Part shown: one piece after another, positions 1-64,000 of the stretch
Position numbering within the stretch: position 1 is the first letter of the stretch
Layout: every line of letters begins with the position of its first letter
Notes under the pieces: model-generated
What the model saw: the letters and a program-made list of their open reading frames with translations, nothing else
What the model was told of the DNA's origin: nothing
Databases searched by the model: none
From: Candidatus Magnetocorallium paracelense
GTDB taxonomy: Bacteria > Nitrospirota > Thermodesulfovibrionia > Thermodesulfovibrionales > Magnetobacteriaceae
DNA: 64,000 nt
NCBI GenBank assembly: GCA_029001845.1
Contig: JAREWP010000065.1
Coordinates: 1 to 64,000, forward strand
Reading direction: 5' to 3'
Program-made: the position numbers and the translations under genes

Positions 1-126
1 CCACCACAACTTTGTGCTCCTGCATTCAGGGCATTCTGCAGGCTTCGGCCAGGGATAATCTTTGCCGGATTCCTGTAATTTAACCAGACAGACTTCTGTA
101 TAGACTACGACTTTTTCTTCCTGTTG
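1..126 (-). pseudogene. N-terminal zinc-ribbon fragment, possibly transposase-related, cut by window edge
   Basis: On the minus strand an open frame runs off the left edge of the window. It reads a short beta-rich stretch (VVVYTEVCLVKLQES) followed by WPKPAECPECRSTKLWW. The CPEC pair in a proline/tryptophan context resembles the N-terminal zinc ribbon of several transposase-like proteins. An in-frame stop lies a few codons upstream and I see no ATG, GTG or TTG between them, so the start may be lost or the gene may be a remnant. Only about 40 residues are visible, so the family assignment is tentative. Confidence 0.3.
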
Positions 127-240
127 ACAGCTTTTTTGGGGAGGGATTTACCGGAATGATTCAGGTTACTTTTTTATGGAAGATTTTACTATTTGGCTTG
201 TTTATTTCGCTACTTTCTTACTCTCTCTATTTGATTTTTC

Positions 241-786
241 ATGGAAAATAACACAGGCAGGAGAGGTAATCCCTTTGAGATAATCACATGTGCGCATTTG
301 AGAAATTTGGAGACAAAGAGGGACAGTGAGAAGAGGTTGTTTTGGAAAGTAACTTTGGTAAAAGCGCTCTATGAGAGAGGATATGAGAAAGAGGACATTC
401 TGAATCTGTACAGGTTCATAGACTGGATAATGGGACTGCCCGATGAGTTGTCTGTAAGGTTTCATGAAGCAATCATAAAACATGAGGAGGATAGAAAGAT
501 GCCGTTTATAACAACAGCAGAAAGAATAGGGATGGAAAAAGGAATATTGTTGGGAAAAGAGGAGGGGATGCAATTGGGAGTGGAAAAGGGGATGGAAAAG
601 GGGATGCTAAAAGGATTATATGAGTCGATAGAGGATTTGCTGGAAGTAAAGTTTAAAGGTCAGGGCAGATTATTAAGAGAGAAGATTATGGAGATAGAGG
701 ATTTAGAAAGATTGAGAGCAATAAAGGAATATATAAAAAGATCGGACAGCTTTGAAGAATTGACGGATATTCTAAAAAACAGGTAA
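241..786 (+). CDS. Rpn/YadD-type transposase-nuclease family protein, C-terminal part only
   Basis: The 181-residue product matches the C-terminal half of the Rpn (recombination-promoting nuclease/putative transposase) family: an NPFEI start segment, AHLRNLETKRD, a helical YERGYEKEDILNLYRFIDW segment, RKMPFITTAERIGMEKG, then a run of GMEKG-like repeats typical of these tails. The N-terminal PD-(D/E)XK nuclease part, which family members carry before the NPF segment, is missing. An in-frame TGA lies three codons before the ATG and no clear upstream continuation is visible. It is therefore probably a truncated, non-catalytic remnant, although it could be expressed as a short protein. Confidence 0.6.
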   Translation: MENNTGRRGNPFEIITCAHLRNLETKRDSEKRLFWKVTLVKALYERGYEKEDILNLYRFIDWIMGLPDELSVRFHEAIIKHEEDRKMPFITTAERIGMEKGILLGKEEGMQLGVEKGMEKGMLKGLYESIEDLLEVKFKGQGRLLREKIMEIEDLERLRAIKEYIKRSDSFEELTDILKNR

Positions 787-831
787 AAACTGTTCACAGA
801 GGTCAGGGATCGGTGGTCTGTAAAAGGGGGT

Positions 832-853
832 AAAAAAACTCAGGAGTTTTTTT
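832..853. terminator. A/T-rich bidirectional terminator
   Basis: A run of seven A, then CTCAGGAG, then seven T forms a hairpin with oligo-U on either strand. It sits between the convergent genes ending at 786 and 919, as expected for a shared bidirectional terminator. Confidence 0.5.
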
Positions 854-918
854 ATTGCCTTATATATAAATGATTAAATAACAGAGTCTGCTTATTTTCT
901 TTTTATCTTTGAGCTTTT

Positions 919-1503
919 TTACTCAACCTTCAAATTTCTCACTCGTCTGCCTCTGCTTAATGCAAACTGTACTGCTGTTCCTGCAAGTATCATTGCCGGA
1001 AAAATGTACTGATTGTCATCCAGGCTCAGAGCAATTAACAACGCACCGACGACAACCGAGTATAAAACGATAAACACTTTTTCGAAAAAAATAAAAATAA
1101 TTCCGAAAATCAGACCTGCCACAATGGCATGAATTGAGATATTGTGAAGAATTAAATGGAGGTTGAAGGAGTGAATTGTCTTGTTGTATACACCCATAAC
1201 CGTAGAAGTGGCAAGGGCTCCGAAAATAAATCCTCCGCTAAAGATGATTGTCTTTATCAACGTTTTAATCAGAATTACCGCAATAATCGAAAATATGAGT
1301 GAAAGGCCTGCAATCAACCAGATTTCATTGGCTATTATAAATTTTTCTCCAGACTCTGCGGCAATGAAAACGGTAAGAGAGTATCCCACTGTCGTTCCCA
1401 GAAGAAGAGCGATAAAGTAAATCGAAACTCTGAATAAAAACCATCCGGCAAAGCAGAGTACAATGCCTGATATCAATAAAGCGGGCGAGTCAATTTCAGG
1501 CAT
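919..1503 (-). CDS. Polytopic membrane protein, DUF4203-like
   Basis: A 194-residue protein made almost entirely of hydrophobic helices (about seven), with a basic C-terminus (RGRRVRNLKVE). The pattern of helices with small-residue motifs (GGFIFGALA) resembles the DUF4203/TM7S3-like group, but I cannot name a function. Its ATG overlaps the TGA of the upstream MscS gene (TGATG), so the two are translationally coupled and probably co-transcribed. That suggests a membrane role linked to osmotic or envelope stress, which is an inference from context only. Confidence 0.75.
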   Translation of the reverse strand: MPEIDSPALLISGIVLCFAGWFLFRVSIYFIALLLGTTVGYSLTVFIAAESGEKFIIANEIWLIAGLSLIFSIIAVILIKTLIKTIIFSGGFIFGALATSTVMGVYNKTIHSFNLHLILHNISIHAIVAGLIFGIIFIFFEKVFIVLYSVVVGALLIALSLDDNQYIFPAMILAGTAVQFALSRGRRVRNLKVE

Positions 1504-2546
1504 CAGTTCTCCCTCCTTATACTTACATCCCTCTGCGGAAAGGGGATGGATATGCCCTCATTTTGAAATTTCTTATGGATGTTTTTAATTAAGTGATGCA
1601 ATGTCTTTCCCTTATTGACAGGTTTATCGATCCAGCAAAGGAGTTCGAGATCGATGGAAGAATCTCCGAACCCTCTGTACCTGATTCTCGGTTCAGGGTC
1701 TGAAATCACGTTTTCAGTTACTTTTACTACTTCGTGAAGTACATTTTCAACGTGATCGAGATCGCTTTCATAGGCCACGCCCACAGGCAGCCTTATTCTG
1801 AAATTTGGTATGGGAGCACTTTCGTTGACTATTTTTGTATTGGCCATAAATGAATTTGGAATGGTAATCAATATATCGTCACGTGTTTTAATGCGCGTGC
1901 TGCGAATTCCGATTTCAACGACCTCTCCACGCTCTCCGCTTTCCAGGAGGATGAAATCTCCTATTTTATATGGTTTGTCTACGAATATGCTGAGACCGCC
2001 AAAGAAGTTGGCAATCGTATCCTTTGCTGCAAAAGCGACTGCGGCGCCTGCGATTCCGGCAGAGGCGATAAGGGGACTGATGTCGATTTCCCATGAAGCT
2101 AAAATAATGCCAGTAACACCGACAAGTAGGATTACTTTTAGAATATTGCCGATAAGAGGAACGATATTATCTTTAAGACCGGTGGAGTCCGATTTGCTCG
2201 ACATGACGTTTTCCAATATGAGGTTCATTGCCCTTGTAAGGCTCAATCCCCATATCACGGCCAATGAGGTGTTAACAACCCCGCTGACATAAAAGATCAC
2301 TTTACCGCTGTCCGATGCAATATAGTGAAGGGACTGTAACGTTCCAAAGATTATGACAGAGTAAAAGACCGGTCTGTGAAAGAGGTCAATGATCTTATCG
2401 TCAAGCTGCCATTTGCTCTTTCTCGTGAGTCTCTTAAGTATTTTTGTAAAAATAACGTCAGTCAGTTTTGCAATGGAGAGAAAGAAAAGAAAGAGAGCCA
2501 GGGAGATGATATATCTGTTGTCAGTTAATCTTTCTAAAAAATCCAT
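1503..2546 (-). CDS. Small-conductance mechanosensitive channel, MscS family
   Basis: 347 residues. Four hydrophobic segments precede the MscS pore helix and beta domain: GIAGAAVAFAAKDTIANF contains the Gly/Ala-rich TM3 packing motif, followed by FVDKPYKIGDFILL and GEVVEIGIRSTRIKT of the beta domain, then IPNSFMAN. The C-terminal alpha/beta domain ends near VSIRREN. It should release solutes across the inner membrane on hypo-osmotic shock. The length fits the family. It is followed by a coupled small membrane protein gene (TGATG overlap). A second, longer MscS-family gene lies at 52126-53397. Confidence 0.92.
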   Translation of the reverse strand: MDFLERLTDNRYIISLALFLFFLSIAKLTDVIFTKILKRLTRKSKWQLDDKIIDLFHRPVFYSVIIFGTLQSLHYIASDSGKVIFYVSGVVNTSLAVIWGLSLTRAMNLILENVMSSKSDSTGLKDNIVPLIGNILKVILLVGVTGIILASWEIDISPLIASAGIAGAAVAFAAKDTIANFFGGLSIFVDKPYKIGDFILLESGERGEVVEIGIRSTRIKTRDDILITIPNSFMANTKIVNESAPIPNFRIRLPVGVAYESDLDHVENVLHEVVKVTENVISDPEPRIRYRGFGDSSIDLELLCWIDKPVNKGKTLHHLIKNIHKKFQNEGISIPFPQRDVSIRREN

Positions 2547-2645
2547 AATTCGTCACAAATATAACACACTTTGAATTCCTCAGGCAATCAGAAAAATTAA
2601 TCTACAGGACTTCATATTTTAACTATAATTATTTTATCATAGTAA

Positions 2646-3914
<1,269 letters not shown>

Positions 3915-4300
3915 TTACGACAGTGATTAAGTCTTCTTAATCACTCACGTTAACGTCCTTCAGACGGACTATGGATTTCGGTACGAAGGACAGGCGTGAC
4001 ACCTGTCCTTCGGTTCGTTATTATTTTAAGATTCCTGAACATCCGGTTAAACGGCTGTAACTTCGATTTTTTAACTCCCTCTCTCCCTTTGAAGGGGGAG
4101 AGGGTTGGGGTGAGGGGGTAAGGCTGAAGACTATTAGATAAAACATGCGCTATCGATAAAACTTTTCGTTTTTTTCCAACCCTCACAAATCATTTGATTA
4201 TGTGCTACAGCCTTCAGACTTCAGCCCGAATACCCGAGTAGTTACTTTTTGCCTCTGTGGTCAATCAACGATGCTGTTTATTTTTTCTAATGAGTAATAC
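3915..4300. other. Non-coding stretch after serS with stacked hairpins
   Basis: No gene is supported here. Three palindromes are visible: a 9-bp stem GTGATTAAG/CTTAATCAC with loop TCTT at 3923-3944; an 11-bp stem with arms CGAAGGACAGG and CCTGTCCTTCG at 3984-4012; and a C/T-rich versus G/A-rich inverted pair around 4075-4115. The first could stop serS transcription, although it lacks a U-tract. The others look like dispersed extragenic palindromes. Confidence 0.6.
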
Positions 4301-4454
4301 TAAAAAAGCATTCAGCTGTCAGCCATCAGCTTTTTAATTGCAATACTTTATGGTTCAAAACACTTTCACCCGTAAGATGAAGTTTATTATTGGCATCACA
4401 TCAATTCTTTCTTTAGCTGAAAGCTGACCGTTGAAAGCTGACTGCTGTTTGTAG
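4301..4454 (+). repeat. Dispersed palindromic repeat family 1, copy 1
   Basis: A member of a ~150-bp family. It has a left end with CAGCTGTCAGCCATCAGC, a middle with TATGGTTCAAAACACTTTC and an internal hairpin, and a right end CTGACTGCTG. The right end stops 18 bases before the ATG of the uroporphyrin gene. Other copies are at 8505, 18500, 47641, 51571 and 63575 (inverted). Confidence 0.85.
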
Positions 4455-4472
4455 AGATATTTTTGGAGGTTT

Positions 4473-6005
4473 ATGAAGAAAGGAAAAGTCTATTTAATCG
4501 GCGCCGGGCCCGGAGATATCGGTCTGCTTACCATAAAGGGAATGAAGTGCCTTCAGAAGGCAGAGACCGTGATCTACGATTTTCATATAAACGCCCAGAT
4601 ATTGAATTACATAAATCATGAAGCCGAGTTTATTTACGCCGGGAAACGGGGCGGTCATCATGAAATGACTCAGGACGAAACAAACAGAACTCTCGTGGAA
4701 AAAGCCAAAGAGGGAAAGATCGTGTGCAGGTTAAAGGGTGGCGATCCTTTTGTCTTCGGAAGGGGAGGAGAGGAAGCGGAGATTCTGGCTTCAGAAGGCC
4801 TTGAGTTCGAGATTATTCCGGGAGTCAGTTCTGCTGTTGCAGCCCCGGCTTATGCCGGCATACCTCTGACTCACAGAGACTACTCGTCGTCTTTTGCCGT
4901 GATTACCGGTAATGAACAGGTCTCTAAACCTGAGAGTATGATCGATTGGTCAAAATATGCACGCGGTTACGATACCCTGGTTTTTCTAATGGGTATTAAG
5001 AATATCTCCTCTATAACATCTAAACTTATGGAAAACGGCAGACCTGCCGAAACTCCGACTGCCGTAATCCGGTGGGGAACCAGACCCGATCAGAAAACCA
5101 TTGTCAGTACTCTTCATGAGATTGCAGATAAAGTAACGGAAAGCAAAATTCGCCCCCCTGCCGTAATGGTGGTTGGTAACACGGTCTTATTAAGGGATAA
5201 ACTGAAGTGGTATGAAAACAAACCGCTCTTTGGTCACAGAATTCTGATAACCAGGCAGTATAACGAAGAGTATGAGATTCTGGAACGTATGGGCGCTGAG
5301 ATATTCGAGTTTCCTACAATAACAACGGTTCCTCCCGGAAGCTATGATGATCTCGATTGTGCAATAGAAAAGGTCGAATCCTATGATTGGCTGGTTTTTA
5401 CCAGCGCCAACGGTTTTCGTACATTTATGGAGAGGCTCACGGAAAAGGAGCGCGATATCAGGGATCTGAAAGGTATAAAAATATGTACAATAGGATCAAA
5501 AACAGCTTCTGCAGTGAGGAGTTACGGAATGAAAGTTGATATCGTTCCCAATGAATTCAATGCAGAGGGCCTTATCGATCTTTTTTTGAAAGAGACCGGA
5601 GGCGATCTCAAGGGTATCAGAATTCTTCTTCCCAGAGCGGAAGTTGCAAGAGAGGTCTTCCCGCAAAAAGTGAGAGAATTGGGAGGAGAAATAGACACTC
5701 CCGCCTCATACCGCACATCAGGCCCCGGTTCCCATAGTAAGCGACTGGAAAGGTTTTTAATTGAAGGCAAAATCACTATCGCCACCTTTACAAGCGCCGC
5801 GACATTTAATAATCTTGTTGATATAATTAAAGGCGATGTGACAGACCTTTTAAAGGACGTAACCATTGCAGCGATAGGGCCTGTCACAAAAAAAGCTGTC
5901 GAAAAGTCGGGACTTACAGTGCATATAATGCCGGAAAAGGCTACAATCAAAGATATGGTGGAAGACCTTATTGCTAATGCATTAAAGAGAGGCAAAAATG
6001 ATTGA
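4473..6005 (+). CDS. cobA-hemD: Uroporphyrinogen-III C-methyltransferase / uroporphyrinogen-III synthase fusion
   Basis: 510 residues with two fused enzymes of tetrapyrrole synthesis. Residues 1-245 are the SAM-dependent methyltransferase (precorrin-2 formation): GAGPGDIGLLT, GKRGG, RLKGGDPFVFGRGGEE, and PGVSSAVAAPAYAGIPLTHR. Residues about 250-505 are HemD, which closes and inverts hydroxymethylbilane: FTSANGFRTF and TFTSAATFNNL are its paired motifs. This fusion is common in Firmicutes and delta-type lineages. The SD is TTGGAGG before the ATG. The start of the next gene overlaps the stop by 8 bases, giving a three-gene operon with mtaD and mtnA. The substrate-supplying hemC lies far away at 58.9 kb. 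Confidence 0.95.
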   Translation: MKKGKVYLIGAGPGDIGLLTIKGMKCLQKAETVIYDFHINAQILNYINHEAEFIYAGKRGGHHEMTQDETNRTLVEKAKEGKIVCRLKGGDPFVFGRGGEEAEILASEGLEFEIIPGVSSAVAAPAYAGIPLTHRDYSSSFAVITGNEQVSKPESMIDWSKYARGYDTLVFLMGIKNISSITSKLMENGRPAETPTAVIRWGTRPDQKTIVSTLHEIADKVTESKIRPPAVMVVGNTVLLRDKLKWYENKPLFGHRILITRQYNEEYEILERMGAEIFEFPTITTVPPGSYDDLDCAIEKVESYDWLVFTSANGFRTFMERLTEKERDIRDLKGIKICTIGSKTASAVRSYGMKVDIVPNEFNAEGLIDLFLKETGGDLKGIRILLPRAEVAREVFPQKVRELGGEIDTPASYRTSGPGSHSKRLERFLIEGKITIATFTSAATFNNLVDIIKGDVTDLLKDVTIAAIGPVTKKAVEKSGLTVHIMPEKATIKDMVEDLIANALKRGKND

Positions 6006-7323
6006 CGCCGATTATATGATTCACGGAGATTATCTGCTCACAATGGCAGACGGAGAAGAGCCGCTTACAGATGGCGCTGCTGTCGTGAAAGGCGATAAAA
6101 TTATCGATGTGGGAAATTATACCGAGCTTGCAACAAAATATAATGCAAAACACTATATAGGAGGGGGATTTCGCCTGATATTACCGGGGCTGATCAATAC
6201 GCATACCCATGCGGCAATGGTGTATTTCAGAGGTATTGCCGACGATATGCCATTCAGGGATTGGCTGGAAGGGTATATATGGCCTGCAGAAAACAGATGG
6301 CTCAGCGCTGAATTTGTCTCCGACGCCATGGAATTGGCCTGCCTTGAGATGGTTCGCGCCGGAATAACCACTTTTTGTGATATGTATTTTTTTGAAGATG
6401 CCGCCGCCGTAATCGTAAAGGAAATCGGAATGAGGGCCGTGTTGGGCAGAGGAGTACTCGATTTCCCTTCTGTTTCGGCCAAAACGCCGGATGAATACAT
6501 AGAGAGCGCCGAGGAGTATATTAAAAAGTGGAACGGAGATGAGTTGATATCTCCCTCTATCGCTCCCCATTCGCCATATGCCTGTGGTCCCGATACTCTT
6601 AAAAAGGCGAAGAAAGTGGCTGACAAGTATAATGCAATACTTCATACTCATTTGTCGGAAACAGAGTGGGAGGTTAATGAAATCGGTAAACGTTATGGAC
6701 GTTCTCCTATAGATCATCTGGAAAATATCGGAGTACTGGATAATAATGTGTTGGCTGCTCATTGTGTGTGGCCCTCGGATAGTGAGATGGACTTACTTGC
6801 CCGGAGAAAGACAGGCGTATCTCACTGTGTTGACAGCAATCTCAAGCTTGCATCCGGTTTCGCCCCTGTTGTTTCCATGCTTGACAGAGGAGTGAAAGTA
6901 TGTTTAGGCACCGACGGGGCGGCAAGTAATAACGATTTGGATATTATCGCAGAGATGGGAGCCGCCGCCAGGTTGCATAAAGCGGCTGCCGGCGATCCTA
7001 CGGCATTAAATGCAAAACAGGCCCTGAGAATGGCCACATTGTCAGGGGCAGAGGCCCTTGGGCTGGGCGATAAGACAGGGAGTATAGAAAAAGGTAAACA
7101 GGCGGATATACTGATAGTCAACATGAAAAAACCCCATCTTTTACCAATATACGATATATTTTCCCATATTGTTTATTCGATGAGATCATCCGATGTAGAG
7201 AGTGTAATGATTAACGGCGAAGTTGTGCAGGACAGAGGTGTATTGGTGAAGAAATCGGAGGATGAAATTATGGATAAGGCGATAAGATGGAACAGGAGAA
7301 TAAAGGAGGAGACCCGTTCATGA
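5998..7323 (+). CDS. mtaD: 5-methylthioadenosine/S-adenosylhomocysteine deaminase
   Basis: 441 residues of the metal-dependent amidohydrolase fold. Metal ligands are visible in INTHTHAAM near the N-terminus, LHTHLSETEWE, AAHCVW and LGTDGAASNND. Alternating Gly/Ala motifs at the C-terminus (GSIEKGKQADILIV) close the composite beta-sandwich. It deaminates MTA and SAH, the by-products of SAM use, to inosine forms. It overlaps the upstream gene by 8 bases and shares an ATGA overlap with mtnA. The pairing with mtnA supports a methylthio-salvage role. Distinguishing it from closely related guanine or atrazine-type hydrolases rests on the high motif match and this neighbour. Confidence 0.9.
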   Translation: MIDADYMIHGDYLLTMADGEEPLTDGAAVVKGDKIIDVGNYTELATKYNAKHYIGGGFRLILPGLINTHTHAAMVYFRGIADDMPFRDWLEGYIWPAENRWLSAEFVSDAMELACLEMVRAGITTFCDMYFFEDAAAVIVKEIGMRAVLGRGVLDFPSVSAKTPDEYIESAEEYIKKWNGDELISPSIAPHSPYACGPDTLKKAKKVADKYNAILHTHLSETEWEVNEIGKRYGRSPIDHLENIGVLDNNVLAAHCVWPSDSEMDLLARRKTGVSHCVDSNLKLASGFAPVVSMLDRGVKVCLGTDGAASNNDLDIIAEMGAAARLHKAAAGDPTALNAKQALRMATLSGAEALGLGDKTGSIEKGKQADILIVNMKKPHLLPIYDIFSHIVYSMRSSDVESVMINGEVVQDRGVLVKKSEDEIMDKAIRWNRRIKEETRS

Positions 7324-8441
7324 AAGTCGATGGAAAACATTACAGAACAATTTGGCTTAAAGAAGGAGATCGGAATGTCGTTCAGATTATCGATCAACGT
7401 CATCTGCCGCACTCATTCGTTATAGAGGATTTGGACACCACCGATAAGACGGCCGCTGCAATCGGTGACATGCACGTCAGAGGCGCAGGGCTTATAGGCG
7501 CTACAGCAGGGTACGGAATGTATCTCGGTGCTTTGGAAGCCGCCGGAGAGTCTACTTCCGAAGGTTTTAATGCAACTCTGCTGAAGATCGGTGAGAAACT
7601 GAAAAGTACAAGACCTACTGCCGTAAATCTTCGTTGGGCCGTAGATCGCGTCTACAATAAAGTAAAGGATCTAAAGAGCAATAGCGAGAAGATCGACACG
7701 GCCCTGGATGAAGCCCGGAAGATTGCCGACGAGGATGCTTCCTATTGTCGTATGATCGGCGAGCACGGCGTCTCTCTTATCGAAGAAATTTCAAAAAGAA
7801 AGGGAGGAGGCAGAGTAAATATTCTAACTCACTGTAACGCCGGCTGGCTGGCATTTGTAGACTACGGAAGCGCGACGGCGCCGGTTTATGAAGCGGCTGC
7901 CAGAGGATTGGATGTGCATGTATGGGTTGACGAGACGCGTCCCTGGAACCAGGGCGCCAGACTGACGGCCTGGGAACTCGGTCAGCAAGGCGTCGCCCAC
8001 ACAATAGTTGCCGATAATGTGGGCGGGCATCTCATGCAGCAGGGAATGGTGGACATGGTTATTGTAGGAACCGACCGCACCACCTACACAGGAGATGTGG
8101 CGAATAAAATTGGAACATACCTGAAAGCTCTAAGTGCAAACGATAATAATCTTCCATTCTATGTGGCCCTTCCCTCTTCGACTTTTGACTGGGAAATCAG
8201 AGACGGCGTAAAAGAGATTCCCATTGAGCAGCGTGGCGATAATGAAGTGAAATGGATAGAGGGGCTCGATGAAAAGGGAAAACAGGGACGGTTGCTTCTT
8301 ACTCCGGAATCGAGCCCTGCCGCAAACTATGCTTTTGATGTAACACCGTCCCGTCTTGTGACTGCGCTCATTACAGAGCGAGGTATTTGCGGGGCCGATG
8401 AAAAGTCTGTATTGGAGCTCTATCCGGAAAAGAAGAGATAG
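7320..8441 (+). CDS. mtnA: S-methyl-5-thioribose-1-phosphate isomerase
   Basis: 373 residues of the eIF2B-alpha/MtnA family. The chosen start is the ATG at 7320, which overlaps the mtaD stop (ATGA) and follows AAAGGAGGA; a longer in-frame start at 7287 lacks an SD. Motifs include RGAGLIGATAGYG, RPTAVNLRWAVDRV, LTHCNAGWLA, ETRPWNQGARLTAWEL, and GTDRTTYTGDVANKIGTY containing the catalytic Asp. It isomerises methylthioribose-1-phosphate to the ribulose form in methionine salvage. The order mtaD-mtnA implies MTA is processed through methylthioinosine. No mtnP, mtnB or mtnC is in the window. Confidence 0.94.
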   Translation: MKVDGKHYRTIWLKEGDRNVVQIIDQRHLPHSFVIEDLDTTDKTAAAIGDMHVRGAGLIGATAGYGMYLGALEAAGESTSEGFNATLLKIGEKLKSTRPTAVNLRWAVDRVYNKVKDLKSNSEKIDTALDEARKIADEDASYCRMIGEHGVSLIEEISKRKGGGRVNILTHCNAGWLAFVDYGSATAPVYEAAARGLDVHVWVDETRPWNQGARLTAWELGQQGVAHTIVADNVGGHLMQQGMVDMVIVGTDRTTYTGDVANKIGTYLKALSANDNNLPFYVALPSSTFDWEIRDGVKEIPIEQRGDNEVKWIEGLDEKGKQGRLLLTPESSPAANYAFDVTPSRLVTALITERGICGADEKSVLELYPEKKR

Positions 8442-8504
8442 AGCGATACGTCGTATCTTTCGCCTCTTCAATGCAGAACATGATAAAATAGAATCAAGCA
8501 GAAG

Positions 8505-8602
8505 AAATAAGCATTCAGCAGTCAGCTCTCTGTTTTTAACGCAACGCTTTGTTTTTTCTAAGCTGACTGCTGATCGCTGAACGCTGACAGCTTTTTTTAG
8601 TT
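8505..8602 (+). repeat. Dispersed palindromic repeat family 1, copy 2 (short, diverged)
   Basis: It keeps the left end (GCATTCAGCAGTCAGC) and the right end (CTGACAGCTTTTTTTAG) but lacks most of the middle. It is oriented like copy 1 and ends 27 bases before the ATG at 8630. Confidence 0.65.
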
Positions 8603-8629
8603 ATAGGATATTAAATCCGAGGCGAGACA

Positions 8630-9016
8630 ATGGAAACAAAAGGCAAGGTAAAATCAGGGAAATGGCAGGGAAAGGACAGGCGTAAAGGACCCGATCCTTT
8701 GACAAAGGTGTTTCAGGTGATTATACTTGTATGCTGGGTTTTGTTTATTGCCGCCATGTTAACGGTTCACAAGGCAAGTCCTGAATTCGATATGGTTACT
8801 GACAGGTGGATGGGGTTTAAAATACGCAAATTTTGGGACAAGAGGATGATCGAGACGGCGCAGTATCTTTTTTTTACCTTGTTGTCGGTATCCTCTGTCG
8901 GTCTGATTATAAACAGCACCAGAAATAAAAGGAAAACCGATCACTACAGCATCTCCGTATTCCTGATGATTGCCTGTTCCATTGTAGCCCTTATAATTCT
9001 TTATGTGAAATTTTAG
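8630..9016 (+). CDS. Small three-helix membrane protein, paralogue of 51035-51418
   Basis: 128 residues: a basic N-terminus, a hydrophobic helix (IILVCWVLFIAAML), a soluble loop with PEFDMVTDRWMGFKIRKFWD, then two more helices. I do not recognise a named family. The protein at 51035-51418 shares the same layout and a common loop signature, PEFDxxxDRxxGFxxRxxWDxxM, so both belong to one uncharacterised family duplicated in this genome. The gene follows family-1 repeat copy 2 and has a GAGGCGAG sequence before the ATG. Confidence 0.75.
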   Translation: METKGKVKSGKWQGKDRRKGPDPLTKVFQVIILVCWVLFIAAMLTVHKASPEFDMVTDRWMGFKIRKFWDKRMIETAQYLFFTLLSVSSVGLIINSTRNKRKTDHYSISVFLMIACSIVALIILYVKF

Positions 9017-9034
9017 TTTTCCTTAAGTCAATAC

Positions 9035-9156
9035 CATTCACTTAAGGGGTGAAGCACCTTCCGACGTAAGCGGGTCATGTTTGAGAAGGCGCAGCGAAGC
9101 GGAGCCTTCGAGTTTAGCCGCTGAAGGCGGAAGGTACCTTGCTCCTTAAGTGAATG
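9035..9156. repeat. Dispersed palindrome family 3, long form
   Basis: The ends are inverted (CATTCACTTAAGG and CCTTAAGTGAATG). Inside, a second pair (GAAGGC/GCCTTC) can form a nested hairpin. The end sequence resembles the 19-bp hairpin at 57735. It lies 28 bases beyond the stop codon of PKS-A. Confidence 0.7.
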
Positions 9157-9183
9157 ACACTGTCCGTTGAGTCATAAATTTCT

Positions 9184-12100
9184 TCACTCATATAGAAGCT
9201 CCCAATCTATTTTGGCGCCTGCAACCCACAGTTGAGCTGTTTTTTCGAGTTCTCCGGCACGAGTTATTGCTCTACTGTTTCTCTTATCAACCTCCCCTTC
9301 TGTTACAGAGCTATCCATATCCTTTACATTCCCCTGGTAAAGAGTAATTTTATGATCTTTTCCCTCTATGAATGCACGTAACCTCTCTTTTGCTTCCTCA
9401 AGGGATGTAACAATAATAGCAATGCGAACCTCCATTGGTTCGCGCCCTGTTTGCAGAGTATAGGCTATATTATCGAGAGATTCATTCGTTGTATCGAGAA
9501 ATTCGATTATGCTTTTCGTGTATTCTATGAGTCTGTCTTTGTTTTTGGCGGAGAGTACGATTAATTGGTCTCCAGTGATCTCTGTTTCCGGATGATCTGA
9601 TGATTTATTATATTCTTCCAGGACGACATGGGCATTGACTCCGCCAAAGCCGAACGAACTGACTCCGGCGCGTCTGGGTATGGGGTTGTTATTTGCATCT
9701 TTTAGTTGTTTCCAATCTTCTGCCTTTGTAACAATATAAAAGGGACTCTCTTCCAATTTTATATAGGGGTTCAGTTCCTTAAGATGAATGTGGGGAGGGA
9801 TTGTTTTGTATTTCATGGCAAGGAGTACTTTAATCAGACCTGCAATGCCTGCTGCTGTTTCCAGGTGCCCGATGTTCGTTTTCACCGAACCAATGGCGCA
9901 GTGGGGGGCGCTGTTTATCGTCTTTCCCCATTTTTTATATAAATGACTGAATGCGGTTTTTAAGCCTTTTATCTCGATGGGATCGCCAAGGGGAGTTCCC
10001 GTACCATGAGTCTCTATATATGTGACTGTAGAAGGGTCTATGTTTGCTTTGTCATAAGCCCTGATCAGAAGCGCCGCCTGGGCCTTTGGGTTGGGCGCCG
10101 TTAAAGATGCCGTGTGTCCGCCGTGATTTTCTGCCGTACCTTTTATGACGGCATAGATGTTGTCTCTGTCCTCTATGGCCACATCCAAAGGTTTAAGCAT
10201 GACAGCACCGACGCCTTCGCCTCTGACATATCCGTCGGCCTCTTTATCAAAGGTCCTGCATCGTCCGTCTTCGCTGAGCATTCCGGCTCTGCTGAAAGAG
10301 ATTCCCAGTGTAGGAGTTAAGATAGCGTTCACTCCTCCGGCAATAGCCATCTCGCAATTGCCGTTTTCCATGGCCTCTACGGCTCTGTGCACCGCTACAA
10401 GGGAGCTCGAACATGCCGTATCCACAGGTTCACTGGGACCGTGGAGATTTAGTAAATATGAGACGCGGTTGGCTAATAGGGAAAAGGCGTTTCCCGTTGA
10501 CATTTGAGCCTCTATAACGGAACTCCTTTTGTTAACAACCTCTGCATAATTTGGAATTCCCACTCCCGCAAATACGGCTGTTTCCGTGCCTGACAGGTCA
10601 GAGGGCTTATACCCGGCGTCTCCTATGGTTTTCCAGACACACTCTAAAAAGAGTCTTTGCTGAGGGTCCATGAACTCAGCCTCTTTAGGAGATATGCCAA
10701 AAAAGAGAGGATCGAACTTGTCAATATCGTTTATGAATCCGCCATACTTAGCCTTTGTTTTATTGAGTTCTTTCATTGGATCTCCATAGTATTCCCTCCA
10801 ATCCCATCTGTCTTCAGGCACTTCCGTTATGAGGTCACGGCCTGCTTTGAGGTTTCTCCAAAAGGCGTTAACATCTTCCGATTGAGGCATTACAGCGCTC
10901 ATGCCGATTATGGCAACTCCCCGGTTTCCGCGTAATGTCCCTGTCCGGGGAGGTCTTCTGAGCGCCGTTCCGGTTGTTGTAACCTGTGACAGCTCCTCCT
11001 GTTTTATATTGTAGTGATCTGAAAGACGGTCTTTATATTCATTTCCAAGATAATCCAGGAAAGAGTTTATTGTGTGATACTCATAAAATATATCGGGCGT
11101 GATATCGATGTTATATTTACTATTCAGTACATTTGCAAGCTCTGTAAAGCGTACGGAGTCAAAGCCGTATGTTGTTAAATCCTTATCGGCATCGAGTTGT
11201 TCTCTCTCTGTCTGCAATATGGCTGCTGATGCGTCAAGAGTCTCGATCAATAGTTGTTTTTTATGGTCTTCGGTGTTTTCTTCAGGGGGTTCATCTATAG
11301 TTGTGTATAAATAACGCCCCTCACTGCGCCGGCTTTGCGGAAACCAATGTCTGACCCTGGCAAAGGGGTAACCTGGCAATGAGATTCTGTCAGGCCTATG
11401 TGCTGCATACAGCAAATTCCAATCAATGTCAATTCCCGATGTCCAAAGTTCGGCAAGTTTCATCAGGTTATTATTCTCTATGATCATCTTAATAAATACA
11501 TTTCCCTCCTCGCTGTCGATCAAGAGCCGTGAACCTGCCTGAGTGGTTTTCATGCTGCCTGTGTACAGCCCTTGTACAGGTTTTTCTCCGTTTATATAGG
11601 AGAGGAGTTTTTCTTTTAAATCATTTCTGTCCGATGCGACAAGGGCCATACGCTCATCCATCGCTTCTCTGCCTGTTTGAAGGGTATATGCAATATTGGC
11701 AATAGAGTCATTTGTACTGCCTACATACTTTAGAAGCTTTGAGGCGTATTGCTTCAACGGTTGTGTACTCATTGCAGAAAGAACAATGATATGCTCTCCC
11801 TGATTTTTTTCATAAGTCGATTCCGGTCTTCTGTATTCTTCCAAAATGATATGCCCGTTAGCGCCTCCTGCGCCAAAGGAGCTGACGCCCGCCCGTCTGG
11901 GTTGGGGGCGTTCGTTTATGACAAGGGGATTCCACGTTGACAGGCTTTGCTGAACATAAAAGGGCGAGTCCTTAAAATTTATATTTCGATTTAATGTGTC
12001 TGAGTGCAAAGAGGGAACCAACTGCTTATACTTCATCTGTAAAAGCACCTTTGTTAATCCTGCAATACCTGCCGCTGATTCCGGATGCCCGATGTTTGAT

Positions 12101-15100
12101 TTAACAGAGCCGATGGAACAGTACTGCCCCTCTGCCTCAGATGATTTCCCCTTTTCTTTAAATGCCTTCATAAGCCCTCGTATTTCTATGGGGTCTCCAA
12201 GAGAAGTGCCTGTACCGTGGGCTTCCACGCAGCTTATGGTTCGAGGATCGATTTTCGCATTTTTCAGTGCTTCCCATATGAGCGCCCCCTGGGCGTTCGG
12301 ATTTGGAACATAATATCCGGTCGTCTTTCCGCCGTGATTGACAGAGGTGGACTTAATAACAGCATAGATATGATCTCTCTCTTTTATCGCCTTGCTCAAA
12401 GGCTTTAAGAGTACTGCGCCAACGCCTTCCCCGGGTACGTACCCGTCTCCGCCCTGACCAAAACTTCTGCATCTGCCGTCTGTGGAGAAAAATCTTTCCC
12501 GGCATAATGTAAGATATTTATGGGGATGGATCAACAGGTTGACACCACCTGCAACGGCCATTTCCGTTTCTCCCTGTTTCATGCTTTCACAGGCCAGATG
12601 TATGGCTGTTAAAGAGGATGAGCACATCGTGTCCAATGCAATGCTTGGCCCTGTAAAGTTAAAGAAATAGGAGACTCTGTTCGCTACGGAGGCATAGGAA
12701 GAGCCCGGTAAAAACGTGTTGCCTTTCAGAATTTCTTCTGCGCCGAATAACTGATACTCACTGTTCATAATACCGACAAAAACGCCGATTTTTCGACCCC
12801 AAAGGACTTTTTTCGTATACCCGCTGTCTTCTATGGCGTGCCACACTGTCTCCAAAAACAATCTCCCCTGGGGGTCCGATATCGCGGCCTCTGCCGGTGA
12901 AATATTAAAAAAGAGGGCGTCAAACTTGTCGTGATCATCTATAAATCCGCCCCATTTTGTATATATATTGCCTTGCCCCCCTTTGTCTGGGGAGTAGTAT
13001 TGTGTGTAATCCCATCTGTCAGGCGGTATCTCTGTGATACAGTCTCTGCCTGATTTTAAATTTTCCCAAAATTGGTCCAGGTCCTTTGCCATGGGATATC
13101 TGCCGCTGATTCCTATGATGGCGATATCTTCCTCATTTCTGTGAACCAACGGCGGAAGAAACCTGCTTCGCACCTGCGGCACTTCTTCCATCTGCTCTAT
13201 GGATTGCTCTTTTACCTCTCTCTGACTGTCTACTCCTTCATGCCTTCCTGTCGTCTGTTCCTGGCTTTTTGTCGGTTCAGGGAGTTTTGTCAGGCCGGGT
13301 TTGTGATTTTCCATAAAGTATTCAACCAGGGCGTCTACTGTCTGATACTCGAAAAAGAGGGTCTTTGGCAGTTCTCCAAAATGTTTCTCCAACTCCATGG
13401 TGAGATTCATTACAGCAACCGATTCAATGCCGTAATTTTCCATTGGACTATCGGACCGTATCCATGTGTGGTCCAGTTTTAACTCCTTTGAGAGTATTGT
13501 TTTCAGGTAGGTCTCTGCTTTTCCCCTTAATTGTTCAATATCCTGCCCCTCTGTCAGGTCGCTCTCTGAAGAGGAGAATTTCACGGGCAGACCATTGAGT
13601 TTATTTATAGTGTTTTCTATCCTGTCCCCTATTCCCTGTATGGCGATAATTTCATTGACCGCCGTGCGTAAGCTGATATGAAACACCTCTATACCCCTTT
13701 CTGTTTCCAAAGGCGTCATTCCGTTTGTCTCTTTCATCCACTCTCTTATCTTATGGTCTACATCCATACCGCCCCGGTCCCATAGAGGCCAGTTGATAGA
13801 CAGGATCTTTTTGGTTTTACTCTTTTGTTTTTCCTTCCAAAAGGCGAAGTAATCAAGAAAGCAGTTTGCATAGGAATAATCACATTGGCCTATACTGCCG
13901 ACAACACCGGCAAGGGAAGAAAAGAGTATGAAAAAATCCAACTCTTCATCTCTTAAAGCATAGTCCAGGTTGAGTGTACCGTAGATTTTCGGTTCGATTA
14001 CAGCATCAAAATCCTCTTTTGTCTTGTTAATTAAAAATGAATCTCTTATAAGACCGGCGCTGTGAATAACGCCGTTAATCGAACCGTATGTTTCCTTTAT
14101 CTCCCTTATAAGGGCCTCTGAACCTTCCTTTGTAGAAATATCCCCCTGCATATACAGGACTTTTGCCCCGGTTTTTCTTCCTCTGTGATTAAGCGCCTTT
14201 ATCTGATTCGCCTTTTGCTCACTTAGCATAGAAAGTTCCGATCGGCCCGTTAACAGGACGGTCGCCTTTACCTCTGTCATGATGTGTTTCGCAAATAAAA
14301 GCCCCAGTCCGCCGGTACCGCCTGTTATTATGTAAAGGCCATTTTGCCTGAGCCCCGACTGTCCGCCGGCGGACATGGTGCTTATCTCTTTGATCTGCCT
14401 GACCATGCGCCGGTTGTTTTCGTAATGTATCTCAACAGGGCCTCTTGTGTTTAGCTCGGTTACGACTATTTCCAATATATTCTCCCTGTTCGGGATGGCT
14501 ATGGTTTTATAAAATATCTTTGGATTTTCCAGGGAAACGGTCTTTGCAAATCCCGATATGGCGGCATTAAAAACCGAACCAATCGATTGAGTCTCTTCCG
14601 TATATATGTATAACAGTCGGACTTCGTCTTTAAGATCATGTTTCATGAGCGCCTTTGTGAGATAAAAGAGAGAATATACATTTAGAAAATGGTCTTGTTG
14701 AGGCCAAAGATAAATAATATTTTCAGGCATTCCGTTTTTTTCATTTACTGCATTTATTAATAAGTCGTAATCCTCGGCCGATTCTCTATTCATGGTATAA
14801 ACACGGTCTGTAAGGGGAGTAAAGCCCCCGCCCGGTTTAACCAAAATCAGAGGCGCCTCTGTTCGCCCTTTCATCTCCTTATAAAGAGCGTCTCTCCTGT
14901 CAAACAGGATCGTTGTTCCTGTTAAGGGTTTTTTATTTTTGGGGACGCGAATGTTTTCCAGGAGACTTTGATAATATTTAAGGTCGCATTTTTCGGAGCT
15001 TTCCATTGGTCGGAATTTTATCGTTTTAAGGGTAAACTCACGGATACGGACCAGCAATTGTCCTGCCCCGTCTGTTATGTGAATCGTAAATGTTCCGGTC

Positions 15101-18100
15101 TCCTGCCCTTTATCATTTGTATCGTTTATGACATGGGCATAACAGATTTCCGGGACAGGAGCCATGATCTCCAGAGTTTTTATGGCAAATGGCAGACAGG
15201 CTCCATTTCTTATATCGCTTTTGTCCAATACTCCCATTACTGTCTGGAATGCTCCGTCAATAACGGATGGATGAAGCATATACCCTGATTGGCTCTGTGT
15301 TGGTATTTGCAGTTTAGACAGCGCCTCTTTGCCGTTTACATAGAGGCGCCGGATAGTTTTAAATGCAGGGCCGTAAGCAAAACCCTGTGACTTGAATCGA
15401 TTATAGTATTCCTCTCTGTCAACCGCTGTTGTACATCGCTTTCTGATATCGTCTACATGAATTGTATCATTGTTTTTAACAACCGGTTCCCCACAGATTA
15501 ACCGCCCCGTACTGTAAACGATACGGTTACTTCTATCTTCCGCCGACGTAACTTCAAAGTCAATGCCTCCTTCTTCCGGATATAAACTAATCTGTATGGT
15601 CCGAGGTTTGTCTGTTATGATGAATGGTCTGACCCATTGTACATTCTCAAGCCTTAGAGCTTTTTGTTCCGCTCCGATTTCACCTGCCGCCCGGGCCATT
15701 TCCAAATAAACGGCGCCTGGAAGGGTTTTCTTGCCAAAAATAACATGGTCTGCCAGATAAAACTCCTGTCCTGTCAGTCGGGTTATAAACCGTTGTTCTT
15801 TGAGTGTGGAAGTATTTTGCTCTATTAAAGGATGGAGTCTAACTGTACTTACAAAATCATCAGGCGTAGTCGGAAGCCAGTAACGAGAGCCACCGAAGGG
15901 ATATAAAGGCAGGGAAACGGTTTGAACATCTTTGTCTTTATATAATGATTTCCAGTCAATGCCCTCCCCCTTTGTCCAATGACTCGCCAATTGTTCAAGG
16001 GACTTATTGCCGACATCGATCCGGGCGGCTCTTTGCCCGGCAGTGTTGTTCACTTCCCCATAGTAAAGACTGTCAATATTTGTTTGATTGTCACAGTAAA
16101 CGGCTAATTTCTCTTTTAGTTCATCGACATCGGAAACTACAATGGCAATCCGTTTGTCCATCTCAACTCTGCCCTTTTGCAGTGTATAGGCAATATGGGA
16201 CAGGGGAACAGGGATACTATTGTCTAAATAGTGGGCCAGATATTTTGCATATGTTGTCAATTCCCTGTCAGTCATTGCAGACAACACAATAAGTTCCATG
16301 CCCTTTGATGGTTCCGGTTCCGCTTTTTCAAACTCCTCTAATATGACATGGGCATTTGCCCCGCCGGCGCCAAAGGAATTAATCGCCGCTCTTCTGAGAT
16401 ACTCTTTATCCTGCCCCTCTTCATTTATAATCGGTCTTGGCCACGTGGCGAGCTCTTTTTGAACATAAAAAGGGGAGTCCTCAAAATTTATATTTCCATT
16501 GAGCTTATCGGAGTGTATGGAAGGAACCAGTTGTTTATATTTCATTTGTAACACTATTTTAGCGATCCCTGCAATACCTGCCGCTGATTCCAAATGGCCG
16601 ATGTTTGATTTCACCGAGCCTATGGGACAGTACTGTCCTTTTTCCCTGAATGCCCGGGTGAGCCCCTCCACTTCTATGGGGTCTCCTAAAGGTGTGCCTG
16701 TGCCGTGGGCTTCAACATAGCTTATGGTGCGCGGGCTTATCTTCGCCCTTTCCATGGCCTTTGATATAACTTCCCCCTGGGCTGCGGGATTCGGAACAGA
16801 ATAGCCGGTGCTCTTTCCGCCGTGATTAATGGCGCTCCCCTTAATGACGGCATAGATGTGGTCTCTCTCTTCAATCGCCCTGGAGAGAGGTTTTAACAGC
16901 ACCGCCCCGACGCCTTCTCCAGGTACATACCCGTCTCCTCCCTGACCAAAGCTGCGGCACCGCCCGTCTGTAGAAGCAAACCGTAAGTTACTTAATACGA
17001 CATATTTATGGGGATGTATTGAGATATTAACGCCACCGGCCAGGGCCATTTCACATTCACCGCTTTTGATGCTCTCACAGGCCAGGTGAATTGAAGTGAG
17101 TGAAGAAGAACACATCGTGTCCACTGCCATGCTGGGGCCTTTAAGATTAAAGAAATAAGATACCCGGTTGGCTATGGATGCGTATGCCGTGGCGGGACCA
17201 AGCATGTTTCCCTTTAATATCTCTTCAGCACCAAAGAGATCGTACTCCAAATACATAACACCGACAAAGACGCCTATATGCTTATTCCATACATGGTCTT
17301 TTGTATAGGCTCCGTCTTCAAATGTATGCCATGCCGTTTCTAAAAAAATTCTTTCCTGGGGGTCCATTAATTCCGCGTCTTTGGGGGATATGTTAAAAAA
17401 GAGGGGATCGAATATATCAATGCGGTCCATAAATCCGCCCCATTTGTTGTACATCTTTCCCTCTTCAGAGGTACAGACATATTTTCTGTAATCCCAGCGT
17501 GTTTCCGGTATTTCAGTAATGCAGTCTCTGCCCTCTTTGAGGTTTCGCCAGAATTCCTCGAGGTTGTTTGCCTGTGGAAAGCGTCCGCTAAGTCCTATAA
17601 TGGCAATGTCATCAGAGCGTCTGTGATGGTCTGTTTCTCCTGGGATGAAAAAGCGACGCCTTCTGCTGGACCTTACTGAGGGTGTTGTTGTAACAGGTTT
17701 CTCTGTGATGGGTTTTCGGATTGAGTTCTTTTGCATATCCCGGCTTAACAGAGTTTTTAACCTGTCTCTATGGGCCTTTGTAAAGTATTGCGCCAGGTCA
17801 TAGATCGTTTGATATTCGAAAAACAGAGTTTTCGATAAAGGACCAAATCTCTTTTCCAACTTGCTTGTTAAGGCCAACACAAGGACGGAATCAACGCCAT
17901 ATGTCTCCAGGTAGGCTTTCTCATCGATATGTGAGACAGGCAGTTTTAATGTACCTGACAGTTCTTCTTTAAAATAATGAATGGTTTTGGAGAGGAATTT
18001 TTCCTGATTCGTCGTTGTACTTTCAATAGAAGAATCGATTGTTTTATTATTGTGGTTTTGCTTCCAGGGGCCTGTTTCTAAGGAGTCACGTTTTGATAAC

Positions 18101-18180
18101 GCCTTCAATGCCTTTCCGGCCTGTTCTTCCGTTATATTCCCTGCTGCAAGTTCCCGAAAAATCTTCTCGGCATCATCCAT
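9184..18180 (-). CDS. Trans-AT type I polyketide synthase PKS-A (ACP / KS-DH-KR-ACP / KS-ACP / KS)
   Basis: 2,998 residues. Order: helical N-terminus with an xGNITEEQAxxxL motif (1-32); ACP with Ser98; KS1 191-617 (Cys357, His492, His529); KS-to-DH linker 628-770; DH 781-1056 (H812 in HxxxGxxxxP, D975); KR core 1281-1500 (TGGTGGLG, Tyr1435, Asn1439, an LxRD segment suggesting B-type); ACP Ser1587; KS2 1684-2116 (Cys1853, His1988, His2032); linker; ACP Ser2342; KS3 2420-2856 (Cys2590, His2725, His2772); partial linker to the end. No GHSxG acyltransferase motif occurs, so malonyl loading must be in trans. The protein stops at WELLYE, before the YPFxxxRYW segment found in the other linkers. It has no thioesterase, so the chain must pass to another protein or the 3' end is lost. 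The N-terminal ACP probably receives the chain from PKS-B. Confidence 0.95.
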   Translation of the reverse strand: MDDAEKIFRELAAGNITEEQAGKALKALSKRDSLETGPWKQNHNNKTIDSSIESTTTNQEKFLSKTIHYFKEELSGTLKLPVSHIDEKAYLETYGVDSVLVLALTSKLEKRFGPLSKTLFFEYQTIYDLAQYFTKAHRDRLKTLLSRDMQKNSIRKPITEKPVTTTPSVRSSRRRRFFIPGETDHHRRSDDIAIIGLSGRFPQANNLEEFWRNLKEGRDCITEIPETRWDYRKYVCTSEEGKMYNKWGGFMDRIDIFDPLFFNISPKDAELMDPQERIFLETAWHTFEDGAYTKDHVWNKHIGVFVGVMYLEYDLFGAEEILKGNMLGPATAYASIANRVSYFFNLKGPSMAVDTMCSSSLTSIHLACESIKSGECEMALAGGVNISIHPHKYVVLSNLRFASTDGRCRSFGQGGDGYVPGEGVGAVLLKPLSRAIEERDHIYAVIKGSAINHGGKSTGYSVPNPAAQGEVISKAMERAKISPRTISYVEAHGTGTPLGDPIEVEGLTRAFREKGQYCPIGSVKSNIGHLESAAGIAGIAKIVLQMKYKQLVPSIHSDKLNGNINFEDSPFYVQKELATWPRPIINEEGQDKEYLRRAAINSFGAGGANAHVILEEFEKAEPEPSKGMELIVLSAMTDRELTTYAKYLAHYLDNSIPVPLSHIAYTLQKGRVEMDKRIAIVVSDVDELKEKLAVYCDNQTNIDSLYYGEVNNTAGQRAARIDVGNKSLEQLASHWTKGEGIDWKSLYKDKDVQTVSLPLYPFGGSRYWLPTTPDDFVSTVRLHPLIEQNTSTLKEQRFITRLTGQEFYLADHVIFGKKTLPGAVYLEMARAAGEIGAEQKALRLENVQWVRPFIITDKPRTIQISLYPEEGGIDFEVTSAEDRSNRIVYSTGRLICGEPVVKNNDTIHVDDIRKRCTTAVDREEYYNRFKSQGFAYGPAFKTIRRLYVNGKEALSKLQIPTQSQSGYMLHPSVIDGAFQTVMGVLDKSDIRNGACLPFAIKTLEIMAPVPEICYAHVINDTNDKGQETGTFTIHITDGAGQLLVRIREFTLKTIKFRPMESSEKCDLKYYQSLLENIRVPKNKKPLTGTTILFDRRDALYKEMKGRTEAPLILVKPGGGFTPLTDRVYTMNRESAEDYDLLINAVNEKNGMPENIIYLWPQQDHFLNVYSLFYLTKALMKHDLKDEVRLLYIYTEETQSIGSVFNAAISGFAKTVSLENPKIFYKTIAIPNRENILEIVVTELNTRGPVEIHYENNRRMVRQIKEISTMSAGGQSGLRQNGLYIITGGTGGLGLLFAKHIMTEVKATVLLTGRSELSMLSEQKANQIKALNHRGRKTGAKVLYMQGDISTKEGSEALIREIKETYGSINGVIHSAGLIRDSFLINKTKEDFDAVIEPKIYGTLNLDYALRDEELDFFILFSSLAGVVGSIGQCDYSYANCFLDYFAFWKEKQKSKTKKILSINWPLWDRGGMDVDHKIREWMKETNGMTPLETERGIEVFHISLRTAVNEIIAIQGIGDRIENTINKLNGLPVKFSSSESDLTEGQDIEQLRGKAETYLKTILSKELKLDHTWIRSDSPMENYGIESVAVMNLTMELEKHFGELPKTLFFEYQTVDALVEYFMENHKPGLTKLPEPTKSQEQTTGRHEGVDSQREVKEQSIEQMEEVPQVRSRFLPPLVHRNEEDIAIIGISGRYPMAKDLDQFWENLKSGRDCITEIPPDRWDYTQYYSPDKGGQGNIYTKWGGFIDDHDKFDALFFNISPAEAAISDPQGRLFLETVWHAIEDSGYTKKVLWGRKIGVFVGIMNSEYQLFGAEEILKGNTFLPGSSYASVANRVSYFFNFTGPSIALDTMCSSSLTAIHLACESMKQGETEMAVAGGVNLLIHPHKYLTLCRERFFSTDGRCRSFGQGGDGYVPGEGVGAVLLKPLSKAIKERDHIYAVIKSTSVNHGGKTTGYYVPNPNAQGALIWEALKNAKIDPRTISCVEAHGTGTSLGDPIEIRGLMKAFKEKGKSSEAEGQYCSIGSVKSNIGHPESAAGIAGLTKVLLQMKYKQLVPSLHSDTLNRNINFKDSPFYVQQSLSTWNPLVINERPQPRRAGVSSFGAGGANGHIILEEYRRPESTYEKNQGEHIIVLSAMSTQPLKQYASKLLKYVGSTNDSIANIAYTLQTGREAMDERMALVASDRNDLKEKLLSYINGEKPVQGLYTGSMKTTQAGSRLLIDSEEGNVFIKMIIENNNLMKLAELWTSGIDIDWNLLYAAHRPDRISLPGYPFARVRHWFPQSRRSEGRYLYTTIDEPPEENTEDHKKQLLIETLDASAAILQTEREQLDADKDLTTYGFDSVRFTELANVLNSKYNIDITPDIFYEYHTINSFLDYLGNEYKDRLSDHYNIKQEELSQVTTTGTALRRPPRTGTLRGNRGVAIIGMSAVMPQSEDVNAFWRNLKAGRDLITEVPEDRWDWREYYGDPMKELNKTKAKYGGFINDIDKFDPLFFGISPKEAEFMDPQQRLFLECVWKTIGDAGYKPSDLSGTETAVFAGVGIPNYAEVVNKRSSVIEAQMSTGNAFSLLANRVSYLLNLHGPSEPVDTACSSSLVAVHRAVEAMENGNCEMAIAGGVNAILTPTLGISFSRAGMLSEDGRCRTFDKEADGYVRGEGVGAVMLKPLDVAIEDRDNIYAVIKGTAENHGGHTASLTAPNPKAQAALLIRAYDKANIDPSTVTYIETHGTGTPLGDPIEIKGLKTAFSHLYKKWGKTINSAPHCAIGSVKTNIGHLETAAGIAGLIKVLLAMKYKTIPPHIHLKELNPYIKLEESPFYIVTKAEDWKQLKDANNNPIPRRAGVSSFGFGGVNAHVVLEEYNKSSDHPETEITGDQLIVLSAKNKDRLIEYTKSIIEFLDTTNESLDNIAYTLQTGREPMEVRIAIIVTSLEEAKERLRAFIEGKDHKITLYQGNVKDMDSSVTEGEVDKRNSRAITRAGELEKTAQLWVAGAKIDWELLYE

Positions 18181-18499
18181 ATTTATTACTCCTAACCCGG
18201 CAAGCAGTCACCGAACAAGATTCAAGGCGTAAGGCAACAGTCATAAGGCATAAGTTAAAAAATATTGGGTTTTTTTTGCGTACAATTTCAGTTATAAGCA
18301 ACTATTACTCAATCGGGGATCATCCTGATTATAAAACAAAGTAATGTCTGCATATCACGGCGCCGGTTCAATGTAAATAAGGCCCTCAGGGCATTTCTAT
18401 CAAAATATATGACTTATGTAAAATGCTGAAATATTGTAATATATTTTTTTACTATTTTTCCCAATCTCCCTTTAATCCACAGTTGAGTATTTATCATAG
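18181..18499. other. Upstream region of PKS-A
   Basis: A/T-rich, with no gene supported. It must contain the minus-strand promoter of PKS-A, but no convincing -35/-10 pair or operator stood out. Confidence 0.4.
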
Positions 18500-18644
18500 A
18501 AAAAGCATTTAGCAGTCAGCCATCAGCTATCAGCCTTTTAATTGCAATGATTTACTGTTCAAAACACTTTCAGCCCTAAGGTCATGCTTATTATTGACAC
18601 AATGTCAATATTTTCCTGAGCTGAAGGCTGACTGCTGTTTTTAG
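18500..18644 (+). repeat. Dispersed palindromic repeat family 1, copy 3
   Basis: It has the same left (GCATTTAGCAGTCAGC) and right (GCTGACTGCTGTTTTTAG) ends as the other copies. Its middle contains TTATTGACACAATG, where copies 4 and 6 have TTATTGGCATAACA and TTCTTGACATAACA. It lies about 107 bases before tRNA-Leu, in the same orientation. Confidence 0.8.
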
Positions 18645-18751
18645 ATATATACGACTGTTCCCACTTTGACATCAAAATTGACTTCCTATGACCTTTTATG
18701 GTAACCTTTGATAATTCGTAAAATCCTTAAAAATCAAGGATTTACAACAAT

Positions 18752-18836
18752 GCCGGAGTGGCGGAATTGGTAGACGCAAGGGACTTAAAATCCCTCGAAG
18801 CACGTCTTCGTGCCGGTTCGAGTCCGGCCTCCGGCA
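18752..18836 (+). tRNA. tRNA-Leu (anticodon TAA)
   Basis: 85 nt. The acceptor stem GCCGGAG pairs with CTCCGGC, followed by discriminator A. The D arm is TGGCGGAATTGGTAGACGC and the anticodon stem-loop is GGGACTTAAAATCCC with anticodon TAA. A long variable arm (class II) is present, then a T arm GGTTCGAGTCC. CCA is not encoded. The long variable arm and A discriminator fit leucine. An RHH-type ORF starts 26 bases downstream. Confidence 0.96.
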
Positions 18837-18861
18837 TTTGAGTGTAGCAAAAATGTAGCTT

Positions 18862-19026
18862 ATGAATGAAAAGAATAATGAGGCGGATAGGCCAAAGAAG
18901 GCTACATTTTACATCAAAAAACCCACCTTTCTTACCGAATTAAAATACCTCGCAATAAAGACAAATCGAGACCAATCCGGGCCGGTGACGGAAGCTATCG
19001 AAGATTTAATTAAGAAGTATTCCTGA
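18862..19026 (+). CDS. Small ribbon-helix-helix-like protein
   Basis: A 54-residue ORF directly after tRNA-Leu. It reads a short charged start, then KATFYIKKPTFLTELKYLAI and a helix ending VTEAIEDLIKKYS. The beta strand followed by two helices matches the CopG/ParG/antitoxin ribbon-helix-helix pattern. No SD is obvious and no toxin partner is visible in the 260 bases that follow. Its position behind a tRNA gene, a common integration site, suggests it is a leftover of an integrated element. It could also be a free-standing small regulator. Confidence 0.6.
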   Translation: MNEKNNEADRPKKATFYIKKPTFLTELKYLAIKTNRDQSGPVTEAIEDLIKKYS

Positions 19027-19287
19027 TTGAAGTCTTAAACAGATAGATATATCAAAACCTTAATTGTAACCGGTCCAATTTATAATGATATGCGATAAAT
19101 AACTCTGCCTTGGGTTTAATTGAAAAGTCTAAAGACACTATGTGTTCCTATAAAATGAATATGGAATTGTTAAAAGAATCGAAAAAAAGAAAATTAACTT
19201 GATACAAAATCCTCCGATTTTCATCCATGACAAGTTTCATCATTCAATGACTTGTTGGTTCAAGCCTCATTTGGATCACACTTTTTT

Positions 19288-20370
19288 TCACTTCAAATTT
19301 TTCTTTTCCTTCATTATTGTCTTACACATCTTCCCAAACTGTTTTTCCTTCTTTCTCTTCTCAAGATATGACATTTCATTAAAAGCACTTTCTTTGTTCA
19401 TTTTTAAAAAATTTTCGTATCTTTTCTCTGATAGCTTACCATTTTTCACAGCACTCAAAAGGGCGCAACCTTTTTCAACCACATGGGTGCAATCATTAAA
19501 GAGACAGTTTCTTGACAGCTCCGTTATTTCTGTAAATGTTTCTTTCAGTCCTGTTTCTATTGAAAAGTTTCCCAGTTCACGCATCCCCGGAGTATCTACT
19601 ATCATTGCGCCGCAATCTAACATTATTAATTGCCTGTGCGTAGTGACATGCCTTCCTTTGCTATCCTTTTCCCTAACTTGTTTAGTCTTGAATCTATTAT
19701 CTCCGATGAGATTATTTAATAATGATGTCTTTCCCACACCTGATGACCCTAATAAACAGTATGTTATCCCTGAATTAAGAAGTTCCTGTACGTTTTTAAA
19801 TCCTGACTCCTTTGTATTACAAAATGACTGAACGTCTAAATTAGGCATAATTTTTTTTATTTCAACGATTCGTTCTTCAACTTCCACAGGAGAGAGAAGA
19901 TCATTCTTGCTTAGTAATACGATCGGCTTGATATTACTCTCATTTATCATAGTAAGGTATCGCTCAAGACGCCTGACATTGAAATTATCATCCAGAGATT
20001 GGACAATAAATGCTACATCAATATTTGCAGCAATCAATTGAAAATCTATTTTTTTGCCGGCGGCTTTTCGTTTAAGCAGTGTTTTTCTCTGTATGATTTC
20101 ATGAATTATTGCAAAAGTATTATGATCATAGTAGCTGGCCAGAACCCAGTCCCCAACTGCCGGATAATCAAGAGCCGAGTTTGCACTATACATTACTTTA
20201 CCGAGTAACTCAGCTAACACATCACTTTCACCGTTAGTTATCATATAGCTGTCTTTGTGTACCGCTGTCACCCTGGCTATATTGAGCCCTTCCAAATTTT
20301 CTGTATGGATTTTGTCTCGCCACCGTTTATCAAAACCAAGCTCCTCTAAGTTATGCGTTATTTCATTCAT
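19288..20370 (-). CDS. rsgA: Small ribosomal subunit biogenesis GTPase RsgA
   Basis: 360 residues. It has an N-terminal OB-like domain, then a circularly permuted GTPase with G4 (LLSKNDLL) before G1 (GSSGVGKTSLLNNLIG) and G3 (DTPGMREL). A C-terminal zinc knuckle follows (CLFNDCTH...GCAL). This order is diagnostic of RsgA/YjeQ, which checks 30S subunit maturation. The basic tail with many lysines fits RNA contact. It is separated by about 250 bases from the radical SAM gene upstream and may have its own promoter. Confidence 0.95.
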   Translation of the reverse strand: MNEITHNLEELGFDKRWRDKIHTENLEGLNIARVTAVHKDSYMITNGESDVLAELLGKVMYSANSALDYPAVGDWVLASYYDHNTFAIIHEIIQRKTLLKRKAAGKKIDFQLIAANIDVAFIVQSLDDNFNVRRLERYLTMINESNIKPIVLLSKNDLLSPVEVEERIVEIKKIMPNLDVQSFCNTKESGFKNVQELLNSGITYCLLGSSGVGKTSLLNNLIGDNRFKTKQVREKDSKGRHVTTHRQLIMLDCGAMIVDTPGMRELGNFSIETGLKETFTEITELSRNCLFNDCTHVVEKGCALLSAVKNGKLSEKRYENFLKMNKESAFNEMSYLEKRKKEKQFGKMCKTIMKEKKNLK

Positions 20371-20616
20371 GATTTCATTTCCACTCCGTTACGGATGGCA
20401 TTTGCTTTTTACGACTTCTCATCGTCGTCCCTCCATGGAACTGTTTTCTGGTTGTATCTTACAACTTATCATAATCTTCCGTCTCAACATCCGGTATTTC
20501 GGCAAGGGCATCTTCAAACATCTTTTGACTGTTACATTTTGCCCTCTGCTACATCTAAAACCATTTCATCAGTGTTTTTAAATGATTTTCTATGGTCCGA
20601 CCCTCTTGTACTTAGC

Positions 20617-21585
20617 TTAAAACAATATTGATTCATCATAGGTTATATATCTTTTAAAAAAGCAGTTATGACAGAAATCGTACTCTCCGGCCTTTATTGT
20701 TATATTGTAAAAGTCATCACTGTCAATCGACTCAAGAAAATTGTCGTTGTCAAATACATTCGCCTTTATTACGGGAAATTCGTGGTGAGGGGTCATACAG
20801 CATAAAAAAATATCTCCGTCCCAAGACAGGACGCCTGCCAAGAGATTTTTAAACCTGCAAAGGTAATCCCCATCTCTTTTGACATGCTTAAATTTATCGG
20901 TAACAGGAAACCAATCTGCCGAATCATATAGATCCTCATTGATTCCTCTGATGAATATACCGTCCGTACCAATTTCCCTTGCCAGCTTTATGAAGCCTTC
21001 ATAACTGTTTTCATTAAACTTACTTATCAATGTATCAATATAGATCAATGGGTGATTCAAGCCTTCTTTGTCTCTTGTTTTTACCAGAAGTTTCAAATTA
21101 TTCAAAACAACATCCAAATCCGCACCTCTACGATAGACTCGATGTTGTTCAGATGTGAGTCCCTCGATGTCAAAATGAATCTCTCCTAATCCCGAGTTTA
21201 CCATAGCATTAAAATCCTTAATCCATGTCCCATTGGTGCAACATGTTGTATACAAATTTTTTTCGACTGCCGTATATTTAACAAAGTCTAAAAAACGAGG
21301 ATGCATGGTCGGTTCACCGCTGCCCATGAAGCTTACAGTGTCGAAAAGAGGAGAACAGGTATCCATAAAACTTCTGTATCGATCAAAATCCATGTTGCCG
21401 CGCTGCTTTTTATTAAAGCCTGAACCGGTACTGCAGAGAGGGCAATTAAGGTTACAACGATTGGTAAGCTCTACATTAATCCATCTGTCGCTGTATTTTT
21501 CGCAAAGACCTTTAATCAGAGAATCGTGGTTCATATTGATATAAGGCGATAGTTTTAAGGCAAGCAACTTGTTTTTTAAAGTCAC
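20617..21585 (-). CDS. Radical SAM protein with C-terminal SPASM-like cysteines
   Basis: 322 residues. The radical SAM cluster motif CNLNCPLC (CX3CX2C) lies near residue 45, followed by GSGEPTMHP and a TIM-barrel core. The C-terminal third has further cysteines (CRFK, FLCCMTPHH, CHNCFFKRY), as in SPASM/twitch domains that hold an extra Fe-S cluster. The substrate is unknown. It starts 10 bases after hemH ends, so it is the third gene of a hemE-hemH operon. A heme-linked role such as tetrapyrrole modification is possible, but peptide modification is the commoner activity of SPASM proteins. It is not HemN-like, as that family's CXXXCXXC context and HemN domain are absent. Confidence 0.85.
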   Translation of the reverse strand: MTLKNKLLALKLSPYINMNHDSLIKGLCEKYSDRWINVELTNRCNLNCPLCSTGSGFNKKQRGNMDFDRYRSFMDTCSPLFDTVSFMGSGEPTMHPRFLDFVKYTAVEKNLYTTCCTNGTWIKDFNAMVNSGLGEIHFDIEGLTSEQHRVYRRGADLDVVLNNLKLLVKTRDKEGLNHPLIYIDTLISKFNENSYEGFIKLAREIGTDGIFIRGINEDLYDSADWFPVTDKFKHVKRDGDYLCRFKNLLAGVLSWDGDIFLCCMTPHHEFPVIKANVFDNDNFLESIDSDDFYNITIKAGEYDFCHNCFFKRYITYDESILF

Positions 21586-21595
21586 TTTTAAATTA

Positions 21596-22564
21596 TTACA
21601 GCGCCTTCATTACTATATCCTTCAATGCTTTTATAAATAGGGGATGGTCATTTAAGGATTCTGTCCTCTTTAATTCGAGTCCTTGTTTCATTGCAAGGTC
21701 TTTATAAAGGATATCTATCTCATAGAGAGTCTCTATATGATCAGAAACAAAGCTGATCGGTACAACCAGAGCTTTTTTAACACCGCGATTGGCAAGCTTA
21801 TTTATAATCTCCTCAGTAGGAGGCTCGAGCCATTTCACCGGCCCGCTTCTGCTCTGGTAAGAAAGATGAAACTTCAAACTCTCCGGCAGCATAGACTTAA
21901 CACAATTGATAGTCATTAAAATTTCATCCACATAGGGATCTCCGCTTTCTATGAATTCAACGGGCAGGCTGTGAGCACTGAAAATAATTTGATCGCAATC
22001 GCCGCCGAATTCAAGCAGAGCACTTTCTATTCTCTCTTTCAGGCTCTCTATGTAAGCCGGCTCTTCCGGCCATGACTTTATATATCTGCAATCGATTTCA
22101 TAGTGCGTAAGCACCCTTTTCAATTCTCTGAAAGAAGAGCCCGTAGTCGCTTTGCTGTAATGGGGATAAAGCCCCAGAGCCACACACCTGGTTATGGAAG
22201 AGTCCTTTATCAGTTGTACCGTATCCTCTATAAATGGCCGCCAATATCTCATCCCCGTAAATACCTTGAATTCATAACCGCCATTTTCCGATTGATCGTT
22301 CAGAAACCTCTCCAGTACAACTGCCTGCCTGCCTGTAATCTCAAGAATTGGAGAAGCACCGCCAATCAGGCTGTACATTGTTTTACTCTTTTTCGATCTC
22401 AAAATCGAAATCAACCTGGCAATCGGCTTTTGGAAAAAAGAGGGGCCAAGCTTGATTATCTCTCTGTCCGAAAAAAGGTTATACAAAAAAGGTCGAACAG
22501 AATCAAGGGAGTCCGGCCCTCCGAGATTCAATAAAATTACGCCTGTTTTTTTTGTTTTATCCAT
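21596..22564 (-). CDS. hemH: Ferrochelatase
   Basis: 322 residues, the usual length. It begins KKTGVILLNLGGPDS, typical of HemH. It carries SAHSLP with the catalytic His and LSYQSRSGPVKWLEPPTEE with the conserved Glu region. It inserts Fe2+ into protoporphyrin IX (or coproporphyrin III in the alternative pathway) at the inner membrane face. It lies between hemE (107 bases upstream) and the radical SAM gene (10 bases downstream). No SD is obvious; instead an 8-bp inverted repeat overlaps the ATG. Confidence 0.95.
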   Translation of the reverse strand: MDKTKKTGVILLNLGGPDSLDSVRPFLYNLFSDREIIKLGPSFFQKPIARLISILRSKKSKTMYSLIGGASPILEITGRQAVVLERFLNDQSENGGYEFKVFTGMRYWRPFIEDTVQLIKDSSITRCVALGLYPHYSKATTGSSFRELKRVLTHYEIDCRYIKSWPEEPAYIESLKERIESALLEFGGDCDQIIFSAHSLPVEFIESGDPYVDEILMTINCVKSMLPESLKFHLSYQSRSGPVKWLEPPTEEIINKLANRGVKKALVVPISFVSDHIETLYEIDILYKDLAMKQGLELKRTESLNDHPLFIKALKDIVMKAL

Positions 22565-22579
22565 TTGGTTTAACCAAAT
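22563..22579. promoter_or_regulatory. Inverted repeat overlapping the hemH start codon
   Basis: ATTTGGTT-T-AACCAAAT is a perfect 8-bp inverted repeat with a 1-base centre. Its left arm includes part of the hemH start codon (minus strand). It could be an operator or a small mRNA hairpin masking the start. Function is inferred only from position. Confidence 0.3.
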
Positions 22580-22671
22580 CTAATGCCAATCTGTCACTTT
22601 AAATATACAACTTATTTCTGACCTGACCCTATAATAGCTTGAAAGTGGTCGCTTCCTAATCATCAGTAGAA

Positions 22672-23700
22672 TTATTTGGAACTTAACTCATGCACCCTGT
22701 CAACCAGAGCCTTTGCATTGTCCACCGGTGTTTCCGGCAATATGCCGTGGCCCAGATTAAATATATGTCCTCGAAGAGCGGATGCTTTGTCTAACACCGA
22801 CTTGGCTGCCTCACTGATGTGCTCTTTTGTCGAGAAAAGCAAACAGGGATCCAAATTTCCCTGAACAGAAGTGGTCTTTCCTACTTCCTCTGCTACTGCC
22901 GACATATCTATCCTCCAGTCCACACCGGTTACGTCTGCTCCTGACTCTTTTGCTATATGAAGCAAACCGGCGCAATTATTTACGAAATATATTACAGGGA
23001 TATTTTTTGACCTTAATTTTTTAATTATATTTTTTACAAAGGGGAATATATGAGCTTCATAATCGACCGGCGCGAGTACTCCGGCCCAGGAATCAAACAA
23101 TTGAACAGCATTCACTCCTGCGTCTATCTGTGCAGAGAGGTAAGAAATCACCATATTAGAAATCTTTTCTATAAGCTCTTTAAAAAGGCCGGGGTGTTGA
23201 AAAAGCATCTTTTTGGTGTTCATAAAATTTTTCGAGCTGCCACCTTCGATCATATAAGTCGCCAAAGTAAAAGGAGCGCCTGAAAATCCTATAAGCGGAA
23301 CTCTGGTCGATAATTCACGAGAAAGAATCCTGATTGTTTCCAATACATATGGAACATCCTCGTCGGGATTTATCACCCTGAGATTTTCCACTGACTTGGA
23401 GTCTCTTACAGGGTTTGATAAAACGGGCCCTTCTTTTTCGAGAAATTTCAAATCCAATCCCATTGGCTCTATAGGTATTAAAATATCTGAAAACAGAATA
23501 GCGGCATCCACGCCCAATATGTCAAGGGGCTGGATCGTTACCTCGGCGGCAAGCTCCGGAGTTTTGCAGAGAGTGAGAAAATCAACCTTAGATCGAACCT
23601 TTTTATACTCCGGGAGATACCTCCCGGCCTGTCTCATTATCCATATGGGCGTATAATCCACACTATGCCCGCCACATGCTCTGATAAATGTATCGTTCAT
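22672..23700 (-). CDS. hemE: Uroporphyrinogen decarboxylase
   Basis: 342 residues. N-terminal motif PIWIMRQAGRYLPEY carries the conserved Arg loop, followed by FSDILIP, GFSGAPFTLATYMIEGG, QLFDSWAG, and the C-terminal GHGILPETP. It decarboxylates the four acetate groups of uroporphyrinogen III to give coproporphyrinogen III. SD GGGAGGA lies three bases before the ATG. It leads the cluster hemE-hemH-radical SAM; hemC and cobA-hemD are elsewhere in the window. Confidence 0.97.
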   Translation of the reverse strand: MNDTFIRACGGHSVDYTPIWIMRQAGRYLPEYKKVRSKVDFLTLCKTPELAAEVTIQPLDILGVDAAILFSDILIPIEPMGLDLKFLEKEGPVLSNPVRDSKSVENLRVINPDEDVPYVLETIRILSRELSTRVPLIGFSGAPFTLATYMIEGGSSKNFMNTKKMLFQHPGLFKELIEKISNMVISYLSAQIDAGVNAVQLFDSWAGVLAPVDYEAHIFPFVKNIIKKLRSKNIPVIYFVNNCAGLLHIAKESGADVTGVDWRIDMSAVAEEVGKTTSVQGNLDPCLLFSTKEHISEAAKSVLDKASALRGHIFNLGHGILPETPVDNAKALVDRVHELSSK

Positions 23701-24095
23701 AAATCCTCCCTAAATAGGTATTTGTTCATAATGATCTGTAGTCAGTTTTCAGTTCAAGTCGACGTTTTCGGCGGACTTCAAGAAAAATGAAAAATCCTAT
23801 GCATTTTAAGATAATAGACTTTTTTATCGGCCATAAAAAAGAAGCCGTAATTTCCTACTGACTGTCTTTTTAATAAGAATCATTATACCATAATATCAGA
23901 ACACCTGACTTTAAGGCGCCTGGAGCCACGAGAAAAAAGTTACTGTCTCATCGAAAATCCTTATCATTAGTAATAAGAATCCAATTCTCCAGTAATAAGA
24001 ATCCAATTCTCCTTATATGCTTTAAAATTGATTTTTAATATAAATATCGTTCGGCAAGCTCTCTGATTGTTAACGTCCCGAATCAGAAGGTCTAC
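23701..24095. other. Non-coding stretch with a tandem 22-bp duplication
   Basis: No gene is supported. A 22-base unit beginning AGTAATAAGAATCC is repeated perfectly at 23969-23990 and 23991-24012, next to the 3' end of the decayed methyltransferase. The hemE promoter must lie near 23700-23800, but I cannot point to it. Confidence 0.6.
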
Positions 24096-24995
24096 CTATC
24101 CGGAATTCCTCCATCTTGTCACCCTTCTGGAATAGCGGTCTTCTTCCTTACGATATTGGTAGGTGGAAAGGATATTTTCGATGTGCTCAGGCAACAATCG
24201 GTTTTGGTGCTTGCCTTTCTCAAAGTGTTCGCCGGCATTAATAAAGAGCACATCCTCAGGCTTTTTGCATTTCTTCAAAACGAGAATACAGACAGGAATG
24301 CCTGTTGAGAAAAACAGATTGGCAGGCAAGGCGATCACTGTGTCGATATTTTCCTCTTCCAACAGCTTGCGCCGAATACGTTCCTCGGCGCCACCACGGA
24401 ACAGCACCCCATGGGGCAGGATGATCGCCATCACACCTTCCCTGCCGAGAAAGTGAAACCCGTGTAGCAGGAAAGCAAAGTCAGCAGCAGATTTAGGGGC
24501 CAATCAGTAATTCTTGAAGCGAAAATCATCTTCCAGCGCCCCATTCGGGTCCCGGCGATAACTGAAAGGCGGATTGGCGACTACGGCATCGAAATGCAGT
24601 TTCCTGGCAGGATTCGCCTCATTGAGAATATCCCAGTCATTGAACAGCGAATCGCCATGATGAATCACGAATTCCGAATCTTTCATTCCGTGGAGCAGCA
24701 TGTTCATGCGCGCCAGGTTGTAGGTGGTGATGTTTTTTTCCTGGCCGTAAATCTTGTTGATTCCATCCTTGCCAAGCTGGTTACGTACATTGAGAAGGAG
24801 AGAGCCTGAACCGCAGGCAAAGTCCACTATCTTGTCCAGTTTTTTCTTTTTGCCTAATTTCGGTTCCTGACTGTCAAGGATCACAATCCCGGAGAGGATG
24901 CTCGAAATCTGCTGAGGTATGTAAAATTCGCCCGCCTTCTTTCCGGACCCGGCGGCAAACTGTCCGATCAGGTATTCGTAAGCATTGCTGTAATA
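24096..24995 (-). pseudogene. Type I restriction-modification DNA methyltransferase (HsdM) remnant
   Basis: A minus-strand frame carries a contiguous HsdM core: YEYLIGQFAAGSGKKAGEFYIPQQ, the SAM motif DFACGSGSLL, the catalytic NPPF, then an in-frame TGA (about 24504-24506) directly followed in the same frame by LAPKSAADFAFLLHG and GREGVMAIILPHGVLF. The N-terminal ~120 residues of HsdM are missing, the frame becomes unrelated above about 25000, and the C-terminus is cut after the YSRRV segment. No hsdS or hsdR is next to it. The gene is dead, with at least three lesions. It marks an old defence island beside PKS-B. Confidence 0.9.
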
Positions 24996-25211
24996 GAGGA
25001 TTAATTTTGCTATCCTTATATATTTATATTGAAGTTCATAAATCGTGTTGTATCTTCTAACTTAAATCTGGCATTATTTAAGAAAATGACTTTCATTCGG
25101 TATCCCGCGAGTATTTCCTTCAACGATTGTGGTTCCTCATGTAAACCTCTCCTTACAATATAAAGCATATTTCGTTTTATTCAATCAAAATAGTATCATA
25201 TGAAAAACTAT

Positions 25212-25326
25212 TCCTCTGCGTTCTCTGCGTCTCTGCGTTAAAATAAAAACGTTACGTATATTGATCACGATCCAAAGGACTTTTAACGCAGAGACGCAGA
25301 GAACGCAGAGAACGCAGAGAGAGATG
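25212..25326 (+). repeat. Dispersed repeat family 2, copy 1
   Basis: The left end CTCTGCGTCTCTGCGTTAAA and the right end TTTTAACGCAGAGACGCAGAG are inverted, around a core with AAAAACGTTACGTA. The right end carries several AACGCAGAGA-type units. A second copy in opposite orientation is at 46411-46516. This copy ends about 107 bases before the PKS-B start codon. Between 24996 and this repeat I see no gene. Confidence 0.85.
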
Positions 25327-25433
25327 GGAACGACTTCCGTATAAAATCTCCAAACACATTTGGTATTCTATATTTATATACCAAAGTGCTTTTGTAACTA
25401 CTCAGTCGTCAGAGTTCAGAAGACTAAAAAATA

Positions 25434-28400
25434 ATGAAAAAAGATATCGCAGTCATCGGCATAGCCTGTCGTTTTCCCGGTGCGAGTAATTACCATGAAT
25501 ATTGGTTGAATTTATTGGAAGGTAAAAACTCCATCCGGGAGATACCGCCTGACCGTTGGAGTTTAGAGGATTTTTACTCTCCAGACATAGAAGAGCCGAA
25601 TCGCAGTATCAGTAAATGGTGCGGCATAGTAGAGGGGATCGACCTCTTTGATAATAAATTTTTCTCCATCTCCCCTCGTGAAGCCAAAAGCATGGACCCT
25701 CAGCAGCGGCTCTTGCTGGAAGAGACCTGGCGCTGTATCGAGGACTCCGGTGTCTCGCTAACCACCTTGCAGTCCCATAAAACCTCTGTTTTTGTCGGTG
25801 TAATGAGCAGCGACTACTCCCAAGGCATGTCTGCGGCCGGTCTGGTGACGGACAGCTACTCAACGATCGGGAATTATGACGCCATTCTGTCTAATCGAAT
25901 ATCCTATGCCCTTGGTTTCAATGGTACGAGCCTGACTATCAATGCGGCCTGCGCCGCCTCATTGGTGGCTTTGCATAACGCTAAGGCTGCTTTGAGAACA
26001 GGGGAGAGTGATTTTTCAATCGCTGCAGGGGTGAATCTGAATACCAGTCCCTTAAAGTATATCTCCTTTTCCAAGGCTCGAATGTTAAGCCCTGACGGCC
26101 GGTGCAAAACCTTTGACAAAGATGCAAACGGCTATGTTCCCGGAGACGGTATCGGGGTGGTCTTATTACAACCCCTGGAAGATGCTTTAAAGGACGGAAA
26201 TCATATCTATGGCATTATCAAAGGTTCCGCCGTAAACCATGGCGGACAGGCCTTAACCATAACCGCCCCAAAGGTGGAAGCCCAGCAGGAGGTCATTCTC
26301 AATGCTTATAAAGATGCTGAAATACGTGCTGAAACGGTTACTTATGTTGAGGCCCATGGTACGGGTACATCATTGGGAGATCCCATAGAAGTGGAAGCCT
26401 TAACCAGGGCTTTCCGGCAGTATACAGAGGAAAAACATTTCTGCTATATCGGTTCCGTTAAAACCAATATCGGCCATTTAGAGGGTGCGGCCGGCATAGC
26501 AGGAATTATTAAAGTCCTTTTAATGATGCAGGCGTCAAAGATCGCCCCTACCCTGAATATCCGAACCCTCAATCCCGTTATCCTCTTTGACGAATCCCCC
26601 TTTCTTATAGCATCTACATTAGAGGATTGGGTGACAAGAGAAAAGGAACTACCCTTACGGGCCGGTGTGAGTTCTTTTGGTTTTGGCGGTGTGAATGCCC
26701 ATGCCATTGTGGAGGATTTTCCGATTATGAAGGCGCGGGCATTGCGGGAGAAAAGAAAAAAGGCGAAAAGGGGGCAGATGTTTATGCTTCCTGCCGGTGA
26801 TGGCATCTCAGGTGATTTCTCTGATCATAAAGGGCGAAGTCCGGATTACCTCTTTATGATTTCCGGAAAGACACCAAAGGCCCTGTCGCAATTGATAGAT
26901 GCCTGGAAAGGCTTTATAGAAAGGGATTCATTCTATGAATTTTGCCTGCAGGATATTTGCGCTACCCTAATGACAGGCAGAGAGAGCTATGCCTGTCGCC
27001 ATGGCTGTAGAATCCATACAAAATCGGAGTTGATCGATTTTATAAAAAACACACCCCCTGTAATGAACAAAACTATTGAAGAAATACCCTGCTCTCTCAG
27101 GCTTGGCAATATGACCTTTAATGGATTTGAAGGATTTCTGCCATTTATCCATGAGATCAGCCTGTTTAATATAAAACTACAGGAAACAATAAATCGATTC
27201 GATAAGGTACTATCTCAAGAGATAAAAAAGAACCTTAAAAAACCGGTCTGGCCCAAGGATAAACAACGGTTATTCTCCTTTTTAACGGCCTATACGTCTA
27301 TTGCAACTATCATGGAAACAGGCTTTAAACCGAGTCTCATATTCGGTGAAAGAGATGGTTTATTGCTCAGCCTGACCCTAAGCGGCATGGTTTGTGTTGA
27401 AGATGTTGTTTTCCTGTTAGAAGGCAGTAAAAAGTTACATCAAATAAAGCTAAAGCCGCCGGATATCCCCTTTTATGATCCCCTGTCAAAAGAAAATATA
27501 ATGCCTTTTCACTTTACCGGTGATTATTTGAAATCATTGATTAGAGGCTTGGAACTCCCTGATGAAGTATTCCGGGCGAATCAAATGCAGGCATTGTTAC
27601 TTAAAGAGAGTCAACCTACATTTAAAAAATTTCTCAATGAATGGAACCTGCCCCTTAATACAAGTGCAGGCCGTGATATGGATTCATTACTCAATAAAGA
27701 TGCATTAGCAACCCAAAGTGATACATTGCCCGAAAAAGGAAGACTCCTGTTAATGTTGATTATTGACAGTTGCCGGTGCATGCTTGACAGGAAGTGGGAT
27801 CTTACAAGGAAACAATCTATCGCTGATCCCGGATACCATGAATTGTTGGATCTGCTCATAGACGGGGTTTTGACAAAGGAAGATGTTATAAACCTTTGCG
27901 AGGGCAAAGACAATAATTTGGATACCATTGCCAAGTCTATGAATCGAAACCACCATTTTTTTAACAAGACCCGCCCCTATGGGATGATCAGGAAAGAGCA
28001 CCAAAACCTCTCTGTCATACCTGATATGGATGAATGGTTTCATCAGATAAAGAGTATGAAAACACCCTCTTTACCGTCTCCGGAGCATATGGGGTGTATC
28101 GAATTCGGGGAATTTAGTGAACCGGTAAAATCCGCCAAATCTTTAAAAATACCGGAGATCCATATCCATACTTTTAAAGATACCCTGCTCTACTTATGGC
28201 TCAATCATGTGGATATTGCCTGGCATATGGTATACCCGGAGGGATCTTTTGAAAAGGTTTCTCTGCCTGTTTATGAATTTGACAGGGCATCATTTTGGTT
28301 AAATAGGGAGGTAAACCAGGAGAAAGAGGATAAGAGACAGCGATTAAGAGATTCCCTGACGATTTCCCCAACCGCTCCCCTTATTACCAGCCACGTCATA

Positions 28401-31400
28401 AGGGACCATACGCTGATTCCGGGGGCTTATATGATCGAAATTGGGATCGAAGCTCTGGAACGGGCGATTTCATACCCGGTTCACTCCCTAAAGAACATTG
28501 TATTTAAAAACCCTGGTGTTGTGGATAAAACAATGGATATCACATTAGATATAAACCTGCAAAACCGGCGGTTTACCTTAAAGTCAGGGGCGTTGGACCT
28601 GTGCGAGGGTGAATATAGATATCCGGCCATATTGATCGATTCATCAATCGATACAATGGAGATGACCGGAGAGCCAACGGCGCGGGGAAAAGAGCTCTAT
28701 GAGGCGCTCAACCGGAAGGGATATCACTATGGTGAGGCGCTCCGGGTGATTCAAAACCTGTGGCAGCATGACGATTCATGGATCTTTGAACTGGCCGCAT
28801 CCGAAAACATTAGGGAGAGTGATGTTAATGCGATTCAAATCGCTCAGATGGATGGTATGCTCCAGGCCCTGCTAATGATCGAATATGTGGTGAATAAGAC
28901 CTATGACCATACAGATTCCTTGCACCTCCCCTACATGGTTAAGGCCTTACATCTCAACTGCGCCTACTTACCTGACCGCTGCTTTGTCCGGATTAAGGAG
29001 CGTGATATCCTGAGGCAGGGAGGGGATATCATTGTAACCATTGGGACATACAATGAAAGAGGTGAATGTCTCTGTAAAATAGATAGTGTGGTCTTTAAAC
29101 AGACCGTAAAAGCGGATACTGTGTGGACGCATGATGAGCGTGAACGGCCGGATCAGTTTATTTTATATCGTATCAAAGAGGAACTGGCAGCCATTGTTGC
29201 ACAAAAAATAGACACCAGGCCGGACAAGATCAATCACCGGGAGTCCTTTTTCACCCTGGGGATTGATTCCATTTTGTTAAAGGAAACGATGGGGATTCTT
29301 GAAAAGAAATATGACAATCTGCCCGCCACCCTCTTGTTCGAGTACCCGAACATTGACAAACTCGCTGCGTATTTGAAAGAAAGGCTGGCCCCAAAAGAGA
29401 TCGATCGTTTGACCAGTGAGTTTGGTGCCGCCAACGTCCCAAAAGAGAAGAAAGAGCCGCCAACTCCCCAATCCATAGAGGTGAATGAGCCGGTTGTCGA
29501 AAATGCCGACTCTCCTATCGTCTTTTCGAAGAGTGAACCGAAGCAGTCAGGATATGCCATTGCGATCATCGGCGTGAGCGGGAGGTTTCCAAAATCCCCG
29601 AACCTGGCGGCCTACTGGGACAATCTCATCTCTGGGAGGGACTGTATCGAAGATATCCCCCCTGATCGGTGGAACCATGACCTGTACTTTGACCCTGATC
29701 CTGACAAACCGGATTCCACCTATGGAAAGTGGGGCGGATTTATGACGGATGTGGATAAATTTGACCCCCTGTTCTTTAATATATCCCCCCGAGAGGCCCG
29801 GCAGATGGACCCCCAACAGCGGCTCTTTCTCGAATGTGTGTGGCACACCATGGAAGATGGGGGATACGGGAATAAAAGGCGGTATAGCGATAAAACAGTG
29901 GGTCTGTATGTGGGGATGATGTGGAATGAGTATTCTCAGATCAGCACCCAAAAGGGATTTATGAATCATACCTATGTGGGGCCGGGTTCTCTATATTGGA
30001 TCATCGCCAATCGGGTGTCCTATTTTATGGATTTTAAAGGCCCCAGTATAGCAATCGATACAGCCTGCTCCTCCTCCCTGGCCGCCATCCATCTGGCCTG
30101 CCAGAGTATCTTGAATAAAGAGTCTGATATGGCAATCGCCGGGGGGGTAAATCTGTCTATCCATCCTGAAAAGTATATCTATCTAGCCCAGGGGAGGTTC
30201 CTGTCTAAAGACGGCAGGTGCAGGAGCTTTGGGAGAGGAGGCTCCGGGTATGTGCCTGGCGAAGGCGTCGGAGCGGTACTGTTAAAGCCGCTCTCCCGGG
30301 CGATTCAGGATCATGATCCTGTCTATGCCATTATCCGGGGCACGTCTATCAATCACGGCGGCAAGACCGCAGGCTTTACCGTGCCCAATCCAAAGGCCCA
30401 GTCAGACTTGATTCAGGAGGCCCTTCATCGGGCGAATGTATCGGCCGAGGATCTGAGCTACATCGAATGTCACGGGACAGGCACCTCATTAGGAGATCCT
30501 ATAGAAATTCAGGGCCTTACCGGCGCATTTAGAAAGTATACGGATAAAAATGAATTCTGTCCAATCGGGTCAGTTAAATCAAACATCGGCCACTTAGAGG
30601 CCTCGGCAGGCATTGCCGGTCTGATCAAGATCCTTCTGGCCTTGAAACACGAAGCCATCCCTATCAGCCTGCACAGTGAGGAGAAAAATCCTACCATTGA
30701 CTTTAGTCAAACCCCCTTTTATGTAGTCAATGAGACCATCAAATGGAAATCAGAGGACAAAGGTTCAAGAAAAGCGGGTATCAGCTCATTTGGCGCAGGG
30801 GGGTCGAATGCCCATGCCATAATAGAATCCTTTGAGGAAGATCCTGCTGCTTCTTCCATTTCTCAAGTAATGAGACCCGTTCTGATCCCGATTTCAGCTA
30901 AAAACAGAGAACGTCTCCATGCTTATATCGATTTATTTATCACCTTCTTTTCCGGGAATCCCCAAATCTCCCTTGTAGATGCGGCCTATACCCTCCAAAT
31001 AGGGCGTGAGGAGATGGAAGAACGGGTGGCCCTGGTTGTCTCTGAACCCGCTGAGGTTGTAGAGAAGTTAACTCACTTTCATCAGGGACGCGTTGATGTA
31101 GAGGGTCTGCATTATGGTGCCCCGGAGGGAAAAGGCCCTAAGGGACAAGATCATCTCAAAAGGGCTCTTCATCCCATAGACCTTAAGGCCCTGGCGGAAT
31201 TATGGATCTCCGGTGCAGAGATTGATTGGAATCAACTCTATCCGGATAAAAGCCCCCATACCGTTTCCCTGCCCACGTACCCTTTTGCCGGAGAGCGGTA
31301 TTGGGTGGTAGAGAAAAAAGAGGATTTGGCCTTAACAGACCCTGTTTCTGTCCTACATCCTTTACTGGACACGAATGAATCCACCCTGCAAGAGCAATGC

Positions 31401-34400
31401 TTCCAAAAAACACTCAAGGCAGACCATTTCTATATTAAGGATCATATTGTAAAGGACGACAAAATCCTCCCGGGGGCAGCCTATTTAGAGATGGCGATAA
31501 CGGCCGGGTCCTTATCGAATCGAGAGGTGGCGGTTAACAGGATTTTAAACACCACCTGGCTCAGGCCATTGGTGGTCAGCAAAGACGTTCAAACCGTAAA
31601 AGTCGGCCTCTATCCGGGGGATCAGGACGTCCGTTTTGAGGTCTTTTCTGTCAATGAAGATGGCCAAAGGACGCTCTACAGCCAGGGGGCTCTGGAATAT
31701 ATAAAAGATATCTCCGCCCCGGAGATCCCGGAAAGGGTAAACAGACAGTCCATTATGGATCGATGCCGCCAAACCCTTGACAAGGCGCAATGCTACAAGC
31801 TGTTTAAAGACTATGGGCTTTCTTATGGCCCTGGTTTTCAAGTCATAGAGGAACTTTACATAAACAGTAGTGAGGCGATTTCCAAGCTCATGTTACCCAA
31901 AAATCTCTCCCCTGACTTCTCTCAATACACCCTCCATCCCTCTATTATTGATGGCGCCTTCCAGTCGATTCTTGGCCTCATCGATTTCTCCCAAACCCCT
32001 CAAGGGGTATATGTACCTTATTTACTGGAAGAACTAACCTTTGTCAATCCCCTTACAGAAACAGTTTATGCCTATGTCAGGAAGAGGAGTTCTAAAGAAA
32101 ATGAAAGGGATCGAAAGTTTGACATACAGATCATCGATGAGACCGGCGATCTGCTTATCGACTTAAAAGGGTTGTGGGTACGTTCAATCCTCCCCAAAGA
32201 CGAATCTCTAAATGTTCTGTACTATCAGACGGTATGGGAAACCTTCGAAGTCGATACAACCCCTCAAGATATAACAGGATTAACTTTATTATTTGATCTA
32301 AATGATGAGATATATACTGTATTAAGGGATCTGCTATCAGGACGGGTGATCCGCGTCAAGCCCGGCGCCCGGTATGGAAAGCCGAATGAAACCACCTATG
32401 AAATCAACTCGGAACAGATTGAGGATTATCAACGATTACTATCATCTATTGGAGAATTGCCTGAAAAGATCATCTATCTTTGGGCCTATGAAGAAGACAG
32501 CTTATTTCATCCCGGAGATATAGAAAAACAGTTGGAAACAGGTATCTATGCTCTTTTTCATCTAACCAAATCTTTGACAGGCCAAAGAATATCCAGGGAA
32601 ATTGAGATCCTATGGGTATATAAAGAAGCATTGGGTGATATCCGGCCATGTTATGCAGGTCTGGGAGGTTTTGCCAGAACATTAATAGAGGAAAACCCAA
32701 AACTGAAATGCAAAACCTTAGCCCTGCCTCAACTGAAGGCGCCGGACCTGTCAAGAATGATTATAGCCCAATTGAATCGACCTGACAGAGAGATCGAGGT
32801 AAGGTATACAGAGGATCAGAGATTTGTTAAAAAAGGATTTAAAAAGATTGATTCGATCCCGGAACAAGGCACCCACCTGAAAGAAAGGGGACTCTATATT
32901 ATTACAGGCGGTGCAGGCGGAATAGGGCTGTTATTTGCCGGACATATTATCAACACATCCAATTCCAGAGTTGTTTTAGCAGGCCGTTCAGACCTGAGCG
33001 ATGAAAAAACAGAAGCGATTCAACGCCTGGGACAGGCTGTCTATATAAAGGCGGATGTATCCACCCGGGCCGGTGCTGAAGCACTCATAAAAGAGGTAAA
33101 AACCCGGTACGGCTCGATCAATGGCATTATTCACAGTGCCGGGGTATTAAGGGATTCCCTTTTGGTTAATAAAACAAAGGAAGACCTGGAGACTGTATTA
33201 GGACCAAAGGTCTATGGCGCGGTTTATTTAGATCAGGCAACCAAAGACGAAAACCTTGACTTCTTTGTGCTCTTTTCCTCCATTACAGCCATCCTTGGCA
33301 ATCCGGGACAAGCTGATTATGCCTATGGCAACAGTTTTATCGATGCCTTTGCCATATGGCGGCAAAAGCATCGCAAGGGCAAGACCCTGGCCATCAATTG
33401 GCCGCTATGGGCAGAGGGGGGGATGCATGTCAGCCGGGAGACAATGGCCTGGATGAAAGGGACGCGGGGATTTGTCCCATTGGAAACCTCTTTGGGAATG
33501 AAGGCTTTCTTTGATGGTCTCACCATGACCCACCCCCAGATCATTGTGCTTTCAGGAGATAAAAATAAGATTACAAAGACCATGGAGGGTATCCGTCATC
33601 AACAGCCCGATCATCCACAGGCATCCCTTGAGTTAACAAAAGAGGAAGTGTCTGATTTCAAAGAAAAGGCCCGGGGATATTTAAAGACCCTCCTGTCGAA
33701 ACAGATTGACTTAGACCCGGGCCAGATAAAGGCAGACGAACCTCTCGATCGATACGGCATAGATTCTGTGATGATCATGAGCCTGACAAGGGCGTTAGAA
33801 AAACGCTTTGGGGAGTTATCAAAGACCCTCTTTTTTGAATACCACTCCATAGAGGCCCTGTCAGAATATTTTGTAGAAAATCATAGCCAACAGTTATTGG
33901 AAGAGATGGGGACAGAGCCGCCTGCTAAGGCGCGCCATGACGGATCAGACAGAGGTTTTCGACCAAGATTCACCTATTTATCAAGCAATAGAGCAGCAGA
34001 TAGGGCGGGAGATGAAGGAGCAAAGGCAGAGGAGATCGCCATCATCGGACTGGGTGGAAGGTATCCAAAGGCGGACGATCCGGAAGCCTTTTGGGAAAAT
34101 CTAAAGACCGGAAGAGACTGTATTACCGAGATCCCTGAAACGCGGTGGGATTATCGTGAATACGCGGATTTTGTCAAAGGTAAATGGGGAGGGTTCATTG
34201 ATGACATCGACAAATTTGATCCCCTGTTTTTTAATATATCACCAAGAGAAGCGGACCTAATGGATCCACAGGAGAGGCTTTTCTTAGAGACGGTCTGGCA
34301 TACACTGGAAGATGCAGCGTATACAAAGAGTTCTCTATGGGGAAGAAGTATCGGTGTCTATGTGGGGGTGATGTATGGGGAGTACCAGTTATTAGGCGCA

Positions 34401-37400
34401 GAAGAGACCCTAAAGGGAAACCTCATGGCATCGAGCGCCTCATTCTCCTCCATCGCAAACCGGGTATCCTATTTCCTTAATCTTACAGGACCGAGTATAG
34501 CCATTGACACCATGTGCTCTTCCTCTCTTACCGCCATTCATTTGGCCTGTGAAAGTATCCAAAAGGGTGAAAGCGAGATGGCCATTGCAGGCGGAGTCAA
34601 CCTGTTACTCCATCCTCAAAAATATATCCTCTTAGCCCAAAGCAACTTCCTCTCTTCAGACGGACGGTGTCGAGCCTTTGGCCGGGGAGGAGACGGATAT
34701 GTACCGGGGGAAGGAGTGGGCGCCGTCTTATTAAAGCCCTTGCATAAGGCCATTGGGGATAAAGACCGGATATATGGTGTGATTATGGGTACATCCATTA
34801 ACCATGGCGGTAAGACCAATGGGTTTACCGTACCAAATCCCAATGCCCAGGGCAATGTGATCGCCCGGGCCCTCCGGTCAGCGAAAGTAGATCCCAAGAC
34901 GATCACCTATATGGAAGCCCATGGGACGGGTACGCAACTGGGCGATCCCATCGAGATTACCGGTCTGGGACAGGCCTATAATCAGGCATTTCAGGGGGAT
35001 TACGAGGATACAGGCCGGTGCGCCATCGGATCAGTGAAATCCAACATTGGTCACTTAGAATCTGCAGCCGGCATTGCAGGTTTGACAAAAGTCCTCCTCC
35101 AGATGAAACACCGTCAGATCGTCCCTTCCATTCACTCAGGGACATTAAACCCGAATATCAATTTTTTAAAAACCCCCTTCAAGGTTCAACAGACCCTTGA
35201 AAAGTGGGAGCCTTTGAACCCGGGAGAGCCAAGAACAGCCGGGATTAGCTCATTTGGCGCAGGGGGATCAAATGCCCATGTAATCGTGGCCTCTTTTGAG
35301 GATAGTAGAGAGGTTTATCCACCGACTACAAATAAACCTGTTCTGATTGTACTTTCCGCTAAAAATGAAGAGCGGCTAAAAGTCTATGTGAGGAGACTAT
35401 TAACGTTTATTGATCCTGCTATACCTCTCTCGCAGATCGCCTACACCTTACAGATCGGTAGAGAGGCAATGGAGGAGCGTCTCGCTCTGATTGTGTCAAC
35501 CCATGATGAGTTGAAAGAAAAATTGAGTCAATACGAAGAGGGCCGGACGGATATAGAGAATTATTATAGTGGAAATACTAAGAAGAGTAAGTCCCAAAAT
35601 GATCTTTTAATTGAAGGAGAAGAAGGGAGAGAATTTGTCAGAATTATTGCCAGAGACAGGAGACTCACCAAACTGGCCCGGTTATGGGTCTCAGGCGTAG
35701 AAATCAATTGGGAATTATTATATGGAAGCATGGAAGAAAGGCCCGGAGGGATATCATTGCCCACTTACCCATTTGCAAAAGAGCGTTACTGGGTACCGAC
35801 GTCCTCCCAAAAATTAACGCCAACCATGGCGACAAAGGAACCGGAACGTGACACCATTACCTATATCTCCGATTGGGTGCGCAGTCGGAATAAACAGGTG
35901 GTCTCTGAAGAAGAAAAACCGGATCGTGTCAACTTAGTTGTCTTTAATCCGGAAGGTTTTGATTTCGAACAGACCATTGTATCTAATTATAAAGATTCTA
36001 TAACAATCCGACTTGGCGGTCAGATCCGACAGGTAAGTGACAAGGAGTGGGAAATTGACTTTAGAGACCCGAATGGGTGGGAGAAGATTATTCATGAGAG
36101 TCCCCCCATTTCAACTCTATATTTTTTAGGAGGGTTGTCAAAGCAACACATGGATCAGAGTTTTCCGCCTCTACAACAAGAGCAGGAAATGACAGTAATC
36201 ACCCTTTTTAGATGTATCAAGGCATTGATAAAGGTTGGATATGACCGTCAACCCCTTCATATCGTGGTTCTCACCCAGGATGTGCAGCCCCTGTTTGAAG
36301 GTCAAAGGATCAATCCCCGCTCATCCGCATTAAGTGGTTTTACCCAATCCCTGGCCAAAGAACAGCCCGGATGGCATGTTCGCCATATAGATTTAAGTGG
36401 AGAGGACTTAAAAGATCGGAACCATCACCCGGCTATTCTGAGCCGGATACGTCAGGAAGGGCCTGACCCGGAAGGCATCCCGGTTGCCTATCGACAGGGG
36501 TATCGGTACACGCGACAGATCTATCCGGTATCTCTGCCTAAACCTGACAAGCCGAATATCCGCCGCCAGGGCGTCTATGTCATCCTCGGCGGCGCCGGCG
36601 GACTGGGTCTGGTTTTTAGTGAATATTTCATTAAAACCTATGACGCCAGGATGGTCTGGCTGGGACGCCGGGCTGTTGATAAAACCATTAGTGACCATAT
36701 CGAACGTTTGAGACAATATGGAACCTATCCCCCCTTATATATTCAGGCAGATGGCGGGAGCCCGGAACAGATGTATCAGGCTGTTGTGGAGATAAAAAGA
36801 GCGTATGGTTCAATCAATGGGGTGATTCACTCAGCCATTGTCCTGAAAGACAAAACCCTGGGAATGATGAATGAAACGGAATTCATTGAAGCCTTTTTGC
36901 CTAAAGTTTCAGGCAGTATTAATCTCATTGAGACCTTCCGGGGTGAACCCCTCGATTGGTTCTGCTTTTTCTCATCAGCCCAATCGATATTGTCTGCCCC
37001 GGGACAGAGCAACTACGCAGCAGGATGTACCTTTAAAGACGCCATCGCCAGATCCCTGAGAAGTGTGGCTGACTTCCCGGTTCACATCATCAATTGGGGA
37101 TATTGGGGAGATATCGGTATTGTCGCCACTGATTTTTACCGTCAAGCCATGGCGAATCAGGGGATACACTCCCTCACAATTGAAGAGGGAACCTATATTT
37201 TCGAACAAATGTTTTCCCATCAAATTACGCAACTGATTCCGATGAAACCGGATGACCCGGCAAAGAAAACCATGAAGATCAGAACAACAGAGACCGGAAC
37301 GATTTTCCCTGTACGTCAGCCCTCATATCTAACATCTCTAACTGAAAAGGTAAAGGATAAAAAAGTTGATATCCAACACCTTCTTGAAGAATACCGGATA

Positions 37401-40400
37401 TTTGATGCAGCCTTTCAAGAATTTATTTTAAACGCACTTATCCAAACTTTAAACAGGCTGAGTTGGGATTCATCAACACCTGAAGATACCCTTTCAAGTA
37501 TTCAGGAGCAATTCAACATCATCGATCCATATACCCGATGGTTTCATGAAATCATCAGGCTCCTTAAAGAGCAGGGTCGGGTCGACTCATCGGGAGAAAT
37601 GATTAAGCTGAATTCCTCAGTAAAAGGATCCTCACCCGATTTTAACCTGAAACAACAGTCTGTTGATCTGATAGAGCACTATCCTTTTATGAAAGGACGG
37701 ATAGAACTGGCAGCAGCCTGTTTAGAACATCTGGGTGAGATATTAACAGGGGCTGTCCCTGCCACGGATATATTATTTCCAAAGGGATCGATGAAAGGGG
37801 TAGAGGGGATTTATAAAGACAATCCCATAGCAGATTTCTTTAATAACCGGGTGGCGGACATTGTGGAGCAATTTGTCAGGCTCAGACAAAAAGATTTAGC
37901 TCCTGATCAAAAGATCCGTATCCTTGAAGTCGGCGCAGGTACAGGCGGAACCGGCACCTTTATATTTGAGCGACTTGTGCCGTTTAAGGAGTCTATCGAA
38001 TATACCTATACAGATGTTTCTAAGAGTTTTTTAATTTATGCAGAAGAAAACTATAAAGAAAAGGCGCCTTACCTGAAAACTGCCCTCTTTAACATCGAAG
38101 CGCCCCCTGAAAAGCAAGGTATAAAGGTCAATCATTACGATATGGTCCTGGCTGCAAATGTACTCCATGCCACAAAAAACATGGGCAGCACCTTAATGCA
38201 GGTAAAGGCCGTATTAAAACAGAATGGATTGCTCCTGTTGAATGAATTAAGTCAAAACATGGTCTTTGCTACAGTAACCTTTGGTTTAACAGATGGTTGG
38301 TGGCTCTTTGAAGATGATGAAGTTCGCCTCCCTGGTTCACCCGGATTGTCGTCTGAACAGTGGCGGACCGTATTGTCGGAGCAACGGTTTTATCCGATTG
38401 AATATATTGACACCGATACACGTCAACTGGGGCAGCAAATTATCGTGGCGGAAAATCATGGATGGGTCAGACAGTTTAATGAAACAAGACAATCTGAACA
38501 ACTATCAACCAAACTGCCGGAATCCGACAAAACATCTGAGCAGATAAAAACCGACCAAACCCAATCCCTATTGACACTTAAAGAGCGTATCCGACAGACT
38601 CTAACCCGTATTACTTCCAAGGCTCTGAAAATAGCGGAACAGCATATCGACCCAAGTGAGCAATTTGCTGATATTGGTGTAGATTCAATTATTGGTGTGG
38701 AAATGGTCAGTACCATTAATCAGGAACTCGCTATACATCTACATAGCACGGATCTGTTCAATTATCCCAATATCGGGCGATTAACGGATCATATTGCCAC
38801 AACCTATGAAAAGGAACTTTTCCACCATTTTGGACTATCAAAGGTTCAAGAAATAATAATAAAGGATAACCGTGTAAATGAGAAAGAGCAGATTTCGAAC
38901 AAAATAGGGTTCATGGATCAACAACTTCCCCGAAAGGTGCGATCCCCCCAACCGGATTCAGATCCGATAGACCAAAAAGATCATGAGATTGCCATCATCG
39001 GGATATCCTGTCAATTCGGCGATGCCGGATCAAAGGAAGCCTATTGGCAGGCCCTCAAAGAGGGACGTTCCCTTATCAGGGAAGTACCTGAAGAACGTAT
39101 TCAGCTATGTCCGTCACTTAATCCTGAGGTCTTCTTTCATCCTGAGCCAACTAAAGGAAAAAGTTATAGTAAATGGGGTAGTTTCTTAAACGATATCGAT
39201 CAATTTGACGCCAGGTTTTTTAGTATATCCGGTGTTGAAGCTGAAAATTCCGACCCTCAGCAGCGTATATTTTTGCAGGAATGTTGGAAAGCGATTGAAG
39301 ACAGCGGATATAACCCAAAGGCATTAGGGGAAAGTCGAGTGGGTGTTTATGTGGGCGCCGGTGACGGTGATTATCATCGCGGCCTGGAAGATAAGGGAGA
39401 GCCTTCATCATTTTGGGGAAATGCAGGTTCCATACTTGCGGCGCGTATCTCCTATTTCCTCAATCTAAAAGGCCCGGCCGTTGCCATTGACACAGCCTGT
39501 TCGAGTTCATTAGTTGCCATTCATCTCGGGTGCCAAAGCTTATGGAACAGAGAGACAGACTTTGTCCTGGCAGGCGGCATATACATCCAAACAACCCCAA
39601 AATTTTATATTTTAAGCAGCCAGGCCCGCATGTTATCACCTGATGGTCAATGCTTTACCTTTGATGATCGTGCAAACGGTTTTGTACCGGGTGAAGGGGT
39701 TGGCGTTGTGATGCTGAAAAGACTCAAAGACGCAATCAGGGATCAGGACCCGATCTATGGTGTAATAAAAGGAACAGCCATTAATCAGGACGGGGCAACC
39801 AGCGGCATTACAGCCCCCAATGTTCTCTCTCAAAAGAAGTTAGAACTGGATATCTATCAATCGTTCCATATTAACCCCGGAGAAATTCAATATGTTGAAG
39901 CCCATGGAACAGGAACCAAATTGGGGGATCCCATAGAGATTCAGGCCATATCCGAATCTTTTCAAAAGTATACAAACAAAGGATCCTACTGCGCCATCGG
40001 ATCCGTTAAAACCAATATTGGCCATACATTAGCCGCAGCTGGCGTGGCCGGTCTGATCAAGGTGCTTCTATCGTTAAAAAACAGACAGATCCCCCCATCC
40101 CTTAACCTGGAAACCCATAACCGGCACATCGATTTTAGAGGGAGTCCGTTTTATGTGAACACCCAATTGCAAACCTGGAGAACAGACAAGAATAGCCCTC
40201 GAAGAGCTGCGGTAAGTTCTTTTGGATTCAGCGGTACAAATGCTCATATGGTGATAGAAGAATATCAACAGGAATCCACGAAAGTCCTGCCGTCTTTACC
40301 GGCAATTATCCCCTTATCAGCAAAGACATCGGAATCTTTAACCCGTTACGTCAGCCTGCTGTTGAATTATTTAAAAGAGAATAATGGAGATGATCTTTAT

Positions 40401-43400
40401 GATATGGCCTATACCCTACAGACAGGCAGAGAAGGGATGAACCACCGCATTGCTTTTATGGTGAAAGACTTGAAAGAAGCTAAAGAAAAACTGAGTCAAT
40501 ACCTTAAGGGCAAGGAAGATATCGCCGATTTTTGGCAAGGTGAGACAAAATCCAATTCCGATGGCATGACAATGATTACAATGGACGAAGATGCTCAGGA
40601 AATGGTTCATAAATGGATAGCCAAAGGCAAAATCGATAAACTTGCCGGACTTTGGGTGAAAGGAGTAACCATTGATTGGAACCTCCTTTACAAAGAAGTC
40701 AAACCCCGAAGAATCCACCTGCCCACCTATCCGTTTGCCCAAAAACGGTACTGGATAAGGCCAGCAACGCATCCATTTACGATGCAACCCGGCGTAAAGC
40801 AGATCCACCCACTCCTCCACGAAAATATCTCAACCCTGGAAGGACAACAGTATATCTCAACTTTTGTTGGAACGGAATTCTATCTGCAAGACCACCAGGT
40901 GTTACATGAAAAGGTTTTGCCCGGGGTAATCTACCTGGAAATGGCGCGTGCAGCGGTTGAGATCGCCGGTCCTGACAAGAAAGTCCATAAACTGAAAGAT
41001 ATCCAATGGGCCAGTCCGATCAAAGTAAAGGATGCGCCTCAAAGGGTAACCATCAGCCTGTATCCGGAGACGGAGGGTATTGCCTATGAAGTAACCACAG
41101 AGAAGTCCGATGGTGACGGAGAAGACGATATTCAGGAAGAGGCAACCCTCCACAGCCAGGGTAAGGTTATGATAGGTGAACCACAGACAAGACCGCCTGT
41201 GATGGACATCGAGGCGATCAAGACCAGGTGTACCAGGGAGTTAAATCAATCAACCTGTTACCAAAGGTTTAAAGAAATCGGCATTACCTATGGTCCTGGT
41301 TTTCAGAGGATCAAAGAGCTTCGTTATAATGATCATGAGGTACTGGCAATGATACAGGCGTGGGAATCCGATAATACAGGGTCTTTTTATCTCCATCCCG
41401 GTATATTGGACAGTGCGTTACAGGCCTGTATAGGATTAGAGATGGATCACCTCAAAGGAACAGAGCTTTATGTGCCATTTGCACTGAAAGAGATAGAAAT
41501 TTTCGATAAACCGCCCATGAATAATCCGATTTACGTCCATGTAACCTATGGCAGAGAACAGCAAAATAAGGCGATTAAGACATACAATATCACATTACTG
41601 AATGACCAGGGGCAACCCCTGATACGTTTCGTCGACTTCACAACCCGACAGATGATCGGAGGTGATGAAGACGAAACAGAACGTCAGGGCCGGTTATATG
41701 AAAGCCCTGAATGGCGGAACCGGGAGATAAAAGAGATCGATCTGTTACAGTCATCGGAAAAAGGAGACCATTATCTATTTCTGACAGGCCGGAACGAAAC
41801 AATTAATGAAGTGCTCACATCTGAAATAATTGACATAATGAGCCATATTCTGAAAATTAAAACTGAAGATATTGATATAACAAACGATATCAGTGAGTAC
41901 GGTCTTGATTCAATCATGGAAACAGATTTTGTAAATAAGATCAATGATCACTTTAAACTAAGTTTGATTCCGACCATTTTATATGAACACACCACCCTTA
42001 CCTCATTCATAACCTATCTGATAGAAACGCATAAAGGGGAGATAGAAGAGAAATACAAAAAAGATCATGATGTCAGGGAGACGCCTCATCAAAGGATAGA
42101 CATCAAGGCAACAGATAAAAAGCCTTTGAGGCGTCAACGTTTTATCACCTCTCCTCAGACCAATCCATTGGTTTGGAAAGAACCCATAGCCATCATCGGA
42201 ATGACGGGAATCCTTCCACAAGCAGAAAATCTGGACCAATTCTGGGAAAATCTGAACCGGTCGAAAGATTGTATCACAGAAATCCCCGGGAACCGTTGGG
42301 ATTGGAAAGTTCTTTATGGCGATCCAATGCAAGAAGCGGGGAAAACCAATGTTAAGTGGGGAGGATTTATTGAGGATATCGATAAGTTTGATCCCATGTT
42401 TTTCGGCATCTCACCCCTTGAAGCAGAACTGATGGATCCCCAGCAGCGGCTGTTTCTCCAATGCGTCTGGCATACCATTGAACATGCAGGCTACAACCCA
42501 AGGGGACTGAGAGGCAGTCAAACGGGTCTCTTTGTGGGTGTGGAAACCCAGGACTACGCGGATCTGTTGATCCAAAACCAAATACAAACCGAGGCATACG
42601 TAGCAATAGGCCTGGCCCTTTCCATCGTAGCCAACCGTATCTCATTTTTATTGGACTTCCACGGCCCCAGTGAGCCGATTTCAACGGCCTGTTCCAGTTC
42701 ATTGGTAGCGATCCATCGGGCCGTTCGGGCGATTCGCCAGGGCGATTGTACCCAGGCCATTGCAGGCGGTGTAAATGCGATTCTGAGCCCGAAATTATCC
42801 ATCAGTTTCAGCAGGGCAGGCATGCTCTGTGAAGATGGCCGATGCAAGACATTTTCAGATAAGGCCAATGGTTATGTCAGAGGAGAGGGTGTAGGAGCGA
42901 TCCTGCTGAAGCCCCTGAGCCGGGCGGAAAAAGATGGAGATCGAATCTACGCCCTGATTAAAGGGAGTGCGGAAAACCATGGCGGTCATGCAAATTCCCT
43001 TACAGCACCCAACCCTACGGCCCAGGCCGATCTATTAAAGGCCGCTTATCAGGATGCGGATGTGCCTCCTGATACCGTTACTTACATTGAAACCCACGGT
43101 ACAGGAACCGCATTAGGGGATCCCATTGAGATTAACGGCTTAAAAATGGCATTTACATCGCTTTATGAGGCCTGTCATCTCGCCCTCCCTGAGGCGCCCC
43201 ATTGCGCCCTGGGGTCTGTGAAGAGCAATATCGGTCATTTAGAAACAGCGGCAGGGATTGCAGGCGTACTGAAAGTCATCTTGTCAATGGGGCATAAAAC
43301 CATACCTGAATCATTGCACTGTGAGACCATCAATCCCTATATTGATCTCAAAGATACACCCTTTTATATTGCCCGTGAAAAACAGGAGTGGACAAGCCTT

Positions 43401-45005
43401 AAAGACAGCCGGGGCAACACTTTGCCCCGAAGAGCCGGTGTCAGCAGTTTTGGTTTTGGCGGTGCTTATGCCCATATTGTCCTTGAGGAATACCTTACCC
43501 CTCAAGGTCTGGACATAGAGAGACCGGGGGTAAATCAGAGGGTGGTCATTCCCCTTTCAGCAAAAAACAGGGTGCAACTGCAAGATTATGCCAGATTATT
43601 CATTGATTACCTTCATCATAAAGAAAACAAAAAAGATTTAGGTGATATGGCCTATACATTACAAACAGGTAGAGAAGCAATGGAAAGCCGCATCGCATTT
43701 TGGGTTGAAAACCTTAACCAACTCGAAGAAAAACTGGCCCAATATCTGAAGGGTGAGCAAAACATCGCCGATTTCTGGCAAGGTGAGGTGAAAACCGGAC
43801 CAGATAGCGTTACCGTCCTCTCTGTGGACGAAGATGCACGGGAAATGGTAGACAAGTGGATCGTCAAAGGCAAAATCAATAAACTTGCCGAAATTTGGGT
43901 GAAAGGATTCAACATTGATTGGAATCTCCTATATAAAGAAGTCAAACCCGGAAGGATCCCCCTGCCGACCTATCCATTTGCCAAAGAGCGGTATTGGATA
44001 CCGGAGACTGCTCAAAACAATAAGATACAAACAGGCATAAAACAGATTCACCCGCTTTTACATGAAAACACCTCAACCCTGGAAGAACAGCAATTTACCT
44101 CCACATTCACCGGAACGGAATTCTATCTAAAAGACCATCAAGTATTAAATGAAAGCGTTTTACCTGGTGTAATCTACTTAGAAATGGCTCGCGCCGCGGT
44201 CGAACGATCCGGCAATAATATGAGAGTCCATAAACTGAAAGATATTGTATGGACCACTCCTGTAAAGGTGAATTGCGATCCTCAAAGAGTAAGCATCAAC
44301 CTCTATCCCGAGCCTGACGGAATTGCCTATGAAGTGATCACAGAGAAAACCGATGTTGCCGGAGATGAAGAGATTACCTTACACAGCCAGGGAAAAGTAA
44401 TTATTGGAGAATCCAAAACAAGTCCGCCTGATATTGACATCCCGGCAATTAAGGCACGTTGCTCTAACACCTTCACTCCTGAAACCTTTTATCGGACTTT
44501 CCAGGAATTAGGTATCACCTATGGTCCCGGTTTTCAGGGAATCAGGGAACTTGTATACAACGACGATGAAACTCTGGCGATGATACAGGCAGGGCAATTA
44601 GAAAACTCAGACTCTTTTTATCTCCACCCCGGTCTATTGGACAGTGCGTTACAGGCCTGTATAGGGTTAGGGATTGACGGACTTCAAGAAACTGGACCTT
44701 ATGTGCCATATGCACTTAAAGAGATAGAAATTTTTAATAAGCCGATCATGGATGACCCGATTTACGCCCATGTAACCTACAGTAAGAGTCAACAGAGTAA
44801 GGAGATCAGGAAATACGATATCACTTTAGTAAATGATCAGGGGGAAACTCTGGTACGTTTTATTGAATTCACAACCCGACAAATGATAGTCGAAAAAAGA
44901 AATGATGATGAAATCAACCGTTTGATAATAGATGTTAAATCCGCTGATATCTCCCCCAATGAGGCTGCGGTGATATTTAATGAAAGGTATGATATTAAGG
45001 AATAG
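25434..45005 (+). CDS. Trans-AT type I polyketide synthase PKS-B, five modules with cMT
   Basis: 6,523 residues. Module 1: KS 1-428 (Cys173 in ACAAS), ~550-residue insert with an AT-like segment whose active-site motif is GERDG (638-642), degenerate DH (H987, Gly-to-Asp; D1140), ACP Ser1279. Module 2: KS ~1373-1798 (Cys1545), DH (H2004, D2173), KR (Tyr2629), ACP Ser2778. Module 3: KS ~2867-3290 (Cys3028), KR (Tyr3861), C-methyltransferase (EVGAGTGG at 4165), ACP Ser4418. Module 4: KS ~4517-4944 (Cys4689), DH (H5154, D5326), ACP Ser5493. Module 5: KS ~5583-6019 (Cys5753), DH (H6235, D6403), then a short helical tail VKSADISPNEA. All KS domains keep both histidines. There is no intact AT, no ER and no TE. 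The missing final ACP is probably supplied by the N-terminus of PKS-A. No strong SD precedes the ATG, but KS homology starts at residue 3, which fixes the start. Confidence 0.96.
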   Translation: MKKDIAVIGIACRFPGASNYHEYWLNLLEGKNSIREIPPDRWSLEDFYSPDIEEPNRSISKWCGIVEGIDLFDNKFFSISPREAKSMDPQQRLLLEETWRCIEDSGVSLTTLQSHKTSVFVGVMSSDYSQGMSAAGLVTDSYSTIGNYDAILSNRISYALGFNGTSLTINAACAASLVALHNAKAALRTGESDFSIAAGVNLNTSPLKYISFSKARMLSPDGRCKTFDKDANGYVPGDGIGVVLLQPLEDALKDGNHIYGIIKGSAVNHGGQALTITAPKVEAQQEVILNAYKDAEIRAETVTYVEAHGTGTSLGDPIEVEALTRAFRQYTEEKHFCYIGSVKTNIGHLEGAAGIAGIIKVLLMMQASKIAPTLNIRTLNPVILFDESPFLIASTLEDWVTREKELPLRAGVSSFGFGGVNAHAIVEDFPIMKARALREKRKKAKRGQMFMLPAGDGISGDFSDHKGRSPDYLFMISGKTPKALSQLIDAWKGFIERDSFYEFCLQDICATLMTGRESYACRHGCRIHTKSELIDFIKNTPPVMNKTIEEIPCSLRLGNMTFNGFEGFLPFIHEISLFNIKLQETINRFDKVLSQEIKKNLKKPVWPKDKQRLFSFLTAYTSIATIMETGFKPSLIFGERDGLLLSLTLSGMVCVEDVVFLLEGSKKLHQIKLKPPDIPFYDPLSKENIMPFHFTGDYLKSLIRGLELPDEVFRANQMQALLLKESQPTFKKFLNEWNLPLNTSAGRDMDSLLNKDALATQSDTLPEKGRLLLMLIIDSCRCMLDRKWDLTRKQSIADPGYHELLDLLIDGVLTKEDVINLCEGKDNNLDTIAKSMNRNHHFFNKTRPYGMIRKEHQNLSVIPDMDEWFHQIKSMKTPSLPSPEHMGCIEFGEFSEPVKSAKSLKIPEIHIHTFKDTLLYLWLNHVDIAWHMVYPEGSFEKVSLPVYEFDRASFWLNREVNQEKEDKRQRLRDSLTISPTAPLITSHVIRDHTLIPGAYMIEIGIEALERAISYPVHSLKNIVFKNPGVVDKTMDITLDINLQNRRFTLKSGALDLCEGEYRYPAILIDSSIDTMEMTGEPTARGKELYEALNRKGYHYGEALRVIQNLWQHDDSWIFELAASENIRESDVNAIQIAQMDGMLQALLMIEYVVNKTYDHTDSLHLPYMVKALHLNCAYLPDRCFVRIKERDILRQGGDIIVTIGTYNERGECLCKIDSVVFKQTVKADTVWTHDERERPDQFILYRIKEELAAIVAQKIDTRPDKINHRESFFTLGIDSILLKETMGILEKKYDNLPATLLFEYPNIDKLAAYLKERLAPKEIDRLTSEFGAANVPKEKKEPPTPQSIEVNEPVVENADSPIVFSKSEPKQSGYAIAIIGVSGRFPKSPNLAAYWDNLISGRDCIEDIPPDRWNHDLYFDPDPDKPDSTYGKWGGFMTDVDKFDPLFFNISPREARQMDPQQRLFLECVWHTMEDGGYGNKRRYSDKTVGLYVGMMWNEYSQISTQKGFMNHTYVGPGSLYWIIANRVSYFMDFKGPSIAIDTACSSSLAAIHLACQSILNKESDMAIAGGVNLSIHPEKYIYLAQGRFLSKDGRCRSFGRGGSGYVPGEGVGAVLLKPLSRAIQDHDPVYAIIRGTSINHGGKTAGFTVPNPKAQSDLIQEALHRANVSAEDLSYIECHGTGTSLGDPIEIQGLTGAFRKYTDKNEFCPIGSVKSNIGHLEASAGIAGLIKILLALKHEAIPISLHSEEKNPTIDFSQTPFYVVNETIKWKSEDKGSRKAGISSFGAGGSNAHAIIESFEEDPAASSISQVMRPVLIPISAKNRERLHAYIDLFITFFSGNPQISLVDAAYTLQIGREEMEERVALVVSEPAEVVEKLTHFHQGRVDVEGLHYGAPEGKGPKGQDHLKRALHPIDLKALAELWISGAEIDWNQLYPDKSPHTVSLPTYPFAGERYWVVEKKEDLALTDPVSVLHPLLDTNESTLQEQCFQKTLKADHFYIKDHIVKDDKILPGAAYLEMAITAGSLSNREVAVNRILNTTWLRPLVVSKDVQTVKVGLYPGDQDVRFEVFSVNEDGQRTLYSQGALEYIKDISAPEIPERVNRQSIMDRCRQTLDKAQCYKLFKDYGLSYGPGFQVIEELYINSSEAISKLMLPKNLSPDFSQYTLHPSIIDGAFQSILGLIDFSQTPQGVYVPYLLEELTFVNPLTETVYAYVRKRSSKENERDRKFDIQIIDETGDLLIDLKGLWVRSILPKDESLNVLYYQTVWETFEVDTTPQDITGLTLLFDLNDEIYTVLRDLLSGRVIRVKPGARYGKPNETTYEINSEQIEDYQRLLSSIGELPEKIIYLWAYEEDSLFHPGDIEKQLETGIYALFHLTKSLTGQRISREIEILWVYKEALGDIRPCYAGLGGFARTLIEENPKLKCKTLALPQLKAPDLSRMIIAQLNRPDREIEVRYTEDQRFVKKGFKKIDSIPEQGTHLKERGLYIITGGAGGIGLLFAGHIINTSNSRVVLAGRSDLSDEKTEAIQRLGQAVYIKADVSTRAGAEALIKEVKTRYGSINGIIHSAGVLRDSLLVNKTKEDLETVLGPKVYGAVYLDQATKDENLDFFVLFSSITAILGNPGQADYAYGNSFIDAFAIWRQKHRKGKTLAINWPLWAEGGMHVSRETMAWMKGTRGFVPLETSLGMKAFFDGLTMTHPQIIVLSGDKNKITKTMEGIRHQQPDHPQASLELTKEEVSDFKEKARGYLKTLLSKQIDLDPGQIKADEPLDRYGIDSVMIMSLTRALEKRFGELSKTLFFEYHSIEALSEYFVENHSQQLLEEMGTEPPAKARHDGSDRGFRPRFTYLSSNRAADRAGDEGAKAEEIAIIGLGGRYPKADDPEAFWENLKTGRDCITEIPETRWDYREYADFVKGKWGGFIDDIDKFDPLFFNISPREADLMDPQERLFLETVWHTLEDAAYTKSSLWGRSIGVYVGVMYGEYQLLGAEETLKGNLMASSASFSSIANRVSYFLNLTGPSIAIDTMCSSSLTAIHLACESIQKGESEMAIAGGVNLLLHPQKYILLAQSNFLSSDGRCRAFGRGGDGYVPGEGVGAVLLKPLHKAIGDKDRIYGVIMGTSINHGGKTNGFTVPNPNAQGNVIARALRSAKVDPKTITYMEAHGTGTQLGDPIEITGLGQAYNQAFQGDYEDTGRCAIGSVKSNIGHLESAAGIAGLTKVLLQMKHRQIVPSIHSGTLNPNINFLKTPFKVQQTLEKWEPLNPGEPRTAGISSFGAGGSNAHVIVASFEDSREVYPPTTNKPVLIVLSAKNEERLKVYVRRLLTFIDPAIPLSQIAYTLQIGREAMEERLALIVSTHDELKEKLSQYEEGRTDIENYYSGNTKKSKSQNDLLIEGEEGREFVRIIARDRRLTKLARLWVSGVEINWELLYGSMEERPGGISLPTYPFAKERYWVPTSSQKLTPTMATKEPERDTITYISDWVRSRNKQVVSEEEKPDRVNLVVFNPEGFDFEQTIVSNYKDSITIRLGGQIRQVSDKEWEIDFRDPNGWEKIIHESPPISTLYFLGGLSKQHMDQSFPPLQQEQEMTVITLFRCIKALIKVGYDRQPLHIVVLTQDVQPLFEGQRINPRSSALSGFTQSLAKEQPGWHVRHIDLSGEDLKDRNHHPAILSRIRQEGPDPEGIPVAYRQGYRYTRQIYPVSLPKPDKPNIRRQGVYVILGGAGGLGLVFSEYFIKTYDARMVWLGRRAVDKTISDHIERLRQYGTYPPLYIQADGGSPEQMYQAVVEIKRAYGSINGVIHSAIVLKDKTLGMMNETEFIEAFLPKVSGSINLIETFRGEPLDWFCFFSSAQSILSAPGQSNYAAGCTFKDAIARSLRSVADFPVHIINWGYWGDIGIVATDFYRQAMANQGIHSLTIEEGTYIFEQMFSHQITQLIPMKPDDPAKKTMKIRTTETGTIFPVRQPSYLTSLTEKVKDKKVDIQHLLEEYRIFDAAFQEFILNALIQTLNRLSWDSSTPEDTLSSIQEQFNIIDPYTRWFHEIIRLLKEQGRVDSSGEMIKLNSSVKGSSPDFNLKQQSVDLIEHYPFMKGRIELAAACLEHLGEILTGAVPATDILFPKGSMKGVEGIYKDNPIADFFNNRVADIVEQFVRLRQKDLAPDQKIRILEVGAGTGGTGTFIFERLVPFKESIEYTYTDVSKSFLIYAEENYKEKAPYLKTALFNIEAPPEKQGIKVNHYDMVLAANVLHATKNMGSTLMQVKAVLKQNGLLLLNELSQNMVFATVTFGLTDGWWLFEDDEVRLPGSPGLSSEQWRTVLSEQRFYPIEYIDTDTRQLGQQIIVAENHGWVRQFNETRQSEQLSTKLPESDKTSEQIKTDQTQSLLTLKERIRQTLTRITSKALKIAEQHIDPSEQFADIGVDSIIGVEMVSTINQELAIHLHSTDLFNYPNIGRLTDHIATTYEKELFHHFGLSKVQEIIIKDNRVNEKEQISNKIGFMDQQLPRKVRSPQPDSDPIDQKDHEIAIIGISCQFGDAGSKEAYWQALKEGRSLIREVPEERIQLCPSLNPEVFFHPEPTKGKSYSKWGSFLNDIDQFDARFFSISGVEAENSDPQQRIFLQECWKAIEDSGYNPKALGESRVGVYVGAGDGDYHRGLEDKGEPSSFWGNAGSILAARISYFLNLKGPAVAIDTACSSSLVAIHLGCQSLWNRETDFVLAGGIYIQTTPKFYILSSQARMLSPDGQCFTFDDRANGFVPGEGVGVVMLKRLKDAIRDQDPIYGVIKGTAINQDGATSGITAPNVLSQKKLELDIYQSFHINPGEIQYVEAHGTGTKLGDPIEIQAISESFQKYTNKGSYCAIGSVKTNIGHTLAAAGVAGLIKVLLSLKNRQIPPSLNLETHNRHIDFRGSPFYVNTQLQTWRTDKNSPRRAAVSSFGFSGTNAHMVIEEYQQESTKVLPSLPAIIPLSAKTSESLTRYVSLLLNYLKENNGDDLYDMAYTLQTGREGMNHRIAFMVKDLKEAKEKLSQYLKGKEDIADFWQGETKSNSDGMTMITMDEDAQEMVHKWIAKGKIDKLAGLWVKGVTIDWNLLYKEVKPRRIHLPTYPFAQKRYWIRPATHPFTMQPGVKQIHPLLHENISTLEGQQYISTFVGTEFYLQDHQVLHEKVLPGVIYLEMARAAVEIAGPDKKVHKLKDIQWASPIKVKDAPQRVTISLYPETEGIAYEVTTEKSDGDGEDDIQEEATLHSQGKVMIGEPQTRPPVMDIEAIKTRCTRELNQSTCYQRFKEIGITYGPGFQRIKELRYNDHEVLAMIQAWESDNTGSFYLHPGILDSALQACIGLEMDHLKGTELYVPFALKEIEIFDKPPMNNPIYVHVTYGREQQNKAIKTYNITLLNDQGQPLIRFVDFTTRQMIGGDEDETERQGRLYESPEWRNREIKEIDLLQSSEKGDHYLFLTGRNETINEVLTSEIIDIMSHILKIKTEDIDITNDISEYGLDSIMETDFVNKINDHFKLSLIPTILYEHTTLTSFITYLIETHKGEIEEKYKKDHDVRETPHQRIDIKATDKKPLRRQRFITSPQTNPLVWKEPIAIIGMTGILPQAENLDQFWENLNRSKDCITEIPGNRWDWKVLYGDPMQEAGKTNVKWGGFIEDIDKFDPMFFGISPLEAELMDPQQRLFLQCVWHTIEHAGYNPRGLRGSQTGLFVGVETQDYADLLIQNQIQTEAYVAIGLALSIVANRISFLLDFHGPSEPISTACSSSLVAIHRAVRAIRQGDCTQAIAGGVNAILSPKLSISFSRAGMLCEDGRCKTFSDKANGYVRGEGVGAILLKPLSRAEKDGDRIYALIKGSAENHGGHANSLTAPNPTAQADLLKAAYQDADVPPDTVTYIETHGTGTALGDPIEINGLKMAFTSLYEACHLALPEAPHCALGSVKSNIGHLETAAGIAGVLKVILSMGHKTIPESLHCETINPYIDLKDTPFYIAREKQEWTSLKDSRGNTLPRRAGVSSFGFGGAYAHIVLEEYLTPQGLDIERPGVNQRVVIPLSAKNRVQLQDYARLFIDYLHHKENKKDLGDMAYTLQTGREAMESRIAFWVENLNQLEEKLAQYLKGEQNIADFWQGEVKTGPDSVTVLSVDEDAREMVDKWIVKGKINKLAEIWVKGFNIDWNLLYKEVKPGRIPLPTYPFAKERYWIPETAQNNKIQTGIKQIHPLLHENTSTLEEQQFTSTFTGTEFYLKDHQVLNESVLPGVIYLEMARAAVERSGNNMRVHKLKDIVWTTPVKVNCDPQRVSINLYPEPDGIAYEVITEKTDVAGDEEITLHSQGKVIIGESKTSPPDIDIPAIKARCSNTFTPETFYRTFQELGITYGPGFQGIRELVYNDDETLAMIQAGQLENSDSFYLHPGLLDSALQACIGLGIDGLQETGPYVPYALKEIEIFNKPIMDDPIYAHVTYSKSQQSKEIRKYDITLVNDQGETLVRFIEFTTRQMIVEKRNDDEINRLIIDVKSADISPNEAAVIFNERYDIKE

Positions 45006-45014
45006 AAGCTTAAA

Positions 45015-45104
45015 TTATTCGTAATGGCTCCACATTCTGTTAACTTTGATGAGTTTTTTAGCATCTTTTTGAGCTTGTGTCATAAAAATGATGATGGTAT
45101 ACAT
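45015..45104 (-). pseudogene. RelE/Txe-like toxin remnant (N-terminus only)
   Basis: About 29 residues: MYTIIIFMTQAQKDAKKL and a short unrelated tail. The AQKDAKKL helix is the hallmark start of Txe/YoeB/RelE-type mRNA interferases that follow this antitoxin type. The rest of the toxin, including all catalytic residues, is gone. The stop lies 10 bases after the end of PKS-B, so the right border of the PKS-B segment cut into this operon. Confidence 0.7.
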
Positions 45105-45321
45105 AACCAATCCAGTTTATCTAAAGTGACACCATGATCAATCGGTTCATTTCTTGCGTCTTTGATGCTTTGTACCATACCATTAATATTTCTCAAATAA
45201 TCGTCATCACTTATATACTGAGATTGTTCTAAAATTTTGATTTCTTCTGTGGAAAAGTGACTGAGTAGCCAAGAAACTTCTCCTTTATGCTGTCATCAAT
45301 TTTTAAAGTGATTGTTTGCAT
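45080..45321 (-). pseudogene. Type II antitoxin remnant with frameshift
   Basis: It starts MQTITLKIDDSIKEKF, then needs a one-base frame change (near 45265-45275) to continue as LLSHFSTEEIKILEQSQYIS, DDDYLRNINGMVQSIKDAR and GVTLDKLDW. The whole matches the antitoxins paired with RelE/Txe-like toxins, and it overlaps the toxin remnant as such pairs do. The frameshift separates the DNA-binding strand from the toxin-neutralising part, so it is inactive unless the read is wrong. Confidence 0.7.
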
Positions 45322-45685
45322 ATTTCTTCCTTTTATTTTAATTATAAAGCATTGAACTTTATTTTTCATAAATACCTCGTCAGGGCGAGCCGTTTCAAAT
45401 CCTCACTCCTCTTCCTCCTTTTTATCGATCAAAGGTTTCTCTGCAAAGACAAGCCTGTTCATCCTTATGCAGTTCAATCCATGCTTTGTTTAGAGGAGTT
45501 ATGTGATCATGCAACTGTACCATTGAAATTCTTTACTGAAAATCAAATAATTTCGATCTAAAGGAGGCGAATTTTAGCCGCTTGCATGATCTTGTTATAA
45601 TGTTTGCCTTGTAAAAAAACTGCTCCGGCTTTTTTCAGGTTAATTTTGATAGCTACCGAGAATTGCTGATCATTCTCCGGCTTAC
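45322..45685. other. Non-coding stretch between two toxin-antitoxin loci
   Basis: A/T-rich. An open frame crosses it but has no recognisable protein features, no SD and a biased composition, so I do not call a gene. Confidence 0.5.
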
Positions 45686-45713
45686 TTGACAACAGTATAA
45701 CTAAAGTTATACC
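45686..45713 (+). promoter_or_regulatory. Promoter and overlapping operator of the MazEF-like operon
   Basis: TTGACA (45686-45691) and TATACC (45708-45713) are spaced 16 bases. A perfect inverted repeat GTATAAC-TAAA-GTTATAC (45695-45712) covers the spacer and -10. The antitoxin ATG begins 9 bases after the -10, so the transcript is probably leaderless; no SD is present. The arrangement fits autorepression by the RHH antitoxin. Confidence 0.6.
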
Positions 45714-45721
45714 GTTGTATT

Positions 45722-45958
45722 ATGAAAACCGCCATATCGATTCCGGATAGTACCTATGAGTCAGCAGAAGAGCTGGCGAAACGTTTAAGCATATCAAGGA
45801 GCGAGCTGTATACAAAGGCGATATCCGCTTATATCAAAGAACATCGGGGAGACAGGGTTACAGAGATTTTAAATGAAATATACGATACCGGATCGTCTTC
45901 AATCGATTCGGACATTCAAAAATTACAATTTGCTTCTCTGGCAAAAGATGAATGGTAA
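45722..45958 (+). CDS. Ribbon-helix-helix antitoxin, MazE/ChpI-like
   Basis: 78 residues. N-terminal beta strand and two helices (KTAISIPDSTYESAEELAKRL, SISRSELYTKAISAYIKEH) form an RHH DNA-binding domain. The acidic tail should wrap the toxin. Its stop overlaps the start of the MazF/PemK-like toxin by 7 bases. An inverted repeat over the promoter just upstream is the likely operator. The antitoxin itself looks intact although its toxin is frameshifted. Confidence 0.88.
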   Translation: MKTAISIPDSTYESAEELAKRLSISRSELYTKAISAYIKEHRGDRVTEILNEIYDTGSSSIDSDIQKLQFASLAKDEW

Positions 45959-46336
45959 TCAGACGAGGCGATATCTGGTGGGCGTCGCTGCCGGAACCTG
46001 TAGGCTCGGAACCCGGATATCGACGTCCTCTGCTAATTATCCAGTCCGATGGTTTTAACCGTAGTTTAATCAATACGGTGATAGCTATTGTAATCACCAC
46101 AAATCTTCAACTTAAAAAAGCCCCGGGCAATGCATACTTACCTTCCTAAAGATACCGGACTTCCAAAAAATTCAGTTGCAAATATTTCTCAAATAATCAC
46201 TATCGATAAATCATTTTTAACTGAGAGGGCCGGAAAGATAACGGCAAACCGGTTGTGGCACATAGAGGAAGGCATACGACTGCTACTTCTTTATAATAGT
46301 AAAAATAAGAATTTAAGGAAGAAATGGTTGCCCTAA
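45952..46336 (+). pseudogene. MazF/PemK-family mRNA interferase toxin, frameshifted
   Basis: The first frame reads VIRRGDIWWASLPEPVGSEP, GYRRPLLIIQSDGFN, INTVIAIVITTN and GNAYLP, then hits a stop. The second frame continues with KDTGLPKNSVANISQIITID, KSFLTERAGKI and a C-terminal helix. Together they make a full ~115-residue MazF/PemK fold, so one extra base near 46140-46146 has split the gene. Loss of the second half removes part of the dimer interface and RNA site, so the toxin should be inactive. A sequencing error is the main alternative. Confidence 0.85.
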
Positions 46337-46410
46337 GGTCGAGTCAGAAATAAATTACCCTTTTTATATTTCATATGATTTTTTGCATTATCTCATTCTC
46401 TTTCACCTTC

Positions 46411-46516
46411 TCTTCTCTGCGCTCTCCGCGTTCTCTGCGTTAAAAGTCTTTTTGGATCGTGTATCGATGTACGTAACGTTTTTATTTTAACGCAGAGACA
46501 CAGAGGACACGGAGGA
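46411..46516 (-). repeat. Dispersed repeat family 2, copy 2 (inverted relative to copy 1)
   Basis: Read on the minus strand it matches copy 1 through CTCTGCGTTAAAATAAAAAC, a GTTACGTA core, GATCCAAA and TTTTAACGCAGAGA, with small differences. It lies at the far side of PKS-B and the toxin-antitoxin debris, in the opposite orientation. Confidence 0.85.
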
Positions 46517-46601
46517 ACATTTTTCATGGGAAAATACTCGGCATAGATGATCTTGTAACCTTTGAAGTAAAACCAATAAAAGTCTACCACTAAGGGCGCT
46601 G

Positions 46602-47033
46602 TCATAGGTTTTCATTTAGGTAAGATTTTTCAAGCTGATGAATCAACGACTGAGTTCGCTTACCTAACAATCGCATTAGGTTAAGGGCCTGTTCCGGCTG
46701 GTTTAGATACCTGGTGAGAAAAGCGCTTTTTGATAAAACCATCAACTGCGCGTTCGTCACAGCTACAATATCCGCTGAACGAGGCTCATCGGTCAGCAAT
46801 GCAAGTTCTCCAAATATATCCCCTTCACTTATTTTACCGATTACTTGATTTGTTCTGGCTGCTATGACTTCAGCGGTTCCATCAATCAGTAAAAATGCTT
46901 CCTGTCCGATTGTTCCTGCCTGTATAATCGTTTCTCCTTCCTGGTAAAACCAACGTTCATAGTCAAGAATGAAATCAAAAATCTGGTTCTGTTTGATGAA
47001 CTGTAGAAAAAAAATCATTAAAATCAATGACAT
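46602..47033 (-). CDS. Cyclic nucleotide-binding domain protein, probably the second half of a broken fusion
   Basis: 143 residues forming a CRP-like cNMP-binding beta-roll: YQEGETIIQAGTIGQEAFLL, then ISEGDIFGELALLTDEPRSA with the phosphate-binding GELAL...RSA cassette, then a C-terminal helix. No helix-turn-helix DNA-binding part is present. Its first ~20 residues overlap the end of the acyltransferase gene in another frame. Removing one T from the T8 run at the junction would join the two into a single protein reading DFFLQFIKQNQIFDFI. It is therefore best seen as the regulatory C-terminal domain of that enzyme. Confidence 0.8.
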   Translation of the reverse strand: MSLILMIFFLQFIKQNQIFDFILDYERWFYQEGETIIQAGTIGQEAFLLIDGTAEVIAARTNQVIGKISEGDIFGELALLTDEPRSADIVAVTNAQLMVLSKSAFLTRYLNQPEQALNLMRLLGKRTQSLIHQLEKSYLNENL

Positions 47034-47538
47034 TCAACAACAACGGCAGCATCGGAACTCCTGTGTGGGGTTCAATAAATTCATCGCCCAGAGCTACAAA
47101 TCCGATGCGTTTTAATAACCTGGCGATCTTTGGATTAATAGGGGCGACTATATGAGTAACTCCCTGTGAAACTGCGTAATATGCGCTCATCAAAGTCAGT
47201 CCCGCCGTCAACCTGGAAGAACGATGCTCACCTGATATGCAAAAGTATCCGATATGCATTAAGTTGCTGTTTTCAGGTAGGTGCTTACGAAAATCGTAAT
47301 ACTCATCCGCCGGTAATCCTTCAGAGGAATCATGAACCATACGTAATGTTCCTACAACTTTATCTTTTGTTGTTAATATTAATATCCTGGTTGTGGGATA
47401 GGCGTCGAACCGATCAAAGAGTCTGCCCTCTGTAGTTGCCTTGAGCAGACCTTCTTCCTCGGCAAAGACATGATGACGCAGTTTAAAAGAGTTATCCACC
47501 AAGTCTGTCGTATCGGCAAGTTTGATTTTAAAAGACAT
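46975..47538 (-). CDS. GNAT-fold N-acyltransferase, N-acyl amino acid synthase (FeeM)/autoinducer-synthase-like
   Basis: 187 residues with an autoinducer-synthase/FeeM pattern: SFKLRHHVFAEEEGL at the N-terminus, VVGTLRMVHDSSEGLPADEYYDF, IGYFCISGEHRSSRLTAGL, then GVTHIVAPINPKIARLLKRIGF. Family members join an acyl group from acyl-ACP to an amino acid or similar acceptor to give signalling lipids. The frame ends at HQTEPDF just after a run of eight T (A on the plus strand), where a cyclic-nucleotide-binding domain continues in another frame. Product and acceptor are unknown. Its closeness to the PKS genes is suggestive only. Confidence 0.8.
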   Translation of the reverse strand: MSFKIKLADTTDLVDNSFKLRHHVFAEEEGLLKATTEGRLFDRFDAYPTTRILILTTKDKVVGTLRMVHDSSEGLPADEYYDFRKHLPENSNLMHIGYFCISGEHRSSRLTAGLTLMSAYYAVSQGVTHIVAPINPKIARLLKRIGFVALGDEFIEPHTGVPMLPLLLNVIDFNDFFSTVHQTEPDF

Positions 47539-47640
47539 GATAGTGCATATAATAGCAGCAGACTAAAAGAATTGACAAGATATTCTATGGATTGTGGTAT
47601 AATAAAAAAATTATCCTTTTCTACTTTATCAAATTTAAGT

Positions 47641-47801
47641 AATTAACTAAAAACAGTATTTAGCTGTCAGCTCTTTAATCGCAACACTTTATGGTTCAAA
47701 ACAGCTTCACCCGTAAGGTGAAGCTTATTATTGGCATAACATTAATTCTTTCCTTAGCTGAAGGCTGACCGCTGATAGCTGACTGCTGTTTTTAGTTAAT
47801 T
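47641..47801 (+). repeat. Dispersed palindromic repeat family 1, copy 4 (best-preserved ends)
   Basis: Perfect 16-bp terminal inverted repeats: AATTAACTAAAAACAG and CTGTTTTTAGTTAATT. Inside are CAGCTTCACCCGTAAGGTGAAGCTT (a hairpin) and TTATTGGCATAACATT. The right end stops 13 bases before the ATG at 47815, with the SD AAAGGAGG immediately beyond it. Confidence 0.9.
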
Positions 47802-47814
47802 AAAGGAGGCCAAG

Positions 47815-49260
47815 ATGAAGAAAATAATTTACATATTTATTATAGCGGTAGCGGTTTTCGTGTTTAATAATTCCGCAATGTCGGAGGTGTCTTACATTGA
47901 CGACATACAGCCTGTTTTCAATGATCACTGTGTTGCGTGCCATGGAAGTAACGGCGGACTCTCCTTGGAAGAAGAGGTATCGTATGGAAATCTGGTAAAC
48001 GTAGAGGCCCGGGGGTATCCCGGAATGATCAGAGTCGTTCCCTGGGATTCAAGCAGCAGCGTACTGTATTTGAAGGTGACCGGCGATAGCAGTGTGGGTA
48101 CTCAAATGCCTGTCGGCGGAGAGCTGAGCACCAATGAGATCGATTTGATCAGAGACTGGATAGACGAGGGTGCTGCCGGTGGAATTGCAGACGATGGAAA
48201 CAACGACGACTCGGATGATGGTAATCCTGAGTATTATACTATGCCGGACTATTATCCATTAAAGCAAGGTAACTCCTGGACCTACTTTGGAGAGATAACC
48301 CCTACCTCAGGCGACATTAACATATTCTCTGAAAACAGTGTTATATCCGTATCCGAAACGGAGATGATAGACGGAGTCTCCGTGAACAGGGTTGGCGACT
48401 GGAAGCCGGACGGCGATTATTTATACGACCTCCTGACCTGGGACGACGATGGCCTGAAATTCTATGGCGCTAAAAAATACGAGACAGAAAACAACGCGGC
48501 CTATACTGAGGAGATACACCCCTTGTATCCCATACTCCTGATTCCGAATCAACTGAAAGAGGGCGAAAGGCTGACCGAGGATTTCGCTCTTAACACCTAC
48601 AGGGACGGCGATTTAAACTTCTATGCCGAAGGTAATGTAATTATATCGCTGGAGCGCTTCACAGACGTGACAGTGGACGCCGGGACATTCGAGGATTCTC
48701 TTATGGTCCTGGTGGAGTTTACCGGAATCATGTATTCCTATAATGGAGGAACGTCATTAGGATCATATTACGATCACCGCCACTTCTTCCTGTCAAAGGG
48801 AATCGGTCCTGTAAGAATCCACAAAATCAAAAACCGTTATAAGGATGGTATTATGACTGTAACGACCAATGAGTATCACGATGCCAGATGGTTTACCGTC
48901 AACGGTGTGAACGCGGGCGAGGGGCCTGTCAATTTCGGGAATTATGAAACTTTCAGGGGAACAGCGTCTTTCCAAGGCACTACAATGCTTATAAACGACA
49001 TTTATACAGGTGCTCAGGAATTGGATAATCTGGCCTTTTGCCTGAATAGTGAATCCCTTTCCTATATGTATATTGAAGAGGATTGCATTGTCGAACTCGT
49101 GGAGGGAGCGGATTTCAGCAGGGCCTATATAAAGCTGAACGGCAACGAGTTGGAGATATACGACATGATGATAGATGGTGTAGGTTATCGTTCTTCATGG
49201 ACATTCAGAAGTGATGGGTCGGATAAGGGCTTTTTCCTTGACAGCCTGGATATAGATTAA
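47815..49260 (+). CDS. Secreted c-type cytochrome domain protein with an unknown C-terminal domain
   Basis: 481 residues. An N-terminal signal peptide (KKIIYIFIIAVAVFVFNNS) is followed by a planctomycete-type cytochrome c domain: heme-binding C39-VA-C42-H43, with Met98 in TQMPVGGELS as a possible axial ligand. An acidic linker (DDGNNDDSDDGN) leads to a ~330-residue beta-rich domain that I do not recognise; it contains YYPLKQGNSWTYFG, a pattern seen in secreted proteins of unknown role. It should be periplasmic or surface-exposed and may carry electrons. Strong SD (AAAGGAGG) directly after repeat copy 4. The system II heme ligation genes at 56-59 kb could mature it. Confidence 0.8.
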   Translation: MKKIIYIFIIAVAVFVFNNSAMSEVSYIDDIQPVFNDHCVACHGSNGGLSLEEEVSYGNLVNVEARGYPGMIRVVPWDSSSSVLYLKVTGDSSVGTQMPVGGELSTNEIDLIRDWIDEGAAGGIADDGNNDDSDDGNPEYYTMPDYYPLKQGNSWTYFGEITPTSGDINIFSENSVISVSETEMIDGVSVNRVGDWKPDGDYLYDLLTWDDDGLKFYGAKKYETENNAAYTEEIHPLYPILLIPNQLKEGERLTEDFALNTYRDGDLNFYAEGNVIISLERFTDVTVDAGTFEDSLMVLVEFTGIMYSYNGGTSLGSYYDHRHFFLSKGIGPVRIHKIKNRYKDGIMTVTTNEYHDARWFTVNGVNAGEGPVNFGNYETFRGTASFQGTTMLINDIYTGAQELDNLAFCLNSESLSYMYIEEDCIVELVEGADFSRAYIKLNGNELEIYDMMIDGVGYRSSWTFRSDGSDKGFFLDSLDID

Positions 49261-49368
49261 TGGATTTTAAAATGGGTAGAAGAAGTAAATGAAATGTCTG
49301 TTGTTTACGCCTGGAAAAAGTTCAATCTGCTTGAAGTTTAATTGCTACCATTTTAATGAATCGATATA

Positions 49369-50610
49369 TTAGTCTGTCAAATAAGCAAAATCTTTCGTAA
49401 AATCGTCGGTACTCCCACCTGCTGCCTCCGCAAGGGCTTCAAGGATGTCTCGGTTTTGAAAATCTTCCTTTTTCAAACGATCCGAGAGGTTCATAGCCTG
49501 AAGAAAATCGTCGGAAGAGGTGTCAATCGTTCTGATCACCGTTTTTCCCGTTTCCCGATCGATTAAATCCTCAAATGGAACAGGGCATATCTTGCCTTCA
49601 GTAAATGTAATCATCGCACCGCTGCCTCCCTGAGTAATCAAAAACCTTGCAGCCCCTGCGCCGAGGTGAACAGTATACGCTCTGTCAAAGGCCCCGGGCG
49701 GACAGCACCGGAGTTCAAAGCCTATTTCTTTAGGTATAATCTTCATCTTGATACCCCTTTTGCTTAAACGTTCCGTTACCATCTCCTTTAGCACCTGGCC
49801 GAGGGGCACGTCTGCAAGCTTTAAATTGCCGTGCTCGTCCCTTCCTATTTCATTCATAAAAGAGAAATCCTCGGGATCGATTCTCTCTGCTACTCCTTCG
49901 GAAACAACAGCTACGCCATAATCCAGTCCAAGGGAAAGTCTTTTAATAATCGCGCCTTCAATAATGTCCAGCAGTTTTTTCAGCGGCGTTTTATAAGGAA
50001 ACTCCTCTGAAACGACTGCCAGCGGCGCTCCTGCGGCAGTCGCCATTCCAAGACCTAAAAAACCCGCCGATCTTCCCATTGAAACAACGAAATACCATCG
50101 GCTTGAAGTGGCGGCGTCTTCCAGAAGATTGTGCACCAGTTGAGCACCCAAATCGCGAGCCGTTTCAAAACCGAATGTCGGCACGCCCGGAGGCAGAGGC
50201 AGATCGTTATCTATGGTTTTAGGAACGTGAGCCACAGAGACGGCGCCTTTTGACTGTTCCGCTATTTTCCTGGCTGAATGAGATGTATCGTCGCCGCCAA
50301 TTGTAACAAGATAACTTACATTGAGCTTTTTCAGGGACTCAAGAAGGGCTTTCATCTTTTCGGCGTCTTTTGTCGGATTGTCCCGCGACGTTCTGAGAAT
50401 TGACCCGCCTCTGTGACGAATGCCCTGCACATCCTGAAGTGTAAGTTCTCTAATATGACTGACATCTCCATTTGAGAGCCATTTAAAACCCTCGACTACT
50501 CCGAGGACTTCAACACCCGATGAAATCGCCTCTGTCGTAGCAGCCTCTATAACGCCGTTAATCCCCGGTGCAGGGCCGCCGCCTACAGCTATAGCCAATC
50601 TTCTCTTCAT
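49369..50610 (-). CDS. pfp: 6-phosphofructokinase, probably pyrophosphate-dependent
   Basis: 413 residues. GGGPAPGINGVI is the N-terminal phosphate-donor loop. GGDDTSHSA carries Asp in the position where ATP-dependent enzymes have Gly (GGDGS), and PKTIDNDLPLPP carries the Lys of PPi-dependent enzymes. MGRSAGFLGLG and the C-terminal sugar-phosphate site are also present. It interconverts fructose-6-phosphate and fructose-1,6-bisphosphate. The two donor-site residues support PPi use by rule, not by assay. SD GGGAGCG before the ATG. Confidence 0.9.
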   Translation of the reverse strand: MKRRLAIAVGGGPAPGINGVIEAATTEAISSGVEVLGVVEGFKWLSNGDVSHIRELTLQDVQGIRHRGGSILRTSRDNPTKDAEKMKALLESLKKLNVSYLVTIGGDDTSHSARKIAEQSKGAVSVAHVPKTIDNDLPLPPGVPTFGFETARDLGAQLVHNLLEDAATSSRWYFVVSMGRSAGFLGLGMATAAGAPLAVVSEEFPYKTPLKKLLDIIEGAIIKRLSLGLDYGVAVVSEGVAERIDPEDFSFMNEIGRDEHGNLKLADVPLGQVLKEMVTERLSKRGIKMKIIPKEIGFELRCCPPGAFDRAYTVHLGAGAARFLITQGGSGAMITFTEGKICPVPFEDLIDRETGKTVIRTIDTSSDDFLQAMNLSDRLKKEDFQNRDILEALAEAAGGSTDDFTKDFAYLTD

Positions 50611-50632
50611 AATCGCTCCCTATGTATTAAAT

Positions 50633-50914
50633 TCATTTAACGATCATATCGACTACTTTTAAGAAAGTCACAATAAAGGCGATTATACCGATACTCCATC
50701 TCATATTGGTATTAATCGCTTTCTGAATCTCTAATCTTAACTCACTTCTTAATTCGCTAAACTCGGTTCTTAACACATTGAATTCACCTCTTAAAACATT
50801 AAACTCACTTCTCAAAAGATTAAACTCGTTTCTTAATAACGCCACGTCTTCGGTTACTTCATTCAGTTTTTCATCGAGATGGTTAATAATGTCATCAACT
50901 TTTGTACGATCCAT
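50633..50914 (-). CDS. Coiled-coil protein with exact heptad repeats and a C-terminal membrane anchor
   Basis: 93 residues from the ATG at 50914; a longer in-frame start at 50974 adds a hydrophobic stretch that looks non-native. The middle is five near-identical heptads (ALLRNEF, NLLRSEF, NVLRGEF, NVLRTEF, SELRSEL), encoded by a 21-base tandem repeat, followed by one transmembrane helix (WSIGIIAFIVTFLKVVDMIV). The layout resembles small DUF1640/CCDC90-like proteins. It should form a coiled-coil oligomer on the cytoplasmic face of the membrane. The function is unknown. Confidence 0.75.
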   Translation of the reverse strand: MDRTKVDDIINHLDEKLNEVTEDVALLRNEFNLLRSEFNVLRGEFNVLRTEFSELRSELRLEIQKAINTNMRWSIGIIAFIVTFLKVVDMIVK

Positions 50915-51034
50915 AATTATCTTATTGATCCTTATGTGGATAGACTGTAATATAAAATATAACACATAATACAACGGAATTACAAAACTTGTGACGATCT
51001 CCGACGTTATGGATAATATGGATTATCGATCGAT

Positions 51035-51418
51035 TTAGAAGAGGAAAATAAAGAAAATAAAACTCATCGATATAAAGGAGAGAAATAAAATGGATAGGAT
51101 GTTTCTATTATATTTTGAAGCATTTCTATTCACGTTTATCTCATCAAAGAGCAAGGCGATTGTAGAGAGAATAAATACTGTAAACATCATGAAAAAACCT
51201 GTCTTCACCATTGAGAAATCCCAGGTGCGGCGTACATTAAAACCGAGGAAGCGGTCCAAAAAGCTGTCAAATTCCGGCCTGGCTGCTTCTATGGCGAAAA
51301 AGGCGGCTATTAACAATCCCCAGCAGAACAGAATGATAGTGTTTACCACCGCGGAGTGGAATTTAGATGCTTTGTATCCTTCTCGTTGAATTCTTAACAC
51401 CTCTGTACTCGTAGACAT
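51035..51418 (-). CDS. Small three-helix membrane protein, paralogue of 8630-9016
   Basis: 127 residues from the ATG at 51418, which has GAAGGA nine bases upstream; this start gives the same length as the paralogue. It has three hydrophobic helices and a loop PEFDSFLDRFLGFNVRRTWD after the first. It shares the PEFDxxxDRxxGFxxRxxWDxxM signature, a CWxLxIAA helix and overall spacing with the 8630 protein. No named family is recognised. The conserved charged loop between helices 1 and 2 is the likely functional part. Confidence 0.78.
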   Translation of the reverse strand: MSTSTEVLRIQREGYKASKFHSAVVNTIILFCWGLLIAAFFAIEAARPEFDSFLDRFLGFNVRRTWDFSMVKTGFFMMFTVFILSTIALLFDEINVNRNASKYNRNILSILFLSFISMSFIFFIFLF

Positions 51419-51570
51419 AATTATTTTTCCTTCAACTCTTTTTCTATATAATGCTAAAATCATGCCAGACGATAACAGAAGCAATTCCGGCTCTCCGGAT
51501 TATATTAAGCCTTAAATTCCCGGGTGAAAGGGTAAGCAACTACATAATTGCAGGTAATGGAGTACATAAT

Positions 51571-51727
51571 CTAAAAAAAGCATTTAGCTGTCAGCCATCA
51601 GCCGTCAGCTTTTTAATTGAAATACTTTACAGTTCAAAACACTTTCACCTGTAAGGTGAAGCTTATTATTAGCATAACATTAATACTTTCCATGACTGAG
51701 CGCTGATAGCTGACTGCTGTTTTTTAT
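51571..51727 (+). repeat. Dispersed palindromic repeat family 1, copy 5
   Basis: Left end AAAAAGCATTTAGCTGTCAG, middle TTCACCTGTAAGGTGAAGCTT hairpin, right end AGCTGACTGCTGTTTTTTA. It is in plus orientation, about 160 bases before the small ORF at 51886. The rest of 51485-51885 shows no gene. Confidence 0.85.
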
Positions 51728-51885
51728 AACTAACAGGGGCGGAAGTAGGAAAATTTTGCCCTCTCTGTGCAACTTATGCAATCCAAATGTAAACAAAAAA
51801 AGCCTTTAAACCGATAAAAGGTGTAAAGGCATGGTTTTTGATAGATTAATAAAACAAGAACTTTAAACCTTACAGGAGGGTTGTC

Positions 51886-52035
51886 ATGAAGAGGGTTATA
51901 AACAGAGAGAGAAAACCTGCAGACAGAAGAAATATTATTAAGGGAATAATCGATGTATTTAAAATCGCCTTTATGGATATTTACACCTTAATGTCTGTAA
52001 AAGAAAAAAGAAGAGAAATTGTGCGTGAAGGATAG
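51886..52035 (+). CDS. Small basic protein of unknown function
   Basis: 49 residues: a strongly basic start (KRVINRERKPADRRN), an amphipathic or hydrophobic helix (IIKGIIDVFKIAFMDIYTLM) and a charged tail. A very strong SD (ACAGGAGGG) lies 6 bases before the ATG, which makes translation likely. A possible stem GCCTTTA/TAAAGGC lies about 70 bases upstream. No family is recognised. It could be a membrane-associated small protein. Confidence 0.6.
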   Translation: MKRVINRERKPADRRNIIKGIIDVFKIAFMDIYTLMSVKEKRREIVREG

Positions 52036-52125
52036 GAGAAAATGATCACCATCTCTAACCACGGCAGGCATTGACTTTATGTCATAATTTACGAAATCTG
52101 AGCAATCTGTGGTTAAAAGAGGTGT

Positions 52126-53397
52126 TTATTGGCTGCCGTTATTTACTTTGTCAGCGGCCCTAAAACATCGAATGTCATGTCCCGATGGTTGTTGAAACAC
52201 TCTCAAACCGAATTCAGGCACAACAGCCAGTATATGGTCAAAAATATCGGACTGAATGGCTTCGTAATTGGCCCATACCGCATCCCTGCTGAATACATAA
52301 ATTTCAATTGGCAAACCCTGTGGTGTAGGCGCCAGATGTCGCACAAGAAATGTCATATTTTGATGTACTTGGGGGTGTCTTTTCAGATATTGCACGATGT
52401 AGGCGCGAAAAGTGCCAATATTGGTAAGGCGTCTGCCATTGACACCGGAGTCAGGGGTAAAGGGATATTTTTTGTGGTATTCTTCGATTTCTCTTTCTTT
52501 ATCTGTGAGGTAGTCTTTTAAAGCGTCGATTTTCGAAAATTTCGTAAGCATCTCTTCGTCGCAAAAACGAATGGAGTTTATATCTATATAAAGGGCCCTC
52601 TTAATTCTTCGACCGCCGGACTCTGACATGGCCCTCCAATTTTTAAAGGAATCAGAGATTAGGGAGTATGTGGGAATCGTTGTAATGGTTTTATCCCAAT
52701 TCCTTACTTTAACCGTATTGATGGAAATATCGATAACATCTCCGTCAGCCCCGTATTTCGGCATTTCTATCCAATCGCCGATAGATACCATTTTATTGAC
52801 ACTGATAAGAATACCGGCCACAAATCCTAAAATCGTATCTTTGAAAACCAACAACAAGACAGCAGTCAGTCCTCCCAGTAAGCTCAGCAGCCCCCAGGGC
52901 GATCGTTCAAGCAAAGTTGCAATGACAAGAACGCTTCCAAGAAAAAAAACGACTATTTTACATGCCTGGACATAGCCCCTGACAGGTCTGTTTTGAAAAC
53001 GTTTCATCCGTTGCAATATCTCGTAAACAGCGTTCAAAACTGCATTGATCACAAAAAGCAGTACTGACAGCATATAAACAAGTGTAAAACGTGCTGCCAA
53101 ATTCAGGAGTACATCATGTTCCGGGAAATAGAGGGGAACTAGAAAGAAAACCACAAAAGCAGGGGCCAGGTGGGAGAGAGAGTCAAAAACATGCTTCTCC
53201 AACAGAATATTGTCCCAAGTATTTTTGGTTTTCAAAATAATGGTTCGAAGGGTATTTAAAAGAATACGCTTGGCGATAAAGTTAGCTAAAATGCAGAAAA
53301 GCAGAATTAGGACGATCTTAATAGAAGCGACAAGATAGAGAACCGTATTGGGATGAATATCCTGCCCCAGAAGCAGGTCATTCAGAAATGTAAGCAT
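52126..53397 (-). CDS. Mechanosensitive channel, YbdG/MscM-like MscS family
   Basis: 423 residues. Several transmembrane helices precede the MscS domain: LLSLLGGLTAVLLLVFKDTILGFVAGILISVNKMVSIGDWIEM, then GDVIDISINTVKVRNWDKT. A long soluble C-terminal part follows, with RRIKRALYIDI, LTNIGTFRAYIVQYLKRHP and PQGLPIEIYVFS, which match the YbdG (miniconductance) subgroup. It should act in osmotic adaptation at the inner membrane. The start codon directly follows a palindromic element (53402-53488) and no SD is evident. Confidence 0.92.
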   Translation of the reverse strand: MLTFLNDLLLGQDIHPNTVLYLVASIKIVLILLFCILANFIAKRILLNTLRTIILKTKNTWDNILLEKHVFDSLSHLAPAFVVFFLVPLYFPEHDVLLNLAARFTLVYMLSVLLFVINAVLNAVYEILQRMKRFQNRPVRGYVQACKIVVFFLGSVLVIATLLERSPWGLLSLLGGLTAVLLLVFKDTILGFVAGILISVNKMVSIGDWIEMPKYGADGDVIDISINTVKVRNWDKTITTIPTYSLISDSFKNWRAMSESGGRRIKRALYIDINSIRFCDEEMLTKFSKIDALKDYLTDKEREIEEYHKKYPFTPDSGVNGRRLTNIGTFRAYIVQYLKRHPQVHQNMTFLVRHLAPTPQGLPIEIYVFSRDAVWANYEAIQSDIFDHILAVVPEFGLRVFQQPSGHDIRCFRAADKVNNGSQ

Positions 53398-53401
53398 ATA
53401 A

Positions 53402-53488
53402 AACGGATTACAGTTAACGGATTACAGTTAACGGTTTACGGTTTAAGTCTTTAATTCTGTAAACTGTCAACTGTAATCCGTTTTTTTT
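53402..53488. repeat. Palindromic element abutting the ybdG-like start codon
   Basis: AACGGATTACAGTT is repeated twice in tandem (53402-53429) and its reverse complement AACTGTAATCCGTT ends at 53482, followed by eight T. On the minus strand the element ends about 4 bases before the ATG at 53397. On the plus strand the T-run makes it look like a terminator, but no plus-strand gene needs one here. Confidence 0.7.
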
Positions 53489-53554
53489 AACCTCTTTGTT
53501 TAAATTTACCGCACAGGTTACAGTTTCGTAATTATTTTCACAGTGGCGCCTTGA

Positions 53555-53592
53555 GGATAATGAGAAAGCCCTATATGAGCTTTCCCTAATCC
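53555..53592. terminator. Imperfect hairpin after the repeat-protein gene
   Basis: A palindrome with inner stem GAAAGC/GCTTTC and outer arms GGATAATG and ATCC lies about 20 bases beyond the stop of the gene at 53613-54068 (minus strand). It has no U-tract, so its role as a terminator or mRNA stabiliser is uncertain. Confidence 0.35.
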
Positions 53593-53612
53593 TATAGTCA
53601 GTTAAAATTCTG

Positions 53613-54068
53613 TTATTTCGAGGCTGACTTGGACGAAGTGCTTTGTACGCTTGTAGGTAAAAAGTTATAAAGGTCCTTTGCAGATTCCAGAATACCGCCT
53701 ATATATGACTGAGTTACCTCTGTTAAGTTTATTCCCTTGTCCTGAGCATCCTTTAAATATTTCTCCCATTGCGCGTGATCCCACACGCCTTTTGAATCGG
53801 ATACGAACTTTGCCGTTAAGCTTGTTAAGTCGCTCATTGCACTGTCGATATTCTTTGTCGATATTGAAGAGGTGTAAACCTTTTTCATGGACTCAAGTAC
53901 CGATCCGAGTGACGATTGCATCTCGTCTCTCATGTCAAGACCCTGCTTTTGAACATCTGACAAAAAGCTTTCCCAAGCCTTTTGATCCCATCCGCCTTTT
54001 TGACTGTCAACGAACTTTCCCGATAAACCGATTAAATCATTAAAAATTTTTGTAACGTCCTTTGCCAT
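53613..54068 (-). CDS. Protein with two tandem ~55-residue repeats, phasin-like in layout
   Basis: 151 residues from the ATG at 54068, which has GGGAGG seven bases upstream; an upstream start at 54101 lacks one. The protein contains two copies of a unit: LIGLSGKFVDSQKGGWDQKAW...GSVLESMKKVY and LTSLTAKFVSDSKGVWDHAQW...GGILESAKDLY. Each copy is helical with a conserved KFVxxxKGxWDxxxWExxL core. A Ser/Thr-rich tail follows. No family is recognised with confidence. The helical repeats recall phasins or other granule or surface proteins, but this is a resemblance only. Confidence 0.78.
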   Translation of the reverse strand: MAKDVTKIFNDLIGLSGKFVDSQKGGWDQKAWESFLSDVQKQGLDMRDEMQSSLGSVLESMKKVYTSSISTKNIDSAMSDLTSLTAKFVSDSKGVWDHAQWEKYLKDAQDKGINLTEVTQSYIGGILESAKDLYNFLPTSVQSTSSKSASK

Positions 54069-54125
54069 TGTTAACCTCCCGGTTACATTGTTTAGTCTCA
54101 AAATGAGACTGTTGTCATAGAAATA

Positions 54126-55295
54126 TTAGTAATTCAATACAGCGTTATACACGCCTTCCGTATACTCGGCGACAGTGTTCCAGTTGTATTTTTCTTCTAC
54201 AGCTTTGCGGCCGTTTGCTCCAAGGGCCCGACAGTGGTCGTGATCAGCCAGGAGAGAACCTATACCGTGGGCAAGGCCTCCGGGGTCGGCGTTAACGAGA
54301 AATCCGTTTACATCATGCCATATGAATTCTTTCGTTCCTCCGGCGTTTGTCGCCACAACAGGCTTACCGGCGGACCAGGCCTCGAGTGCTACGATGCCGA
54401 AAGGTTCGTTTCTGCTGGCCATTGCAACGATATCCACGGCTCTTATTACATCTATATACTGCCATCTCGGCATGGCCTCAAGGAATACTATCGAACCGGC
54501 CACTCCGGTCTCATGGGCCTTACGTACGACACTCTCCCTTTCCGGTCCTGTACCGGATATTATAAATTTCGCCTCAGGATAGGAGTTGAGAACCATAGGC
54601 ACTGCTTCCACCAATAAATCCATACCCTTCTGTACTGTCATACGACCTGGCGAGAATATTGTCGGCGACATAGGCCCGATACCGTAACGTCCTTTAACCT
54701 CGGCAGGGTCAACCCCTCCGTCAAAGGCATGATAGGCCACTCCGTTGGGCACTACGTGTATCTTTTCGTCAGGCACCTCGTAAATTCGCTTTACTTCGTC
54801 TGCAAGAAAGTGGCTGACCGATATAATCGTACTGGAGTTATGGCATCCCGCAGCCTCGGCGTCCCGTATCCATCGTGCGAATCCGTCGTAAAAGACATTA
54901 CCGTCTCTTCCGTACTCAGTGGAGTGCATAGTCAGGATTCCTTTTGTACTAAAACCGTCCATAATGTATTTCATTGCATTGGCTGTCAGCCAGTCATGGG
55001 CGTGAATCAGTTCAAAGTTACCTATTAAAGATGTTATCTCATGAAATCGGTGAGCCATGGCCTTACACATATAGTCCATGCTTTCTACAAAATTTTCGCT
55101 TATACCATGATCGACTCTGTGGTAATGTACATTGTCGATAATGTCATAGTGGTTCTGGTTACCCTTACGTCTGGTGATTACATGGATTTCATGCCCTCTC
55201 CGTTCAAGGCCTGCAGCGAGTTCGGTTACATGAACACCGATTCCTCCTTCCAGAATTGAATGAAGCGACTCCCAAGTCAGCATTGCTACTCTCAT
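54126..55295 (-). CDS. GT4-family glycosyltransferase (glycogen/starch synthase-like)
   Basis: 389 residues of the GT-B fold. The N-terminal domain has GGIGVHVTELAAGLERRGHEIHVITRR and the IHAHDWLTA motif seen in starch/glycogen synthase-like enzymes. The C-terminal donor domain has PGRMTVQKGMDLLVEAV and the EX7E motif region NEPFGIVALEAWSAGKPVVATNAGG. It transfers sugar from a nucleotide donor. Acceptor and donor are not certain; the HAHDW motif favours glycogen or other glucan synthesis. SD GGAGGA before the ATG. It is a single gene downstream of a 650-base non-coding region. Confidence 0.88.
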   Translation of the reverse strand: MRVAMLTWESLHSILEGGIGVHVTELAAGLERRGHEIHVITRRKGNQNHYDIIDNVHYHRVDHGISENFVESMDYMCKAMAHRFHEITSLIGNFELIHAHDWLTANAMKYIMDGFSTKGILTMHSTEYGRDGNVFYDGFARWIRDAEAAGCHNSSTIISVSHFLADEVKRIYEVPDEKIHVVPNGVAYHAFDGGVDPAEVKGRYGIGPMSPTIFSPGRMTVQKGMDLLVEAVPMVLNSYPEAKFIISGTGPERESVVRKAHETGVAGSIVFLEAMPRWQYIDVIRAVDIVAMASRNEPFGIVALEAWSAGKPVVATNAGGTKEFIWHDVNGFLVNADPGGLAHGIGSLLADHDHCRALGANGRKAVEEKYNWNTVAEYTEGVYNAVLNY

Positions 55296-55946
55296 TGATA
55301 GATTCCTCCGTAAAAAAAATTATGAAAATTATATATTCTCAGGAATATACATAGTTATTGCATTAAAAAAAAAATCAATAGGTGCGGTATTTAGAGCAAA
55401 CGTCAGGATATATCCTGTTTCATACTTATTAAACAGACGATGAGCCTCTCTTTAAGGGAAAGTAGTTATATGGCAGGAAAAGTGGTTCAATTTGCCGATT
55501 CTCGTGTTTACACTCTCTCAATCCTGAAAAGCACCTCTTTAGTCGTCAGTATTTTACAGGACTTTGTTTTTTTTTTGCAAGCAGCAGTTAAAACTTAATC
55601 GAATTTTAACCTTCGCTTAATATCAAAACTCCTGGTCTTTTTAAAAATAATTCGATACCGTCCTTCTCAAAACAGAACGATACAGCCCCGGCCACTCAGC
55701 CATCGGACGTCGTTCTTATACAAGATTATCTATTGTTGGAAATCTCTGCAATCCATTGAAATACAACTTACACTCTATTGCTATTTGGAATTACTATATT
55801 TTATTATAATTACGGAATTACTGCTTACGTCTAAATGAAAAATTAGAGACCTGCTATAGAATTATCACAATTTTTTATCAGACAAACTATAGATTTTTCA
55901 CGGACCACCGACATTTTCTTAAGCTCTGCATAAATCCGCTATAGTT
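55296..55946. other. Long A/T-rich intergenic region between divergent genes
   Basis: About 650 bases with no gene-like frame, no copy of the dispersed repeats and no clear riboswitch or terminator. It must hold the promoters of the glycosyltransferase (minus) and of the resB-side genes (plus). Confidence 0.5.
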
Positions 55947-56231
55947 ATGGAAAATTATTTTGATGTACTCCCTGAAGATGTTTTATGGTCTTTAATAATT
56001 ATATTAATAACCTTCAGCATAAATCTGCCTTTAGGTCTTTTAAGATCAAGGCAAAAAAAATATTCATTTAAGTGGTTTATCTTTATTCATCTGTCCGTTC
56101 CAATAATTGCTGCGGCAAGAATATACGCGGAGCTCTCTGTCAATTCTATACCAATTTTCATTTTCGCCGCTGTAATCGGACAACTCTTCGGAGGAAGACT
56201 TTTTAAAGTAGAAAACAAAGCAATTTTGTAA
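55947..56231 (+). CDS. Small two- or three-helix membrane protein
   Basis: 94 residues with hydrophobic helices around VLWSLIIILITFSINLPLGL, FIFIHLSVPIIAAARIY and IPIFIFAAVIGQLFGGRLF. No family recognised. It lies about 100 bases before resB in the same direction, so it may belong to the cytochrome c maturation cluster. The SD is weak, so translation is likely but not certain. Confidence 0.6.
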   Translation: MENYFDVLPEDVLWSLIIILITFSINLPLGLLRSRQKKYSFKWFIFIHLSVPIIAAARIYAELSVNSIPIFIFAAVIGQLFGGRLFKVENKAIL

Positions 56232-56333
56232 CTTCATAAAAGAAGCGAAGGTAAATAACACTCTTCACCCCCTTATTATTGGGAAAAAAGAGGATCTGCG
56301 CAATTTAAATGACAACGGAGAATTTAGAGGCAA

Positions 56334-57728
56334 ATGCTTGATAAAATCTGGAAGATATTTTCATCTGTAAAAACAGCAGTAATACTTTTTTCTTTTATCG
56401 CTTTAAGCTCCATTATAGGTACGGTTATAGAGCAAAACCTCGATCCCGAAAAAAATATTGTTTTATTTAAAAAAATTTTCGGAGAGGAACTGGCGCCCCA
56501 GGTATTTAAGATATCATACTCCCTGGGTTTTATGGATATGTATCATTCCTGGTGGTTTCTCACTCTTTTGTTCCTCTTCTGTTCTAATCTGGTAATATGC
56601 TCCATAGACCGACTTCCGGGGATATACAGGATAGCATCGGAACCTGTAAAACCTCTTGATCCCGACTCCTTCGGTAAATTCTCCATACGAAAAGAGATTA
56701 AACTGAAAGGCGATTATGACAATATCAAATATTCCGTCATTTCCCTGATGAAGAAACTCGGTTTCAGACCGGAAACTCTCGATGCGGCATACGGATGTCA
56801 GTTGTTTGCACAAAAACAGGCATACAGCAGATATGGCGTATACATGACTCATCTTAGTGTTATAATAATACTTGTCGGCGCCGTAATCGGAATACTCTTC
56901 GGCTTCGACGGTTATCTGAGTCTGCCCGAAGGAACGGAATCGAATGTCGCTTATGCGAGAAAGGACAGCTCGGGCCACCCTCTGGGTTTTACTGTAAGAT
57001 GCGACGATTTCAGTATTCAGTTTTATGGAACATCGGACAAACCCAGCGAATATATGAGCTGGCTTACAGTTCTGAAGGACGGGAAGGAGGTTTTAAAAAA
57101 AGCCATTGAGGTAAACGACCCTTTGAGGTACGAAGGGTATACCTTTTATCAATCCAGTTACGGTCCCGTGCCTGACAGCGAAGGAATCCTGATCTTCAGG
57201 GTAAAGCCAAAAGACGGCGCTGTGGACGATGTCGGATTACGAGTCGGAGATGCATTTGAAATAGAGGGCGCCGGTTTAAAAGGACATATAACCGACTTTA
57301 GTCCCGCTCTGGCATTTGACAAAGATGGACAACCTTATACATATACCGAGATGATGAATAATCCCGCAGTTTATATAGAATTCACTGAAGACGGGCAGGA
57401 GAAGTATTCGGGGTGGGTGGCGAAGAGATATCCACAAACCTGGTTGCTTCCCGAAGGGCATATCGTCGAACTTGTAGACAACTGGGGAAAGCAGTACACC
57501 GGATTGCAGGTCAGGAAAGATCCCGGTGTGTGGGTGGTGTATTTCGGATGTTTCATGATAACCGTCGGCTTATATGCAACATTTTTTATGAGTCATAAGA
57601 AGATATGGGCCCTTATAAGGATGGAAAAGGGACAAATAACCGTTAATTTTACGGCCAATACAAACAAAAACAAAGTGGCCTTTGAAAGAAATATCTATAA
57701 GGCCATTGAGTCCCTGGAAAAGATATAA
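56334..57728 (+). CDS. resB: Cytochrome c biogenesis protein ResB (CcsB-type, system II)
   Basis: 464 residues. It begins with a helix around SSVKTAVILFSFIALSSIIGTVIEQN, which is typical of ResB, with further helices at WWFLTLLFLFCSNLVICSIDR and YMTHLSVIIILVGAVIGILFG. A large periplasmic domain (FYQSSYGPVPDSEG) precedes a last helix near VVYFGCFMITVGLYATFFM. With CcsA it forms the system II heme ligase that attaches heme to CXXCH. SD AGAGGC precedes the ATG. A 19-bp perfect hairpin lies between it and the next gene. Confidence 0.93.
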   Translation: MLDKIWKIFSSVKTAVILFSFIALSSIIGTVIEQNLDPEKNIVLFKKIFGEELAPQVFKISYSLGFMDMYHSWWFLTLLFLFCSNLVICSIDRLPGIYRIASEPVKPLDPDSFGKFSIRKEIKLKGDYDNIKYSVISLMKKLGFRPETLDAAYGCQLFAQKQAYSRYGVYMTHLSVIIILVGAVIGILFGFDGYLSLPEGTESNVAYARKDSSGHPLGFTVRCDDFSIQFYGTSDKPSEYMSWLTVLKDGKEVLKKAIEVNDPLRYEGYTFYQSSYGPVPDSEGILIFRVKPKDGAVDDVGLRVGDAFEIEGAGLKGHITDFSPALAFDKDGQPYTYTEMMNNPAVYIEFTEDGQEKYSGWVAKRYPQTWLLPEGHIVELVDNWGKQYTGLQVRKDPGVWVVYFGCFMITVGLYATFFMSHKKIWALIRMEKGQITVNFTANTNKNKVAFERNIYKAIESLEKI

Positions 57729-57734
57729 ACAAAC

Positions 57735-57781
57735 CAATACTATTAACTTAAGGTGCTTCACCCCTTAAGTTAATAGTATTG
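57735..57781. repeat. Perfect 19-bp hairpin between resB and ccsA-type gene
   Basis: The arm CAATACTATTAACTTAAGG and its exact reverse complement flank a 9-base loop TGCTTCACC. The arm and loop sequence is shared with the long palindrome at 9035-9156. There is no U-tract, and the operon continues beyond it, so it is more likely a mobile palindrome or mRNA stabiliser than a terminator. Confidence 0.8.
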
Positions 57782-57821
57782 ATAAACAAACAATAACCAT
57801 TCAAGAGTATCCGGAGGGAAT

Positions 57822-58895
57822 ATGGGTAATTCCGATTTTTTTGGACTGGCCACAATAGGTTACATAATCGCAATGATGGCCTATATAGCGTATCTTATTT
57901 TCAGAAATAACTCAATAGGGGTTGCAGCAACAGTAATAACGACAGCCGGTTTTATATCTCAGACGATCGCCTTTATACTGAGATGGGTAGAGTCCTATGA
58001 GATGGGAATAGGAAGAGCGCCTCTGACAAACCTGTACGAATCTCTTGTTTTCTTTGTGTGGTGTCTGATACTGGGTTATTTGATTATAGAATTTAAATAC
58101 AAAAACAGGTCTTTCGGCGCCTTTATTACTCCCATAGCCGGAGTGGCATTGGGTTTTATAGATTTAACAGGGCTGTCAAAGGAGATCGAACCATTAGTAC
58201 CGGCCCTTCAAAGCAACTGGCTCCTGGCTCATGTCACAATGAGCTTTATTGCTTATTCGGCATTCGGCCTTTCATTTGCATCGGCAATGATGTATCTCGT
58301 ACTAAAGACTGACAAGAGAAATGAATCGGCCTATATATTCTGGACAATAGCAGGCGGAGTCTTTGCTATTATACTGATTGCAATGGGGCTGGACTTTATT
58401 AAATTCAAAATCCTTGCCCACAGTACAGAAGAACTTATTAGAAACCATCTCTTTAAAGCAACGCTGAGAAGTTCCTCAGGCGCAGTAACGGCTGTGAGCT
58501 GGATAGCTTCTCTGTTTTTAATTTTTGTAACATGGAGATATGGGCATGTGCTGAAAAAAATAATCGAATCTTTCGATTTGACTACCGATCTTCTCGACGA
58601 GCTGACATATAAGACAATTGCAATGGGATTTCCCATATTTACATTGGGAGGCCTGATTTTCGGCGCCATATGGGCGGATCAGGCATGGGGTGTATACTGG
58701 AGCTGGGATCCCAAAGAAACATGGTCTTTAATAACGTGGTTTTTTTACGCCTTTTATTTGCATGCCCGCTTAATGAGAGGTTGGAAAGGTATAAAAGTCG
58801 CCATTGTAGCCGTGATCGGTTTCATCGCCGTAATATTTACATACCTTGGTGTCAATCTTTTTCTCTCCGGATTGCACAGTTACGGAAGTCTCTAA
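57822..58895 (+). CDS. ccsA: Cytochrome c biogenesis protein CcsA (system II heme handling)
   Basis: 357 residues with about eight transmembrane helices. The tryptophan-rich heme motif is WGVYWSWDPKETWSLITW, and flanking histidines (LLAHVTM, YLHARLM, LHSYG) fit heme ligation. It exports and presents heme to ResB for attachment to apocytochromes. SD CCGGAGGG before the ATG. Its stop is immediately followed by the hemC ATG, so the order resB-ccsA-hemC is one operon, as in several delta/epsilon-type bacteria. Confidence 0.94.
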   Translation: MGNSDFFGLATIGYIIAMMAYIAYLIFRNNSIGVAATVITTAGFISQTIAFILRWVESYEMGIGRAPLTNLYESLVFFVWCLILGYLIIEFKYKNRSFGAFITPIAGVALGFIDLTGLSKEIEPLVPALQSNWLLAHVTMSFIAYSAFGLSFASAMMYLVLKTDKRNESAYIFWTIAGGVFAIILIAMGLDFIKFKILAHSTEELIRNHLFKATLRSSSGAVTAVSWIASLFLIFVTWRYGHVLKKIIESFDLTTDLLDELTYKTIAMGFPIFTLGGLIFGAIWADQAWGVYWSWDPKETWSLITWFFYAFYLHARLMRGWKGIKVAIVAVIGFIAVIFTYLGVNLFLSGLHSYGSL

Positions 58896-59837
58896 ATGAA
58901 AAAAAAGAACAAAATAGTCATCGCCACCAGAGGAAGTATGCTTGCTCTGTGGCAGGCTGAATGGATTCAGTCCAGGATAGAAAGCATTGTTCCCCATGTA
59001 AAGACGGAACTCATGAAAATCAAAACAACGGGTGATAAAATTCTGGACGTACCCCTAGCTCAGGTCGGAGGCAAGGGTTTATTTGTAAAGGAGATAGAGG
59101 AGGCAATACTCAGGGGAGAGGCCGATTTGGCAGTGCACAGTATGAAAGACGTACCCACTGAATTGCCTGAAGGCCTTCATCTCTCTGCCATTTGCGAACG
59201 CGAAGATCCCCGCGACGCCTTTATTACACCTGTCAGTGATAATACTGGAAGCCTGACAGTGCTTTCAAAGGGAGCACGTGTCGGTACGAGCAGTCTCAGA
59301 AGGATTTGCCAGATATTGAACAAGCGACCCGATCTGAATATCATGCAACTGCGCGGCAATGTGGATACAAGATTAAGGAAACTGGATGAAGGAGAGTTTG
59401 ACGCAATTATACTGGCCGTAGCCGGTGTAAAACGGCTTGGCCGGGAAGAACGCATCACCGAGAAGATTTCAACAGAAATAAGCCTGCCTGCTATCGGACA
59501 GGGTGCTGTTGGAGTAGAATGCAGAAGCGACGATGAATTTATTAACGAAATTACAGGTAAGTTAAATCATGAAGAAACACGGATTTCTGTCTCTGCGGAA
59601 CGTGCTTTTCTAAAAAAACTCGAAGGCGGTTGTCAGGTGCCTTTAGCGGCATATGCCTATATCGAGAAAACCGATCTGATTATCGACGCTTTGGTGGGCA
59701 GCATAGATGGCGGGACATTAATAAGAGATTCCATGAAAGGTTCACCTCATCAGGCGGAGTCAATGGGCATAGCAATAGCCGAAAAACTTCTTTCCCGCGG
59801 CGCCGGGGAAATCCTCTCCGAAGTGTATGCAAAGTAA
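58896..59837 (+). CDS. hemC: Hydroxymethylbilane synthase (porphobilinogen deaminase)
   Basis: 313 residues. Motifs: ATRGSMLALWQAEWI, KTTGDKI, VHSMKDVP, VGTSSLRRICQ, QLRGNVDTRLRKLDEGEFDA and EGGCQVPLAAYA, whose Cys binds the dipyrromethane cofactor. It polymerises four porphobilinogens to the linear tetrapyrrole used by HemD (fused to CobA at 4473-6005). It starts directly at the ccsA stop, with no gap, so heme supply and cytochrome c maturation are co-expressed. Confidence 0.97.
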   Translation: MKKKNKIVIATRGSMLALWQAEWIQSRIESIVPHVKTELMKIKTTGDKILDVPLAQVGGKGLFVKEIEEAILRGEADLAVHSMKDVPTELPEGLHLSAICEREDPRDAFITPVSDNTGSLTVLSKGARVGTSSLRRICQILNKRPDLNIMQLRGNVDTRLRKLDEGEFDAIILAVAGVKRLGREERITEKISTEISLPAIGQGAVGVECRSDDEFINEITGKLNHEETRISVSAERAFLKKLEGGCQVPLAAYAYIEKTDLIIDALVGSIDGGTLIRDSMKGSPHQAESMGIAIAEKLLSRGAGEILSEVYAK

Positions 59838-59993
59838 GGATCGAATAAAAAATAACTTGGTGTTTTTGACTCTCGGATTCAGGTTATATTTCGTTTGGCT
59901 GATCGTTTTTTATTCCTTAGAGAATTTCAATAGAAATGCTTTCATAAGACATCTGTAAGTAATATGCCATAAATACAACAGATTCAGCTCTCT

Positions 59994-61511
59994 CTAAAAA
60001 TCCTTTTCCTCATCATATTCTACTACATATGTCTTTATCGAAACGCCGTCAATCTCTTCTTCTCCCTCTTGCACCCTCTCCACTTCAACAGGAACAAAAA
60101 CAAGGTATATTCCTGACTGTATACCCATACTTCCGCAATAATAAACAAGTTGTTTTTTTCCCTTTTTGTATTGAAAACTGTTTCTATATATCTTCACCTC
60201 AATGACATACTCATATCCCATGTAGTTTACTATAAGATCGCTCCTCCCAAGACCTGCATGAGCCTCAAGATAGCTTTTTCCACCTATAGTATTTAAGAAA
60301 TATTGAATATAGGCCTCAAAAGCATAGACCAATGCAGCCTCTTTAATCTGCTTGTATCTCCCTGTTTTTTCATCTCTCTCTCTAAAATAACGAAAACTTC
60401 TCCTCTTTACATAATCTCTGAAATTATTGATAAAACTATCAAAATCAATGTGTCCCTCTTCCGTAAAAAGGTCATCAAAGTCGATTCTCCTGAAGAATAG
60501 CGATCCCTCACCATTTTTATGAGGATAAAAGGCATTATAGAGTTTTTTCTTGTACAGAGGAACCCAAAACTCCACATTCCCTTGGTCATTTTCATGTATG
60601 ACGCCGTTTACATGTAAGAATTTTATCTCTTCCTTATCAATTTTAAATACTATATTCTCATCCGAGAAAAGCATCCTCTCAATAAAATCTCTGTACTTTT
60701 TCGCCTTATTGATTATATTTGATACATTTTTATCTATAGCCTTGTTAATATACCAGTTTTCCACTTTTAGATAATCATCATAAGCGATTATCCCCTTCCC
60801 TTCACATCTTTCAGCCAGTTTATATCCAAATCCGTTTACCAGACCCGGCTGACCGGCTGTTATACGAAATATTTTCTCCTTTACTTTTTTCTCAACTTTT
60901 TGTCCTTTCTCAGACTCATGTTGGGCAAAGAGTTCATACACCTCATCCAGGGTAAAATAGGGGACTTCCAGTGTCTCTGTTATATTAAAGGGTGAAGCAT
61001 TGTCTTCTATGATGCCCGTGATATTACTTACCCCTACCAGTATCACACTTTTTAAACAGTGTGTATCCCTGGAGTGGTAAAGATTCCTGATAGTATGAAG
61101 GAAATCACAAAATATCTCTTCCTGTAATCCTTCTATCTCGTCTATAATGAGAACACATTTTGTATCCCTTAAGTCATTTATACTGCCAAAGAGTTCAGCA
61201 AATGAATGAACTGTTAAATCAATTTCACATCCCTTCTTTAATTCTTTACAAAGGTATTGAAGAAAGAATTGCTTTGTCGCATCTCGGAAATTTTCAACAT
61301 TAATGTGAGTGACTCTAAATCCTTCACACTCCAACTTTTTTGCAAGAAGTCTGAAGTATGTGCTCTTTCCGCTTTGTCTGGGGGACCAGATAGTGAAATA
61401 CCTGCTTCTGCTAACCAGTTCCAGCCCTTGTTTAACAAGGCCCTGTCTCATTAAGGTATAATGTTCATTCAGTATATTTGGTCCTGAAGTATTAAAATAT
61501 CGTTGTCTCAT
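59994..61511 (-). CDS. AAA-ATPase-like protein with a C-terminal PD-(D/E)XK nuclease-fold domain
   Basis: 505 residues from the ATG at 61511, which gives the family start MRQRYFNTSGP and has TTTAGGA upstream. Walker A is SPRQSGKST (43-51) and Walker B CVLIIDE (ends ~125), followed by an NTPase core and winged-helix-like region. The C-terminus has RSDLIVNYMGYEYVIEVK, the D...ExK signature of restriction-like nucleases. This layout belongs to the AAA-like/DUF1703 group, abundant in anaerobes. Their role is unknown; mobile-element or defence functions are suspected. It appears full-length and is probably transcribed alone. Confidence 0.88.
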   Translation of the reverse strand: MRQRYFNTSGPNILNEHYTLMRQGLVKQGLELVSRSRYFTIWSPRQSGKSTYFRLLAKKLECEGFRVTHINVENFRDATKQFFLQYLCKELKKGCEIDLTVHSFAELFGSINDLRDTKCVLIIDEIEGLQEEIFCDFLHTIRNLYHSRDTHCLKSVILVGVSNITGIIEDNASPFNITETLEVPYFTLDEVYELFAQHESEKGQKVEKKVKEKIFRITAGQPGLVNGFGYKLAERCEGKGIIAYDDYLKVENWYINKAIDKNVSNIINKAKKYRDFIERMLFSDENIVFKIDKEEIKFLHVNGVIHENDQGNVEFWVPLYKKKLYNAFYPHKNGEGSLFFRRIDFDDLFTEEGHIDFDSFINNFRDYVKRRSFRYFRERDEKTGRYKQIKEAALVYAFEAYIQYFLNTIGGKSYLEAHAGLGRSDLIVNYMGYEYVIEVKIYRNSFQYKKGKKQLVYYCGSMGIQSGIYLVFVPVEVERVQEGEEEIDGVSIKTYVVEYDEEKDF

Positions 61512-61571
61512 TATTCCTAAATTCACAATCCAAAATTTGAAATCCTCAGGTCGTGACCGGCCCGATTTTTT

Positions 61572-63572
61572 TTAATCCGTTACTGCAATCTTCACCAGAT
61601 TAACATAGGTGCAGGCGTCGTATTTGTTTACGGCCGTTACGACAGCCACTGAACCGATTGCTTCTATTGTGTCAGTGAAACCGTCTTCCGATGCACCCCA
61701 GGAGTAAGCGTCTGTGTGTGGGAATACTGTAATGTGGTTTTCAGTCATGTCTGTAAGTCTTATTTCATCGAAGCAGTTGTTCGTACCGTCAGGGCACTCC
61801 ACAACACCGTCGTTGTCATAGGAGTATAATGTTAATAGAGGCTGGTCCTCACTGCCTCCGGGAAGCAGCGTAACTCCCTGAAGGAATATTTCGTCCAGGC
61901 CGCGATCATCGACTATATCGACACTGCATTCCGGGGCGTTGTAAAGAGTTCCCCTGTCATCAAGGTCATATTTTCCGCAGTAGATATTCATAAAGGTCCC
62001 TTTTGTCGTTGTGTTGTAGTCCATCTCCCCCTTTCCGTCAGGCGTGGCGTTGTAACATATATAGTAGCCCTCAGGTCTGTAAACACCGTGAAATATTCGT
62101 GTAAATGGATTGTATACACCGTCATTCATAAAGATTGGGCGGTAATTCGACGAATAAGGAAGACCGCTTGACAGAGTAATTGTAACGCCGGTTGACCCGC
62201 TCATATCATAATCGTAGACTGTATAGCGCAACCCGATGTCTCCGTCTTTATAATCGCAAAAACTTACTTCCTCCTCCCAATAATCATTAATTAAAATCCC
62301 GTCTCCCCTGTCAACGGTGAAGGGCTCGTCCGGTTTGTCGCAATAGAAATCATTATAACTGTTAATTATAATATCCTGCATAAGAGTCATGGTGCAGTTG
62401 TTTCTATCAAAGTTCAGCATGGCGCTGTGTTTGTAGTGGGCATCGGAGCCTGCCGGCGAAGACTCATAGGCAAGGTAATAATTGTCCGTTTGCTCCCTGT
62501 CTCTTCGGATAACATTAAAATCGAATAGTTTTGTCGACTTCCCCCCATCTATGATCAAAAAGGATTTTCCTTCACAAAGAGGTTCAACGCCGCTTTGGGA
62601 GATTGAAAATGCCTGTGCCTGAATAGTATCTTTGTTATTTGTAGCCGAATAAAAAGCCAGAAAGTCGCCATCTCTTTCACCTCTGGCTATCTTTGTTCTC
62701 CTCACAGTAGAGCCCGTATCACATGGTGTACCGGGCAGTTTGTATGGAGAAGACCAGACAGGGGAGAGCGTTTCCACTGACTGTATGGCGCACATTGTCT
62801 GTTCAATGCAGTTTGACGATGTGGCTTTTGTAATATTGGCGCCTCTGAATATTGCACCTGTCTCCAGGGCATTACAGAAGTTTGCATAGCTGAGATTTGC
62901 CTGTGAAAAATCTGCAAAACTCAGGTTGCTGTTGCTAAGGTTTGCATAGCTGAGATCAGCCCCCCTCAGTTGGGCATAGGAGAGATTCATATTGCTCAAA
63001 TCGCATTGGAGGCACTTATTGGTGGTAATGGTTATGGAAGAACCTCCATTTCCGCCGGGGCTTAATTCGCCGGCTTTTTCAGAGGGGTAAACAAAGACAG
63101 TATCGGGATTTTCATCCTCATCCTCGCCTCCGTGATAGAGATTCATTGAATAGAGGCCCTCTTCTATGGACTCGGTCACACAGTCGTGATCTGCTTTAAC
63201 ATGCACCACGACCTCTCCCGATTCGTTTATTAACTTCATGTCGTGCTCTTCGTCATCATCGTCATAGAAACAGTATGTCACATCCGATGTTTTCATATGT
63301 TTAACAGGAATTTTATCATGCCCGGCAGTAACGGAATCATTTTCATGAACCTGCTCTGCATTGCTGCTTTCAAGGTCAAAGACAATTGTATGATCCATGC
63401 CTGCAAAAATACCGGAATTCTCACTAAAATCGTGCTCATGAACAGCAGAGGCTGTGGATATAATCGCCGATGAGCCATCGGAACCGCCGCCGCCTCCACA
63501 GCTATTTAAATAAACCGTAACAGCCGTCAGAAAAAAAAAGCCAAGTATGGTATACCTGAGTTTCTGCATCAT
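61572..63572 (-). CDS. Lipoprotein with a short pentapeptide-repeat patch
   Basis: 666 residues. The signal peptide ends in a lipobox YLNSCGG with Cys25, followed by a Gly-rich linker, so it should be lipid-anchored. Residues about 188-250 carry pentapeptide repeats (DLSNM, NLSYA, QLRGA, DLSYA, NLSNS, NLSFA), forming a short right-handed beta-helix. The long remainder is acidic and Asp/Asn/Gly-rich (DYDMSGS, DDRGTL, DNDGVVECPDGTNNC) and looks like a secreted repeat or beta-propeller-like domain; I do not recognise it. The N-terminal part is His/Asp-rich (residues 45-60, 100-112, 125-135). The ATG lies 2 bases from family-1 repeat copy 6. Confidence 0.8.
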   Translation of the reverse strand: MMQKLRYTILGFFFLTAVTVYLNSCGGGGGSDGSSAIISTASAVHEHDFSENSGIFAGMDHTIVFDLESSNAEQVHENDSVTAGHDKIPVKHMKTSDVTYCFYDDDDEEHDMKLINESGEVVVHVKADHDCVTESIEEGLYSMNLYHGGEDEDENPDTVFVYPSEKAGELSPGGNGGSSITITTNKCLQCDLSNMNLSYAQLRGADLSYANLSNSNLSFADFSQANLSYANFCNALETGAIFRGANITKATSSNCIEQTMCAIQSVETLSPVWSSPYKLPGTPCDTGSTVRRTKIARGERDGDFLAFYSATNNKDTIQAQAFSISQSGVEPLCEGKSFLIIDGGKSTKLFDFNVIRRDREQTDNYYLAYESSPAGSDAHYKHSAMLNFDRNNCTMTLMQDIIINSYNDFYCDKPDEPFTVDRGDGILINDYWEEEVSFCDYKDGDIGLRYTVYDYDMSGSTGVTITLSSGLPYSSNYRPIFMNDGVYNPFTRIFHGVYRPEGYYICYNATPDGKGEMDYNTTTKGTFMNIYCGKYDLDDRGTLYNAPECSVDIVDDRGLDEIFLQGVTLLPGGSEDQPLLTLYSYDNDGVVECPDGTNNCFDEIRLTDMTENHITVFPHTDAYSWGASEDGFTDTIEAIGSVAVVTAVNKYDACTYVNLVKIAVTD

Positions 63573-63574
63573 AT

Positions 63575-63745
63575 TTTAACTAAAAACAGCCGTCAGCTAT
63601 CAGCGGTCAGCCTTCAGCCCGGGAAAGTACTGAATGTTATGTCAAGAATAAGCTTCCCCTTATGGGTGAATGTGTTTTGAACCATAAAGTGTTGCTATTA
63701 AAAAGCTGACAGCTGATGGCTGACAGCTAAATATTTTTTTAGGTT
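63575..63745 (-). repeat. Dispersed palindromic repeat family 1, copy 6 (inverted)
   Basis: Read on the minus strand: TTTAGCTGTCAGCCATCAGC, AACACTTTATGGTTCAAAAC, TTCTTGACATAACATTC, ending CTGTTTTTAGTTAAAAT directly before the ATG of the lipoprotein gene. It has the same polarity toward its gene as the other copies. Confidence 0.88.
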
Positions 63746-64000
63746 TAAAATTCAGGTGATTGGATTCTGTTATTATAAATAAACCCTCCCAAAGACTTCC
63801 ACTCTATTTTCTTCAGTTTACTTTACTGTTTTTAAATTAAACCAACTGCATGATCGAAAAATATGCGAGTTCGTTCAGACCACAATATATTAAAATCATA
63901 CTCATTGACTTTTGCTTCTCTTTTTGTTATCCTCTGTTTAAATTTTATAAGGTTATCTGACAACTTTGATTGGATAGAATAGAAATGGAGCGAATGACCA
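63746..64000. other. A/T-rich right edge
   Basis: No gene supported. A 39-codon plus-strand frame beginning at 63863 encodes a short hydrophobic peptide, but it has no SD or recognisable features. Confidence 0.4.

Follow-up and report, generated by a model that had tools for sequence, protein, structure and literature searches.

Enzymes of the FeeM type take a fatty acyl chain from acyl carrier protein and attach it to an amino acid, and they resemble autoinducer synthases. Craig, Cherry and Brady are said to have described, in 2011, N-acyl amino acid synthases linked to PEP-CTERM/exosortase systems. Fusion of a cyclic-nucleotide-binding (CNB) domain to an acyltransferase is familiar from mycobacteria, where MtKat (Rv0998) and MsKat (MSMEG_5458) combine a CNB domain with a GNAT protein acetyltransferase and are activated by cAMP (PMC5861322). 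The FeeM protein of known structure (2G0B) is 198 aa long and lacks a CNB domain, whereas the protein considered here carries one at its C terminus. Among the papers searched, none described a fusion of FeeM to a CNB domain or to CRP.

The split frame and its fused homologues

In the window, that is, the whole 64,000-nucleotide stretch of Candidatus Magnetocorallium paracelense DNA that was analyzed, a FeeM frame and a CNB frame share 59 nt, and within this overlap the coding strand has eight T in a row. The first-pass annotation had placed the overlap at this run, and the ORF coordinates and the position of the run agree with it. The features are as follows.

46975..47538, minus strand: ORF of 187 aa, the half predicted to be an N-acyl amino acid synthase of the FeeM type (Pfam FeeM, PF21926)
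46602..47033, minus strand: CNB half, ORF of 143 aa (Pfam cNMP_binding, PF00027)
47007..47014, minus strand: T8 run (A8 on the plus strand), site of the frame break, read from the sequence
46773..46814, minus strand: phosphate-binding cassette FGELALLTDEPRSA, with G243, E244, R253 and A255 invariant
46605..47538, minus strand: joined reading of both halves (P0001, 311 aa), the putative ancestral protein

When one T is removed, the two ORFs become a continuous reading of 311 residues that runs ...DFNDFFLQFIKQNQIFDFI... across the join. The final codons of the FeeM ORF, past the T run, lie outside the ancestral frame, which the CNB half joins at the run. The earlier proposal that seven T would give a continuous protein thus stands, although its length of ~320 residues was a slight overestimate.

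Both domains are found in a single intact ORF in Planctobacterium marinum (L071, 315 aa) and in genome G1080 (L138, 311 aa). The joined window reading aligns with the P. marinum protein at 48.5% identity over 307 aa (E 4e-117), gapless at the join, and with the L138 protein at 36% over 304 aa. Identity to L071 is 47% in the FeeM part, 51% in the CNB part, and 53% in the 30 junction residues, which can be read as one stretch only with a frame switch at the T run. At the same site, L071 has GAC TTT TTT GTC, and its frame is unbroken. Given the end-to-end alignment with intact fusions and the 53% identity of the junction, the joined reading is, judged by sequence comparison, not due to chance.

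Ten further genomes hold a longer fusion of ~400 aa, in which FeeM–CNB is followed by a C-terminal part; the joined window reading matches these ten loci at about 24–32% identity over ~290–320 aa. Because the match of the long-form profile to CRP structures extends across the winged helix (profile 200–387), the long form is taken as FeeM joined to an entire CRP-like protein. In the window and in P. marinum, the short form stops after the C-helix of the CNB domain, and the DNA-binding part occurs only in the long clade.

The first-pass annotation had proposed that a single FeeM–CNB protein is split between the two ORFs. It named fused homologues as one check and, as signs to the contrary, separate-gene homologues or unanimous A8 reads together with a Shine-Dalgarno sequence for the second gene. 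Fused homologues were found (L071, L138, and the ten longer forms), the alignment with the intact short fusions runs from end to end without a gap at the join, and neither separate-gene homologues nor a Shine-Dalgarno sequence was seen. If the locus instead comprised two genuine overlapping genes, one for a synthase and one for a separate CNB protein, the CNB ORF could start at either of its in-frame ATGs, at 47033 or 47018. However, the nearest relatives with a CNB domain are fused, the conserved junction is coded across both frames, and no Shine-Dalgarno sequence lies upstream of the FeeM ORF or the CNB ORF (about half of the longer window genes have one). Moreover, among the homologous loci examined, none with FeeM and CNB as separate adjacent genes was seen. 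We reject the separate-gene reading as scarcely credible, largely refuted as it is by the fused L071 and L138. Because intact fusions exist and no separate neighboring CNB gene was seen, we take the fusion to be the ancestral state. The FeeM and CNB ORFs of the window almost certainly share this ancestry as one protein.

Cause and consequence of the frame break

Several origins of the break have to be weighed. One, a systematic homopolymer error of the assembly, is rejected. Across 455 kb of the genome, 190 runs of at least seven bases, including 44 of at least eight, cross open frames, and a screen whose coding score is crude gave a convincing frame switch at only one of them, this T8; 27 runs of this kind lie within intact window genes. 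Indels at runs are thus sporadic. A true mutation and an isolated assembly error are equally compatible with the break, and in either case one +1 indel in the T run is its most likely basis. The CNB frame remains uninterrupted over its full length, so the break appears to be recent.

Other genes in the window are also broken. A ribbon-helix-helix antitoxin and a MazF/PemK-like gene form a toxin–antitoxin pair at 45722–46336, and the MazF-like gene is frame-split too, away from any homopolymer and roughly 0.9 kb from the FeeM–CNB break. A remnant of an N6 DNA methylase, in one frame with an in-frame stop, marks a decaying gene at 24096–24884. These two broken genes suggest real gene decay in the window.

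The account that we favor begins with an ancestral locus in which one gene would have encoded a FeeM-type acyltransferase and then, without a gap, a CNB domain. Once the C-terminal domain had bound cAMP or cGMP, the acyltransferase is predicted to be switched or tuned, in the manner of the mycobacterial CNB–GNAT enzymes. In the window genome, T7 would have become T8, and the enzyme half would leave its frame and stop soon after. The T8 allele would then yield a synthase of 187 aa that has lost its sensor, while the CNB half would go untranslated or be made only weakly by reinitiation. The break itself most likely stems from a recent, sporadic mutation or from an isolated error of the assembly, and in either case would be non-programmed. 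To the joint claim of one two-domain gene and a non-programmed single-base break we assign a probability of roughly 0.85. The window copy would accordingly be named a broken or mis-assembled member of a FeeM–CNB fusion family.

Phase variation would read the same run differently: replication slippage in the T run would toggle the population between T7, encoding a fusion under the control of its sensor, and T8, encoding a free synthase that lacks one. Although the T run sits precisely where the two domains meet and both products would be coherent proteins, a single allele is known, and T8 is short, near the lower limit for slippage. The run in L071 is shorter still (GACTTTTTTGTC), so that the long tract is not conserved, and many T8/A8 runs lie inside ordinary intact genes of the genome. 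Members of the clade with a degraded or absent CNB domain do exist (L109, L135), which would fit a toggle; on balance, we consider phase variation unlikely. In a broader proposal, which we consider quite unlikely, the enzyme makes a lipid signal, slippage in the T run switches its cNMP gating on and off genetically, and it belongs to a larger, as yet undescribed family of FeeM–CNB and FeeM–CRP fusions. Were it true, the family would connect cNMP signaling with signals made of N-acyl amino acids and, through the long forms, with the output of exopolysaccharide.

The T8 allele might also be rescued by recoding, with RNA polymerase slippage or ribosomal frameshifting yielding some full-length fusion. 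A/T runs are prone to slippage and both halves are intact, but the frame would be restored only by the loss of 1 nt or the gain of 2 nt. Slippage during transcription of runs mostly inserts, and deletions at runs occur only rarely in E. coli (PMC5574713). In a large share of genomes, runs of nine nucleotides already show selection against slippage (PMC1088944). Transcriptional rescue is therefore unlikely, as it needs the rarer event, a 1-nt loss. For the ribosome, the site offers neither a stop nor an obvious pause codon that would favor a +1 shift. Rescue by recoding, taken as a whole, is very unlikely, and we retain the single two-domain gene with a non-programmed break as the preferred reading.

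The two predicted domains

By Pfam, the FeeM domain comprises residues 17–168 (about 47035–47490). The FeeM half matches PF21926 with an E value of 5e-29 and 101.5 bits against a cut-off of 27, over profile positions 2–157 of 158; it thus shares the family profile of FeeM (2G0B) at well above the cut-off. It also matches Autoind_synth (E 2.5e-13) and Acetyltransf_5 (E 6.7e-11). Against TIGR03694, the exosortase-associated acyltransferase, the window protein scores 50.3 bits, below the curated cut-off of 111.95. The phmmer match to structure 2G0B is weak (E 0.004), and an AlphaFold model built from two sequences had a mean pLDDT of 52.8, too poor for a fold search. Six residues of this half (L20, R21, V24, D42, D45, and R66) are invariant among the 11 fusion proteins and presumably correspond to the LuxI core by EsaI numbering. 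The positions that we take, by comparison with EsaI, to be the E97/R100 pair of LuxI are H and Y in the window protein, and for this reason its chemistry may differ from that of AHL synthases. Taken together, the sequence matches point to an acyl-amine synthase of the FeeM/LuxI type.

The CNB half matches PF00027 with an E value of 7e-19 and 68 bits against a cut-off of 27.5, has the cassette Glu and Arg of the family, and in the PDB matches the regulatory domains of PKG/PKA as well as SthK and CRP-family proteins. In the numbering of the joined reading, G220, G239, G243, E244, R253, and A255 are invariant among the 11 fusion proteins, and the last four sit in the phosphate-binding cassette. 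No helix-turn-helix follows the CNB domain in the window, where the C-terminal winged helix of CRP/FNR is thus absent. With 19 class III cyclase domains encoded in its genome, the host likely makes cyclic nucleotides. We infer that cAMP or cGMP would be the ligand of the predicted CNB domain. Control of the enzyme by a cyclic nucleotide is likewise predicted, from the conserved residues and by analogy with the known CNB-regulated enzymes.

Distribution, gene neighborhoods and known systems

Neither a sample of 100 relatives of the genome nor 395 genomes of the phylum contained a close relative of the window FeeM, and the window gene was therefore likely acquired horizontally. Scans of viral contigs and a first scan of genome contigs found no relative, and a plasmid search returned matches to CNB or AHL-synthase only. 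A natural FeeM alignment proved too divergent as a query; P. marinum L071 was found with a designed alignment, three rows of which were invented purely as a search pattern. Three loci (L044, L046, and L067) have a FeeM/GNAT-like domain fused to an aminotransferase-like domain that is itself about 350–400 aa long. Being without CNB, they were set aside.

A FeeM-domain tree places the window sequence with L071, L138, L109, and L135 in one clade (support 100/100), and the long forms and L110 make up a separate clade (100/100). L109 is of similar length, but its C-terminal half is degenerate and gives no cNMP match in Pfam. L135 is FeeM alone, the nearest to the window FeeM (about 55%), at a locus near a contig end. 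The sensor so appears to have been lost or degraded more than once. Such clade members indicate that a sensor-less synthase, like that expected from the T8 allele, is in principle viable.

The neighborhoods of the fusions fall into recurring patterns. In P. marinum, G918, G994, and G1080, homologous methyltransferases of the LCM family, 40–42% identical to one another, adjoin the FeeM gene (Pfam LCM is shown for three, TIGR00027 for L071). This recurrent pairing of an LCM-type methyltransferase gene with one for a FeeM-type synthase lies at 4066–5948 of L071, 6196–8036 of L138, 7506–9318 of L109, and 5832–7442 of L110. The adjoining methyltransferase suggests methylated N-acyl amino acids as products; Roseovarius is a known source of methyl esters of such compounds (PMC11580390). 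Long-form genes adjoin an XrtA/PEP-CTERM exopolysaccharide (EPS) operon in four genomes (L091, L092, L099, and L101), with the XrtA EPS genes TIGR03027, 03007, 03018, 03016, and 03015 as neighbors; the NCBIfam names are shown for L101, and the other three loci are assigned by homology to it. A PrsT-like TPR protein (PrsT, TIGR02917) lies near the long-form genes in several genomes. At these four loci, a synthase and a cNMP-type regulator lie in one chain next to the EPS operon.

The window gene has neither an LCM methyltransferase nor an XrtA operon as a neighbor; the host genome has one distant methyltransferase homologue elsewhere and three exosortase-family matches on other contigs. Also in the window is a single modular polyketide synthase ORF of 6523 aa (25434–45005), intact over 19.6 kb. 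An intergenic inverted repeat (TCTCTGCGTTAAAA / TTTTAACGCAGAGA) occurs at 46432–46498 and again at 25230–25294, and its core has 5 matches against 0.27 expected.

A synthase with its own cyclic-nucleotide sensor would tie the state of a second messenger directly to the production of a diffusible lipid, and in the sister clade a synthase carrying a whole CRP-like regulator would make the same link. Set beside the PEP-CTERM/exosortase-linked synthases, the long-form fusions likewise lie by XrtA EPS genes, whereas the window gene is outside any such cluster. Compared with CRP/FNR regulators, the long forms match both the CNB domain and the winged helix, but the window and P. marinum forms have no DNA-binding part. 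The window protein shares with MtKat and MsKat a design in which a GNAT acyltransferase is joined to a CNB domain, although the order of domains is reversed, CNB coming first in the mycobacterial enzymes (PMC5861322). MtKat and MsKat, moreover, acetylate proteins, whereas the window protein would, by sequence, be an acyl-amine synthase of the FeeM/LuxI type.
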